From Actinomycetota bacterium (GTDB lineage: Bacteria; Actinomycetota; CADDZG01; WHSQ01), in the NCBI GenBank assembly GCA_009377815.1, contig WHTI01000010.1, forward strand, positions 1-49,620: a stretch of DNA of 49,620 nt, written 5' to 3'. The first letter of the stretch is position 1. Each line of letters opens with the position of its first letter. The translations under genes were made by a program, and so were the position numbers. This document shows positions 1 to 49,620 of this stretch, one piece after another. Under the pieces are notes generated by a model. The model saw only the letters and a program-made list of their open reading frames with translations. It was not told the origin of the DNA and ran no database searches.

Positions 1-2
1 CG

Positions 3-1616
3 GCGAACGTCTCGCTGAGCCCGTCCGACAACTACACGATCCTTACGTGGACGAAGCTCCTCGAGCAGAACCAGATCTACACCGAGGGCATCTACCCGCA
101 CGGGGTCCACGCCATCATGGCGCTGTGGCACAAGTTCAGCCTCGGCCAGGACATGGCCGACTTGATCCGGTTCGCCGGGCCGCTGATGACCCTGCTGATC
201 CCGGTCGGCGCCCTGTTCACCACACTGAGACTCACCCGTAACCCCGGTGCGGCCGTGTTCGCAGCCTCGATCTTCGGGATCTTCGGATCGCGTGCCGAGT
301 TCCTGGTGCCGTGGGCCCGTCAGTCGGCGCCCCTGCCGCAGGAGCTCAGTCTCGGGATCGCACTGATCACGCTGGCCTTCGTTGGCATGGCGGTCACCTC
401 ACGGCATAAGGGACACCTCTGGACCGTGGGGGCGGGTGCCTTCGCTATGGCGATGATCCACCCCTTGCCGTTGTTCGTGTTCTTCGCCATGGGCGGCGCG
501 CTGGCCATCGGTGCAGGGATCTTCGCGAAGCAAGGCATGGCTGCGGCGATGAAAACCATCGGAGCGATGCTCCTCGGTGGTCTCGCGGGACAGATCTATA
601 TCCCTCTCGGACTGTTGTTCGGAAAGGCGCTGTTCGCCGGTATCCGCGACCTGTTGCCGTTCGTCGGCGAGCCCGGGGTTGCCAACACCGCGGCCGAGCG
701 TGCCGCGGTCGAGGACTTCGGGCAGAACGCGATCTCGATCGGCTCTCTGATCGGAGCGATGTTCGGCTTCTTCGGCGGGTTCGTGATGCTGGCGACCAAA
801 CGCAGGACCACCGGAGCCATGATGATCGGATTGTCGGCCGCTGCGGTCGTGTTGGTCGTCATGTTCGACACCAAGGTCCTCGGTCTCGACGCCTTCTACG
901 CCATCCGTATCGCCTGGATCGTGTCCCCGGCCCTCGCACTCGGTTACGGCGTGGGACTGGCCGGCATCCTGTCGATCATCCCGATGCGCGTCGGCGTGGC
1001 ACGTGCGGCGATCTCGATGGTGGTTGCGGTACTCGCCATCATGATGTTCAGCGCACGCTTCCCGATCAGCGCGGACACGAACGACCGAGTCACCACTGAC
1101 TACGAGGCGATCTCGGTCGAGACCAGAAAGATCATGCGTGGCAGTGAGAACTTCACGTACACAGTCGTGGGCATCCCCGAACAACGCCAACGGATCCTCG
1201 GTGACGGTTTCTTCGTCGAGCTCTGGGTGTTCGCTCGGGACATCCGTACCCAGGACGCGGTTCGTCCCGGTTACGAGCTCCCGATCCCGACGCAGGACGT
1301 TTACATCACCATAGAGAAGGACCCGTTGATCGGTCTCGACCTGTCCGAGGGAGCCAACAACCCGACCAACGAGTACTACCGGACCGAAGTCAAGCGTGGC
1401 CGGATCATGGCGATCGTCTACGAGTGGGCGGAAACCTATCGTCAGTACCACTCTGACATGACGATCCACTACGACGACGCGAACGTCCGCATCTACCGGA
1501 TCAACAGGACGGCTGACTTCAAGCTCGCCGACGAGTCGCAGCAGTTCAAGGACTACGAGTACCAGCAGGACGAGCTGTTCAACACCGGCCCGACGATCGA
1601 GCAGGTCCTCGACTGA
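3..1616 (+). CDS. GT-C-like multi-pass membrane protein, module A (5' partial)
   Basis: The reading frame is open from the first bases of the window, so the N-terminus lies upstream. The visible part has about ten hydrophobic segments followed by a C-terminal extracytoplasmic-looking domain of roughly 170 residues. It is clearly a paralogue of the protein at 8465-10768: shared strings include LRLTRNPGAA, PLPQEL, GIPEQRQR and KRGRIMAIV. The acidic pair DN followed by a GIYPHG loop just before a membrane segment resembles the first outer loop of GT-C glycosyltransferases, which use polyprenyl-phosphate sugars; this is inference, and a polymerase or ligase role is also possible. The stop codon overlaps the next ATG (TGATG), so translation of the lipoprotein gene is probably coupled. 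Confidence 0.75.
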   Translation, partial: ANVSLSPSDNYTILTWTKLLEQNQIYTEGIYPHGVHAIMALWHKFSLGQDMADLIRFAGPLMTLLIPVGALFTTLRLTRNPGAAVFAASIFGIFGSRAEFLVPWARQSAPLPQELSLGIALITLAFVGMAVTSRHKGHLWTVGAGAFAMAMIHPLPLFVFFAMGGALAIGAGIFAKQGMAAAMKTIGAMLLGGLAGQIYIPLGLLFGKALFAGIRDLLPFVGEPGVANTAAERAAVEDFGQNAISIGSLIGAMFGFFGGFVMLATKRRTTGAMMIGLSAAAVVLVVMFDTKVLGLDAFYAIRIAWIVSPALALGYGVGLAGILSIIPMRVGVARAAISMVVAVLAIMMFSARFPISADTNDRVTTDYEAISVETRKIMRGSENFTYTVVGIPEQRQRILGDGFFVELWVFARDIRTQDAVRPGYELPIPTQDVYITIEKDPLIGLDLSEGANNPTNEYYRTEVKRGRIMAIVYEWAETYRQYHSDMTIHYDDANVRIYRINRTADFKLADESQQFKDYEYQQDELFNTGPTIEQVLD

Positions 1617-2548
1617 TGAAGAACCTTCGCGCCATCGTCGCGGTACTCCTGGTGGGGGTGCTGGCAGCCGCCTGCAGCCCCACCAACGAGCGTCGTCCGG
1701 TGAGCCTCCGTGAGGTATCGCCTCCCGAGGGAGCCCTCAGCGGGAAGATCGCGTTCGTGCGGGAGACTGCCGTCGGCGCGACGTCACTCTTCGTTCAGGA
1801 CCTCGACTCCGGGAACGTGATCGAACTGGATGTCCCCGGTGAGTTCATCGACTCTCCGACCTGGTCTCCGGATGGAAACTCCCTCGCCTATGCGAGTGCC
1901 GGTAACGACGGCATCACCCACATCTGGGTGGCGAACGCCGACGGAAGCGGCGCGAAGCAGATCACCAGGGGGGATGCCCCGGACGCATATCCGACGTTCT
2001 CACCGGATGGGACAGAGATCGCCTTCGCGTCCATCCGCTCCTCGGACGAAAGCTGGCATCTCTTCAGCACCTCGGTCGACGGGGGAGGGGTCGAGCAATT
2101 GACCTCCGGGGGCTCCGAGGACGTGTATCCAACCTGGGACCCCAATGGGGGCCGCATCGTCTATTCGTCCAAGGCGGGCGACGACGACTACAGCCTCTAC
2201 TCCGTCGACATCGCGTCCGGATCGATCGAACGGTTGACCGACGACTCCGAGGGCGAGGATCTGTTCCCGAGCTTCTCGCCCGACGGCTCGACGATCGCGT
2301 TCGCCTCGACGAGGCGCGACGATGTCTGGCAGATCTACACCCTGGAGGCCTCGAGCGGAGACGTCGAGCGCCTGATCGGTAGCGACTCGTCCGACCGTCA
2401 GCCCGTGTTCTCACCCGATGGGAAGTACATCGCGATGGCGACCGATCATCTGGCCGTCTACGCGGGTCCCGGCGAGGACCTTCCGGACGGGAAGCTGAGG
2501 TGGCGCCTCACCGACAAGCCGGCGCTATCTCCAAGCTGGACCTCCTAG
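1616..2548 (+). CDS. TolB-like beta-propeller lipoprotein, module A
   Basis: 310 aa. The N-terminus is a type II signal peptide ending in the lipobox LAAAC, so a diacylated Cys about 20 residues in is expected on the outer face of the membrane. The rest is a series of PD40/WD40-like blades, each with a core such as SPTWSPDGNSLAYAS, SPDGTEIAFAS and SPDGSTIAFAS, giving about six blades as in TolB and DPP-IV propellers. It is paralogous to 11742-12665; both begin the mature part with ERRPVSLRE and end with KPAL(S/A)P(S/A)W. The ATG overlaps the stop of the GT-C-like gene. The steady pairing suggests that it works with that membrane protein, for example as an extracytoplasmic docking or substrate-binding partner (inference). 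Confidence 0.85.
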   Translation: MKNLRAIVAVLLVGVLAAACSPTNERRPVSLREVSPPEGALSGKIAFVRETAVGATSLFVQDLDSGNVIELDVPGEFIDSPTWSPDGNSLAYASAGNDGITHIWVANADGSGAKQITRGDAPDAYPTFSPDGTEIAFASIRSSDESWHLFSTSVDGGGVEQLTSGGSEDVYPTWDPNGGRIVYSSKAGDDDYSLYSVDIASGSIERLTDDSEGEDLFPSFSPDGSTIAFASTRRDDVWQIYTLEASSGDVERLIGSDSSDRQPVFSPDGKYIAMATDHLAVYAGPGEDLPDGKLRWRLTDKPALSPSWTS

Positions 2549-2590
2549 ATCCAGTGCGTCCCTCCAAGCCAGATCCGCGCGATCGGCGAG

Positions 2591-2621
2591 AGCCGGTCGT
2601 CTCGACGACCGGCAGAACCTA
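2591..2621 (+). repeat. 31-base palindromic repeat, copy 1
   Basis: Nine-base arms GCCGGTCGT and ACGACCGGC enclose the loop CTCG and are followed by AGAACCTA, which runs directly into the ATG at 2622. An inverted second copy lies at 41501-41531 and differs at two bases that pair with each other. No ribosome site precedes the flippase ATG, so the hairpin occupies the whole initiation region of that gene. Confidence 0.7.
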
Positions 2622-4061
2622 ATGGCGGTAGCGCTGTCGCGGCGGACGGTGGCGAAGAACGCCCTGAGCCAGCTCGGCACCTTCGCCCTGTCGGGTGGAT
2701 CCAAGGCGATCGCCGCGATCATGGTCGCGAGGACCTTGGGCCCGAAGGGCATGGGGACGTTCTCTCTGTCGTGGACCCTGGCTGGGACCCTCGCGTTCGT
2801 TGCGGTCCTGGGGCTCGACAACCGTCTGATCCGTGAACTCGCTCGAACGCGCGATCCCCGCGAGCTCGAGCGGAGTCTTCCGCTGGCGTGCCTGCTGGGG
2901 CTGATCTTCGGAGGACTGCTTACCGGGATCCCGGCCCTCACCGGCGTCCATTCCGATGCCGCGCAAGCACTCGCCGCCGCCGGCGGATTCGTTGCGGTCA
3001 GTGCGCCCATCCTCATCTTTCGAGCGACATTCCATGCGCGCGAGAAGATGGAGTACGAGACCGTCACCTGCGTTGTCGAGGGAGCGGTCGCACTGATCGC
3101 GGTAGCCGTTGCCCTGGGGGCCGGATTCGGCGTCGGCGGGGCGATGTTGGGGCTCACCGCGGGGCGGGTCGCGAACCTGATCCTCTGCCTCGTTCTGTAT
3201 CGGAGGCTCTGGGGGCCGGTGCGGATCGAGATCGCGGCGCGCCGATGGCTCGGGCTGATCCATGAGGGATGGCCCTTGGCGGTCTCCTACTCGCTTACCG
3301 CGACCTTTCTCAGGTTCGACATCCTCGTCCTTGCCATCTTCCACCCATCGGCCGAGGTCGGTATGTATGGCGCGGCATCGGTGATCCTCCTCACGGCTCC
3401 GCTCGTCGCCGTGTCCTTCAGTTCGTCCCTCTATCCGATCCTGGCTCAGGCCGAGGGACTCGACGACGAGCATCTGCAGAGCGTGTTCCAGAAGACCTCG
3501 AGGATCCTGATCGTCGCTGCGCTTCCACTGGCTACCGGGCTGACCGTTCTCGCCACGCCGATCGCCGAGATGCTCTTCGGCTCCGACTTCGGTCACACCG
3601 GCAGATACCTGGCGTTGCTCGCATGGATCCTGCCGTTCCGTTTCGTGAACCATCTCTTCGGCGTCGTCCTGGCAGCGACCCACCGAGCGCGGTCCCGTCG
3701 TCTCGCGGCGGTGGCGCTGGCCCTGATCGCCAACCTCGCACTCAATCTCATGTTGATCCCGACTTGGGGTGCCTACGGCGCGGTTGCCGCAACCATCGCC
3801 ACCGAACTCGTGATCGCCGGTCTCCTCCTGGCGGGGATCAGGCCTTTGAGGCCGATCCTGGCTCGACCCCTCGTCGAGGGGGCGCTCGTCGCCCTGGCGA
3901 TGACCGGCGTCGTGTTGGTGACTCCAGGAGGCATTTTCCCGCAGCTCGCCACCGGCGGTGCAAGCTTCGCCGGCGGTCTCTGGGTGCTATTCCTGTGGCT
4001 CCCATCCCGCGGTCTCGCGGCCTTTTCGGCGACCGAGCAGGAGTCCGCGGCAGCAGCTTGA
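2622..4061 (+). CDS. Wzx-type polysaccharide flippase, module A
   Basis: 479 aa with about 14 predicted membrane helices and almost no soluble part, the layout of the MOP/MVF superfamily of lipid-linked oligosaccharide flippases. The N-terminal stretch (GGSKAIAAIMVARTLGPKGMG, FSLSWTLAGT) is typical of this family. It would move undecaprenyl-linked repeat units across the plasma membrane. The protein is paralogous along its length to 13999-15477. It lies 73 bases after the lipoprotein gene, and the gap is largely filled by a palindromic repeat. The ATG has no Shine-Dalgarno sequence; a later start would lose the conserved amphipathic N-terminus. Confidence 0.88.
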   Translation: MAVALSRRTVAKNALSQLGTFALSGGSKAIAAIMVARTLGPKGMGTFSLSWTLAGTLAFVAVLGLDNRLIRELARTRDPRELERSLPLACLLGLIFGGLLTGIPALTGVHSDAAQALAAAGGFVAVSAPILIFRATFHAREKMEYETVTCVVEGAVALIAVAVALGAGFGVGGAMLGLTAGRVANLILCLVLYRRLWGPVRIEIAARRWLGLIHEGWPLAVSYSLTATFLRFDILVLAIFHPSAEVGMYGAASVILLTAPLVAVSFSSSLYPILAQAEGLDDEHLQSVFQKTSRILIVAALPLATGLTVLATPIAEMLFGSDFGHTGRYLALLAWILPFRFVNHLFGVVLAATHRARSRRLAAVALALIANLALNLMLIPTWGAYGAVAATIATELVIAGLLLAGIRPLRPILARPLVEGALVALAMTGVVLVTPGGIFPQLATGGASFAGGLWVLFLWLPSRGLAAFSATEQESAAAA

Positions 4062-4319
4062 TCGACCGACCCCGATCGAGCTCCAAGATGTCCCTTTTTC
4101 GCCTCTAACGCGGCCTTTTTCGGGGGCCGTAAGGCCTAGTAGCCTGGAAAAAAGTCGTAGATAATCCTGGCAGAGGTCTGGGAAAAGTACCCAGCATGGT
4201 CTACGGTAACGAACGTTCTTCCTGTTTCTGGAAGTAGCAGATCGAGCGGCTGAAACCGCTGCAGGAGGGCCGGCAATACGGCGGTGGGGATCGGGTCGGG
4301 TCGCTGAAAGAAGGGGCAC
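4062..4319 (+). promoter_or_regulatory. Gap with several hairpins before the SDR/GT2 gene
   Basis: No gene is seen here. Short hairpins are readable: CGGCC/GGCCG around 4109-4128, CTGGG/CCCAG near 4179-4195, AGCGG/CCGCT near 4246-4261 and GCCG/CGGC near 4270-4283. A TAGATAAT box near 4158-4165 and TACGGT near 4202-4207 are possible -10 elements. The region may hold a promoter and a structured leader for the downstream GTG-start gene. It matches no riboswitch class I could recognise. Confidence 0.35.
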
Positions 4320-6218
4320 GTGAGAGTACTTATCACTGGAGGGGCCGGGTTCATCGGGTCTCACCTGGCCGAAACCCTCCTCTGGCGTGGCGATGAGGTC
4401 GTCGTCCTCGACGACCTCTCGAGTGGAAGCCTCCGCAACCTCAAGTACGTCAAGAACCTCGCCGGGTTCACCTTCATCGAAGGCACCGTTCTGGATCAAG
4501 ATGTGGTCGAGGATGCGGTGGGGTCCACGGATGCGGTGGTTCACCTGGCTTCCGAGTTCACCGAGCCCGTCTCTCCCGGCCGTTTGCGGGTCAATGCCCA
4601 GGGAACCATCAACGTCCTGTCGGCTGCCGCCAACCGCGGGCGCCGCACGGTCATGGTGCCCTCTCCGGACTGGACCTCAGCGACCTCGGACGAGGACAAG
4701 GAGCAGCTCGCGGTCAAGGCCGCGAACGCCAGCGGGTTCCCCGTCAGCGTGGTGCGGCTCGCCAACGTCGTCGGACCTCGCGAGTCCGCCGACCACCAGA
4801 CGCTTCTCTACCGGTTCGTGAACACCGCACTGAGGGGCGAGGACGTCATCCTCGGTGGCACCGGTCACGAGACGGTTGCCTACTGCTACGTCGACGATGC
4901 GCTTCGCGGATTGATCAGCGTCTTGGAGCACGACTCCGCCGGCCACGTCTTCACGCTCGGCTCCGATGAGGTCATCACCACATTCGAGCTCGCGCACCTG
5001 GCGATCGAGGTAGCCGAGAGCGGATCGTCGCTACGGTTCGAGGACCTGGCGGACCCGGAGATCCCGGATCCGTCGGTTCCGGACATCTCCCACGCCCAGA
5101 GGATGCTCGGTTACGAGCCTCGCTGGTCGGTCGCCGACGCGGCCGGCGCGCTGATTGCCTACGAACTCGAGCAGCCGATCCCGCAACCGCTGGGGCGCAT
5201 GGAACGAAGGAACGTCATCTGGTTGGACCAGCCAGCAGCCGTCGCGGTTCCGGTGGTGGAGGAGGCACCCCTTCCTGAGGTTGGGGCCGAGGTCGTGGAG
5301 CTGCCGTTCCGACGGCGCGTCATGGACCCGGTGCCTGCCGGTGCCGCGCACCCAACCATCTCGGTGGTGGTTCCGGTTTACAACGAGCGTCATCTGATCG
5401 CCGAGTGCGTTCGGCGGATCCGGCGCCAGGAATGTGTCGGCGAGCTCATCGTCGTGGACGACGGATCGACCGACGGAACCCGCGCCGAGATCGAGAAGGT
5501 CAGCGACTTCATCGACCGCGTCGTCTATCTGCCTCGGAACCGAGGTAAAGGTGCCGCATTGCGGGAGGGTGTCCGCTTCGTCACCGGCGACATCATCGTC
5601 TTCCAGGACTCCGACCTCGAGTTGGACCCGGCCGACATCGCTCGTCTCGCCGCTCCGATCATCTCGGGCGAGGCCGACATCGTCACCGGAACGCGGATCC
5701 ACGAGGCCAACAAGAAGCTCGTCTCGTCATGGCAGTGGCTCGCCAACACGGCCGTCACTCGTCTGGCATCGGCGCTTTACCGCACCGAGGTCACCGACAT
5801 GGCCACCGCAGCTCGGGCGATGTCTAAGTCGACCTGGGATGCCCTTCACGTCGAGTCCGACCGTTTCGGGATCGAGGCGGAACTGCACGCCAAGTGCTCT
5901 CGTCTCGACGCCCGCATCATAGAGATCCCCATCATCTTCCGCCCCCGTACCAAGGCAGAGGGGAAGAAGATCCGCTGGACCGACGGGATCGTTGCCGGAC
6001 AGACCCTATTCCGTTACCGCATGTGGCGTCCCGTGGGAGCAGAAGTGGGCGTACTCAGTGCCCCGACTCCTCCCCCGATGAGCGCTTACAAGCCGGCGCA
6101 ACCGATCGTGTTGCAGCGTGACGCAGTCTCTCGTCCCGACCGTGCCGGTAACCCGGTCCGGTGGGAGCCCGCCAGGGTGGGACTCAGCGTCGCAGGTAAC
6201 GCCAGTATCGTGGGTTAA
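4320..6218 (+). CDS. Fusion: SDR without catalytic Tyr + GT2 glycosyltransferase, module A
   Basis: 632 aa. Residues 1-285 are an extended SDR (epimerase/dehydratase) fold with the NAD motif GGAGFIG at 7-13 and the downstream VVGPR and YVDDA segments. The usual SSS..YxxxK part is shortened: residues 100-160 contain no tyrosine, and Ser123 sits four residues before Lys127. A proline- and acid-rich linker leads to a GT2 domain at about 346-590 with SVVVPVYNE, VVDDGSTDGT and the metal-binding DSD at 430-432. The C-terminal tail has NPVRWEP. GT2 enzymes of this kind move sugars onto polyprenyl phosphate or a growing glycan. The SDR half may be an inactive sugar-nucleotide binding module or may use different chemistry (inference). 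The start is GTG at 4320, matching the usual MRVLITGGAG beginning. The 3' end overlaps the convergent ATP-grasp gene by 35 bases. A paralogue lies at 19152. Confidence 0.85.
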   Translation: MRVLITGGAGFIGSHLAETLLWRGDEVVVLDDLSSGSLRNLKYVKNLAGFTFIEGTVLDQDVVEDAVGSTDAVVHLASEFTEPVSPGRLRVNAQGTINVLSAAANRGRRTVMVPSPDWTSATSDEDKEQLAVKAANASGFPVSVVRLANVVGPRESADHQTLLYRFVNTALRGEDVILGGTGHETVAYCYVDDALRGLISVLEHDSAGHVFTLGSDEVITTFELAHLAIEVAESGSSLRFEDLADPEIPDPSVPDISHAQRMLGYEPRWSVADAAGALIAYELEQPIPQPLGRMERRNVIWLDQPAAVAVPVVEEAPLPEVGAEVVELPFRRRVMDPVPAGAAHPTISVVVPVYNERHLIAECVRRIRRQECVGELIVVDDGSTDGTRAEIEKVSDFIDRVVYLPRNRGKGAALREGVRFVTGDIIVFQDSDLELDPADIARLAAPIISGEADIVTGTRIHEANKKLVSSWQWLANTAVTRLASALYRTEVTDMATAARAMSKSTWDALHVESDRFGIEAELHAKCSRLDARIIEIPIIFRPRTKAEGKKIRWTDGIVAGQTLFRYRMWRPVGAEVGVLSAPTPPPMSAYKPAQPIVLQRDAVSRPDRAGNPVRWEPARVGLSVAGNASIVG

Positions 6219-7362
6219 GAGCCAACGCCCCGGTACAGACCACGGTCGCCAGCGCTCCTCGCTTGTCCCGACGATCCCATTCCTCCGCGAGTCGTATCGC
6301 TCCCTTGAGGAAGCGCCGAGGCGATTCCCGGTCCTTGTCCGACAGGTAGCGCAGGATGTCGCCCGGCATCATCCACCGGCACCGGACGTGATCGGCGTAG
6401 TCGAACGACTCCGGAACCTCTTCCCCCAGGGTCGCGAGCGCGTAGAGGGTGGGGAAGTCGATGCCGGCGCGGACCGCCAGCTCCAGGCTGCCCCAGAAGC
6501 GCGGGTTGATCTCGAGCAAGCGGAATCCTCCGCTCACCGGATCCTGCTTCCACTCCACCATCGCGATACCTCGCCAATCGAGCGACCGGAGCAGGGCCTC
6601 GCTCCATGCCTCGAGCTGCGGTTCGTGGATGCTCTCCCGGTCGGTGCTCGGCCCGCCCCCGACCGGGTATTGCTTCAGGCGCTGGTGGGTGAAGCGCGCC
6701 TTCAAGGTTCCGGAGGAGTCGAAGAGGCACGCGACCCCGACCGCTCGACCCTCGGCGGGAACCCGCTCCTGGACGACCATCGGTCCGTAGCGGTCCCAAT
6801 GCTCCCTCCAGGCAGCCGCATCGCGCTCCTCCCCGTAAACGACCCCAGTGGATCCCGAACCGGCTCGAGGCTTGACCACGAAGCTCCCGGGCGCGAGATC
6901 CGCAGCGATGCGCGCCAGTGCGGCGGGATCCTCGGGAAGATCGGTGTGGGGGGCCGGGATGCCTGCTTGTGACGCAACCTCGAACGTCTTACCTTTGTCG
7001 AGTGCGACCGACAGGGAGTCCTCGTCCGGGATCAGGAAGCGTGCGTGGTCGGCGACCACAGGCGCTCGTTCGGTGAGCCATCTGATCGTCGCTTCCTCCA
7101 TCGGTAGGAGCACCGCACCTCGATCGAGTCTCTCGAGGTGAGCCAGCAGCGCCTTCTCGAAGGCGGCGGCGTCCCGGGCCGGATCGGTCGCCCGAACTCG
7201 CCGGGACGTGTAGCGGGACCAGAAGCCGGTCGTGAAGAGCGAGTCGCCGGTGACGTGGACCTCGGCCCCCGCCTTACCGAGGGACCTGATCGCACTCAGA
7301 CTCTTGCGCCACAGCCCATCGGTGACGACGACGGTTTGGCCCTGCAATGGGAGCGACGGCAC
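6184..7362 (-). CDS. ATP-grasp enzyme of the polysaccharide locus
   Basis: 392 aa. A pre-ATP-grasp domain (about 1-115, VVVTDGLWRKSLSAIRSLGKAG) is followed by an ATP-grasp fold: FVVKPRAGSGSTGV near 175 is the ATP-binding lysine/glycine-loop region, VVQERVPAEGRAVGV follows, and LLEINPRFWGS near 298 holds the metal-binding Glu and Asn. Such carbamoyl-phosphate-synthase-like proteins join a carboxylate to an amine or similar group through an acyl phosphate. In glycan loci they are thought to add amino acids or related groups, but the substrate here is unknown. The GTG start is preceded by TAGCCT at six bases, so the mRNA is probably leaderless. The gene converges on the SDR/GT2 gene with a 35-base overlap and diverges from the deacetylase. 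Confidence 0.75.
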   Translation of the reverse strand: MPSLPLQGQTVVVTDGLWRKSLSAIRSLGKAGAEVHVTGDSLFTTGFWSRYTSRRVRATDPARDAAAFEKALLAHLERLDRGAVLLPMEEATIRWLTERAPVVADHARFLIPDEDSLSVALDKGKTFEVASQAGIPAPHTDLPEDPAALARIAADLAPGSFVVKPRAGSGSTGVVYGEERDAAAWREHWDRYGPMVVQERVPAEGRAVGVACLFDSSGTLKARFTHQRLKQYPVGGGPSTDRESIHEPQLEAWSEALLRSLDWRGIAMVEWKQDPVSGGFRLLEINPRFWGSLELAVRAGIDFPTLYALATLGEEVPESFDYADHVRCRWMMPGDILRYLSDKDRESPRRFLKGAIRLAEEWDRRDKRGALATVVCTGALALNPRYWRYLRR

Positions 7363-7368
7363 GGCGTG

Positions 7369-7374
7369 AGGCTA
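7369..7374 (-). promoter_or_regulatory. -10 box TAGCCT of the ATP-grasp gene (leaderless)
   Basis: TANNNT-type hexamer six bases upstream of the GTG start at 7362. No ribosome site is present between them, which fits transcription starting at the start codon. Confidence 0.5.
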
Positions 7375-7388
7375 GCACGGGGGCTCTC

Positions 7389-8225
7389 GTGAACGGCTTG
7401 TTGACGATCGATGTCGAGGACTGGCAGCACGCCAACTTCCAGCAGCTCGACGGGCGCGAGGAAGAGATGCGCTCCTTGGCGGCGGGGACCGAGTACGCGA
7501 TGGACCGGAACACCGACCGGTGGATCGAGCTCTCTGCCGCGGCGGGCGTGCAGAGCACCTGTTTCGTGCTGGGCGAGTTCGCCGAAAAGTACCCGGGGGC
7601 GGTTCGCCGGCTCCACGACGCCGGCCACGAGATCGCCTCGCACAGCTATCGCCACGACCTGATCTACCGGATGACCCGGGAGGGGTTCGTCGAACAGCTG
7701 AAACGGTCGACCGGGGCGCTCGGCGACCTGACCGGGGAGCAACCGCTGGGGTTCAGGGCTCCCTCATGGTCGGTCGACGACGCCAGGACGCCGTGGTTCT
7801 GCGAAGAGCTCGCAAGCCACGGGTTCAGCTACGACTCGAGCGAGTTCCCCGTGAAGACGAACCTCTACGGCTCCTCGACGGCGGTCCTCGAACCGCGCTA
7901 CGTGGGGGAGCTGCTGCGGATCCCCGTGACCGCCGTCTATCCCCTGGGACGCCTCAGGGTCCCGTTCCTCTCGGGTGCCTTCTTCCGCCTGGTCCCGCGG
8001 CGCCTGATCCGCCTGGGGCTCCGGAGGATGGTGAGCCGGGGTCTCAGGCCCATGGCGATCCTGCACCCCCGGGAACTGGACCCCGGGCACCCGCGCCTTC
8101 CGCTCAAGGGGTGGGAGGGCTATGTCCACTATGCCCGGTTGGGCTCCACGATCCCCAAGCTCGAGTCGATCCTCGGCGAGGGCACCTGGGGCCCGATCGC
8201 GAGGGAGTTCGGCTTCCGCGGCTAG
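7389..8225 (+). CDS. Polysaccharide deacetylase, DUF3473 type
   Basis: 278 aa from GTG at 7389. The N-terminus LLTIDVEDWQH holds the metal-binding/catalytic Asp pair of NodB-type carbohydrate esterase family 4, and HEIASHSYRHD supplies the HxxxH metal ligands. The C-terminal part (HPRELDPGHPRLP..., YVHYARLG) looks like the DUF3473 extension of deacetylases found in exosortase/EPS loci. The enzyme would remove N- or O-acetyl groups from the glycan. An ATG at 7347 is in frame but would place the start inside the divergent ATP-grasp gene and far ahead of the conserved LLTIDVEDW, so GTG 7389 is preferred. Only 26 bases separate the two divergent genes. Confidence 0.82.
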   Translation: MNGLLTIDVEDWQHANFQQLDGREEEMRSLAAGTEYAMDRNTDRWIELSAAAGVQSTCFVLGEFAEKYPGAVRRLHDAGHEIASHSYRHDLIYRMTREGFVEQLKRSTGALGDLTGEQPLGFRAPSWSVDDARTPWFCEELASHGFSYDSSEFPVKTNLYGSSTAVLEPRYVGELLRIPVTAVYPLGRLRVPFLSGAFFRLVPRRLIRLGLRRMVSRGLRPMAILHPRELDPGHPRLPLKGWEGYVHYARLGSTIPKLESILGEGTWGPIAREFGFRG

Positions 8226-8464
8226 GACCCTCATAGAGATTACGTAGGCCCTTCGCCATAAGCCCCCGCCGATCGGGGTCATCCCTGGACCCGTTCGGGC
8301 GACATTAATTGGGACGTTAGGCGCCTTTCTTACCTGCGTACGCCGGATGTTCCCAGAACCTTCCATCCGTAGCCTCTAAGACGTGAAGTGGAGCGACCGA
8401 GAGGCCGAAACACAGATATGGAAAACAACCGGGGGAGCCTTCTCCCTGCAGACCAAAAGTCCGA
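8226..8464 (+). promoter_or_regulatory. Gap upstream of the module B operon
   Basis: No gene is seen. The stretch holds a GCCTCT/AGAGGC stem enclosing about 22 bases and, close to the start codon, a GGGAG/CTCCC hairpin. These could form a structured leader for the long operon that follows. No consensus of the c-di-GMP, c-di-AMP or cobalamin riboswitches could be read. Confidence 0.3.
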
Positions 8465-10768
8465 ATGGATGCCCGTCCGATGACCAATAACGGCATCGCA
8501 TTCACCCTTGTCCTCATGTCTTTCATGCTGGGATTCGTTCTGATCCCTGCATTCATCCTCCCCAGGCCGAAGTCGGCCCGGAACCGGCTCGACGAGATCG
8601 TCATCAACTTCATCAGGTGGATGGCGGTCGTCTTGGTCGTGACCCATGTGCTGGCCGCCGTTCGTCTGTACGAGACGGTAACCCTCGTCGGTCTCGCCAT
8701 CGTCGCGCTCTACTTCACACGGTTCCGGAAGAACGGCTTCCACTTGGGGAGCGTTTTCTCGGTCATGCACCGGGCTGCCACGAGAGTGGTCGAGACGCAT
8801 GACGAGCGCAGCACCCGGTCGGTCGACCCGAACGCGACGTGGGACGACGACGACGCCAGCGAGCGGGGCTCACTGGCGATGACCGCCCCCAAGCTCTTCC
8901 GCCGCCGGTCACGTGTCGAGATCCGCTGGGACGACCCGGTCGATGAGGTCGAGACCCGGTGGCAGACGCCGCGGGCGATCGAAGCCGACAGGGTCCGCGT
9001 CGCAACGCCTCCCACGGCCAAGCGAGCCGCGCGGGCGCAGATCAGGCTGTCGTCTATCTCCGGGATCCTGCTGTTCACCGTCCCGGTGATCTTCGTACTG
9101 CTCCAGTCGTTCTGGCTCCGGCTTCAGATCGTTCTGCAGAACGACGCCATGGTCGTCCCCGACGCGTACGTCCACATGACGTGGGCCAAGGGACTCGCGG
9201 TCAACAACCTCTGGCCCGACGGCATCTACCCGATGGGCATGCCGTCGCTCATCACCTACGTTGGGAAGCTCTCGGTCCTCGTCGACACCGCTCAGGTGAC
9301 GAGGTTCCTGGGCCCGATCGTCGGCATGCTGATGGTCTTCGGGATCTTTTACGCCACCCTGCGCCTGACCCGTAACCCGGGCGCGGCGATCCTCGCCGGT
9401 GGAGCCTTCGGGTTGTTCGGCACCCGCCCCGAGTGGCACGAGCCGTTCAACCGTCAGCTCGGGCCCCTTCCTCAGGAGCTGGCGATCGCGATCACGTTCC
9501 TCGCTATCCCGTTCGCCGTGTGGGCCGTGTCTCAGAAGGACTACGGGCATCTGGCGACCCTGGGCTGCGCGGGCGTCGTGCTGGCTCTGACCCACCCGGT
9601 GCCGATCCCGGTCTTCGTCGTCTTCGTAACCGTCGCCGCCTTCTCCACCGCACTCGTGATGGGAGGTGGGCGTCATCGCTGGGCCGTGGGAGCGTCCGGG
9701 GTCCTCGTTGCCGGGGTACTCGCAGGCATGCTCTATATCCCGCTGGGATTGGTCAGCGGCCATCAGTTCTACGGGGCACTCACTAACTTCAACCCGGTTC
9801 AAACCGCGGCCGAGCAGACTGCTGAGGACGAGAACAGCAAACTCAACCCCGAGCTGGGGACCGCGCATGAGAGTCGCCAGAACGGCGTCAGCCGCCTTGC
9901 GATGCTCGGTGTCGTCCTGGGCTTCATCGGAGGCCTGTGGCTCGTCTTCGTCAAGAAGGCCCGTGCCTTCGGGGCTCAGATCATCTCCCTGGCGATCCTC
10001 GGTGTGGTGGTCCTGCTCTTCTACGACGCCAGCTGGCTCCCGCTCGACGACTTCTACGCCGGTCGTGTCGAGGGCTCGGCGAGCCCGTGGATCGCGATCC
10101 TGATCGGGCTTGGTATCGCCGGCATCGCGGCGTTCATTCCCAAGCGCATCGCGCGTCTCAGCGTGGCGATAACGCTCGTGCTCGGCTCCTTCGGGCTGTT
10201 CATGTTCGGACAGAAGTTCCCTCCGACCACCGCGTGGGTCTCCTACATCGAGTACTCGACGATGGTCACCCAGACGCAGCAGATCAAAGACGATTTCGAG
10301 CGCTTCACCTACACGATGGTCGGGATCCCCGAGCAGCGGCAGCGGCTCATGGGCTCGGCGTTCCTCGTCGACCTCTGGGTTTTCGCACGTGACGTGCGCC
10401 TGCACGATGCTCGCGATCCCTCGTATCAGCTGCCGATCCCGACCGAGCGGATCTTCCTCTCGGTCGAGAAGGTGCCGTTCCCGGGCTTCGAGGTCCCTGC
10501 ATCGAGCGCGACCGATGAGTACTACCGGGACAACGACAAGCGCGGCCGGATCATGGCCATCGTCGCTCGCTGGGCGGAGACGTACCGCCGCTACCACGAC
10601 GACATGACCATCTACTACGACGACGACAAGATCCGCATCTACGAGATTATGCGGACGCCGGACATCCACGCTTCCGACATCTCCAAGCAGTTCAAGGACT
10701 ACAAGTGGCACCGGGGCGAGCTCTTCAACGACGGCGCTGCCGTTCCCTTCCTCGGAGGTGTTGAGTAA
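8465..10768 (+). CDS. GT-C-like multi-pass membrane protein, module B
   Basis: 767 aa, the full-length counterpart of the partial gene at the window start. Two or three N-terminal helices precede a charged cytoplasmic stretch of about 100 residues (roughly 105-190), then about ten further helices (195-590) and a C-terminal domain rich in Tyr, Asp and Arg. The outer loop PDAYVHMTWAKG followed by GIYPMG resembles the acidic first loop of GT-C glycosyltransferases. The C-terminal domain shares GIPEQRQR and KRGRIMAIV with its paralogue. A role as polyprenyl-dependent glycosyltransferase or polymerase is inferred, not shown. The ATG at 8465 has no clear ribosome site; ATG 8480 is an alternative. 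The stop overlaps the next start (TAATG). Confidence 0.75.
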   Translation: MDARPMTNNGIAFTLVLMSFMLGFVLIPAFILPRPKSARNRLDEIVINFIRWMAVVLVVTHVLAAVRLYETVTLVGLAIVALYFTRFRKNGFHLGSVFSVMHRAATRVVETHDERSTRSVDPNATWDDDDASERGSLAMTAPKLFRRRSRVEIRWDDPVDEVETRWQTPRAIEADRVRVATPPTAKRAARAQIRLSSISGILLFTVPVIFVLLQSFWLRLQIVLQNDAMVVPDAYVHMTWAKGLAVNNLWPDGIYPMGMPSLITYVGKLSVLVDTAQVTRFLGPIVGMLMVFGIFYATLRLTRNPGAAILAGGAFGLFGTRPEWHEPFNRQLGPLPQELAIAITFLAIPFAVWAVSQKDYGHLATLGCAGVVLALTHPVPIPVFVVFVTVAAFSTALVMGGGRHRWAVGASGVLVAGVLAGMLYIPLGLVSGHQFYGALTNFNPVQTAAEQTAEDENSKLNPELGTAHESRQNGVSRLAMLGVVLGFIGGLWLVFVKKARAFGAQIISLAILGVVVLLFYDASWLPLDDFYAGRVEGSASPWIAILIGLGIAGIAAFIPKRIARLSVAITLVLGSFGLFMFGQKFPPTTAWVSYIEYSTMVTQTQQIKDDFERFTYTMVGIPEQRQRLMGSAFLVDLWVFARDVRLHDARDPSYQLPIPTERIFLSVEKVPFPGFEVPASSATDEYYRDNDKRGRIMAIVARWAETYRRYHDDMTIYYDDDKIRIYEIMRTPDIHASDISKQFKDYKWHRGELFNDGAAVPFLGGVE

Positions 10769-11745
10769 TGACCCCGCGATACGACTACCTGGCTCCGGTT
10801 CCGGACCTCTCGCTGTTGGACGAGTCGATCGACCCGAGCGGTGCCCGTCCGAAGTTCTCGATCGTGATCCCGGCCTTCAACGAGGCCGACGTGATCGGTG
10901 ACGTCGTCGCCAACGTCCGCGAAACCCTCGGCAACTCGGCCGAGATCATCGTGGTCGATGACGGCTCCTCCGATCTCACCAGGATGGAGGCGGAACGCGC
11001 CGGTGCAAAGGTCGTCGCCCTGCCCGTGAACGGCGGGAACGGTGCCGCGATCAAGACCGGTATCCGGAACGCCACCGGCGAATTCATCTGCTTCATGGAC
11101 GGCGACGGTCAGCACACTTCGGAGGACATGCTGAAGTTGCTCGAGCACGCCGGCCCCTTCGACATGGTCGTCGGAGCTCGCAACGCGAAGGGTCAGGCCT
11201 CGTTCCTCCGGAAGGTCGCCAACCGCTTCTGGAATCGTCTGGCGTCGTGGATGACGGGCCGCAAGGTCGAAGACCTCACGTCCGGCTTCCGGGTCGTCCG
11301 CAGGACGGTCGCCGAGGAGTTCCTCCCGCTCCTACCCAACGGCTTCAGCTACCCGACCACGATCACCCTGTCTTCGATGAGGGCCGGCTACGCGGTCAAG
11401 TACGTACCGGTCGATGTTCGCAAGCGGGTCGGGAAGTCGAAGATCCGCCTCTTCCGTGACGGCGCCAAGTTCTTCATCATCATGTTCAAGATCACGACCC
11501 TGTTCTCGCCGATCAAGATCTTCCTCCCCCTGGCCGGGCTTCCCGCCCTGGGCGCGGTTGCCGCCGCTGGGGCGTCGATCGTCGGGATGGCGAACGGCTG
11601 GGTCATCGCCACGATCCTGTTCACCAGCGCTCTGTCGCTTACCGGCTTGGGGCTCGTCTCCGAGCAGATCTGTGCCATGCGCTTCGAGCGTCTGACCGTG
11701 ATGGCCGAGTCTCGCCGGCTGAGGATGAGCGAGGTCGCACGATGA
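10768..11745 (+). CDS. GT2 family glycosyltransferase with two C-terminal helices
   Basis: 325 aa. Residues about 29-230 form a GT-A fold of family 2 (FSIVIPAFNEAD, IIVVDDGSSD, NGGNGAAIKTGI, and DGDGQH as the metal-binding DxD). Two hydrophobic segments near 240-265 and 270-300 anchor it in the membrane, as in polyprenyl-phosphate mannosyl/glucosyltransferases of the DPM1/GtrB kind. It probably loads a sugar onto polyprenyl phosphate, which could feed the GT-C-like protein just upstream. GGAGG lies 9 bases before the ATG, which itself overlaps the previous stop. Module A lacks this gene in the visible part. Confidence 0.85.
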   Translation: MTPRYDYLAPVPDLSLLDESIDPSGARPKFSIVIPAFNEADVIGDVVANVRETLGNSAEIIVVDDGSSDLTRMEAERAGAKVVALPVNGGNGAAIKTGIRNATGEFICFMDGDGQHTSEDMLKLLEHAGPFDMVVGARNAKGQASFLRKVANRFWNRLASWMTGRKVEDLTSGFRVVRRTVAEEFLPLLPNGFSYPTTITLSSMRAGYAVKYVPVDVRKRVGKSKIRLFRDGAKFFIIMFKITTLFSPIKIFLPLAGLPALGAVAAAGASIVGMANGWVIATILFTSALSLTGLGLVSEQICAMRFERLTVMAESRRLRMSEVAR

Positions 11746-12665
11746 AGCGCTCTCTCCTTCTCCTTTCATTGCTCCTGGTCGTCGGCGGAACCGCGTGTCA
11801 GCCGACCGGTGAGCGCCGCCCGGTGAGCCTCCGCGAGGAGATCACGCCGGCGGGTGAGCTCGATGGCGCCGTGGCGTTCGTCCGCGAGACGGGCGTGGGC
11901 ACATCCGCTCTCTACGTGAAGGATCTCGCCACCAACAAAGACACGGAGATCCCGGTCGACGGTGCCTACGTCACCTCCCCGGCATGGTCTCCGGACGGTT
12001 CCAAGATCGCCTACTCGGCTACCGACGAGAAGGACTGGACACACATCTGGGTGGCGAACGCCGACGGCTCGAACGCCGAGAAGCTGACGTCCGGTCTCAG
12101 TGCCAACGACTATCCGGCGTTCACCACCGATGGGAAGAGCATCATCTTCGCCACGACTGCAGGAGAGGGCGGTAGATGGCACCTCGCATCGATCCCCACG
12201 TCCGGCGGCGACGTCGAGAAGCTCACTTCCGGTGACCGTGACGATGTCTACCCGTCGGTCTCGCCCGACGGCAAGTCGATCGCATTCGCACGCAAGGTCG
12301 AGGGCGAGTCCTACCACCTGGCCACTCTCGATCTTGCGAGTGGCAAGTCGGAGATGCTGACCTCGGGCGACCACGAAGACATGTTCCCGAGCTTCAACCC
12401 GGATGGGAAGACACTGGTCTTCGCCTCGACCCGGCAGGACGACATCTGGCAGCTGTTCACCCTCGACCTCGCCTCCGGGGAGGCCGAGTCGCTCATCGGT
12501 AGCGACTCCGTCGACCGCTTCCCGGTCTATTCGCCCGACGGGCGCTACGTGCTCCTTGCAACCGACCACCTCGCCATCTACTCGGCCGACGGGAAGCCAC
12601 TTCCCAACGGCGATCTGAGATGGCGCCTGACAGAGAAGCCGGCCCTAGCACCGGCGTGGAGGTAA
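11742..12665 (+). CDS. TolB-like beta-propeller lipoprotein, module B
   Basis: 307 aa. The signal peptide ends in a lipobox with GGTAC, followed by a mature part that starts QPTGERRPVSLREE. Blades carry SPAWSPDGSKIAYSA, SPDGKSIAFAR, NPDGKTLVFAS and SPDGRYVLLAT, giving a six-bladed PD40 propeller. It is the paralogue of 1616-2548, with matching first and last segments. The ATG overlaps the TGA of the GT2 gene by four bases (ATGA). Its place next to the GT-C and GT2 genes in both modules points to a fixed partnership at the outer membrane face (inference). Confidence 0.85.
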   Translation: MKRSLLLLSLLLVVGGTACQPTGERRPVSLREEITPAGELDGAVAFVRETGVGTSALYVKDLATNKDTEIPVDGAYVTSPAWSPDGSKIAYSATDEKDWTHIWVANADGSNAEKLTSGLSANDYPAFTTDGKSIIFATTAGEGGRWHLASIPTSGGDVEKLTSGDRDDVYPSVSPDGKSIAFARKVEGESYHLATLDLASGKSEMLTSGDHEDMFPSFNPDGKTLVFASTRQDDIWQLFTLDLASGEAESLIGSDSVDRFPVYSPDGRYVLLATDHLAIYSADGKPLPNGDLRWRLTEKPALAPAWR

Positions 12666-12667
12666 CC

Positions 12668-14002
12668 ATGTACGTCGAGCCTCTTCTGGACAACACGGGG
12701 ATCGTCACTCCGTCCATCAGCGCGATGGAGCGGATCCGCACGCGGACCGCGCGCGTCGGCGTTGTCGGACTCGGCTACGTCGGCCTGCCGCTGGCGGTTG
12801 CCCTGGGAGACGCCGGCTTCGATGTCGTCGGAGCCGACCTTGACCAGAGCAAGCTCGATGCACTCAAGGAAGGTCGCAGCCCACTCGACTGCATCGCGGA
12901 CTCCAGCATCGGCGGACTGATCGATGCCGGCAGGTTCGAGGTCACGACCGACGCGGCCCATCTCAACTCGCCCGACATCATTCTGATCTGCGTCCCCACC
13001 CCCCTCAACCAGGGTGAGCCCGACCAGCGCTTCGTGATGGAGGCTGCTGAATCGCTGATCCCGCAGATCCGTCCCGGCATGATCGTCGTGCTCGAGAGCA
13101 CGGTCATCCCCGATACCACCGAGAGGATGCTCGTCCCGGTCCTCGAGGCTTCCGGATACAAGGCAGAGGTCGATTTCTTCGTTGGGTTCTCACCCGAGCG
13201 GGTGGATCCTTCGTCCGGCCTGGACGTCGTCGACGTTCCCAAGCTGGTGTCCGGCATCGGCCCCCAGTCGGCGGCCCTCGTCGAGGAGCTGTACCGGAAC
13301 ATCGTTAGAACGGTTGTGCCGGCGTCTTCGCCGCGCGTCGCCGAGTTCACGAAGCTGCTTGAGAACACCTTCCGCGACGTCAACATCGCACTCGTCAACG
13401 AACTCGCCCAGGTGGCCCGCGACATGGGCGTCGACATCTGGGAAGCGATCGATCTCGCGGCGACCAAGCCCTACGGCTACACGCCCTTCTACCCGGGACC
13501 CGGGGTCGGCGGACACTGCATCCCGGTCGACCCGGTCTACCTCGCCTGGCGCGCCGAGGTTGCCGGGAAGCCGCTGTCGATGCTGCAGGACGCTCGACGG
13601 GTCAACGACTCGATGCCCGGCTTCGTGGCCGACAGGGTCGCGGAGCTGCTCGACGGCGACCTCGCCGGCAAGAAGATCCTGGTGATCGGTGCAGCCTTCA
13701 AGAAGGACATCGAGGATGCTCGCAACTCGGCCTCGGTCGACGTCATGGATCGCTTCGTGGAGCGCGGTGCGGAGGTTCTCTACCATGACCCCTACTGCCC
13801 ATCGGTGAAGACCGCCACCCGCACCCTGGTGTCGGTGCCGGACCTGATTCCCGAACTCGAGCGTGCCGACTGCGTCGTCATCTGCACGGACCACTCCAGC
13901 TATGACTGGGAGGAGGTCCTCGGCTCCTCGAGGCTTATCTTCGACACCCGCAACGTTCTTGCCTCGTTCGTAAACGACGAGGCGAAGGTGCATCGGCTGT
14001 GA
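12668..14002 (+). CDS. Nucleotide-sugar dehydrogenase (UDP-HexNAc/UDP-Glc 6-dehydrogenase family)
   Basis: 444 aa. The N-terminal Rossmann motif GVVGLGYVGLPLA binds NAD, the central segment FTKLLENTFRDVNIALVNELA is typical of the WbpA/WecC branch, and the catalytic Cys lies in GPGVGGHCIPVDP. The C-terminal UDP-binding domain follows (GAAFKKDIEDARNS). It would oxidise C6 of a UDP-sugar twice to give a UDP-uronic acid. The WbpA-like motifs favour UDP-GlcNAc over UDP-Glc, but this is not certain. The start at 12668 is chosen because GGAGG lies seven bases upstream; an ATG at 12620 would overlap the lipoprotein gene and add 16 unrelated residues. The stop overlaps the next GTG (GTGA). Confidence 0.88.
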   Translation: MYVEPLLDNTGIVTPSISAMERIRTRTARVGVVGLGYVGLPLAVALGDAGFDVVGADLDQSKLDALKEGRSPLDCIADSSIGGLIDAGRFEVTTDAAHLNSPDIILICVPTPLNQGEPDQRFVMEAAESLIPQIRPGMIVVLESTVIPDTTERMLVPVLEASGYKAEVDFFVGFSPERVDPSSGLDVVDVPKLVSGIGPQSAALVEELYRNIVRTVVPASSPRVAEFTKLLENTFRDVNIALVNELAQVARDMGVDIWEAIDLAATKPYGYTPFYPGPGVGGHCIPVDPVYLAWRAEVAGKPLSMLQDARRVNDSMPGFVADRVAELLDGDLAGKKILVIGAAFKKDIEDARNSASVDVMDRFVERGAEVLYHDPYCPSVKTATRTLVSVPDLIPELERADCVVICTDHSSYDWEEVLGSSRLIFDTRNVLASFVNDEAKVHRL

Positions 14003-15477
14003 GCACTCCGGTGGGGACCGTGCTCGACTCGCAGCCAGCGACGTTGTCACTGTCCAAGCGCCGGGTGGTTAAGAACTCCGTCGCGCAGATGCTTTCTCAG
14101 ATCCTGGCGGGCGGCTCCAAGGCGCTTGCTGCGGTCATGGTCGCCCGAGCTCTCGGCCCCGAGGGGATGGGCGTCTTCTCGCTGTCCTGGACCCTTGCCG
14201 GCACCGTGAGCTTCCTGGCGGTCTTCGGACTCGACTACCTGATGATCCGCGAGATGGCCCGGCACCGCGATCGGAGAACGCTCGAGAACTCGTTCACCCT
14301 CGCCTGCCTGCTCGCCGGTGCGGTCGCCGTGATGCTCGTCGCCGCCCCGCTTCTCGTGGGCGCGCATACGCCGGTGATCCAGGCCCTGATCGGCGCCGCG
14401 GCATACATCGCTCTCAGCGCCCCGGTGCTCGTCCTGAGAGCGTCCTTCCACGCAGCCGAGAAGATGGAGTACGAATCCGCGGCGACCACGATCGAAGGTC
14501 TCTTCGCGGTCGCCGGCGTCGCCGTTGCCCTGGTCCTCGGATGGGGGGTCGCCGGCGCCATGGGCGGCCTTGCCCTCGGACGCCTCGCCGCTCTGGTGGC
14601 CAGCCTGCGGTTGTACCGCAAGCTCTGGGGAGCGTTCCATCCTCGCTGGGATCCCACGGACTGGAAGCCGATGCTGAAGGCCTCGATCCCCATGGCCGCC
14701 TCGTACGCCTTCACTGCGGTCTATATGCGCTTCGATGTCGTGCTGCTGGCGGGGCTGAGGCCCGCCTCCGAGGTGGGGCTCTATGGAGCCGTCTCGGTGA
14801 TCATCCTGACGGTTCCGATCTTCGCTTCGTCATTCGGTGGCTCGCTGTATCCGGTTCTATCCCGGGCCGGGTCCGCCGATCACCCCGAGGTGCAGTCGGT
14901 CTTCGCTTCGTCCGTGAGGCTCTTATTCATGGCGTCCATCCCGATGGCCACCGGACTGTTCCTCCTTGCGGGGCCGATCCTGAAGCTGACCTACGGAAGC
15001 GACTTCACGTCCGCCGCCCACGCCCTGATGGTTCTCTCCCTGGTGCTGCCGATGCGCTTCGTGAACAACCTCGCGGGCCACGTGTTGACCGCGGTCGACC
15101 GCCAGGGCAAGAGGACCACCGCCGTGATCGTTGCGGCGACCGCGAACCTCGGTCTGAACCTCGTATTCATCCCCTTGTGGGGATTCATGGGGGCGGCGTA
15201 CGCAACCCTGATCACCGAAGCCGTTCTCACCGCCTTGATGATCCCGGCCCTCAAGCCGCTGCGCTACCGCTCGCTCGGCGTGCTCGAAGGCGCGGCGATC
15301 GCACTCGTTATGGGCGCGGTCGTGGTGTCGGTACCGGGCGGCGTGATCGGCCAGCTGGGAGCCGGCGCGGCCGTCTTCCTCCTCGGAGCCACGGCTCTTT
15401 TCCTTCGAGGTCGGGTAACCCCTAGGGCTAAAGGTGTCCCCGTGGCGAAGCCGACGTTAGAAGGGGGGCTCGCGTGA
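13999..15477 (+). CDS. Wzx-type polysaccharide flippase, module B
   Basis: 492 aa, about 14 helices, MOP/MVF superfamily. Paralogue of 2622-4061: both share GGSKA(I/L)AA(I/V)MVAR, FSLSWTLAGT and an FxAxEKMEYE segment near one third of the length. It would flip lipid-linked repeat units. The GTG start overlaps the dehydrogenase stop by four bases. The C-terminus ends with a short basic tail. Two flippases in one locus suggest two repeat units, or one unit handled by a duplicated set. Confidence 0.88.
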   Translation: MSTPVGTVLDSQPATLSLSKRRVVKNSVAQMLSQILAGGSKALAAVMVARALGPEGMGVFSLSWTLAGTVSFLAVFGLDYLMIREMARHRDRRTLENSFTLACLLAGAVAVMLVAAPLLVGAHTPVIQALIGAAAYIALSAPVLVLRASFHAAEKMEYESAATTIEGLFAVAGVAVALVLGWGVAGAMGGLALGRLAALVASLRLYRKLWGAFHPRWDPTDWKPMLKASIPMAASYAFTAVYMRFDVVLLAGLRPASEVGLYGAVSVIILTVPIFASSFGGSLYPVLSRAGSADHPEVQSVFASSVRLLFMASIPMATGLFLLAGPILKLTYGSDFTSAAHALMVLSLVLPMRFVNNLAGHVLTAVDRQGKRTTAVIVAATANLGLNLVFIPLWGFMGAAYATLITEAVLTALMIPALKPLRYRSLGVLEGAAIALVMGAVVVSVPGGVIGQLGAGAAVFLLGATALFLRGRVTPRAKGVPVAKPTLEGGLA

Positions 15478-15536
15478 GTTCCACGCGGCCGTGGCAACGG
15501 ATCGATGCCCCCGTGGGAGGTAGGGGGGCGTCATGA
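15474..15536 (+). CDS. 20-codon bridging ORF between flippase and HprK-like gene
   Basis: GTG at 15474 overlaps the flippase TGA (GTGA), and its own TGA overlaps the ATG of the next gene (ATGA). AAGGGGGG lies five bases before the GTG. The peptide has 20 residues, beginning MSSTRPWQ and ending in a Gly-rich tail. It resembles no known family. It may serve only to carry ribosomes across the 55-base gap, so that the downstream gene stays coupled; a functional peptide is not excluded. Confidence 0.4.
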   Translation: MSSTRPWQRIDAPVGGRGAS

Positions 15537-16627
15537 GGTTCTCCATCGCAGGTCGACTCAACGTGCGCTACGAGGGGATCGATTGCCCCGCGGGCCGGTG
15601 GGCGGCGCGCATCGCCGGAGGCATGGAGCCGCCGGTGGAAGGCCCCGATCACATCACGATCGAGTTCCGACCCGGTGTGAAGCCCCAAGGCCGCTCGTTG
15701 CCTCCGATCAATCTCGGACCGACCATGAACGGCATCTGGGTCGCCGACCATCTCGACCGGGCCGCATGGATCCCATTCCACAACCTCTTCAAGGAATCGA
15801 TCGTCGTCGACTCCAAGATGGACTCGCGCTTCTTCACTAATTGGGTCTTCTACCCGGTGATGCGAGCGGGTCTGTGGAGCGAAGGCGTCTCTCTGTACCG
15901 GGGAGCTTCGGCGTCCGTCGACGGTCACCGCGTCGCGATCTCGGCATGGACAGCGACCGGAAAGTCCCGGATCCTCTTCGAGTTGCTGAGGCGCGGTCAC
16001 GAGCACATCGGAGACGACTGGTTCTCCCTAACGAATGATGGCGTCATCGCTCCCGTCGGTTCGCAGGTCGACTTCCGCGACGAACAACGCAGGTACCTAT
16101 CTCCGAGTCGGTGGCCGGGACGGCGTTCGATCATCCGTCCCCTGATCGTCAAAGCCGCTCGCTGGGGGGCCAGGACGACCCGTCGGCGCGCGAACCTGTC
16201 GACCGGCTTCGAGAAGCTGGCCGACGCGACGTGGAAGGCCGGATGGCAGAAGTCCGATCTGAACTCGATGTTCCCGACCACTTCGATCGCCGAGCCGGGT
16301 CCCCTCGAGATCCTGGTCGTGCTGGCCAGCCCGGGGGTCCAGATACCGGCCCCCGATGACATCCCCGAGCTCATGGCCGCCTGCGTGGCGGGCGAGTACG
16401 GGTTCGCCGAGATGGAGGCCGCGTACCGTTTCTCCAAGCCGGGGAAGCTCGATGCGCCGCTGTTCCCGAGGTTCGAAGCCAACCGCGATTTCGTCGCTCG
16501 AGCCCTCGAGGGGACCCGCATCATCACCGTCCCGTTCCCCGGCTCGATCGACGACGTCGAGGCGGTAGCCAACGTCATTGAGACGATGGTGGCCGGACTC
16601 CAGCGTGGTGAGGTGGAGGTCGCGTGA
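15533..16627 (+). CDS. HPr-kinase-like P-loop protein
   Basis: 364 aa. The centre holds a P-loop-like stretch AWTATGKSRILFELLRRGH followed by IGDDWFSL, which matches the HprK/PEP carboxykinase-like pattern GxxGxGKS...DD. The first glycines are replaced by Ala and Thr, while GKS and the DD pair remain. The N-terminal third has no recognised fold. HprK-like proteins occur in several exopolysaccharide and exosortase loci; their substrates are largely unknown. The gene is coupled to a short ORF upstream and overlaps the GT4 gene downstream (GTGA). Nucleotide binding is likely; phosphorylation of a protein or sugar is inferred. Confidence 0.65.
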   Translation: MRFSIAGRLNVRYEGIDCPAGRWAARIAGGMEPPVEGPDHITIEFRPGVKPQGRSLPPINLGPTMNGIWVADHLDRAAWIPFHNLFKESIVVDSKMDSRFFTNWVFYPVMRAGLWSEGVSLYRGASASVDGHRVAISAWTATGKSRILFELLRRGHEHIGDDWFSLTNDGVIAPVGSQVDFRDEQRRYLSPSRWPGRRSIIRPLIVKAARWGARTTRRRANLSTGFEKLADATWKAGWQKSDLNSMFPTTSIAEPGPLEILVVLASPGVQIPAPDDIPELMAACVAGEYGFAEMEAAYRFSKPGKLDAPLFPRFEANRDFVARALEGTRIITVPFPGSIDDVEAVANVIETMVAGLQRGEVEVA

Positions 16628-17772
16628 GACTGCTATTCGTAACCTCCAGCTTCGCGCGCTTCGACGGTGATCCGACCGCGGCCGCGGGCCTCGGTGTGTA
16701 CCAGTTGGTTCGAGAGCTCGGCAAACACGTCTCGGGCACCGTGATCACCCCGGCCCAAGAGGGTGCTCCCGAAACGGAGCGTCTCGGCGGGATGGTCGTT
16801 CAGCGGATCGCTCCGGAACGCCCGCCCGGCGCCCTGCACCAGTCGAACCACCCGAGCCACCTGCTGCGCGCCTACCGCGTCGATCGCGCGATGAAGCGGA
16901 CCGCTCGCTTCCTTGCGCCCCTTCACGACGTTGCTCACGGCCACTGGGCGTTCCCGGGAGGAGCCGCGGTCACGCGCCTCGATATCCCGAGCGCGGTCGT
17001 GTGCCTCGGCACCGACGTCCACCGCTACTCCTACATGCCGGTGTTCAAGTCGATGTTCAAGAACGTTGTGACCCGCGCTTCGGCGAACATCGCCATGGAT
17101 GCGGGTGCCCAAGCTCGGATCGAAGAGGTCAGTGGCCGCGAGACGTACTGCATCCCCAATGCGGTACCCCTCGAGAGCATCCCGCTGGCGGAACCCGCCT
17201 CCGGCAAGCAGATCGCGTGGGTCGGCCGGATGTCGCCCGAGAAGGGCCCCGACGTCATGGTCAGAGCCTTCGCCCTCGCCTACGCGCGGGATCCCGAACT
17301 GCGACTCACGATGATGGGTGACGGTGCCCTGATGGGTTCGATCCGAGCCCTGGCGCGGTCCCTCGGTGTCGCGGATGCCGTCGAGTTCCGGGGTGCGGTG
17401 CATAACCAGCAGGTCCTCGAGAACTATGCCGATGCCGCGGTCGTCGTGGTGTCGTCACGTAGCGAGGGTCTCCCGGCGTCGTCGCTCGAGGCCCTGGCCA
17501 TGGGCCGCCCGGTGGTCGCCACCGACGTCGGAGGGCTGAGGAAGCTCCTGAGCGGCGGAGGGGGCATCACGGTCCCCTCGGACGATCCCCCGGCTCTGTC
17601 GGACGCGATCGTTCAAGCCGTGGGCCGATCGTGGGAGCCGCGCTTCCTGCGGACTCAGGTCGAGCACGCGAGCGTCGCCGCCGTGACGCGCACCTATCTT
17701 GATATCTACGAAGAGATCATCGCCAAATACCCCCGAAAGCTCTTCGAGCGGGCCGGCTCGGCCCCTGTGTGA
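16624..17772 (+). CDS. GT4 family glycosyltransferase
   Basis: 382 aa, GT-B fold. The N-terminal half begins LLFVTSSFARFDGDPTAAAG and contains a donor/acceptor cleft region with AHGHWAFPGG. The C-terminal half has the family 4 signatures WVGRMSPEKGPDVMVRAF, MMGDGALM and the Ex7E-like segment SRSEGLPASSLEALAMGRPVVATDVGG. It would transfer a sugar from a nucleotide donor to the lipid-linked chain at the cytoplasmic face. It is the last gene of the coupled operon that starts at 8465, and it meets the HD-GYP gene tail to tail with a five-base gap. Confidence 0.9.
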   Translation: MRLLFVTSSFARFDGDPTAAAGLGVYQLVRELGKHVSGTVITPAQEGAPETERLGGMVVQRIAPERPPGALHQSNHPSHLLRAYRVDRAMKRTARFLAPLHDVAHGHWAFPGGAAVTRLDIPSAVVCLGTDVHRYSYMPVFKSMFKNVVTRASANIAMDAGAQARIEEVSGRETYCIPNAVPLESIPLAEPASGKQIAWVGRMSPEKGPDVMVRAFALAYARDPELRLTMMGDGALMGSIRALARSLGVADAVEFRGAVHNQQVLENYADAAVVVVSSRSEGLPASSLEALAMGRPVVATDVGGLRKLLSGGGGITVPSDDPPALSDAIVQAVGRSWEPRFLRTQVEHASVAAVTRTYLDIYEEIIAKYPRKLFERAGSAPV

Positions 17773-17777
17773 GCGCC

Positions 17778-19007
17778 CTAACTAGTGGTGGGGTGCTTAC
17801 GAGCTGCGAAGAACGCCTGGATGACATCGGGATCGAACTGCGTCCCGGCTCCCTGAAGCAGGGTCGCCATCGCATCCGTCACCGGCATGCCTTCACGCCA
17901 CGGGCGGGGAGAGATCAGAGCATCGAAGACCTCGGCCACGGCGATGATGCGTGCCGCCAGGGGGGCCTTGTCGCCGGGCAGGTTGTCCGGGTACCCGGAG
18001 CCGTCCCAGCGCTCGTGGTGCCCTCGGACGGCCATGGCGACCTCTTCGGGCAGCCCGGCACCGAGAACGATGGCGGCGCCCAGCTCGGGGTGCCTACGAA
18101 CCGCATCCCGCTCGACGTCGTCCAGCTTGATCTTGGACAGCGCCTGCGACCCACAGAAGCCCGAGGCCACGTCGTGGAGCCTTGCGGCCACCTCGATCGT
18201 GCGGCGGGTGCGGCGGTCACAGTTCATCTGATGGGAGATCGACGAGGCAACCCGCATGACCCGGACCGAGTGGCCGAAGGTGTGCGAGGCGCGGGCGTCG
18301 ACGGCGTCGGCCAAGGTCTGGAGGGTCCGATACCTCACCAGGCGGTCGTCGCCGGGGTTCGAGAGCTGCCGGATGCCGTCCTCGAGGATGGCAACGGCGG
18401 TAGGAGAGCTCCTGCGGGCCGAGATGACGACCAGTTCGCCCTTCGGCTCGAGCTTGACCACGTCGGCATCGAGCTCGATCTTGATGGCGCTGAGGAGCAG
18501 TTCCTTGAGGTCTTCGATGGGGCCGGCGATGAGCTCCGCCGCCGCTTCCTCAGAGCGCTGGCGCTCGCTCTCTCCGGTGCGGCGCTCCTCGACGGAGGCC
18601 TGGATCAGCTTCTCGGCTCCGTCCTGAGCAGCCCTTTGGACCGCACGGGTCCGTACGGGACCTATACGGGGGCTGAGCCACGGACCCAGCCGGGCGAGGC
18701 CGGCGCGGCCCTGGTAGCCGAGGGGAACGATCAGGTAGTGGCCGTCGCCGCCCCAGAGCCAGCCCATCTCGGGCTCGACCCAGTGCATGCGGAGTTCGGC
18801 CGGCTGTCCTTCGGTGGACTTCCGATCCGCGGCCCAGAGGACGAAACCGCCGTCGGGGTGGGGGATGTAGACGGCCGAGGTGTCGGTCTTGGCGGCGCGA
18901 CGGAGCATCGAGGCAGCCGAACGGGCGGCAGATCCCATGGGGGACGCCACCATCGGGGTGTCCACGCCTGCGGCGGACATCGTGTCAGTTCCTGGAGCTC
19001 CAGTCAC
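17778..19007 (-). CDS. HD-GYP domain protein (probable c-di-GMP phosphodiesterase)
   Basis: 409 aa. The N-terminal 230 residues look like a divergent sensory (GAF-like) region with a short helical stretch near 135-165. The C-terminal HD-GYP domain (about 235-400) has HSVRVMRVASSI, LHDVASGF, RRHPELGA and the signature HHERWDGSGYP. The usual HDIGK is HDVAS here, and VADVFDAL reads VAEVFDAL, so metal binding may be altered. HD-GYP proteins hydrolyse c-di-GMP, which often controls polysaccharide output, and the position inside the locus supports that. The GTG at 19007 is chosen because GGGAGG lies five bases upstream; the frame runs much further 5' but over the divergent gene. Start ATG 18980 is an alternative. 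Confidence 0.82.
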   Translation of the reverse strand: MTGAPGTDTMSAAGVDTPMVASPMGSAARSAASMLRRAAKTDTSAVYIPHPDGGFVLWAADRKSTEGQPAELRMHWVEPEMGWLWGGDGHYLIVPLGYQGRAGLARLGPWLSPRIGPVRTRAVQRAAQDGAEKLIQASVEERRTGESERQRSEEAAAELIAGPIEDLKELLLSAIKIELDADVVKLEPKGELVVISARRSSPTAVAILEDGIRQLSNPGDDRLVRYRTLQTLADAVDARASHTFGHSVRVMRVASSISHQMNCDRRTRRTIEVAARLHDVASGFCGSQALSKIKLDDVERDAVRRHPELGAAIVLGAGLPEEVAMAVRGHHERWDGSGYPDNLPGDKAPLAARIIAVAEVFDALISPRPWREGMPVTDAMATLLQGAGTQFDPDVIQAFFAARKHPTTS

Positions 19008-19151
19008 GGTTACCTCCCGGTCGCCGTCTGCGGGACCCTGGTCGTCTTTGAGGTTCACGTTGAAGTTATCGGCACTATGAGCCGAAGGTTTAGGTATCAG
19101 GGCGACGTTCGTCCGTTTCCGACGCCCCTCAGGGAGGGATAGAGCACCCCC
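19008..19151. promoter_or_regulatory. Divergent gap between HD-GYP and SDR/GT2 genes
   Basis: 144 bases between two divergent starts. On the plus strand TTTAGGTAT near 19089-19097 is a possible -10 box, GGGCG/CGCCC can form a stem near 19101-19128, and GGGAGG lies about 14 bases before the ATG at 19152. On the minus strand the ribosome site of the HD-GYP gene is at 19013-19018. Confidence 0.35.
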
Positions 19152-21326
19152 ATGCGGATATTGGTAACCGGAGGCGCCGGCTTCATCGGTTCTCACCTCA
19201 GTGAGGCCCTCCTTTGGCGTGGGGACGAAGTTGTGGTCCTGGACGACCTCTCTACGGGGGCCCAGGAGAAGATCCGCATCCTGGACGGCCGTGCCGGCTT
19301 CCGTTTCGTAACCGGTTCGGTGACCGATGCGGGGATCGTCGACGGACTGGTCAAAGGGGTCGATTCCGTGGTCCATCTGGCCGCGGTCCCCGGTCGCTCG
19401 GCCGCCGCCCGGCTCCAGGCCAACACCGAGGGCACCGCCAACATCCTCGAGGCGGCCGCTCGCTTCAATCGTCCAACCATCATCGCGACGACCTCGAACC
19501 ACTCCTCGGCCGAGAAGGATGCGGCCGATGACGCGATGGCTCACCGCCTCGCGGTCGAACGTGGGATCCCGGTAACCGTTGCTCGATTCCGCAATGTCGT
19601 GGGCCCGAGGCAGTCGATCGGATACGCCAAGGTCCTCCCGCGCTTCGTCCGACAGTCTCTGCGCGGCGAAGACATCACCGTGCATGGGGACGGAAGCCAG
19701 ATCCGGACCTTCTGCTACGTCGATGACGTGATCGAGGGCATGACCGCTCTCGTCGACGCGGATAACACCGCCGGAGGCGTCTACACGTTCGGTTCCGTCG
19801 AAGAGATCGCGATCGTCGAGCTCGCCAACCGTGCCCTTGAGGTCACCGAGTCGAGTTCCAACGTCGTCTTCGTTCCTCCCGAGGACATCGCCGCTTACCA
19901 CCAGGGTGGCCATGCCAACGTGCCGGATATCAGCCGCGCGATCAACGATCTCGGATACGAGCCGCGCTGGGCCTTGAACGATTCGCTGGCTGCGGTCGCC
20001 GCTGCGTTCCTCGGCCGCCCGATCGTCAAGCCCACCGACCTCGACGCGGTCCAGGAACTGCTGCTGTTGCAGGAGATGACTGACCTCACCTCCGAAGATG
20101 ATGCGGCCCAGACCCCACCTCCGGCCAAGGCCGCACCACCGGCCGCGACCGTTCAGGCACCACCGGCCGAAGCTGCCCCGGTTACCCCGGTCGTTCCTAC
20201 TCCGGAAGAGAGCGAGATCCCGGTATTCGATCTCGGTCCCGTGCCGGTGAGGTTCGAGGCCGAGGTCGAGGTCAAACGACCGATCGCCGATGACTCGTTC
20301 CTCATGGGTGGAACCGGACCGGCGATGCCACTCAAGCACTTCCCGCCACCGCCTCCTCCCTCTCCACGCCCGAAGAAGGGACGCCCGTTCGTCTCGGTCA
20401 TCGTGCCGGTCTACAACGAGGCACCGTCGATCGCGGAATGCATCCGCAGGTTGCGATCGCTCGACGCGATCGACGAACTCATCGTGGTCAACGACGGATC
20501 GGACGACGGAACCGGGAACGAGCTCGGTCGAGTCACCGACATGATCGATGTGCTGATCGACCTTCCGAAGAACAGCGGGAAGGGCGCCGCGGTCAAGGCG
20601 GGCATCGCTCGTTCCCGCGGCGAGATCCTCGTCGTCCACGACTCCGACCTCGAACTCGATCCCGCCGACATCCCCCGCTTGATCCGTCCGATCGTCGATG
20701 GTGAGGCCGACGTCGTAACCGGGAACCGGATGCACGATGGCAACCGCGACCTCGTTCCGCCGCGTCAGTGGGTGGTCAACCGTCTCCTCACCGAGTTCGG
20801 TAACACGGTCTACGGGATGTTCATCCACGACATCGCGACCGGCTCACGTGCGATCCAACGAGATCTTTTCAACGCGATGGATCCCGTCTCCGATCGCTTC
20901 GAGTTCGACTCCGAGCTCCAGGCCAAAGCCGCCCGCATCAAGGCCCGCGTGGTCGAGATCCCCATCACTTTCCGCCCCCGGCAGAGGAAGCAGGGGAAGA
21001 AGGTCCGCTGGACCGACGGCGTCCACGCGGCTCGAGCGCTGCTCAAGTACCGGCTGTGGAAGCCCTCGGTTCCGTGGGACAGCCCGACCGCGATCGACAT
21101 GCCCGCAGCCGTTGCCGGAATCAAGAGGCACGGTCCCAAGGTCGTGTTCCCCGACGACATGTCTCCGCCGCCCCTCAACCCGCCCAGCCGAGCCGCTCCG
21201 GGCGAGGCCCCGGCGCCACCCTTCGTCGTCCCGCTCTACCTCCGCGGGGGCAAGATCGTGCGCCCCGAGAGCCAGCCGGTCCGCTGGGACCCCGACCGCA
21301 CCGCCGGCCGCGAAACCCGCTCCTAG
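19152..21326 (+). CDS. Fusion: SDR without catalytic Tyr + GT2 glycosyltransferase, module B
   Basis: 724 aa, paralogue of 4320-6218. The SDR part (1-295) has GGAGFIG at 7-13, FGSV and YVDDV segments, and again no tyrosine in residues 100-155: the position four before Lys122 is Ser118, and the loop that normally carries YxxxK is about 20-25 residues shorter. The linker (about 300-410) is rich in Pro, Ala and Glu and ends in a run of six or more prolines, so the two domains are probably mobile. The GT2 domain (412-660) has SVIVPVYNEA, VVNDGSDDGT and DSD at 497-499. The tail carries QPVRWDP, matching NPVRWEP in the sister protein. The likely role is transfer of a sugar within the polysaccharide pathway; the SDR function is unknown. 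Confidence 0.85.
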   Translation: MRILVTGGAGFIGSHLSEALLWRGDEVVVLDDLSTGAQEKIRILDGRAGFRFVTGSVTDAGIVDGLVKGVDSVVHLAAVPGRSAAARLQANTEGTANILEAAARFNRPTIIATTSNHSSAEKDAADDAMAHRLAVERGIPVTVARFRNVVGPRQSIGYAKVLPRFVRQSLRGEDITVHGDGSQIRTFCYVDDVIEGMTALVDADNTAGGVYTFGSVEEIAIVELANRALEVTESSSNVVFVPPEDIAAYHQGGHANVPDISRAINDLGYEPRWALNDSLAAVAAAFLGRPIVKPTDLDAVQELLLLQEMTDLTSEDDAAQTPPPAKAAPPAATVQAPPAEAAPVTPVVPTPEESEIPVFDLGPVPVRFEAEVEVKRPIADDSFLMGGTGPAMPLKHFPPPPPPSPRPKKGRPFVSVIVPVYNEAPSIAECIRRLRSLDAIDELIVVNDGSDDGTGNELGRVTDMIDVLIDLPKNSGKGAAVKAGIARSRGEILVVHDSDLELDPADIPRLIRPIVDGEADVVTGNRMHDGNRDLVPPRQWVVNRLLTEFGNTVYGMFIHDIATGSRAIQRDLFNAMDPVSDRFEFDSELQAKAARIKARVVEIPITFRPRQRKQGKKVRWTDGVHAARALLKYRLWKPSVPWDSPTAIDMPAAVAGIKRHGPKVVFPDDMSPPPLNPPSRAAPGEAPAPPFVVPLYLRGGKIVRPESQPVRWDPDRTAGRETRS

Positions 21327-21456
21327 CCCCTTCCCATCCACCCAAACGACACCCACTGTCACCCGAGCGGATTAGAACGCGCCCACGAACCGCTCCGGCT
21401 CTTTCTTTTCCTCGAGAACGGCCTCTGGGGGCGGTTTAGAGGAGAAGAACGCGACG

Positions 21457-21483
21457 TAGGATCGGACGAAGCAACCTGAGGAG
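21457..21483 (+). promoter_or_regulatory. -10 TAGGAT and ribosome site GAGGAG of the small membrane gene
   Basis: TAGGAT at 21457-21462 would start transcription near 21469. GAGGAG at 21478-21483 lies five bases before the third of three consecutive GTG codons, which decides the start at 21489. The rest of the gap 21327-21456 shows no gene. Confidence 0.45.
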
Positions 21484-21488
21484 TGGTG

Positions 21489-21968
21489 GTGCGGGCGTTC
21501 GGGTTCTTCTTCATCATGGTCGGAGCCGGGCTCATAGGGCTCTCCGCGCGGGCGATATCGGATCCCGACAGTCCGATCGGGTGGGGTAGATGGACGGACG
21601 ACCCTTGGTCTGCGGGGCTTATCGCTGGTTTCGTGATCGTGGTCGGCGGGTGCACGCTCATCATTGCGAAGCGCCTCGTCAAGAAGGAAACCGAACGCAA
21701 ATTGGTACGCATCCTCTCGGCAGTGATGGTCGGTGCGGTCGGGATCGTGCTCGGCGCTCCGGTGAGTCAGACAATCCTGTGCGTCGATCGGCTCGACGGA
21801 GCGTCCGGCTGTTTGGACCAGAGCTGGTCGACCCTCACGGGATTCACCTTCTCGGGAAGTGCCCACCCGTGGTTTGGAGTTCTAGTCGCATCCGCCTTCG
21901 CAGTCGTTGCCTGGCTGTTGGTCGGGTGGGCTAAGCGTTCTTCGAGTACCAGTCGTAGGTTCGGGTGA
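21489..21968 (+). CDS. Small four-helix membrane protein, unknown
   Basis: 159 aa with four hydrophobic segments: about 3-22, 38-58, 72-92 and 125-145. The loop between helices three and four has two Cys residues about 12 apart and may face outwards. No family is recognised. Three GTG codons in a row could start translation; the third fits the spacing of the GAGGAG ribosome site. The 3' end overlaps the convergent epimerase gene by 38 bases. A role in the polysaccharide locus is only suggested by position. Confidence 0.6.
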   Translation: MRAFGFFFIMVGAGLIGLSARAISDPDSPIGWGRWTDDPWSAGLIAGFVIVVGGCTLIIAKRLVKKETERKLVRILSAVMVGAVGIVLGAPVSQTILCVDRLDGASGCLDQSWSTLTGFTFSGSAHPWFGVLVASAFAVVAWLLVGWAKRSSSTSRRFG

Positions 21969-22899
21969 GGCCTTCGCGGAGGCCGATGCGGCTGCGGTAG
22001 CCGAGGACCGAGCGGGCTTTGGCGACGCTCGGGATGCGGGCGAAGACCTCGCGGCCTTTCTCCCTGACGCCGGTATCGCCGAACTCGCGGAACTCGGGCT
22101 CCATGGGCTTGCCGGAGATCTCGCCGATCAGGCGGGCGAGTTCGATGAGGCTGATGGTCTCGGCGCCTCCGATGTTGAAAACCTCGTTGACGCCCTTGTC
22201 GCTCCCCGCGGCCAGCAAGGTGCAGTCGATCGCGTCGGAAACGTAGGTGTAGGTACGGACCTGCTCACCGGTGCCGAAGATGATCGGCGGGAGGCCCTCG
22301 GCAAAGCGGGCGAGGAACTTCGAGATCACGAACTCCTGGGCCTGGCCTTCGCCGTAGACGTTGAAGTAACGCACCGCGGTGTAGTTGAGGCCGTGCTGCT
22401 GGGCGTAGCCCTGGCAATAGGTCTCGGCCGCCAGTTTGCTCACGCCGTAGACCGAGACCGGTGAGGGAAGGGTGTCCTCGGGTGTCGGGATCACGCGCGG
22501 CTCGCCGTAGATCTCCGATGACGAGGTCAGGACCATCCGCTTGACGCCGTGCTCCGTGCACGCCTTCAGCGCGTTCACGGTTCCTCCGAGGTTCACGTCC
22601 ATCACGTCGAGGGGGATCTGCTCGATGCGTTCGACGCCGAGGATGCTGGCGAAATGGAAGATGACTTCCTGGCCCTTGATCGCCGAGCTCATCGCCGCGT
22701 AATCGCGCACGTCGCCCTGGATGTATTCGAGGTCGCCGTCATACTCGGAGCGCGCGTCCATCAAGGTCACGTTCGCGCCCCATTCCTTCAGCCGGTTCAC
22801 GAGATGCCCGGCGATGAAGCCCAGGCCCCCGGTTACGAGGACCTTCCTGTTGGCGAAGGTGGCGGCGGTCTTCTCGAGTCCTTCGGTCATCGTGGGCAT
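21931..22899 (-). CDS. NAD-dependent sugar epimerase/dehydratase
   Basis: 322 aa, extended SDR. VLVTGGLGFIAGHL binds NAD, the catalytic triad parts are LTSSSEIYG and VYGVSKLAAE (YxxxK), and FNVYGEGQ and RTYTYVSDAI are typical of UDP-glucose 4-epimerase, UDP-glucuronate decarboxylase and 4,6-dehydratase relatives. Unlike the SDR halves of the two fusion proteins it keeps every catalytic residue. It would make a nucleotide sugar for the surface glycan; the exact substrate cannot be read. AGGAG lies five bases before the ATG. It follows the DegT aminotransferase gene by eight bases, so the two form an operon. Confidence 0.85.
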   Translation of the reverse strand: MPTMTEGLEKTAATFANRKVLVTGGLGFIAGHLVNRLKEWGANVTLMDARSEYDGDLEYIQGDVRDYAAMSSAIKGQEVIFHFASILGVERIEQIPLDVMDVNLGGTVNALKACTEHGVKRMVLTSSSEIYGEPRVIPTPEDTLPSPVSVYGVSKLAAETYCQGYAQQHGLNYTAVRYFNVYGEGQAQEFVISKFLARFAEGLPPIIFGTGEQVRTYTYVSDAIDCTLLAAGSDKGVNEVFNIGGAETISLIELARLIGEISGKPMEPEFREFGDTGVREKGREVFARIPSVAKARSVLGYRSRIGLREGLTRTYDWYSKNA

Positions 22900-22907
22900 C
22901 TGTTCTC

Positions 22908-24146
22908 CTATCTGAGGTAGTAGCCGAGAACCTTGCGGAGGGCCTCGGCGACGTCATCGATGTCGGACTCCGACAGCAAGGGGTAGAGCGGAAGCGTAAC
23001 GATGGTGTCACCGAGGCTCTCGGTGACCGGCATCATCCCATCGCTCGTTCCAAATCGTTCCTTGAAGTAGGTGAACTGGTGGATCGGACGGTAGTAGAGG
23101 CCGACACCGATGCCTTCGGCGAGCAGCGCACGGACGATCTGGTCGCGATCGACCGAGAGACGCTCGGGCTCGACCAGGATGTTGAAGAGATGGAACACGT
23201 GATCGGCCCTCGTCTCCGGGAGCCGGATGCCCTCAAGTCCCTCGAGCAGCTCGGTCAGGCGGCTCGCGTGGTGTTTGCGACGGACGTTCATCTCGTCGAG
23301 CCGCTTCAACTGCTCGAGGCCGAGCGCGATGTTCACGTCGCTGAGATGGAAGTTGAATCCTTCCATCGTCACGTCGTAGAAGCCCGATGCCCTCGGCGCG
23401 TCGTCCAACGGCACGATGCCGTGGGCGCGGAGGCGTTCCATCCGCTCGAACAGGTCGGGGTCCGAGGTCGTCACGAGCCCACCTTCGGCCGAGGTCATGT
23501 TCTTGGTGGCAAAGAAGCTGAAGCAGCTGGCGTGGCGGATGCCGCTTCGTAGTGGTGTCCCCACCATCCCGGCCGAGTGCCGGGCCCCCGCGGCGTGCGC
23601 TGCATCCTCGATCAAGGCGAGATCGTGAGCCTCGGCCAGAACCCACAACGCCTCGAGATCGCACACCTGGCCGGCGAAGTGAACCGGGATGATGGCTCTT
23701 GTGCGGTCGGTGATCTTACGAGCGACGTCGGCCGGATCGAGGTTCAGGGTCTGTGCGTCGACCTCGGCGAACACCGGCACGAGATCGTTGTAGGTCGCCG
23801 CGAACGCGGTGGCCACGAACGACAGCGATGGGACGATGACCTCGTCACCCGGCTCCAGTCCGAGCGCGCCGACCGCCAGATGTAGGGCCGAGGTACCCGA
23901 GGAACACACCAGTGAGTGTACGGCACCCGTGTAGGCGTTGAAGGCCTCGGCGAGTCGGTCGCGCATCGGCCCGCGCGAGATGTATCCGCTCTCGAGCACA
24001 CCCATCACGGCGGCCCGCTCGGCCTCGGTCAGACTCAGCTTGAAGATCGGCAGGGGGTCGGAGCGCACGGGGTCGCCGCCTTCGATCGCAGGTTTGTCCA
24101 CGTTCGTGAGCCTAACGGCGGCTCGAGTGCTCGCTATGGGTTTCAC
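22908..24146 (-). CDS. DegT/DnrJ/EryC1/StrS family sugar aminotransferase
   Basis: 412 aa, PLP fold type I. CSSGTSALHLA forms the phosphate loop, IEDAAHAAGA holds the Asp that contacts the pyridine ring, and FSFFATKNMTSAEGG carries the Schiff-base Lys. The family converts keto sugars on nucleotides to amino sugars, which fits the 4-keto product of the downstream epimerase/dehydratase. The GTG at 24146 gives the full frame; a GTG near 24101 (MDKPAIEGGDPVRSD) is an alternative and closer to the usual family start. Neither has a strong ribosome site. Confidence 0.85.
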   Translation of the reverse strand: MKPIASTRAAVRLTNVDKPAIEGGDPVRSDPLPIFKLSLTEAERAAVMGVLESGYISRGPMRDRLAEAFNAYTGAVHSLVCSSGTSALHLAVGALGLEPGDEVIVPSLSFVATAFAATYNDLVPVFAEVDAQTLNLDPADVARKITDRTRAIIPVHFAGQVCDLEALWVLAEAHDLALIEDAAHAAGARHSAGMVGTPLRSGIRHASCFSFFATKNMTSAEGGLVTTSDPDLFERMERLRAHGIVPLDDAPRASGFYDVTMEGFNFHLSDVNIALGLEQLKRLDEMNVRRKHHASRLTELLEGLEGIRLPETRADHVFHLFNILVEPERLSVDRDQIVRALLAEGIGVGLYYRPIHQFTYFKERFGTSDGMMPVTESLGDTIVTLPLYPLLSESDIDDVAEALRKVLGYYLR

Positions 24147-24178
24147 AGCCCTGCCCGCCCAGGCTCGGGTCCGGGACC

Positions 24179-24214
24179 TAGGATGGGCTCACTACCAATC
24201 CGAAAGGTAAGGAG
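24179..24214 (+). promoter_or_regulatory. -10 TAGGAT and ribosome site of the trans-sulfuration gene
   Basis: TAGGAT at 24179-24184 predicts a start near A24191. AAGGAG at 24209-24214 lies six bases before the CTG at 24221. A 13-codon ORF from ATG 24183 ends in TGA 24222-24224, which overlaps the CTG. Confidence 0.5.
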
Positions 24215-24220
24215 CACGCC

Positions 24221-25339
24221 CTGAACCAGGAACGAGATCCCCATCCCGAAACGGTCGCGATCCACTCGGGCCGCGGTTCTCGAGAGATCGGTGCTCCGTC
24301 CTCGGTGCCGCCGGTCCTGACCTCGACGTTCGTCAAAGGCGGCGAGATCGGCTACTCGCGCGACGGGAACCCGACATGGTCGGCCCTCGAAGAGACGATC
24401 GGTGCGCTCGAAGGGGGCCGAGCGTTGGTGTTCTCGTCGGGGATGGGCGCGGCGTCCGCGGTACTCGGAGCCGTTGCGCTCGGCTCGGTCGTCGCCGCCC
24501 CGCTCGATGCCTATACGGGCGTGCGGTTCCTGCTCACCGATCTCGAGAAGAAGGGTCGTGTCAGGTTCGCTCCCATCGACGTGACCGACCCCGGGGGAGT
24601 GCTCGATGCGATCGGAAGCAACGACCTCTTGTGGCTCGAGTCGCCCACGAACCCGATGCTCCGGATCGCCGACATCGAGCTTCTCGCGACAGGCGCACAC
24701 GAGCGAGGAGCAAGGGTTGTCGTCGACAACACTTTCGCCACGCCGCTGCTTCAGAATCCGCTCGAACTCGGAGCCGACGTCGTGGTTCACAGCATCACCA
24801 AGTACCTTGCGGGACATTCGGATGTTCTTCTCGGCGCCATCGTTACGCGCGACGACGATCTCTTCGACGAGTACTACGCCGCGCGCGTGCTCGGCGGTGC
24901 GATCCCCGGCCCGATGGAAACGTTCCTTGCGCTGCGGGGGATCAGGACGCTCGGAGTGAGGTTGGAGCGCCAGATGGCCAACGCGGTGATCCTCGCCGAG
25001 CGGTTGGACGCCGATCCACGCGTCACGAAGGTTCGGTATCCGGGATTGACCGACGATCCGGGGCATGATCTGGCGTCGCGTCAGATGCGGGGGTTCGGGG
25101 CGATCGTGTCGTTCGAGCTGCCCAGCGTGGAGGCTTCGGATGCCTTGTGCGCAGCGGTTCGACTCATCGTCCACACGACAAGCCTCGGCGGAGTCGAGAC
25201 ATCGCTCGAGAGACGTGGAACTTGGGAGGGAGAAGAGACGACGCCCGGCTCACTGATCCGCATGAGCGTTGGATGCGAGAACGTGAACGATCTGTGGAGC
25301 GATCTTTCTTCCGCACTCGGTCCTCCATCGCGGGCCTAG
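24221..25339 (+). CDS. Cys/Met metabolism PLP enzyme (cystathionine gamma-synthase/lyase family), apparent CTG start
   Basis: About 372 aa. The family N-terminus (ETVAIHSGRG, PPVLTSTFV) is encoded upstream of the first conventional start, GTG 24305. The frame is open from a TAG at 24179-24181 and contains no ATG, GTG or TTG before 24305, but CTG at 24221 has AAGGAG six bases upstream. Residues YSRDGNPTWSALE, VVDNTFATPLLQNP and SITKYLAGHSD (PLP Lys) are the gamma-family signatures, and LVRMSVG-like LIRMSVGCEN closes the protein. The enzyme would join or split the C-S bond of cystathionine or related compounds in Met/Cys synthesis; synthase, lyase and O-acylhomoserine sulfhydrylase cannot be told apart here. 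Confidence 0.83.
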   Translation: MNQERDPHPETVAIHSGRGSREIGAPSSVPPVLTSTFVKGGEIGYSRDGNPTWSALEETIGALEGGRALVFSSGMGAASAVLGAVALGSVVAAPLDAYTGVRFLLTDLEKKGRVRFAPIDVTDPGGVLDAIGSNDLLWLESPTNPMLRIADIELLATGAHERGARVVVDNTFATPLLQNPLELGADVVVHSITKYLAGHSDVLLGAIVTRDDDLFDEYYAARVLGGAIPGPMETFLALRGIRTLGVRLERQMANAVILAERLDADPRVTKVRYPGLTDDPGHDLASRQMRGFGAIVSFELPSVEASDALCAAVRLIVHTTSLGGVETSLERRGTWEGEETTPGSLIRMSVGCENVNDLWSDLSSALGPPSRA

Positions 25340-25692
25340 TTAGCCGAACGATCGGAGGGGAGACTCTCGGGAGCTCTCGTGACCCAGGTGGTGGGTTGCG
25401 CAACTTGTCCAGGGGAGAAGAAGTGTGCGTCATGAGTGCTTGATCCCGGTGCCGTCCCCTCCTTTCGATCGCTATCGGTTCTTGTCACCGATAACGTCAC
25501 GTTAGAGGGGTGGCGCCCCCCGGGCATCCTCCGCAGGTCCAGGGATAGCGAACTGAAAGACCCAAAATCTGCGGCCGGATGGCCTACCATCTCAGATGGC
25601 TAAGTAGTTCTACGTAACTAGTCAGTGGATGGGTATTCCGATAGATAACCGAGGACGGACGTTCAACGACGAACGGGAGATGGGATCGGTCA
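25340..25692. other. 353-base gap with folded-RNA features
   Basis: No gene is supported. The central part folds strongly (25449-25516, listed separately). At 25578-25599 GATGG, CCATCT and AGATGG follow each other so that the middle arm can pair with either neighbour. AT-rich boxes TACGTAAC and TAGATAAC near 25609-25650 may be promoter parts for the gene at 25693. Confidence 0.4.
25449..25516 (+). ncRNA. Candidate structured RNA, nested stems
   Basis: The outer stem pairs 25449-25461 with 25505-25516 (GCCG with TGGC, and CCCCTC with GAGGGG) with one bulged base. Inside it, TATCGGT at 25473-25479 pairs with ACCGATA at 25487-25493 over a seven-base loop. No known family was recognised and no U-run follows, so it is not a simple terminator. 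It could be a leader element for the gene at 25693 or an independent RNA. Confidence 0.35.
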
Positions 25693-26031
25693 ATGAAGAC
25701 CGCAGATGAGCTGGGACGTCGTTTCGATCACCACCCACCGCACCACCCGGTTCAGGTCGGGCTCTTCACCGCAGATTCGCACTACGACCATGTCGGTTGT
25801 TTGGTGCGCCCATGCAGGACCTGCGGAGGACACGCGATGGCCGATGTCTATGCGGCCCTCGTTGAATCATCCTCCGAGGAGCATTCTTTCCCGGTCACCG
25901 CGAAGTTCACTTCGACCGCGGCGGCCGACCAACCGCACTGGTTCGTGTGCGCCGCGTGCGGATGCTTCGGGGCGCTCGATCGACAGGCCATCGACGAGGC
26001 ACTGACTCCGGGGTTCAAGAAGGTCAACTGA
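25693..26031 (+). CDS. Small Cys-rich hypothetical protein
   Basis: 112 aa. Two cysteine clusters, CLVRPCRTCGG near 37-47 and CAACGC near 86-91, look like a zinc-ribbon or treble-clef pair. The N-terminus is His-rich (RRFDHHPPHHP). No family is recognised, and phage-like or regulatory roles would be guesses. The ATG has only a weak ribosome site (GGGAGATGGGA). Codon use is like that of its neighbours. Confidence 0.55.
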   Translation: MKTADELGRRFDHHPPHHPVQVGLFTADSHYDHVGCLVRPCRTCGGHAMADVYAALVESSSEEHSFPVTAKFTSTAAADQPHWFVCAACGCFGALDRQAIDEALTPGFKKVN

Positions 26032-26061
26032 CCCCGGTTCGGGACGCCGGCACCCGGCCTG

Positions 26062-26067
26062 TACCGT
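26062..26067 (+). promoter_or_regulatory. -10 box TACCGT, leaderless TSUP gene
   Basis: TANNNT hexamer seven bases before ATG 26075, with no ribosome site between; it decides in favour of ATG 26075 over GTG 26066. Confidence 0.45.
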
Positions 26068-26074
26068 GTGCGCC

Positions 26075-26440
26075 ATGTCCCGAGCCACGGAGCGCGTCTA
26101 CCTAGTCGTCGTGGGTCTACTCGGCGGCCTCCTCGGGGGCCTGCTCGGGGTCGGCGGCGGGATCGTAATGGTGCCGCTCCTCGTGATCGTCGCGGGCGTG
26201 AGTCAGCACGAGGCGCACGCGACCTCGCTTGCCGCCATCATCCCGATAGCTATCGCCGGGGCCGCGCGCTTCGGGTTCTCCGGCGAGCTGGATGTGACGG
26301 CGGCCGTCTTTCTCGTCGTGGGCAGCCTGGTGGGCGCTCCGCTCGGTGCGCGGATGATGGCTGGGATCTCGGAGGGAACCCTGAAGATCCTCTTCGGCGT
26401 CCTCTCGGCGGCGATCGGAGGCGTGCTCCTGTGGAGTTGA
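26075..26440 (+). CDS. TSUP (TauE/SafE) transporter, N-terminal half protein
   Basis: 121 aa with about four helices. It carries the family repeat motif LLGVGGGIVMVPLLV followed by HEAHATSLAAI. Full TSUP proteins are about 250 aa and contain two such repeats; this gene encodes one and ends with TGA. The second repeat is encoded by the next gene, which starts inside this one in another frame (10-base overlap). The two products probably pair in the membrane to make one transporter for sulfite, sulfonate or another organic anion. A frameshift in a formerly single gene is the other reading. Confidence 0.72.
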   Translation: MSRATERVYLVVVGLLGGLLGGLLGVGGGIVMVPLLVIVAGVSQHEAHATSLAAIIPIAIAGAARFGFSGELDVTAAVFLVVGSLVGAPLGARMMAGISEGTLKILFGVLSAAIGGVLLWS

Positions 26441-26826
26441 GCCTCGGTCTGGTTCTAGTCGTCGTGCTCGTCGGCTTCGCGGTCGGCTACTTCTCCGCGT
26501 TGTTCGGCGTCGGTGGCGGGGTGATCATGGTTCCGTTCATGGTGCTGGTCGTGGGGCTGACCCAGCACACCGCGGAGGGCACCTCGTTGCTGGTCATCAT
26601 CCCCACGGCGATCATCGGAGTATCGGTCCATCTGCGGAAGGGGTTCGTGTCGCCGGCCAAGGGGCTCCTCATCGGGGCCGGGGGTGTCGTTGGGGCGCTG
26701 CTCGGGGCGAGCCTGGCGCTGCGCATCGAGGAGGACTCTCTGACCAAGACGTTCGCCCTGTTCGTGATCGTCTTCGGGGCCCGCACCGCGTTCCAGGGAT
26801 GGAAGCTCCGCCGGGCGGCCAGCTGA
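26431..26826 (+). CDS. TSUP (TauE/SafE) transporter, C-terminal half protein
   Basis: 131 aa, about four helices, with its own repeat motif YFSALFGVGGGVIMVPFMV and HTAEGTSLLVIIP. The GTG at 26431 lies ten bases inside the first half gene, so translation is probably coupled. Both halves keep intact motifs and hydrophobic segments, which argues against decay. The two halves resemble each other, as expected for the internal repeat of the family. Confidence 0.7.
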   Translation: MELSLGLVLVVVLVGFAVGYFSALFGVGGGVIMVPFMVLVVGLTQHTAEGTSLLVIIPTAIIGVSVHLRKGFVSPAKGLLIGAGGVVGALLGASLALRIEEDSLTKTFALFVIVFGARTAFQGWKLRRAAS

Positions 26827-26898
26827 CCGAGCGTTCTGCGGAGCCCGCTCCGATGGGTCACTATCTCCTTCAAGACATCTGCGGCGGAGGGATGAAAT

Positions 26899-27774
26899 AT
26901 GGACGGCAAAACGGTTCTCATCACCGGGGCGTCGACCGGCATCGGGCGTGCCACGGCGATCTACCTGGCGGGCCGCGGCGCGACGGTCTACGCCGGGGTG
27001 CGAAAGCCCGAAGACGGCGCGTCGCTCGAAGCGGAGGCGTCCGGAACCCTCAAGAGCGTGCTCGTGGACGTGAGCGATGCCGCCACGATCTCTAGTTGTC
27101 TCGTCGAGGTGTCGGCAGACCTCGGTGCAAGAGGTCTCGACGGACTAGTCAACAACGCCGGGATCACGGTCCAGGGTCCGCTCGAGTACCTGTCGCTTGA
27201 CGACCTGAGACGCCAGCTCGAGGTCAACGTGACCGGACAGCTCGCGGTGACCCAGGCGTTCCTGCCCCTATTGAGAAAAGCGCGCGGAAGACTCGTATTC
27301 ACCAGCTCGATCGCCGGCCGGGCCCCCGGGCTCCCGCTGGTCGGGCCGTATTCGGCCTCCAAGGCGGCACTCGAGCAACTGGCCGATGCCTTGCGGGTGG
27401 AGCTCATGCCGACCGGCATCCGGGTCTCGCTGATCGAGCCCGGCAGCATCGCGACTCCGATATGGGAGAAGGGCGATTCGACATACGACGACCTCGTGGC
27501 GGCCCTCCCTCAGGAAGCCCGCGATCGCTACGGGGTTGCGATGGAGCGTGGTCGGAAGCTGGCCGCCGCCACCGGTCGTCGGGGGATCGATCCGATCAAG
27601 GTCGCCAAGAGGATCGAGCATGCCCTCGCGTCCAAGCACCCGCGGGCTCGGTACCTCGTGGGGAACGATGCCCGCGCACGGGCGTTCATCGAGGCCCCGA
27701 TGCCGGAACGGATCCGGGACAAGATCGTGGCGCGGGTGGTGGGCTTCGGTTCGAAGAACGGGGACGCCGGGTAA
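26899..27774 (+). CDS. Short-chain dehydrogenase/reductase
   Basis: 291 aa, classical SDR. LITGASTGIGRA binds NAD(P), NNAG and the catalytic Ser/Tyr/Lys (TSSIAG, YSASKAA) are all present, and PG(S)IATP follows. The C-terminal extension (SKHPRARYLVGNDARARAF) resembles SDRs acting on retinoid, steroid or other lipid-like alcohols, but the substrate is unknown. GGAGGG lies about eight bases before the ATG. It is 11 bases upstream of the LigD phosphoesterase gene and may be cotranscribed with it without sharing a pathway. Confidence 0.83.
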   Translation: MDGKTVLITGASTGIGRATAIYLAGRGATVYAGVRKPEDGASLEAEASGTLKSVLVDVSDAATISSCLVEVSADLGARGLDGLVNNAGITVQGPLEYLSLDDLRRQLEVNVTGQLAVTQAFLPLLRKARGRLVFTSSIAGRAPGLPLVGPYSASKAALEQLADALRVELMPTGIRVSLIEPGSIATPIWEKGDSTYDDLVAALPQEARDRYGVAMERGRKLAAATGRRGIDPIKVAKRIEHALASKHPRARYLVGNDARARAFIEAPMPERIRDKIVARVVGFGSKNGDAG

Positions 27775-27785
27775 TCGGGGAGGGG

Positions 27786-28367
27786 ATGTCGAAGAAGCTC
27801 AGCGAGTACGAGAAGAAGAGGAACCGTGGTGCGACCCCCGAACCCTTCGGTGGGAAGAAAGGTAAGGGGAACCGGTTCGTGATCCAGAAGCACGACGCCT
27901 CGAGCCTGCACTACGACTTCCGTCTCGAGGTCGACGGCGTGCTCAAGTCCTGGGCGGTCCCGAAGGGTCCTTCGACCGATCCCCGGGACAAGCGTCTGGC
28001 TATGGCCGTCGAAGACCATCCGCTCGATTACATCGATTTCGAGGGCGTGATCCCCAAGGGGAACTACGGTGCCGGGACCGTCATCGTGTGGGATGCCGGC
28101 ACCTACGAGAACCTCTCCACCAGTGACGGCGAGCCGATCTCCATCAGCGAAGCGCTCGAGTCGGGCCATGCGATCGTCTCCCTCCATGGACAGAAGCTCA
28201 GGGGCGGGTACGCGATCACCCGAGTCAAGTTCGGTACCGGCAAGGGCGAGAAGTGGCTCCTGGTGAAGAAGCGCGATCCCGAGGCAGACGCGCGCCGGAA
28301 GCCAGTTAGCACGCAGCCGGAGTCGGTCCTCACCGGCAGGACCAACGAAGATCTCGAGGAGAGTTGA
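27786..28367 (+). CDS. LigD-type 3'-phosphoesterase domain protein
   Basis: 193 aa. FVIQKHDASSLHYDFRLEVDGVLKSWAVPKG is the metal-binding His/Asp signature of the 3'-phosphoesterase (PE) domain, and the next conserved block DHPLDYIDFEGVIPKGNYGAGTV is complete. The domain trims 3'-phosphates and ribonucleotides at breaks during non-homologous end joining. In many bacteria it is fused to a ligase and a polymerase in LigD; here it is a separate gene whose stop overlaps the ligase TTG. GGGAGG precedes the ATG. No Ku gene or LigD polymerase domain is in the window. Confidence 0.88.
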   Translation: MSKKLSEYEKKRNRGATPEPFGGKKGKGNRFVIQKHDASSLHYDFRLEVDGVLKSWAVPKGPSTDPRDKRLAMAVEDHPLDYIDFEGVIPKGNYGAGTVIVWDAGTYENLSTSDGEPISISEALESGHAIVSLHGQKLRGGYAITRVKFGTGKGEKWLLVKKRDPEADARRKPVSTQPESVLTGRTNEDLEES

Positions 28368-29383
28368 GCGCCTCGACGGTCCTGGACATGCTCGACGACA
28401 CCGATCGGAAGAAGGCTCGCCGCGCGAAGCAGCCGTCGTGGCTGGTGCCGATGAAAGCGGTGCTGGTCGAAGAGGCGTTTTCCGACCCGGACTGGATCTA
28501 CGAGGTGAAGCTGGACGGGGAGCGATGCCTCGCGGTTGCGTTCCGTGGGACGGTGAAACTGCTGTCGCGCAACCAGAAGTCGATGAACGCGTCGTACCCG
28601 GAGATCGTGGAATCACTCGAGGGCCAGGGGCCGGAGAGCTTCATCATCGACGGCGAGGTAGTGGCCTTCGAGAAGGGCGTCCCCAGCTTCTCCCGACTCC
28701 AGCGCCGGATGCACGTGAACGATCCGGTCAAGGCGAAGCAGATCGGGGTTGCGGTCTTCTTCTATGTCTTCGACGTTCTCCACGTCGACGGCTGGGACGT
28801 CACTCAGGTCCCGCTCCGGGCTCGGAAGTCACTGTTGCGGTCGGCATTCTCGTTCGAGGATCGGGTGCTGAGGTTCGTGGAGCACCGGAATCAGCACGGC
28901 GAGCGGTACTTCCGCAACATCTGTGCCAAGCCCGGCTGGGAAGGGCTCATCGCCAAGCGCGCCGATTCGACCTACAAGCACAACCGCTCGCGCGACTGGC
29001 TCAAGTTCAAGTGCAGCAACGAGCAGGAGTTCGTCATCGGTGGCTACACCGAGCCGCAGGGATCGCGCGAGGGATTCGGCGCTCTCCTGCTCGGCGTTTA
29101 CGACGGGGACGATCTCGTGTACGCCGGCAAGGTCGGGACCGGATACGACACCGAGACGTTGCTGGATCTCTCTGCCAAGCTGCGCTCCCGCGAGCGCAAG
29201 ACGTCGCCGTTCGTCGACGATGACGTCGCCAGGATCAAGGGCGCGCACTTCGTGCGACCCGACCTCGTCGCTCAGATCGGATTCGCCGAATGGACCCCGA
29301 CCAACCGTCTGCGGCACCCTCGCTTCCTCGGTCTGCGCCGCGACAAACCGGCCCGCGACGTCGTCAGAGAGCGACCTCGCTAG
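28364..29383 (+). CDS. ATP-dependent DNA ligase (LigC/LigD type)
   Basis: 339 aa. The nucleotidyltransferase domain has the active-site Lys in EVKLDGER (motif I), FIIDGEVVAF (motif III), YVFDVLHVDG and EGLIAKRADSTYKHNRSRDWLKFK (motifs IV and V). The OB-fold follows (FVIGGYTEPQGSREGFGALLLG, GKVGTGY). It seals nicks with ATP in end joining together with the PE protein upstream. The start is taken as TTG 28364, overlapping the previous stop (TTGA), with GAGGAG just upstream; ATG 28388 is possible. The convergent esterase gene ends one base beyond the stop. Confidence 0.88.
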   Translation: MSASTVLDMLDDTDRKKARRAKQPSWLVPMKAVLVEEAFSDPDWIYEVKLDGERCLAVAFRGTVKLLSRNQKSMNASYPEIVESLEGQGPESFIIDGEVVAFEKGVPSFSRLQRRMHVNDPVKAKQIGVAVFFYVFDVLHVDGWDVTQVPLRARKSLLRSAFSFEDRVLRFVEHRNQHGERYFRNICAKPGWEGLIAKRADSTYKHNRSRDWLKFKCSNEQEFVIGGYTEPQGSREGFGALLLGVYDGDDLVYAGKVGTGYDTETLLDLSAKLRSRERKTSPFVDDDVARIKGAHFVRPDLVAQIGFAEWTPTNRLRHPRFLGLRRDKPARDVVRERPR

Positions 29384-29384
29384 A

Positions 29385-31670
29385 TCACCGGTAGGGCTTC
29401 GAGCCGGCCGGTCGTTGCGGCGGACGGCAGCTCGGGACTCCGTTGTTGAGCGGGTTGTTGTCGGTGATGTAGCAGCCACCGGTGCAGACGTCGAGCGTCC
29501 AGCCGGTGAGGAGGAAGTGGGCCTCCTGCCACGATGCGGCCGGCTCGCTGCGGGGATGGCCGTGCGGGTCGCCGCCCTCGGACGGTGGGAGGTTGCCGTT
29601 CGGAGGCGTCGCGTTGCCGCTGTCCCAGTAGATCAAGGCGGACCCTCTCACCGGATACCTCGCGCCGCGGCTCGAGTAACGGTTCATAGCCCAGTGTCGG
29701 TCCGGGGCAAGCCCCGGCATGATCACCGCTCCGATCGTCCGGGCTTCGACCTCGGCCGCGACGTTCGCCACCTGGTGGTCGCTGAACGCGGCCTGCAGCA
29801 TGATCTCGTGCTTCGGAGTGTTCGGGTACGGATCGCTCGTCATGTGTGCCGCGTAGCCGTTGGCCTCGCCGCGATCCCAGAGCATCTGGATCAGGGCGAA
29901 GCCGAGCTGGCGCTCGAACGGGTCGCGGTAGCTCTCGTAGTAGGGGACCGAGTAAGCGGGGATGTCGGCCTCGAGAGCGAGCTCCCCCTCCCAGTCGACG
30001 CTGCGGTTGAGGAGCGTCGAATAGTTCATCCCGGGCACGCCGAGGATGCCGCGCGAGAAGTCGGGGGTGATCGCCATCAGCGAGCCGCCCATGATGCCGC
30101 CCTGGCTGTTGCCGTCGTAGAACGCCTTCGTGCGCTCGCCCGGGTCCGAGACGTCGACCAGGGGAGTTCCGCTCGCGTCCTGGAAGGCGGCGTCGGTGGC
30201 GAACCCATCCGGATGCACCCCCGCACGACCGACGAACATGAAGTTGAGGAATCCCTGCTGTGCTCGGTCCGGGAGCGAGGGAAACTGCGAGAGATCGGTG
30301 AGGATCGCGGCGACCGTCGGAAGGTCCGGGCTCGACATCCCCCACCAATCCGCGGCGCAGCCGAGGAACGGGCCGTCGCGGCGAGGTGACTTGATATCGC
30401 CGATCTGATCCTTACTCCCGAGGAGGCCGTGACCGTAAAGGATGACGTGGTTCGGCTGGTCGTTGAGGGGCACGTCGCAGACGAACGGGACCCTGACCGT
30501 GGATTCGACGGGATTCTGGTCGGGAAGCCCATCGAGATCGAGGTCGAGTAGGCGCGAGCCGGGGACCGGAGCGTCGTAGGGGAGTTCGTTGCCGCGCACG
30601 TGGCCCTCGGTCTGCTGGATGCGGTCCATGAAGTTGGGCACCGTGACGCGTCCGGTGACGCGACGGATCGCCTGCGTGTGCTGCTGCCCGTAAGCGTCGG
30701 TCCAGGTGTCCTCCCGGTCCTCGGTGCCGTCGACGATGAACTCCGGGGAGTCGCCCTCGACCATGAGGTTCGCGAGATCGGTGTCGCCCAGTTGGGCGAA
30801 CGCGACATCCCGCATGTGGAGGACGCGCTCCGAGAGGTTCCGCTCGCTGGCGATGGTGAAGTCCCACGCGAGGTAGAGGTCATCCGACTCGATGCCGGCA
30901 TCCTCGAGGGCCGGGAAGATGTCGGTCGAGTAGCGGGCCTGCCGCGCGGCGTCGGTTGCGGTCCCGTTCACGTACGCGTCGAACGCCGCTCCTCGGGCGA
31001 TGACCGCACCTGAAGAATCCTTCAGGTTGCGTAGCGCCACGATGTAGCGGGAGCCCTCATCGAAGTTCCGAGCCGGCCGCAGGATCAATGCGCTCTCGCC
31101 GGCCTCCACCGCGCCGGGGTGCGAGTCGAGTTCAGACCAGAAGGGGTGCCGGCGTCCCGACTCGGCGTTGATGATCACGATCGGCGCGGTGCGCGACTTG
31201 TAGAGGTCGATGTCGGCGATGTGATCGCGGTGATCGAAGTAACCCTGTTCGTTGATCGCCGCAGTGCTGAACGCGCGCTCCGCGGTTCCCCATGTCTGAT
31301 GGAGGTCGAGTCCCGGGACGTAGGTCATCACCATCGAGCCGGGGGAGAAGCCGTCGTTGCGGTTCCATTCGGTCGGATCGACCGGCTTGCCCTCTCCCCC
31401 CTCGGTCACCTCGGTGCCGTTGCGAGGCATCGCCAGCGGGCTGAAGTTCACGCGCAGACCGGTGTCGGTCGTCGGGTCGGGGGTCGTTAAGACATCGTTG
31501 GGGAACGGGAAGAGGCACTGGGACGGATCGAGCGGGTCGCACCCGGTCGTGCTCGGGACCGGCAGGATCGGCCCGATGATCTTGTCCCCGGCGGCCGCTG
31601 CCGGAAGTGCCGAGATCGCCAGCAGCCCTCCGATAACGGCCGCGGCCAGTCTGGATGCAACGCGCTGCAC
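29385..31670 (-). CDS. Large secreted alpha/beta-hydrolase (esterase/lipase-like)
   Basis: 761 aa. A signal peptide (VIGGLLAISALPAAAA) with likely cleavage after about residue 27 indicates export. The N-terminal segment CLFPFPNDVL recalls the start of VolA-type extracellular lipases. VILYGHGLLGS resembles the oxyanion-hole strand, and DGNSQGG near residue 522 is a GxSxG nucleophile elbow. The C-terminus has two Cys (CTGGC) that may form a disulphide. A GTG start with GGGGGG four bases upstream is used. The substrate is unknown; a lipid or polyester is likely. It is monocistronic and meets the ligase gene tail to tail. Confidence 0.7.
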   Translation of the reverse strand: MQRVASRLAAAVIGGLLAISALPAAAAGDKIIGPILPVPSTTGCDPLDPSQCLFPFPNDVLTTPDPTTDTGLRVNFSPLAMPRNGTEVTEGGEGKPVDPTEWNRNDGFSPGSMVMTYVPGLDLHQTWGTAERAFSTAAINEQGYFDHRDHIADIDLYKSRTAPIVIINAESGRRHPFWSELDSHPGAVEAGESALILRPARNFDEGSRYIVALRNLKDSSGAVIARGAAFDAYVNGTATDAARQARYSTDIFPALEDAGIESDDLYLAWDFTIASERNLSERVLHMRDVAFAQLGDTDLANLMVEGDSPEFIVDGTEDREDTWTDAYGQQHTQAIRRVTGRVTVPNFMDRIQQTEGHVRGNELPYDAPVPGSRLLDLDLDGLPDQNPVESTVRVPFVCDVPLNDQPNHVILYGHGLLGSKDQIGDIKSPRRDGPFLGCAADWWGMSSPDLPTVAAILTDLSQFPSLPDRAQQGFLNFMFVGRAGVHPDGFATDAAFQDASGTPLVDVSDPGERTKAFYDGNSQGGIMGGSLMAITPDFSRGILGVPGMNYSTLLNRSVDWEGELALEADIPAYSVPYYESYRDPFERQLGFALIQMLWDRGEANGYAAHMTSDPYPNTPKHEIMLQAAFSDHQVANVAAEVEARTIGAVIMPGLAPDRHWAMNRYSSRGARYPVRGSALIYWDSGNATPPNGNLPPSEGGDPHGHPRSEPAASWQEAHFLLTGWTLDVCTGGCYITDNNPLNNGVPSCRPPQRPAGSKPYR

Positions 31671-31760
31671 GATGCCCCCCGTCCCTCGAATGAAAGTCCC
31701 GTGCTCAGCAGAGTGAGCTCTCTGAGGGGCGGATTCGCCTAAACCGGGCGGAATCCTCTT
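31671..31760 (-). other. Gap between the esterase and glycosylase genes
   Basis: 90 bases. GAGAGCTC-type short palindrome near 31716-31726 and an AT-rich stretch TATAAAAG (minus strand, near 31757-31764) are seen. The latter could belong to an esterase promoter. Nothing else is apparent. Confidence 0.25.
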
Positions 31761-32654
31761 TTATAGGCGGGCGATGTCTGCCGGGGTGAGGCGGGGGCCG
31801 TGCTTGGGGGCGTAGTTCCCTCCCGCCTCGATCAGCCGGATCACCCGGCCCCGGTGTCCGGCGAATGGAGCCAGGAGTTCGAGCATCCGGGGGTCGTCGC
31901 CTCGCTCCTCGCCGGCGAGGTGCCACGCGATCGTGTTGGGGAGGTGGTAGTCGCCGGTCTCGACCGCATCGGGATCGCCGAACCCCACTCGCGCGACGTT
32001 CGCGGCGGTCCAGTCGCCGAGTCCGGGAAGCGCGGTCAGCCGGGTCCGAGCCTGCTCGCGGTTCATCGATGCGGCAGCCTCGAGACGGTCGGCGTACGAG
32101 CATGCGAGGCGGATCGTCTCGGCGCGCTTGCGCTCGACTCCGAGGGGATGGAACGCGTGATACGGGAGCTCTTTCATCGCGGCGGGGTCGGGGGGCAGAT
32201 GGAGCGCCAGCGGGCCGGGGGCCGGCTCCGAGAACTCTCGGACGATAGCGGCGTAGGAGCGTTTCGCCGCCTTGCCGGTCACCTTCTGCTCCAGGATCGT
32301 CGGGATCATGATCTCCATGACCGCGTCGGTCCGCCCCATCCTCAGGCCGGGCATCCGCTGGTGGAAGTGCCGGACGCGGGGATGCTCGGGATCGAAGCCG
32401 GTGAGGTCATCGAACGCGCCAACGAGTGCCGGCGCGTGCTCGAGGAGCCATTCCGCCCCCGGCCCCCACGCCTCGACCTGGATACGACCGCCGGAGGCGC
32501 GCAGGAGCTGGCTCGCCGGACCCTCGGGAGTGCGCGTCGCCCTCGATACCTCTCCTCCCTCGATCCTGATCGTGGGATCGATGCGCCCGTGGCGCAGGAG
32601 CCCGAGCGTCAGCCCGAGATCGACCGGGAGTCGGGTGGTGAAGGTCCGTAGCAT
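31761..32654 (-). CDS. DNA-3-methyladenine glycosylase, HhH-GPD superfamily
   Basis: 297 aa. LTALPGLGDWTAANVARVGFGDPDAVETGDYHL is the helix-hairpin-helix plus Gly/Pro/Asp motif with the catalytic Asp in ETGDYH. The N-terminal part is AlkA-like in layout, with IMIPTILEQKVTGKAA as the conserved helix before it. The enzyme would remove alkylated purines from DNA to begin base-excision repair. The ATG at 32654 is five bases from the stop of the peptidase gene, so the two are coupled; an extension upstream in the same frame overlaps that gene and lacks family features. Confidence 0.82.
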   Translation of the reverse strand: MLRTFTTRLPVDLGLTLGLLRHGRIDPTIRIEGGEVSRATRTPEGPASQLLRASGGRIQVEAWGPGAEWLLEHAPALVGAFDDLTGFDPEHPRVRHFHQRMPGLRMGRTDAVMEIMIPTILEQKVTGKAAKRSYAAIVREFSEPAPGPLALHLPPDPAAMKELPYHAFHPLGVERKRAETIRLACSYADRLEAAASMNREQARTRLTALPGLGDWTAANVARVGFGDPDAVETGDYHLPNTIAWHLAGEERGDDPRMLELLAPFAGHRGRVIRLIEAGGNYAPKHGPRLTPADIARL

Positions 32655-32659
32655 GCGGG

Positions 32660-34468
32660 TCAGTCGAGGCTGATCCCGCGGGCCTCCTTGGCCGCGTCCT
32701 CGGCGAGTTGGAGATCCTTCTCGATGATGGCGAGCCCGCCGTCCCAGAAACCGGGGTCGGTCAGGTCGACATCGACGATCCTGCCCAGCTCCTCCGGAGC
32801 CATCGAGCCCCCGGCGGCCAGCAGCTCGAGGTACTTCGGAACGAAGTCGTCCCCGCGCTCTTCGTATTTCTTGTACACGCTGAGGGCCAGCAGCTGACCG
32901 TAGGCGTAGGCATAGACGTAGCCGGGAACGCCGATGAAGTGCGGAACGTAGGACCACCAGTTGCGGTACCCGGACTGGATCTCGATCGTCCCCGCGAACA
33001 TCTCCTCCTGGCTCTCTTGCCAGAGGTCCCCGAAGCGTTCGACCGAAAGCTCGCCCTCGGTGCGGCGCGCGGTGTGGACGAGGTGCTCGAAGCGGTTCAT
33101 CGAGACCTGACGGAAGACCGTGGCGATCGCGCCCTCGATGTTGTCGGCCAGGAGAGAGAGGCGCGACTCGGCGCTGTCGGTCATTCCGAGCAGGCGACCG
33201 AAGATCACGGTCTCGCCGAAGACCGAAGCGGTCTCGGCGAGGGTGAGCGGCGTCGACTGATGGAACGGACCCTGCGGCCGGGCGAGGGCCGCGTGGACCC
33301 CGTGGCCGAGTTCGTGAGCCAGCGTGAGGACGTCGCGGCGCCGCGAGGTGTAGTTGAGGAACACGTAAGGGTGGTGCGACGGGACCGTGTACGAGCAGAA
33401 CGCGCCGGGTCGCTTGCCCGGCCGTACCGGAACGTCGATCCAGCGGCCGTCGAAGAACTCATTGCAGAGGTCGGCGAGCTCGTCGGAGAAGGAGCGGTAA
33501 CCGTCGAGCACGATCTCCTTGGCGCGGTCCCACTCGACGGTCTCGTCGACCGCATCTAGCGAAGCGTTGCGGTCGTAGTCGGCCAGGACGTCGACACCGA
33601 TCAACTTGGCCTTCAGTCGGTACCAGCGCTGCGCGATGTCATAGCGATTCCTCACCGCGCTGACGAGTGCCTCGACCGACTCGTCGGATGCCTCGTTCGA
33701 CAGGTTGCGCGCCCGGAGCCAGTGCTCGTAACCGCGCAGACGGTCGTTCGTTGCCTTGTCGTGGAGGAGGGTATTGAACACGAACGCACGGGTCTTGAGC
33801 CCGGGCTCGAGTCCCTCCGTCACCGCCAGCGCGGTCTTGCGCCGGAGTTCGCGATCGGGGGAGCTCAGCATGCTGAGCCCTTCCTCCAGCGGCTTCTCCT
33901 CGCCGTCGATCTCGACAACGATCGCAGACGACAGTTCGCTGAACAGCCGGTTCCAGGCCGACGACCCGGTGACCGACTTCTCGGTCAGGATCTTCTCCTC
34001 GGGCTCACTCAGGAGGTAGTCGCGGTAGCGACGCACGGAGCGCAGGTGGTGCCGGCAGAAGTCGAGCCCGTCGGCCGCCAGGAGCTCGTCGACCCGCTCG
34101 TCGGAGAGCTTCGCCCATTCCAGCTCGAAGAAGAGGAGCTTGGTGGCGATCGCGGTGCTGCGTTCCTCGACCGACTGCATCAGGGCACCGTGCGACGGAT
34201 CCGTCATGTCGGCCGCGAACCGGAGTGCCGCGTACGACCCAGCCCGCCCGAGCACCTCCGCCAGCTCCGCAGACTTCTGCATGAACGACTTGAGGTCGCC
34301 TTCGCCGAAGGTCTCGACCTTGCCGCGGGCCGACTGGAGTTCGTCCGTGAGGGCGTCGGCGCGAGCGATGAGCTCATCGATACCCTCGGCTCCTTTGTTA
34401 TGGACCAATGGTTCCAGGTCCCAAGTCACTTCTTCGGCGCGCGATGAGGTTGCTGCAGGGGTTGTCAT
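32660..34468 (-). CDS. Oligoendopeptidase F-like M3 metallopeptidase
   Basis: 602 aa, full length for the PepF/M3B family. The zinc motif HELGHGVHAAL near residue 385 gives HExxH, followed by the third ligand Glu in TLAETASVFGE. The N-terminal helical half has the usual ELAEVLGRAGSYAALRF stretch. It cleaves short peptides in the cytoplasm. TAATCT lies seven bases before the ATG with no ribosome site, so the mRNA is probably leaderless. Confidence 0.92.
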   Translation of the reverse strand: MTTPAATSSRAEEVTWDLEPLVHNKGAEGIDELIARADALTDELQSARGKVETFGEGDLKSFMQKSAELAEVLGRAGSYAALRFAADMTDPSHGALMQSVEERSTAIATKLLFFELEWAKLSDERVDELLAADGLDFCRHHLRSVRRYRDYLLSEPEEKILTEKSVTGSSAWNRLFSELSSAIVVEIDGEEKPLEEGLSMLSSPDRELRRKTALAVTEGLEPGLKTRAFVFNTLLHDKATNDRLRGYEHWLRARNLSNEASDESVEALVSAVRNRYDIAQRWYRLKAKLIGVDVLADYDRNASLDAVDETVEWDRAKEIVLDGYRSFSDELADLCNEFFDGRWIDVPVRPGKRPGAFCSYTVPSHHPYVFLNYTSRRRDVLTLAHELGHGVHAALARPQGPFHQSTPLTLAETASVFGETVIFGRLLGMTDSAESRLSLLADNIEGAIATVFRQVSMNRFEHLVHTARRTEGELSVERFGDLWQESQEEMFAGTIEIQSGYRNWWSYVPHFIGVPGYVYAYAYGQLLALSVYKKYEERGDDFVPKYLELLAAGGSMAPEELGRIVDVDLTDPGFWDGGLAIIEKDLQLAEDAAKEARGISLD

Positions 34469-34475
34469 GGGGGAG

Positions 34476-34481
34476 AGATTA
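34476..34481 (-). promoter_or_regulatory. -10 box TAATCT of the M3 peptidase gene (leaderless)
   Basis: TANNNT hexamer seven bases upstream of ATG 34468 with a C-rich spacer and no ribosome site. Confidence 0.5.
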
Positions 34482-34505
34482 CCGGCTCGGATTCCCTACT
34501 GTTGC

Positions 34506-35186
34506 TCAAGCCCCGGTGGGTCCTCCGGACGGCTGGTTCACGAGGCGGAAGTAGAGGACGACCCAGGTGATGGCGACGAAGGGGGCCGCGATCGCCCCGC
34601 TGAGGAGATCCGCGACGAACCTCCCGCTCGTCTCGGGGAGCGATACCGCGAGTAGCCCGATAACGACCCCGACCGCTATCTGGATCAGGAAGGTGAGGAC
34701 GATCAAGCCGAAGACGTTCCAGCCGTTCCCAGTGACGATCTCCCGGCTCCGAGCGAACGAATCGATCGCACCCTTGTTCTCGAGCACGATGACCGGGACG
34801 ATCAACACCCAGATCGTCAACAGATAGAAGCCCGGGACGAGCAGCAGGATCAACCCCACGGCGATGCCGAGGCCGGCGAGGAGCGAGGCGCCGGCGATCG
34901 AGCCGAGGTAGGGCCGCGCTTTCGCCAGCGTCTCTCCCACGGTCATGTCGACCCGCCCGTCGCGCACGTCGAGTACCGCGTGGACGAACGCTCCCTGCAG
35001 GAGGAAGACGCCGACCAGCGATACGACCGTCGCGAGAAGAGCGCCCCAGACCTCCGCGCTCGAGATCAGCACCGCGGTGATCAGCCCGACGACCACGTAG
35101 ACGGCCAGCGCCAGGATCACGAACCTCTGCCAGTGGTTCTTATAGAGGGACCACGCCTCGGCGAGAACTCCGGACGTGGGATTCAT
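34506..35186 (-). CDS. Multi-pass membrane protein (GPDPase membrane-domain-like)
   Basis: 226 aa with about six helices and a short cytoplasmic N-terminus (MNPTSGVLAEAWSLYKNHWQRF). The pattern of a KNHW-like start, Gly-rich helices and IVLENKGAIDSFARSREIVTGNGWNVFGL resembles the membrane domain found before glycerophosphodiester phosphodiesterases and related YciC-like proteins. No catalytic domain is attached. The ATG overlaps the stop of the maleylpyruvate isomerase-fold gene (ATGA), so both are coupled. Function unknown. Confidence 0.65.
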   Translation of the reverse strand: MNPTSGVLAEAWSLYKNHWQRFVILALAVYVVVGLITAVLISSAEVWGALLATVVSLVGVFLLQGAFVHAVLDVRDGRVDMTVGETLAKARPYLGSIAGASLLAGLGIAVGLILLLVPGFYLLTIWVLIVPVIVLENKGAIDSFARSREIVTGNGWNVFGLIVLTFLIQIAVGVVIGLLAVSLPETSGRFVADLLSGAIAAPFVAITWVVLYFRLVNQPSGGPTGA

Positions 35187-35977
35187 GCTGAGTGGAAGAG
35201 GGAGGCGAGCTTGAACCCCAGCCATGGTTTGCGGCCGAAGGCGACGATCTTGCCGGTGAGGACCGGTCGCCACTGACCGACCCGCCCGTACCCGACCAGT
35301 AGGTAGGACACGGGGTCGGCCGAGATCCGGCAATCGACCGTTCTCGTCGGAGTCTCCAGGATCTCGAGGTCCCCATCGGCGATCTGGAAGTACGCGGTTG
35401 AGCCTCCTCGAAGCCGGACTTCGTAGCAGGCGTCCATGCCGGCGATCGCCTCCCGGTTGACGAAATGAGTGAGGATCGGGATGTGTCCGTCGAAGATCAG
35501 ATTGGCGTCGCCCCGGTCGATCGACCACGGTTTGCCTTCCACCTGAGCCAGATCGCGGCCGTGCAGCAGACATTCACTGACCAGGACCGAAGCGAGCGAG
35601 TAGACCGGGATCTGCTTGCCGCCGTGCCACGTGACCGGCCGTTCCCAGTTCTCGGCGTTCACCTCTGCGGTGAACTCCTTGAGCACCAGCTCGATCCGAT
35701 CGGCAGCCTCCGATGGGTCTCGCAAGGTGTCCTCGGCAAGCGCCGCGTCCCAGTAGTCCGCCATCGCGAGGTGATCCTTCACCGGTGACGCCCCTCCCCG
35801 AACGAGGCCGGGGTACATCATGAAGATCAGGGAAACGTGCGTCGCCAGTTCGCCCGTGGTCCAGCGTCCGACCGCGATACGGGACGGATCGGCATCCCTC
35901 AGGAGGGCCGTGAACCGGCCGGTCGCGGCGTGGACGGACTCGAGCGCCTTCTTCCGATCCGGGATGACGATGCTCAT
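35183..35977 (-). CDS. Maleylpyruvate isomerase-fold protein with SCP2-like C-terminus
   Basis: 264 aa. The N-terminal four-helix DinB-type domain has the actinobacterial TIGR03083 look: WTTGELATHVSLI and SECLLHGRDLAQ supply the metal-binding His residues. The C-terminal 90 residues (RISADPVSYLLVGYGRVGQWRPVLTGKIVAFGRKPW) resemble a sterol-carrier-like SCP2 fold. Relatives use mycothiol as cofactor for isomerisation or conjugation; the substrate is not known. AAGGAG lies ten bases before the ATG. It is the first gene of a two-gene operon with a membrane protein. Confidence 0.78.
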   Translation of the reverse strand: MSIVIPDRKKALESVHAATGRFTALLRDADPSRIAVGRWTTGELATHVSLIFMMYPGLVRGGASPVKDHLAMADYWDAALAEDTLRDPSEAADRIELVLKEFTAEVNAENWERPVTWHGGKQIPVYSLASVLVSECLLHGRDLAQVEGKPWSIDRGDANLIFDGHIPILTHFVNREAIAGMDACYEVRLRGGSTAYFQIADGDLEILETPTRTVDCRISADPVSYLLVGYGRVGQWRPVLTGKIVAFGRKPWLGFKLASLFHSA

Positions 35978-36102
35978 CGGTCGTGTGCTCCTTCCGGCCT
36001 GACCGGTATGTCCGGGTCCCCCCGGGTGGGCATCAGGCTGCCGTCTCAGATTAAGCTACGGCCCCCGGACGAGAGTCCGGTCCGAGACCCAGGGAGAGAT
36101 GG

Positions 36103-36819
36103 ATGACCGATTCGGGCGCGACCGCGCTCCTGCAGCGATCGAGGTGGGCCGTTGTGGCGCTCGCCGCCAGCGCTGCCGCTGCCGCGCTCGGCATCCTCAT
36201 GACCATGAGGGAATCGTCGGTCGTGACGGAGGCACTCGGCGGGGATCTGAGCGCGCCCTCGCGGATCGGATCGGCAGATATCTCGAGGGTCCAGGTGGCT
36301 CGGTTCCAGCTCATCCTGCTGATCGTCACGGCCCTCGTCTTCATCCTTTGGTTCCGAAGGGCCGAGATGAACATCCGCAACTGGGATGCACGTGGGCTGC
36401 CGTTCGACGAATGGTGGAACGTCGGAGGATGGCTGATCCCGGTGGCCAACCTGATCGTGCCGGTGCGCATGACCGCGGTCGTCTGGAGGGCCACCGACCA
36501 GTCGGTCTCGCCGGAGATCGGGGAGGAGTGGAAGACGAGATCCCTCTCCCCGCTGGTCCCTCTGTGGTGGGCGACATGGATCGGGGGCCTGATCCTGTCC
36601 CGGTTGGCGTCCGGGCAGATCGGAGGCGCCGATGACCTCGAGGGTCTCCGCTCCGGTCTCCAGCTCTCCGCGATCTCGAACGTTCTGATCCTGGCTGCCG
36701 CCGTTCTGGCGATCCTGGTGGTCCGGGCCATCACCGCACGCCAGTCGACCCGGGCCGAGTTCTACCGCGTGAGCATCCCCGACCCGCCCGTCGCGCCGGC
36801 GACTAGAGAAAGCGCTTAA
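36103..36819 (+). CDS. DUF4328 family membrane protein
   Basis: 238 aa with about five helices. The core LVFILWFRRAEMNIRNW, WWNVGGWLIPVANLIVPVRMTAVVWRATD is the DUF4328 signature, common in actinobacteria and of unknown function. AGGGAGAG lies just before the ATG. TAAGCT near 36053-36058 could be the -10 box. It stands alone between divergent and convergent neighbours. Confidence 0.8.
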   Translation: MTDSGATALLQRSRWAVVALAASAAAAALGILMTMRESSVVTEALGGDLSAPSRIGSADISRVQVARFQLILLIVTALVFILWFRRAEMNIRNWDARGLPFDEWWNVGGWLIPVANLIVPVRMTAVVWRATDQSVSPEIGEEWKTRSLSPLVPLWWATWIGGLILSRLASGQIGGADDLEGLRSGLQLSAISNVLILAAAVLAILVVRAITARQSTRAEFYRVSIPDPPVAPATRESA

Positions 36820-36866
36820 GCGACCGGCGCTCCCGGCTCGACACCGTCTTGGTCTCTGCCGGCGAG

Positions 36867-36977
36867 TCAGCCCCTTAGTTCGCTGGTATGGACATCGGGT
36901 CGGCGGTGGGCTTGCAGCGCAAGTCCGGGCAGGGTCGCGACGGCTATGCCGGTGGCGACGACCGATGCGAAAAGGAT
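36867..36977 (-). pseudogene. Possible remnant of a membrane transporter C-terminus
   Basis: One minus-strand frame reads a hydrophobic helix (ILFASVVATGIAVATLPGLA) followed by a charged tail and a TGA, like the last helix of an MFS-type transporter. The frame upstream is not hydrophobic and has no start. It could be the tail end of a gene lost when the adjacent DHFR-fold gene arrived, or chance. The rest of the gap 36820-37047 holds nothing clear. Confidence 0.22.
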
Positions 36978-37047
36978 AGACCGATGACTTTCGCAGCGTG
37001 GAGGAGTCAATCTTGATAGTCATCTGGACAGGGAGGGAGACGATCTC

Positions 37048-37644
37048 ATGAGTGAGGTTACGTGTGACATATCGGTGTCGGTGGATGGTTTCGCGGCGGG
37101 GCCCAACCAGACCCTCGAGGAGCCGTTCGGCGACGGCGACGTGGAGCGGGTCCATAGATGGATGTTCGAGGGGCGCGAGGACAACGTGTCCGAAGTCGAG
37201 GCGATAACTGCGGCGGGCGCGTTCATCATGGGCCGCAATATGTTCAGCCCCGGTCGTGGTGAGTGGGATCTCGATTGGAAGGGCTATTGGGGGGAGGAGC
37301 CGCCGTACCACGCGCCGGTCTTCGTCCTTACGCATCATCCGCGTGAGCCGGTTGAGATGCAGGGGGGCACAACCTACACGTTCGTTACGGACGGGATCGA
37401 GTCTGCGCTTGAGCAGGCGCGCGCCGCGGCGGGTGACCGCAATGTATCGATCGCCGGCGGGGCGGCGACCGTCAACCAGTACGTCGCCGCGGGCCTGATC
37501 GACGAGCTTCGTCTGCACGTAGCGCCGATCCTTCTGGGGGCCGGGGAGCGAGTGTTTGAAGGAGTGCCGAACCTCGCCCTGCAGTCGATGGCGGGGAGGC
37601 ATACCGACCTGGTGACGCATCTGACCTGCCGCTTCTCGCGGTGA
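37048..37644 (+). CDS. Dihydrofolate reductase-fold protein (RibD C-terminal family)
   Basis: 198 aa. ISVSVDGFAAGPNQT, AFIMGRNMFSPGRG, VFVLTHHPREPV and IAGGAATVNQYVAAGLIDELRLHVAPILLGAGERVF are the conserved blocks of stand-alone DHFR/RibD-C proteins, which use NADPH; the natural substrate is usually unknown. GGAGGGAG lies about nine bases before the ATG. Third-position A/T seems a little more frequent than in the neighbours, and a possible gene remnant lies just upstream, so recent acquisition is possible. Confidence 0.83.
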   Translation: MSEVTCDISVSVDGFAAGPNQTLEEPFGDGDVERVHRWMFEGREDNVSEVEAITAAGAFIMGRNMFSPGRGEWDLDWKGYWGEEPPYHAPVFVLTHHPREPVEMQGGTTYTFVTDGIESALEQARAAAGDRNVSIAGGAATVNQYVAAGLIDELRLHVAPILLGAGERVFEGVPNLALQSMAGRHTDLVTHLTCRFSR

Positions 37645-37661
37645 CGTTCCTCTTCAGCTTC

Positions 37662-37667
37662 TAGGCT
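37662..37667 (+). promoter_or_regulatory. -10 box TAGGCT of fpg (leaderless)
   Basis: TANNNT hexamer six bases before ATG 37674. The spacer GGGGAG is purine-rich but too close to the ATG to act as a ribosome site. Confidence 0.5.
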
Positions 37668-37673
37668 GGGGAG

Positions 37674-38477
37674 ATGCCGGAGCTCCCCGAGGTCGAATCG
37701 GTCCGCCGTCAGCTCGATCCCGAGCTGAGCGGCCGGCGCGTCGAGGAGGCCTGGTGGGATGCGCTTCCGAGCATGCCCCGGCAGTTCGTCGATGTCGGAC
37801 TGGCCGAGGGACGGACGATCGCGGGGGTTGCACGCAAGGGGAAGTTCCTTATCGCACCGCTCGATCGGGGGCTCGAGCTGATCATGCACCTCGGGATGAC
37901 CGGGGCCTTCCACCTCGACCACGACGATCCCTACGTGCGAGCGAAGCTGTGGCTCGACGATGGTCGCGTCCTCGCGTTCCGCGACCCTCGCCGCTTCGGC
38001 CGGCTCGCGGTCGTGACCGCCGGCGACTACTCCGCGATCCCGACGCTGGCCGCGCTCGGCCCCGAACCCCTCACCGACGAGTTCGACCCGGACCGTTTCG
38101 CGCAGGTTGTGGCGTCGACCAAGGCTCCGATCAAGCCCTTCCTGTTGTCGCAGAAACCGGTGGCGGGCGTCGGCAATATCTACGCCGACGAGGCTTTGTG
38201 GAGCGCTCGCATCCATCCGTCGTCGCGGCGCGTGGGACGAGCGCGTGCGATCCTGCTCCACGACGCGATCCGCACCGTCCTCGCCGATGCGATCGAGCGC
38301 GAGGGAACCACCTTCCGCGATTACCGGATGGTCAACGGCGAGTCCGGGAGGAACGCTTCGTTCTTGGTGGCCTACGGCCAGGAAGGGAAACCGTGCCCCC
38401 GCTGCGGCACCGCGATGAAGAAGTACGTCCTCGGGGGCCGGGGCACGACCTTCTGCCCCCGCTGCCAGCGCCCCTGA
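37674..38477 (+). CDS. mutM: Formamidopyrimidine-DNA glycosylase
   Basis: 267 aa, normal for Fpg. It starts PELPEVE, where Pro1 is the nucleophile and Glu2 the general acid after Met removal. The H2TH region contains KPFLLSQKPVAGVGNIYADEALW, and the C-terminal zinc finger has CPRCGTAMKKY... CPRCQ. It removes 8-oxoguanine and other damaged purines and cuts the strand by beta-delta elimination. Endonuclease VIII is a relative, but the intact PELPEVE start and KPFLL segment favour Fpg. Confidence 0.92.
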   Translation: MPELPEVESVRRQLDPELSGRRVEEAWWDALPSMPRQFVDVGLAEGRTIAGVARKGKFLIAPLDRGLELIMHLGMTGAFHLDHDDPYVRAKLWLDDGRVLAFRDPRRFGRLAVVTAGDYSAIPTLAALGPEPLTDEFDPDRFAQVVASTKAPIKPFLLSQKPVAGVGNIYADEALWSARIHPSSRRVGRARAILLHDAIRTVLADAIEREGTTFRDYRMVNGESGRNASFLVAYGQEGKPCPRCGTAMKKYVLGGRGTTFCPRCQRP

Positions 38478-38485
38478 CCGATCCT

Positions 38486-39049
38486 TTAGGCGAGCTTCGC
38501 GTCCATGCGCTCGAGGATCGTGGCCCGGGCCTTGGTGTCCGCTTCGTAGCGTCGGAGTGCGCTGAGTTCCTTCTCGGTGAGGCCGTCGAGGCGAGCACCG
38601 ATCTCATCGACGGTGAGCGCGTCGTAGGTCGGCATCGGGAGCTCGATGAACTTCGACTCGATCGTTTCGAGCACGGTCGAGCGGTTCTGGTTGGCGCGCT
38701 CGTACTTGTACACCTTGGCGAGATCGGTCTGCGTGAGTCCGTTGAGGCGGGCGCGGATCTCTCCCACGGTCAGTTGCTCGTAACCGCTGATCGGCAGGCC
38801 CTTGGCGTCCGCGGGAGCCGCCACCCGCGGCATCTTCGGGGCAACCTGGGCCGCAACCGCGCCGACTCGCTTACGAATCTTGTTCGGGCGGACTCGGTTC
38901 TCACCGCGATCGACGAAATCCTGATACCTCTTCTTCAGGCCCTCGGCGTCGATGTCGGTGACGCTCTCCTTGATCTTCGAGTAGGCCCCGAGCGGCAGGT
39001 AGACGCCGATCTCAAGGGCGCGATTCTTGACCTTCTCCATGGTGTCCAC
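38486..39049 (-). CDS. Helical tandem-repeat protein (DUF8129-like)
   Basis: 187 aa. Two repeats of about 50 residues are seen, at roughly 90-140 and 141-187. Each begins LPI(S)GYEQLTV or LPMPTYDALTV, continues with EI.ARL.GLT and ends with YE......R.T(V/I)LE. They are probably three short helices per repeat. The N-terminal part (MEKVKNRALEIGVYLPLGAYSKIKES) is amphipathic and recalls lipid-droplet or membrane-surface-associated proteins of actinobacteria (inference). The start is GTG 39049 with GGAGG eight bases upstream; ATG 39064 and ATG 39040 are alternatives. Confidence 0.65.
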   Translation of the reverse strand: MDTMEKVKNRALEIGVYLPLGAYSKIKESVTDIDAEGLKKRYQDFVDRGENRVRPNKIRKRVGAVAAQVAPKMPRVAAPADAKGLPISGYEQLTVGEIRARLNGLTQTDLAKVYKYERANQNRSTVLETIESKFIELPMPTYDALTVDEIGARLDGLTEKELSALRRYEADTKARATILERMDAKLA

Positions 39050-39163
39050 GGGAAGAACCTCCATATTCAACTAGCTCTGGCCCCCGAAGGAGCCCGGTAG
39101 GCCGCTTGCTTCTGTTCCGCGGCTGCTAGCTAGGGTTACCCGATGCCGGCGTCCCGCAAACGG

Positions 39164-39349
39164 TCAGAACCCCTTGACGTCGAAGAGGATGCCGAGACCC
39201 AAGAGGATCAGGTAGACGGCGACGATGTAGTTGAGCGCCTTCGGAACCGCGAGGATCAAGATGCCGGCGCCGAGCGTGAGCACGCCCCGCAGGGTCAGAT
39301 GGAAGTCGATGTCGCCTCGGGCGGCGAGCACGGCGGCAAGTTCGAGCAT
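39164..39349 (-). CDS. DUF3096-like small membrane protein
   Basis: 61 aa with two helices. LTLRGVLTLGAGILILAVPKALNYIVAVYLILLGL matches the DUF3096 pattern (GILIL..P..LNYIVA.YLI..G). Function unknown. GGGAGG lies nine bases before the ATG. It stands alone between the helical-repeat and LysM genes. Confidence 0.78.
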   Translation of the reverse strand: MLELAAVLAARGDIDFHLTLRGVLTLGAGILILAVPKALNYIVAVYLILLGLGILFDVKGF

Positions 39350-39418
39350 GTTCGAGGTCCTCCCAGTTGGTGGATCAACGGAGCGAGCATTCCCCTGTCC
39401 GGGCGACCCTAACCGGGG

Positions 39419-39964
39419 CTACTCCGGCTTCGGCGGGATCTCGAGCTTCTGACCGACCTGCAGAGTGGTGGGGTCGGAGATGCCGTTGTGCTCGGCGAGA
39501 AAATCGTCGAGCGAGGCGTCACCGTAGAACTGTTCCGCGATGGTTTGAAGTGTGTCTCCGGACGCAACCACATACGTCTCCATCTCGGAGGTGGCGTCGC
39601 CTTCGTTCTCTCCGTCGCCTGAGTTGTTGTTCCCGTCCCCCTGGTTGCCGGTACCGGGGTTCTCCTCGGCATTGAGTTGTGTCTCGAGAGCGACGACCTC
39701 CGCCTCGAGCTCGTCGATCCGCTCGTTGGCATCGATAGTGGCCGCCCGGGCCTCTTCGAACTGCTTGGTCGACACGCCGCCGCCGGCGGTGGAGCGCCCG
39801 ATAAGGAAGGCGAAGAGGACGACGGCACCGAGGACCGCGACCCGGCCCCAAAGGATGTCTCCCCCCGGCTTGCGGGGTTCCGGTTCGTCGTAGCCGTAAT
39901 CGAAGGCGTCGTCGGTGGTGGTGCCTTCGTAAGGCTGGAACGGCTCCGTTAGGTGCTTATCCAT
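39419..39964 (-). CDS. Single-pass LysM-domain protein
   Basis: 181 aa. A cytoplasmic acidic N-terminus (about 1-40) is followed by one helix (WGRVAVLGAVVLFAFLIG), a coiled-coil stretch (about 68-100, EARAATIDANERIDELEAEVVALETQL), a Gly/Asn-rich linker and a C-terminal LysM domain (YVVASGDTLQTIAEQFYGDASLDDFLAEHN...LQVGQKLEIPP). The LysM would bind peptidoglycan on the outer side. AAGGGG lies eight bases before the ATG. Confidence 0.88.
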   Translation of the reverse strand: MDKHLTEPFQPYEGTTTDDAFDYGYDEPEPRKPGGDILWGRVAVLGAVVLFAFLIGRSTAGGGVSTKQFEEARAATIDANERIDELEAEVVALETQLNAEENPGTGNQGDGNNNSGDGENEGDATSEMETYVVASGDTLQTIAEQFYGDASLDDFLAEHNGISDPTTLQVGQKLEIPPKPE

Positions 39965-40045
39965 CGCCTACACCCCTTGCGTCGTTCGGGAAAGCGTAGC
40001 AGAACGGGCGTCTTGGGCCCCGGATGGGTAGGCGGAGCCCTTGGG

Positions 40046-40051
40046 TAGGGT
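40046..40051 (+). promoter_or_regulatory. -10 box TAGGGT of the UbiB-family gene (leaderless)
   Basis: TANNNT hexamer six bases before ATG 40058, spacer GCCGGC, with no ribosome site. Confidence 0.5.
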
Positions 40052-40057
40052 GCCGGC

Positions 40058-41503
40058 ATGCCCGACGATAAGGACGATGCCCCGAAACGAGCCTCGCGGG
40101 ATCAGAAAGTGATCCCCACCGGGTGGTTGCAACGCGGGTCTCGCCTGGCGGGGCAGACGGGGAAGTCGGCCGCCCGTTTCGTCGGTACCCGAGCCAAGTC
40201 GTTCGCCCAGCCGCAGCGGGCCCAGGAGTTCCTCGACGGCTTCCACAAACAGACCGCCCAGCAACTGGTCCAGATGCTGGGCGAGATGAAGGGCGCCGCG
40301 ATGAAGCTGGGTCAGCTTGCGTCCTTCTACGAGTTCGCCGCCGAGGGGGAGTACCTGGCGACCTACCGGGACGCTCTGACGATGCTCCAGAACTCGGCGC
40401 CACCGATGGATCCGGCCGCATCACGCATGGTGATCGAGGAGGAGTTCGGCAAGGGACCCGACGAGCTGTTCGCCGAATTCACCGACGAGCCGATCGCGGC
40501 GGCGTCGATCGGTCAGGTGCATCGTGCCGTCCTTCATTCGGGCGAGGCGGTTGCGGTCAAGGTGCAGTACCCGGGGGTGGACGATGCCGTGCGGGCCGAC
40601 ATCAAGAACGTCTCGGCGATGACGAAACTGGCGGTGGCCATCGCCCCCAACCTCGACCCGAAGGAGATCGCCACCGAGGTCAAGGAGCGCGTGCTCGAGG
40701 AGCTCGACTACCGGAGGGAAGCCAGCAACCAGGCCAGGTTCGCGGAGATGTTCGACGGCCATCCGTTCGCGTTCGTCCCCAAGGTGTTCCCGGAGTTCTG
40801 CAAGACGCGCGTGATCACCCAGGAGTTCGTCGTCGGTTCTCCGTTCATGGATTCGATGAACTGGGAGCAGGCCGACAAGGACGCCTTGGCCGAGAAGCTA
40901 TTCCGCTTCTTCTACGGGAGCCTCAACCGTTTCCTGCTGTTCTCCGCCGATCCGCACCCCGGCAATTACCTACTGATGGACGACGGGAAGGTCGCCTTCC
41001 TCGACTTCGGTCTGGTGAGGGCGGTGGACCCGGGGACGCTCAAGTTGCTGCTCGAAACCGCGCAGGCCCTCATCCACGACGACAAGGAGCGCGGTCGCGC
41101 CGCACTCGAGGGTCTCGGGATACTCACGCCTCGCACGCCGGAGGTCGAAGCGGTATGGGAGCACATGAAAGCGCTCAACGCGCCGATCCTGGTGGACGCA
41201 CCGTTCCGCGTCGACCCTCCGCTGGTCGGCAAGATCGGTCAGGCGGGATTCGATCCGCGCTCCGAGGCATTCAAGGCCCTGCGCAAGGTGGGCATCCCCG
41301 CGGTCATGGTGACGTTCAATCGCATGTCGTTCGGATTGGGTTCGATCATCGGTCGTCTCGAGGCAACCGCGAACTGGCAGGCGATCATGCGCGAACTATG
41401 GTTCGGCGAGCCATCACAAACCGAACTCGGCAAGGCCGAACAAGAGTGGCTGCAACGCATTCACCCCGAACTCCACCCACCCCTAGGCGACGCCGACCGC
41501 TAG
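40058..41503 (+). CDS. UbiB/ABC1/ADCK family atypical kinase
   Basis: 481 aa. The family-specific GEMKGAAMKLGQLAS (KxGQ) helix, the Ala-rich nucleotide loop EPIAAASIGQVHRA, the Lys in AVKVQYPG and SADPHPGNYLLMDDGKVAFLDFGLVRAV (catalytic and DFG-like parts) are all complete. Members support quinone biosynthesis or lipid handling through ATPase activity. No quinone genes lie nearby. The stop codon is part of the second copy of the 31-base palindromic repeat. Confidence 0.9.
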   Translation: MPDDKDDAPKRASRDQKVIPTGWLQRGSRLAGQTGKSAARFVGTRAKSFAQPQRAQEFLDGFHKQTAQQLVQMLGEMKGAAMKLGQLASFYEFAAEGEYLATYRDALTMLQNSAPPMDPAASRMVIEEEFGKGPDELFAEFTDEPIAAASIGQVHRAVLHSGEAVAVKVQYPGVDDAVRADIKNVSAMTKLAVAIAPNLDPKEIATEVKERVLEELDYRREASNQARFAEMFDGHPFAFVPKVFPEFCKTRVITQEFVVGSPFMDSMNWEQADKDALAEKLFRFFYGSLNRFLLFSADPHPGNYLLMDDGKVAFLDFGLVRAVDPGTLKLLLETAQALIHDDKERGRAALEGLGILTPRTPEVEAVWEHMKALNAPILVDAPFRVDPPLVGKIGQAGFDPRSEAFKALRKVGIPAVMVTFNRMSFGLGSIIGRLEATANWQAIMRELWFGEPSQTELGKAEQEWLQRIHPELHPPLGDADR

Positions 41504-41531
41504 GTTCTGCCGTTCGTCGAGACGAACGGCT
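41501..41531 (-). repeat. 31-base palindromic repeat, copy 2 (inverted)
   Basis: Read on the minus strand, arms GCCGTTCGT and ACGAACGGC enclose CTCG and are followed by AGAACCTA. The first and last bases of the unit match copy 1 at 2591-2621; only one G-C pair is replaced by T-A. The plus-strand TAG stop of the UbiB gene is the last three bases of the element. Here it sits between convergent genes and could work as a bidirectional terminator, though no long U-run follows. Confidence 0.7.
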
Positions 41532-41586
41532 TCTGGATCCGCGGGTGCCTGCTTGGCATCGAGTCCCCGACCCGGCGGACGTAATC

Positions 41587-43293
41587 TCAGCGTTCGGTTG
41601 GGGAGGTGATCGCTCCTTCGGACGCGGACGACACCGAGGCGGCGTATTTCGCGAAGACTCCGGTCGCGTAGCGAGGGGAGGGCGCGTTCCAGTCGGCGAG
41701 GCGCTTGGCGATCTCGTCGTCCTCCAAAACGACCCTGAGCTCGCGAGCGTCGACGTCGATCTCGATCACGTCTCCATTTTTCAGTGCCGCGATCGGACCC
41801 CCGCGCGCGGCCTCGGGAGCGATGTGTCCGACCATCAGTCCATGGGTTGCGCCCGAGAAGCGTCCGTCGGTGATCAAGGCGACCTTGTCTCCGAGGCCCT
41901 GGCCGACGATGGCGGCTGTCACACCGAGCATCTCGCGCATCCCCGGGCCGCCGGACGGTCCCTCGTAGCGGATCACGATGACGTCGTCCTCATTCAGGGT
42001 CTGCTTCTGGACCGCCTCGAAGCACGCTTCTTCGGAATCGAAGACCCGCGCCGGACCGCGGTGGAACTTGCGCTCGTGACCGGAGAGCTTCACCACGCAT
42101 CCTTCGGGGGAGAGGTTCCCGCGCAGGATCGCGAGACCTCCGGTCGGCTTCAGCGGCGCTTCGATCGGGAGCACGACGTCCTGACCCTCGGTCTCCTTGA
42201 CCGCGTCGGCGACCTCGCCGATCGTGCGGCCATCGACCGTCAATGCATCGGCGTGGAGGAGACCCGCCTTCTTCAGCTCGCGCATCACGAGAGCCGAGCC
42301 ACCGGCACGATGCAGGTCCGTGGCGACGTAGCGGCCGCCGGGCTTGAGGTCGGCGACGGTCGGCGTGCGATCTGCGATGGCTCCGAAATCGTCGATCGAG
42401 AGCTCGATGCCCATCTCCCGCGCGATCGCGAGCAGGTGCAGGACTCCGTTGGTCGATCCGCCCGATGCGGCGACCGAGGCGATCGCGTTCTCGATGGCGT
42501 CCTTGGTGACGATCGAAGATGTGCGGCGGTCGGCTTTGACCATCTCGACCGCCATCTTCCCGGCCTCCTCGGCCGCGGCGGGCTTGGCGCCGTCGGTTGC
42601 GGGGATGCCGGAGAGAACCGGAGGACTGATGCCGAGGAAGTCGGCCGCCATCGCCATCGTGTTGGCGGTGAACTGGCCGCCACACGCGCCGGCACCGGGG
42701 CACGCCTTGTCCTCGAGGTCGTGGAGGTCCTCGGCCGACAACGTTCCCGCGGCGTGCTGGCCAACCGCTTCGAAGACGTCCTGGACGGTCACGTCTCGGT
42801 TCCGCCAGCGGCCCGGAGCGATGGATCCGTTGTACAGGACGAGTCCCGGGAGATCCAATCGGCACAGCGCCATGATCGCCGCGGGGATCGTCTTGTCACA
42901 GCCGACGAGGCACACGAGTCCATCGAAAAGATGACCGCGCGTCACGAGCTCGATCGAGTCGGCGATCACCTCACGGCTCACGAGCGAGGCTCGCATCCCC
43001 TCGGTCCCCATCGACACACCGTCGGAGACCGAAATCGTGTTGAACTCAACCGGTGTTCCACCCGCGGCACGGATACCTTGCTTGACCTTGACCGCGAGTT
43101 CGCGCTGGTTGAGGTTGCACGGCATCGTCTCGATCCAGGTCGTGGCCACGCCGATCAGGGGCTTCGCAAGATCGTCGTCCGTGTAACCGACGGCTTTCAG
43201 CATCGCCCGCCCCGGTGCTCGATCGGCACCGTCGGTCAGGACCGCGCTCTTACGCTTGGACGGGTCGCTGGGGATGTTGTACGGATCGCTCAT
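41587..43293 (-). CDS. ilvD: Dihydroxy-acid dehydratase
   Basis: 568 aa, normal for IlvD. The three Cys of the [2Fe-2S] cluster type are present: [15 protein letters not shown] and [14 protein letters not shown]. The C-terminal [16 protein letters not shown] and [13 protein letters not shown] segments are complete. It converts dihydroxy-isovalerate and dihydroxy-methylvalerate to the keto acids of Val and Ile synthesis, two steps after IlvC's substrates, and so completes the pathway with ilvBNC at 46557. TAAGGT lies six bases before the ATG, suggesting a leaderless mRNA and control separate from the ilvB attenuator. Confidence 0.96.
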
Positions 43294-43299
43294 GTCCGG

Positions 43300-43305
43300 A
43301 CCTTA
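43300..43305 (-). promoter_or_regulatory. -10 box TAAGGT of ilvD (leaderless)
   Basis: TANNNT hexamer six bases before ATG 43293, with no ribosome site. Confidence 0.5.
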
Positions 43306-43365
43306 CTGCTCGCGCGGATCACTCGGGAAGGGACTTGATCGTCGCGGATTGTTCATACTTCTCAT

Positions 43366-43767
43366 ATGTTCCGGGGTGGGTTCCGTTCGGTTCAGCTGAA
43401 TCTCCGTGGATGGCTCGCGCTATTCGGGCTTGGGCTCCTGGTTGGTGCGGTCGTTGCGTGGCTGACCCCGCTGGGCCTTCCCGGTGCCCTCCCTATGGGG
43501 GTCCTGTCCGTTTGGGGGACCCTGCTTGTGCTCGACCGCCACCGTGAGGGCAACCTGATCGCCGTTCTCGGCTCGGATGAGCTTGATGCAGATCTTGGTG
43601 CGGCCGTCGTGGCCGCGCTCGAGCGGAGGGGGGTCACCGCGGAGTATCGCGAAGACGTCATCGATGACGAAGATGGCGGTGGCGTCCAGAGAGGGATCTC
43701 CTGCCGGCACGCCGACAGAGTGGTCGCCCGCAAGGTGATGGAACAGGTCCTCAGCGCTCGCCGCTGA
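43366..43767 (+). CDS. Small two-helix membrane protein, unknown
   Basis: 133 aa. Two helices (about 15-34 and 40-57) are followed by a soluble C-terminal domain (DLGAAVVAALERRGVTAEYRED...). No family is recognised. CATACT six bases before the ATG may be a weak -10 box of a leaderless mRNA. It ends eight bases before the convergent methyltransferase gene. Confidence 0.6.
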   Translation: MFRGGFRSVQLNLRGWLALFGLGLLVGAVVAWLTPLGLPGALPMGVLSVWGTLLVLDRHREGNLIAVLGSDELDADLGAAVVAALERRGVTAEYREDVIDDEDGGGVQRGISCRHADRVVARKVMEQVLSARR

Positions 43768-43774
43768 GTCGTGC

Positions 43775-44365
43775 CTAGGGTTTGACCGCCTTCACCAGGG
43801 TGTCGATCGCGTCTCGCTCGGAACCTTCTACCGGACGGGTGACCCTCTGTGCCTTCTCGATCACGAGGGCCCCGAGTTCCGCTGTGATCTCCTCGGTGTC
43901 GTGAAGGATCGCCGGGTCCTGGGGACCGCCGACGCCGGACGCGAGGTTGGCGCGATCGTGTCCGACGATGAGCAAGGTCCCGCCCTGGTTCAGGGCTTCG
44001 GTCGCGTGAGCGAGTACCGCCTTCATGTCGATGGGGGCGATATGGAGGTAGAAGACGATGACGAGATCGAAGGCCCCGGGTTCCACCTCGAACGTGACGA
44101 CATCGTGGACGATCCAGGTGACGTCGACCTTCCGTTCCGCCGCGATGCGCCGGGCCTTGTCGATGCCGACACTGGAGAAATCCACCGCGGTGACGGTCCA
44201 GCCTTGCTCGGCGAGCCAGAGGGCGTTCCGACCCTCGCCCGCCGCAAGGTCGAGCGCCCTGCCGGGTTCGAGACCGTCGACCTCGGGGGCCAGGAAGCGG
44301 TTGGGCTCGACTCCCCACGCCAGCTCGGTCTCTGCGTAGCGGGCATCCCACTCGGTTGCATCCAC
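43775..44365 (-). CDS. Class I SAM-dependent methyltransferase (TehB-like)
   Basis: 196 aa. The start WDARYAETELAWGVEPN and motif I DLAAGEGRNALWLAEQGW-TVTAVD are those of small TehB/thiopurine-type methyltransferases. The rest has FDLVIVFYLHI and GGTLLIVGHD. Substrate unknown; detoxification of metalloids or small thiols is typical for relatives. The GTG start follows TAGGTT by six bases, so the mRNA is probably leaderless. Confidence 0.85.
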   Translation of the reverse strand: MDATEWDARYAETELAWGVEPNRFLAPEVDGLEPGRALDLAAGEGRNALWLAEQGWTVTAVDFSSVGIDKARRIAAERKVDVTWIVHDVVTFEVEPGAFDLVIVFYLHIAPIDMKAVLAHATEALNQGGTLLIVGHDRANLASGVGGPQDPAILHDTEEITAELGALVIEKAQRVTRPVEGSERDAIDTLVKAVKP

Positions 44366-44371
44366 TCACAC

Positions 44372-44377
44372 AACCTA
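44372..44377 (-). promoter_or_regulatory. -10 box TAGGTT of the methyltransferase gene (leaderless)
   Basis: TANNNT hexamer six bases before GTG 44365, with no ribosome site. Confidence 0.5.
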
Positions 44378-44438
44378 ATCCGGCTTGGGCTGATCGGATC
44401 GGAAGAAGGTCGTTCCCGATGTCTGTGGTGGGGAAGGT

Positions 44439-45768
44439 TCAGGATTCGACCAGCGCGACTTCGCCCGACGTTTTGACCCGATTGCGTCCCGCTGCTTTGG
44501 CTGTGTAGAGGGCCTCATCCGCACGACCGAGGACGCTCGTAGGAGTTCCGTCCTCCGCCGTCCTTGTCGCGATCCCAAGGCTCGCGGTGATGCGGACGTG
44601 CCCACCTGCTGTTGCGATCGTGCTGTCGGCCAGCGCCCGACGGATCCGTTCCCCTGCCCCCGCCGCCGCCTGAGTATCCGCGCCTGGAAACAGGATGACG
44701 AACTCCTCACCACCGAGTCGGCCGACCGCATCGGCCGCCCGCAGGCAACTCGTCATACGGCCAGGCGACCCATACGAGGACCTCGTCTCCGACCGGGTGG
44801 CCGTAGGTATCGTTGATCGACTTGAAATGATCGAGATCCAGAACCGCCATCGAGAGTCCGTGAGGGTTGTGCATGAGCGAATCGGCTCGGTCGAGGATCG
44901 CCCTGCGCGAATAGACGCCGGTAAGAGCATCCCTTTCGTTCTGTTCCTTCAGCATGTCGATCGAGATCAGGGCCTCGCGGTACATCCGGCCAACCTCACG
45001 AGTCAGTCCGACCAGGACAGCCCCGGTCGCGGTGAGCGCCAGGGCGCGACCTGCGTACCACCCGAGCGTCAATCTGTCGCCGGCGGCGACGGTCAGGAGG
45101 GTGTCGCCCGTAAGGGCAACGGCGGACACCAGGATCCAGCGCTCTAGGGCGTGGTTCGAGTGACTCCTCACGGCCACTATGACCAACGAAACGGCACACA
45201 CGAGCAACACCCACGGTCCGAAAGTCCCCGTCATGCGGCGGTAATCGAGCATCCCTCCGACGAAAGGGACCCCCCCGGAGCCGCGTGTGAAGACGAAGCC
45301 CAGTCCCCCCACCCCAACGACCACAGCACCAAGTGCCCATCGACCTACTGCTTTGCGGTTGTCCCTCACGTAGCCGACGACCCGGGGCGACCAAGGAGCG
45401 AGGGACAACGCCAGGCCGAGGGGAAAGAGAACGTGCCACGCGACCCAGAGCCACGAGGATGACGACGCGTTGCCGTTGAGGATGCCGCCCCCGTCCACGG
45501 CGTAGGGGTGGACCAGCGCGCTGGGGATCAGAAGAAGGGCCGTGGACAGGTAGGTAAGGCTGAGTCCGAACATGCGGATCTCGCCCTGAGCCTGGAACTG
45601 CTGCCACAGGAGGTATGCGGTCATCAGCTCGATCAGGAAGATCGCGGCGAGGTACGCAGGCACGAACGCGGCGCTGAATCCAACCACGGTTCCATTCGCG
45701 GGGCTGAGGGCCAGCGCAGCCACCACGAGGATCATGGAGGCGAGGACCAACCACCTCGTTCGCGCCAA
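44439..45768 (-). pseudogene. Membrane-bound diguanylate cyclase (MASE4-like + GGDEF), frameshifted
   Basis: The N-terminal part has about eight helices (1-260) in a MASE4-like arrangement, then the GGDEF domain begins (RDALTGVYSRRAILD, AVLDLDHFKSINDTYGHPVGDEVL). At about 44760-44766 one extra base shifts the frame. The other half of the domain, including DAVGRLGGEEFVILFPG (active-site GGEEF) and GRADEALYTAKAAGRNRV, continues in the neighbouring frame to 44439. Removing one base would restore a protein of about 440 aa. As given, the product ends before the active site. Sequence error, recent inactivation or programmed frameshift are all possible. The TTG start at 45768 has AGGAG upstream. Confidence 0.75.
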
Positions 45769-45869
45769 CCCGATCTTCTCCTGTTCTAACCGGCGGTTAC
45801 TTGTCCCGAAGTGCCCTAAGTCTCACCATATCGGTTGATTTGCTGAGGAGCTTGATGCTGCGAAGCGGG

Positions 45870-45898
45870 TTGACTGGTACGAGTATCTGGTCGATACT
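45870..45898 (+). promoter_or_regulatory. Sigma-70-like promoter of the ilvBNC unit
   Basis: -35 TTGACT (45870-45875) and -10 GATACT (45893-45898) with a 17-base spacer. Transcription would start near 45905, about 55 bases before the leader peptide. Confidence 0.75.
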
Positions 45899-45960
45899 GC
45901 CCCTTCACCACGCCCCTGCAGCGTCGCCGGGGTTCGCAAGCCGAGATGGAAGAGATCGAC

Positions 45961-46029
45961 ATGGCGAACTACAGCAGCACACAGGCGACGATCAGCAGCT
46001 TCCGCAACGTCCTCGTACTTATTACCTAG
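45961..46029 (+). CDS. ilv leader peptide
   Basis: 22 aa from ATG 45961 to TAG 46029. The end of the peptide reads VLVLIT, five branched-chain codons in a row (GTC CTC GTA CTT ATT), with a further Ile at position 11. Such a run stalls ribosomes when Val, Leu or Ile tRNAs are uncharged. With the hairpins and terminator just downstream it forms a classical transcription attenuator for ilvBNC. The ribosome site is weak (GGAAGAG about 7 bases upstream). Confidence 0.85.
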   Translation: MANYSSTQATISSFRNVLVLIT

Positions 46030-46067
46030 GCGCGCCCTCCCGACCCCTGGTCGGTGAGCGTGCGCCT
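46028..46067 (+). promoter_or_regulatory. Attenuator hairpin next to the leader stop
   Basis: AGGCGC pairs with GCGCCT around an inner stem CCGACC/GGTCGG (about 46040-46054). A ribosome at the leader stop would cover its first arm. It may be the pause or protector hairpin; the exact antiterminator is not resolved. Confidence 0.5.
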
Positions 46068-46068
46068 G

Positions 46069-46095
46069 AACCCTCCGGTCCCCGGGGGGTTTTTT
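46069..46095 (+). terminator. Intrinsic terminator of the ilv attenuator
   Basis: AACCCTCCGG pairs with CCGGGGGGTT over a three-base loop (one G-T pair) and runs into six T residues at 46090-46095. Confidence 0.88.
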
Positions 46096-46205
46096 CGTTC
46101 CCCGAGATCCGAGAGGTGGTGCCCTCACACGCAGAGCCGCAAGAACCGAGATACCTAGAGCGATCAACGAAGAAGAGCAAAACCCGCAGAACAAGAGGAG
46201 GAAAC

Positions 46206-46484
46206 ATGATGAAGTTCCACAACGAGAACGGCGACTACGTCGGAACCGCGGAGTGGCAGGCCCCGGGGCAGGTCGCGCTGGACATGGACGACGACGGCGA
46301 GCGGGACTGGTTCGCCCGGTATTTCTCGGCCGAGGATTCGTTCATGGCGGGTCCGGTCGAATCCGCGGAGATGGCGATGCACCGCCGGGACGATTCACCT
46401 CGTTCCTTTGAGCACGCCGCGTTCCGTCTGGCGGCCTACAAGTACAAGGTCCGGCGCGAGGACCGCGCAGCGGCTCACCGTTAG
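46206..46484 (+). CDS. Hypothetical acidic protein under ilv attenuation
   Basis: 92 aa. AGGAGG lies five bases before ATG 46206 (a second ATG follows at once). The protein has an N-terminal beta-like part (FHNENGDYVGTAEWQAPGQVALDMDDDGERDWF) and a C-terminal helix-rich part ending AAYKYKVRREDRAAAHR. No family is recognised. It lies between the attenuator terminator and ilvB, so it is made with the ilv enzymes. The frame is open back to 45801 but that would run through the leader and terminator. Confidence 0.65.
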   Translation: MMKFHNENGDYVGTAEWQAPGQVALDMDDDGERDWFARYFSAEDSFMAGPVESAEMAMHRRDDSPRSFEHAAFRLAAYKYKVRREDRAAAHR

Positions 46485-46515
46485 CCGCGATCCAGGAAGA
46501 AGAAGGAGAGAAGAC

Positions 46516-46556
46516 ATGAAGTTGGTCAGGATCCAGAAGAGAAGGACGCGACGCTG

Positions 46557-46557
<1 letters not shown>
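46516..46557 (+). CDS. 13-aa mini-ORF coupled to ilvB
   Basis: [13 protein letters not shown] from ATG 46516 to TGA 46557. AAGGAGAG lies five bases upstream, the best ribosome site in the unit. The TGA overlaps the ilvB ATG (TGATG), and ilvB has no ribosome site of its own except inside the mini-ORF. It contains one each of Leu, Val and Ile near its start and five Arg plus three Lys. It may set the translation rate of ilvB. Confidence 0.5.
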
Positions 46558-48307
<1,750 letters not shown>

Positions 48308-48311
<4 letters not shown>

Positions 48312-48850
48312 GCGAGATCACGACCCACACGATCTCCGTCCTGGTCGAGAACCGTCCCGGCGCACTCGCTCGGATCTCCGGGCTGTTCGCGCGGCGGGGG
48401 TTCAACATCGACTCGCTCGCGGTCGGCAAGACCGAGGATCCGATGATCTCGCGCATGACGATCGTGGTTTCGGTCGACGGGAAGCCGCTCGAGCAGGTCA
48501 CCAAACAGCTCCACAAACTGGTGAGCGTCCTTCGGATCGCTGAATTGCCTCACGACGGCTCGGTCGAGCGCGAACTCGCCCTGATCAAGGTGGGCGTGGA
48601 TGCCGGCCGGCGCGCCGAGGTGCTCGAGATCGTCGAGATCTTCCGCGCCAAGGTCGTCGATGTCGACGCCACCGCGCTGACGGTCGAGGCCACGGGCACG
48701 CCCGACAAAGTGGCGGCCCTCGAGGAACTCCTCCGTCCCTACGAGATCGTCGAGATGGCCCGCACCGGCACCGTTGCCCTCGGGCGCGGCGGCCAGGGCC
48801 TCAAGGCGCCGAAGCTCCGTCCGGTTTCGATCGACAACCTGTCCGCCTAG
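48308..48850 (+). CDS. ilvN: Acetolactate synthase, small regulatory subunit
   Basis: 180 aa. The N-terminal ACT domain ([32 protein letters not shown]) binds Val for feedback inhibition; the C-terminal domain ([42 protein letters not shown]) contacts IlvB. Length matches the long ilvN/ilvH type. Its ATG overlaps the ilvB stop. Confidence 0.95.
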
Positions 48851-48870
48851 GAAAGAAGGAGAGAACCTCC

Positions 48871-49620
48871 ATGCCGGCAAAGATGTTCTACGAGAAGGAC
48901 GCGACCGAGGCGCTGAAGAACAAGCGCGTCGCGGTTATCGGTTACGGCGCGCAGGGTCGCGCCCACGCACTGAACATGAAGGACTCGGGCCTGGACGTGA
49001 CGGTCGGTCTCCGCAAGGACTCCTCGTCGTGGAAGGTCGCGGAGGAAGACGGCATGAGCGTCGCGACGGTCAATGAGGCGTGCTCGGATGCCGATCTGGT
49101 CGCGATGCTGGTTCCCGACCAGAACGCCGCCGACGTCTACCGCGAGTCGGTCGAGCCGAACCTCAAGCCGGGCGCGGCGTTGCTCTTCGCCCACGGTTTC
49201 AACGTTCACTTCGGGCAGATCAATGCCCCGAAAGAGAACGACGTCATCATGATCGCCCCGAAGGCGCCCGGGCTTCTCGTGCGGCGTACCTTCGAGGAGG
49301 GAAGCGGCACTCCCGCGTTGCTCGCCGTGCACCAGGACGCGACCGGCAACGCGACGGAAACCGCCCTCGCTTACGCGCAGGCGCTCGGTTGCACACGAGC
49401 CGGGGTTATCGAAACGACCTTTGCCGAGGAGACCGAGACGGACCTCTTCGGCGAACAGGCGGTCCTCTGTGGTGGGACTTCTCGACTTATCCAGGCCGGC
49501 TTCGAAACCTTGGTCGAGGCCGGCTACCAGCCCGAGATCGCCTACTTCGAATGCCTGCACGAGTTGAAGCTGATCGTCGACCTCCTCTACGAAGGCGGGT
49601 TCACGAAGATGCGGCACGTC
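48871..49620 (+). CDS. ilvC: Ketol-acid reductoisomerase (3' partial)
   Basis: 250 codons are visible and the frame is open at the window end; the family is about 330-340 aa. [16 protein letters not shown] binds NAD(P), [16 protein letters not shown] is the specificity loop of the long-loop type usually using NADPH, and [24 protein letters not shown] holds the metal-binding Asp and Glu. It rearranges and reduces acetolactate to the dihydroxy acid used by IlvD. AAGGAGAG lies about ten bases before the ATG. IlvC relatives usually have MIAPKGPGHLVRR; here it reads [13 protein letters not shown]. Confidence 0.95.

Follow-up and report, generated by a model that had tools for sequence, protein, structure and literature searches.

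An SDR domain without its catalytic Tyr and Lys, fused to a GT2 glycosyltransferase, is kept in two paralogues at a probable surface-glycan locus of an Actinomycetota bacterium

The locus analyzed here raises the question of why a glycosyltransferase should carry in front of it an SDR domain that has lost its active site, and whether this loss is a kept state or a step in decay. The window, i.e., the whole stretch of DNA that was analyzed, comprises 49,620 nucleotides of contig WHTI01000010.1 of an Actinomycetota bacterium. The SDR/GT2 fusion described in a first-pass annotation was confirmed as an ORF at 19152..21326 on the + strand, and Pfam found both domains, Epimerase at residues 3–115 plus a second stretch and Glycos_transf_2 at residues 415–573. 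The 724-aa product, hereafter fusion protein A (all its coordinates are on the + strand), is laid out as a pseudo-SDR, a Pro-rich linker, a GT2 domain, and a tail. The SDR half (residues 1–290; 19152..20021) has the extended-SDR fold, and its membership was supported by the Rossmann glycine motif TGGxGFIGSH, which is identical in all fusions (PF01370, 2.8e-34). The NAD-binding glycine motif LVTGGAGFIGSHL (residues 4–16; 19161..19199) is identical or conservatively replaced in 5/5 fusions. The nearest solved structures are chains of human UDP-xylose synthase (UXS), and the PDB sequence match was 4lk3 (8e-33). The linker (residues 291–408; 20022..20375) is mostly predicted to be disordered, and the GT2 half (residues 409–640; 20376..21071) follows it. 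Judged from its sequence, A is a genuine fusion, in which a Pro-rich linker joins an extended SDR to an apparently intact GT2 of the polyprenyl-phosphate type. No published account of this SDR-GT2 fusion was found in our literature searches.

A paralogue of 632 aa, fusion protein B, is encoded at 4320..6218 (+). Its linker is the shorter one, as had been annotated, with 55 aa and 16% Pro vs 118 aa and 22% Pro in A. Both proteins have an orthologue in a second species of the genus, and these four proteins make up the Tyr-less set. A scan of genome contigs with A yielded one near relative (n = 1), whose fusion protein was identical to that of the second species and added no further species, so that the Tyr-less form is known from one genus with two species. 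A fifth fusion (P0004), from a genome of the same family (G008), has an intact active site (ASTSEVYG...IRWSYSTGK) and sits at the syntenic position of A; in the 40-kb stretch that was read, it neighbors the HD-domain gene and has the same glycan genes upstream. By sequence, the SDR half is closest to a standalone NAD-dependent epimerase/dehydratase family found in many genomes of the phylum, with an RW(S/A)Y(S/A)xxK site and ~50% identity to the intact fusion. Unlike A and B, the members examined are unfused and keep the YxxxK. An intact UXS-like SDR with the site YDEAK is also encoded elsewhere in the genome that carries A and B (L004).

No more SDR-GT2 fusions were found in the phylum sample (397 genomes) or in 24 genomes of the class. 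Outside the phylum, plasmids, viral contigs, and, in one pattern-based scan, genome contigs were searched; in plasmids, the matches were to the SDR alone and none spanned 80% of the fusion, and viral contigs gave matches to one half only, which were used for alignment depth. In two other families of the phylum, an unfused SDR gene is followed by a GT2 gene (L054:1420-3348 and L055:866-2659), plausibly a precursor-like layout, though the SDRs are of different subfamilies.

The first-pass annotation had pointed to a lack of Tyr in residues 100–155, which is true of both A and B. The loss of the Tyr is real, but its cause is a missing block of residues and not a simple point substitution. At the junction of residues 116/117 (19497..19502), A lacks 25 residues, including the YGK..R segment, compared with the intact fusion and the standalone SDR family. 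When aligned with the intact fusion, the gap is identical in 4/4 Tyr-less proteins from the two species; it lies between the end of the TTSN/PSPD strand and the former YxxxK helix, and the missing block reaches approximately from the ASTSE motif up to the Tyr of the active site. A second gap of ~5 residues, in the sugar loop, is also common to the four proteins. When residues are aligned without gaps starting at the conserved RG(I/L/F)P anchor, the former YxxxK of A falls at 19506..19520, and its Tyr and Lys slots are taken by Ser119 and Asp123, respectively. The earlier assignment of Ser118 to the YxxxK position was thus off by one, and the implied Lys122, which is replaced by Arg in the sister species, is not the residue of the Lys slot. 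In B, the corresponding residues are Ser120 and Asp124. The Tyr slot is occupied by Ser in all four Tyr-less proteins, and the Lys slot by Asp, Asp, and Ser in the three other than A. A catalytic YxxxK is absent from both A and B, and the loss goes beyond the Tyr noted earlier, since the Lys and the sugar-binding loop are also gone. All standalone-family SDRs examined and all viral-contig SDRs used as alignment rows retain both Tyr and Lys. The absence of Tyr from residues 100–155 as such holds for A and B, but a sister orthologue has a Tyr there (MAYKLAIERG), outside the active site. An assembly artefact was ruled out, as the same in-frame excision is present in two paralogues and two MAG species.

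The finding of the same loss in two diverged paralogues could in principle reflect two events. Phylogenies of both halves, which the earlier annotation had proposed as a check, agreed with each other. The A and B forms clustered together (100/99 in the SDR tree of 40 rows and 98/96 in the GT2 tree of 30 rows), and within this Tyr-less cluster, A paired with A and B with B across the species in both trees. The intact fusion was the nearest fused relative (93/84 in the SDR tree and 100/99 in the GT2 tree). In AU tests, grouping the intact fusion with A or with B was rejected for the SDR half (p = 0.002 and 0.003, respectively) and, more weakly, for the GT2 half (p = 0.038 and 0.021). One shared loss is supported by both half trees, in which A joins B before the intact fusion does. 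Two independent Tyr losses would fit the divergence of A and B, whose SDR halves are only ~45% identical; however, the gaps are equal in length and position, and the trees of both halves unite A and B with the intact fusion outside, which makes repeated loss extremely improbable. The simplest history suggested by the sequences is a single fusion, a single excision, and then a single block duplication, with the loss shared and not repeated. The annotated sharing of the loss therefore stands, but as one inherited event marked by an identical 25-residue gap, so that the paralogues are independent witnesses to the retention of the Tyr-less state and not to its loss.

The duplicated block is located at 117..6218 (+) and comprises genes for a membrane protein, a PD40 propeller, a Wzx flippase, and fusion B, in the same order as their paralogues within 8465-21326, where other genes are interspersed. 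This duplication of a surface-glycan gene set is present in both species of the genus. The G008 genome, with its single fusion, also has two copies of the multi-TM gene (L252:7112-9337 and L252:11207-13390), which are ~2 kb apart and 50% identical. As the membrane gene occurs twice there too, its history may differ from that of the fusion.

Selection on the SDR parts was estimated by pairwise comparison between the two species (NG86). The dN/dS of the SDR half was 0.10 in A and 0.17 in B over 286–290 codons, compared with 0.12 and 0.077 for the GT2 half, 0.28 and 0.35 for the linker, and 0.21 and 0.33 for the tail, the tail values being about two to four times those of the domains; all are single pairwise estimates at dS 0.5–1.2, without confidence intervals. 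On the basis of these low ratios, the SDR parts are constrained, in B less so than its GT2. The constraint on the SDR of B may be weaker, since it evolves faster than its GT2 (0.17 vs 0.077) and has lost the Arg of the UDP-phosphate position. Reading frames were open in all fusion copies of both species, so that neither the relaxed selection nor the frequent disruption that would have spoken against retention was observed. The purifying selection looked for was thus found, and the view that the Tyr-less state is old and kept, not decaying, was borne out: the loss predates the A/B duplication, the SDR is under purifying selection, and the frames are intact in two species. "Old" here means older than the A/B duplication, not widespread, as the state belongs to one genus.

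The SDR half could instead be a passenger, a decaying remnant that persists only by being in frame with a useful GT2. The long SDR branches of the Tyr-less forms (e.g., 0.75 for the B stem in the SDR tree), the SDR dN/dS of B at twice that of its GT2, and the drift of many once-conserved substrate-site residues are in line with such decay. We consider it unlikely, as the SDR ratios lie below those of the linker and tail of the same proteins, the fold is confidently predicted, and the residues of the NAD half are nearly all retained despite a paralogue split that has left ~45% identity.

This retention was assessed on 102 columns that are ≥90% conserved in 24 intact standalone SDRs. In the NAD half (residues 4–78 in the numbering of the intact fusion), A keeps 25/26 and B 24/26 of the conserved columns, whereas in the catalytic and sugar-loop region (residues 79–157), A keeps 6/28 and B 5/28. 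The contrast between these two regions (Fisher p ~1e-8) is descriptive only, because the regions were delimited, and their columns counted by hand, after inspection of the conserved columns. In the C-terminal part, 32/48 columns are kept in A and 23/48 in B. The residues of the NAD motif also support the fold, and their retention is no proof of NAD binding. AlphaFold2 models, built with input alignments of window sequences and related loci only, showed a confident SDR fold for both A and B (mostly pLDDT >90, with 65–80 at the junction and the sugar loop). The GT2 was also modeled with confidence, the linker and tail came out mostly disordered, and the packing of the domains was poorly defined (pTM 0.50–0.52). 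The best PDB structure matches of the A model were human UXS1 chains (TMt ~0.9, rmsd 2.0). With the catalytic residues lost and the predicted fold and selection kept, A and B both qualify as predicted SDR-type pseudoenzymes.

In sequence, predicted fold, and NAD motif, the SDR of A resembles UDP-xylose synthase/UDP-glucuronate decarboxylase and UDP-glucuronate 4-epimerase; it differs from these enzymes in lacking the Tyr, Lys, Glu, and sugar loops and in being fused to a GT2. Among the features that define a UXS (T-S-E, YxxxK, the RRxPD arginines, and the NDP-sugar loop), the triad Thr/Ser is kept (and Ser115 in A), and the others are changed or deleted. The SDR of A is therefore UXS-like in fold but is not a UXS. 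Continued catalysis by the SDR half through non-canonical residues, such as Ser119, is very unlikely. Such an enzyme could draw on the triad Thr114, which is kept in A, and on the Ser found in the Tyr slot of every Tyr-less protein, and in a related enzyme, traces of activity persist after a Y-to-F exchange (PMC7984243). However, A and B no longer have the Tyr, the Lys, the Glu of T-S-E, or the substrate loops, and without its Tyr even the cited enzyme works at about a thousandth of its normal activity (PMC7984243). A further reading, in which the pseudo-SDR binds a UDP-sugar (and NAD) without turnover and passes it or signals to the GT2, is a minor possibility. It would account for the Arg of G-x-G-x-Q-x-R kept in A (Arg185) and for the retained columns of the C-terminal lobe; however, A has neither the sugar loop nor the RR-x-PD arginines, and the equivalent of Arg185 is gone in B, so that this would not be a shared function unless B has diverged.

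The GT2 half of A (PF00535, 1.3e-29) keeps the DxD (DSDLELDP) and the other invariant GT2 residues, and the DxD and DPMS-type motifs are conserved across the five fusions and unfused relatives. It resembles the GT2 of polyprenyl-phosphate sugar synthases (AglJ/PpgS/ArnC/DPM1-like), matching the AglJ, PpgS, and ArnC models with the invariant motifs kept, but all matches are below the NCBIfam equivalog cut-offs. Also unlike these synthases, the fusion protein has no membrane segment predicted by hydropathy and carries an SDR in front. Upstream of A, a locus at 8465..17772 (+) encodes a multi-TM protein, a GT2, a PD40 protein, a nucleotide-sugar dehydrogenase, a Wzx flippase, an unknown ORF, and a GT4. 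The gene of an HD-domain (HD_5) protein (17778..19106, −) is divergent from A, has the same place in the second species (G001) and in G008, and might share regulation with fusion A. A polysaccharide deacetylase and flippases are also present in the neighborhood. The fusions likely act in surface-glycan assembly, because their neighbors include a nucleotide-sugar dehydrogenase, flippases, a GT4, a GT2, a polysaccharide deacetylase, and the HD-domain protein. The multi-TM proteins at 8465-10768 and 117-1616 had no Pfam or NCBIfam match, and for the former there was no PDB match at E up to 1 either. For the multi-TM neighbor P0002, no function emerged from sequence searches. These multi-TM proteins, whose genes were duplicated with the fusions, are candidates for a glycosyltransferase or polymerase of unknown family.

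The tails of both fusions had been noted to end in a PVRW(E/D)P motif that might be a docking site. A motif search located PVRWDP in A (residues 709–714; 21276..21293) and PVRWEP in B (residues 612–617; 6153..6170, +), in both cases near the C-terminus, and the DNA pattern occurs at these two sites only in the 3.6-Mb genome, with 0 in a reversed control. The motif does not extend to all relatives: PVRWDP is kept in the orthologue of A, the orthologue of B has PAPWEP, and the intact fusion has none. With the motif in 3/4 Tyr-less proteins, the PAPWEP variant, and the relatively high tail dN/dS (0.21–0.33), a docking role has weak support. The linker stretch DDSFLMGGTGPAMPLK of A (20271-20360) is 88% identical in the sister species and had no credible match elsewhere among the 25 genomes searched (23 others). 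This stretch is a possible short linear motif, and as a docking candidate it would rank no lower than the tail motif.

We infer, with somewhat better than even confidence, that an NAD-binding pseudo-SDR scaffolds or regulates a surface-glycan GT2. The SDR would have entered the fusion as a normal UXS/epimerase-like enzyme; a single excision would then have taken the active-site segment (~25 residues) along with some of the sugar loop, with loss of the Tyr and Lys, and the four-gene block would later have been duplicated to give A and B. The pseudo-SDR presumably still folds and retains the NAD pocket but should be incapable of canonical hydride chemistry. It would most likely be an NAD-stabilized scaffold or oligomerization module, possibly a nucleotide-responsive regulator, and would hold or tune the apparently competent soluble GT2 within the surface-glycan assembly locus. 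A precedent for NAD retention without the Tyr is UDP-GlcA 4-epimerase Y149F, which still carried NAD+ after purification and is ~1200-fold less active (PMC7984243). MAT2B and NDUFA9 illustrate how non-catalytic relatives of SDRs may serve as regulators or as structural subunits. MAT2B, the regulatory subunit of methionine adenosyltransferase II, is a non-catalytic relative of reductase/epimerase-type SDRs and resembles the proposed role in that it binds NADP+ and regulates or stabilizes another enzyme (PMC3506619, PMC11445541). It differs in being a separate, mammalian subunit with NADP+ bound and the YxxxK residues present (Y159 and K163). The retained NAD-site residues make MAT2B-like regulation conceivable for A and B by analogy only. 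NDUFA9, an accessory subunit of complex I, is an SDR family member with bound NADPH and most likely a structural role (PMC8762328), and it differs from A and B in having an unrelated partner to which it is not fused. A more specific version, in which the dead SDR reads NAD+/NADH and switches the attached GT2, with the two paralogues tuned differently, is doubtful; if true, it would tie surface-glycan output to the redox state.

The locus thus records an ordered and reconstructable birth of a pseudoenzyme, from fusion through a single active-site excision to duplication, and the same locus of a sister genus still has an intact fused relative. Because of this relative, the purpose of the dead domain lends itself to a direct test, in which both forms share one GT2 scaffold and differ in whether the SDR is intact. 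Should the SDR control the GT2, the fusions would represent a covalent bacterial counterpart of MAT2B-type regulation in glycan assembly.
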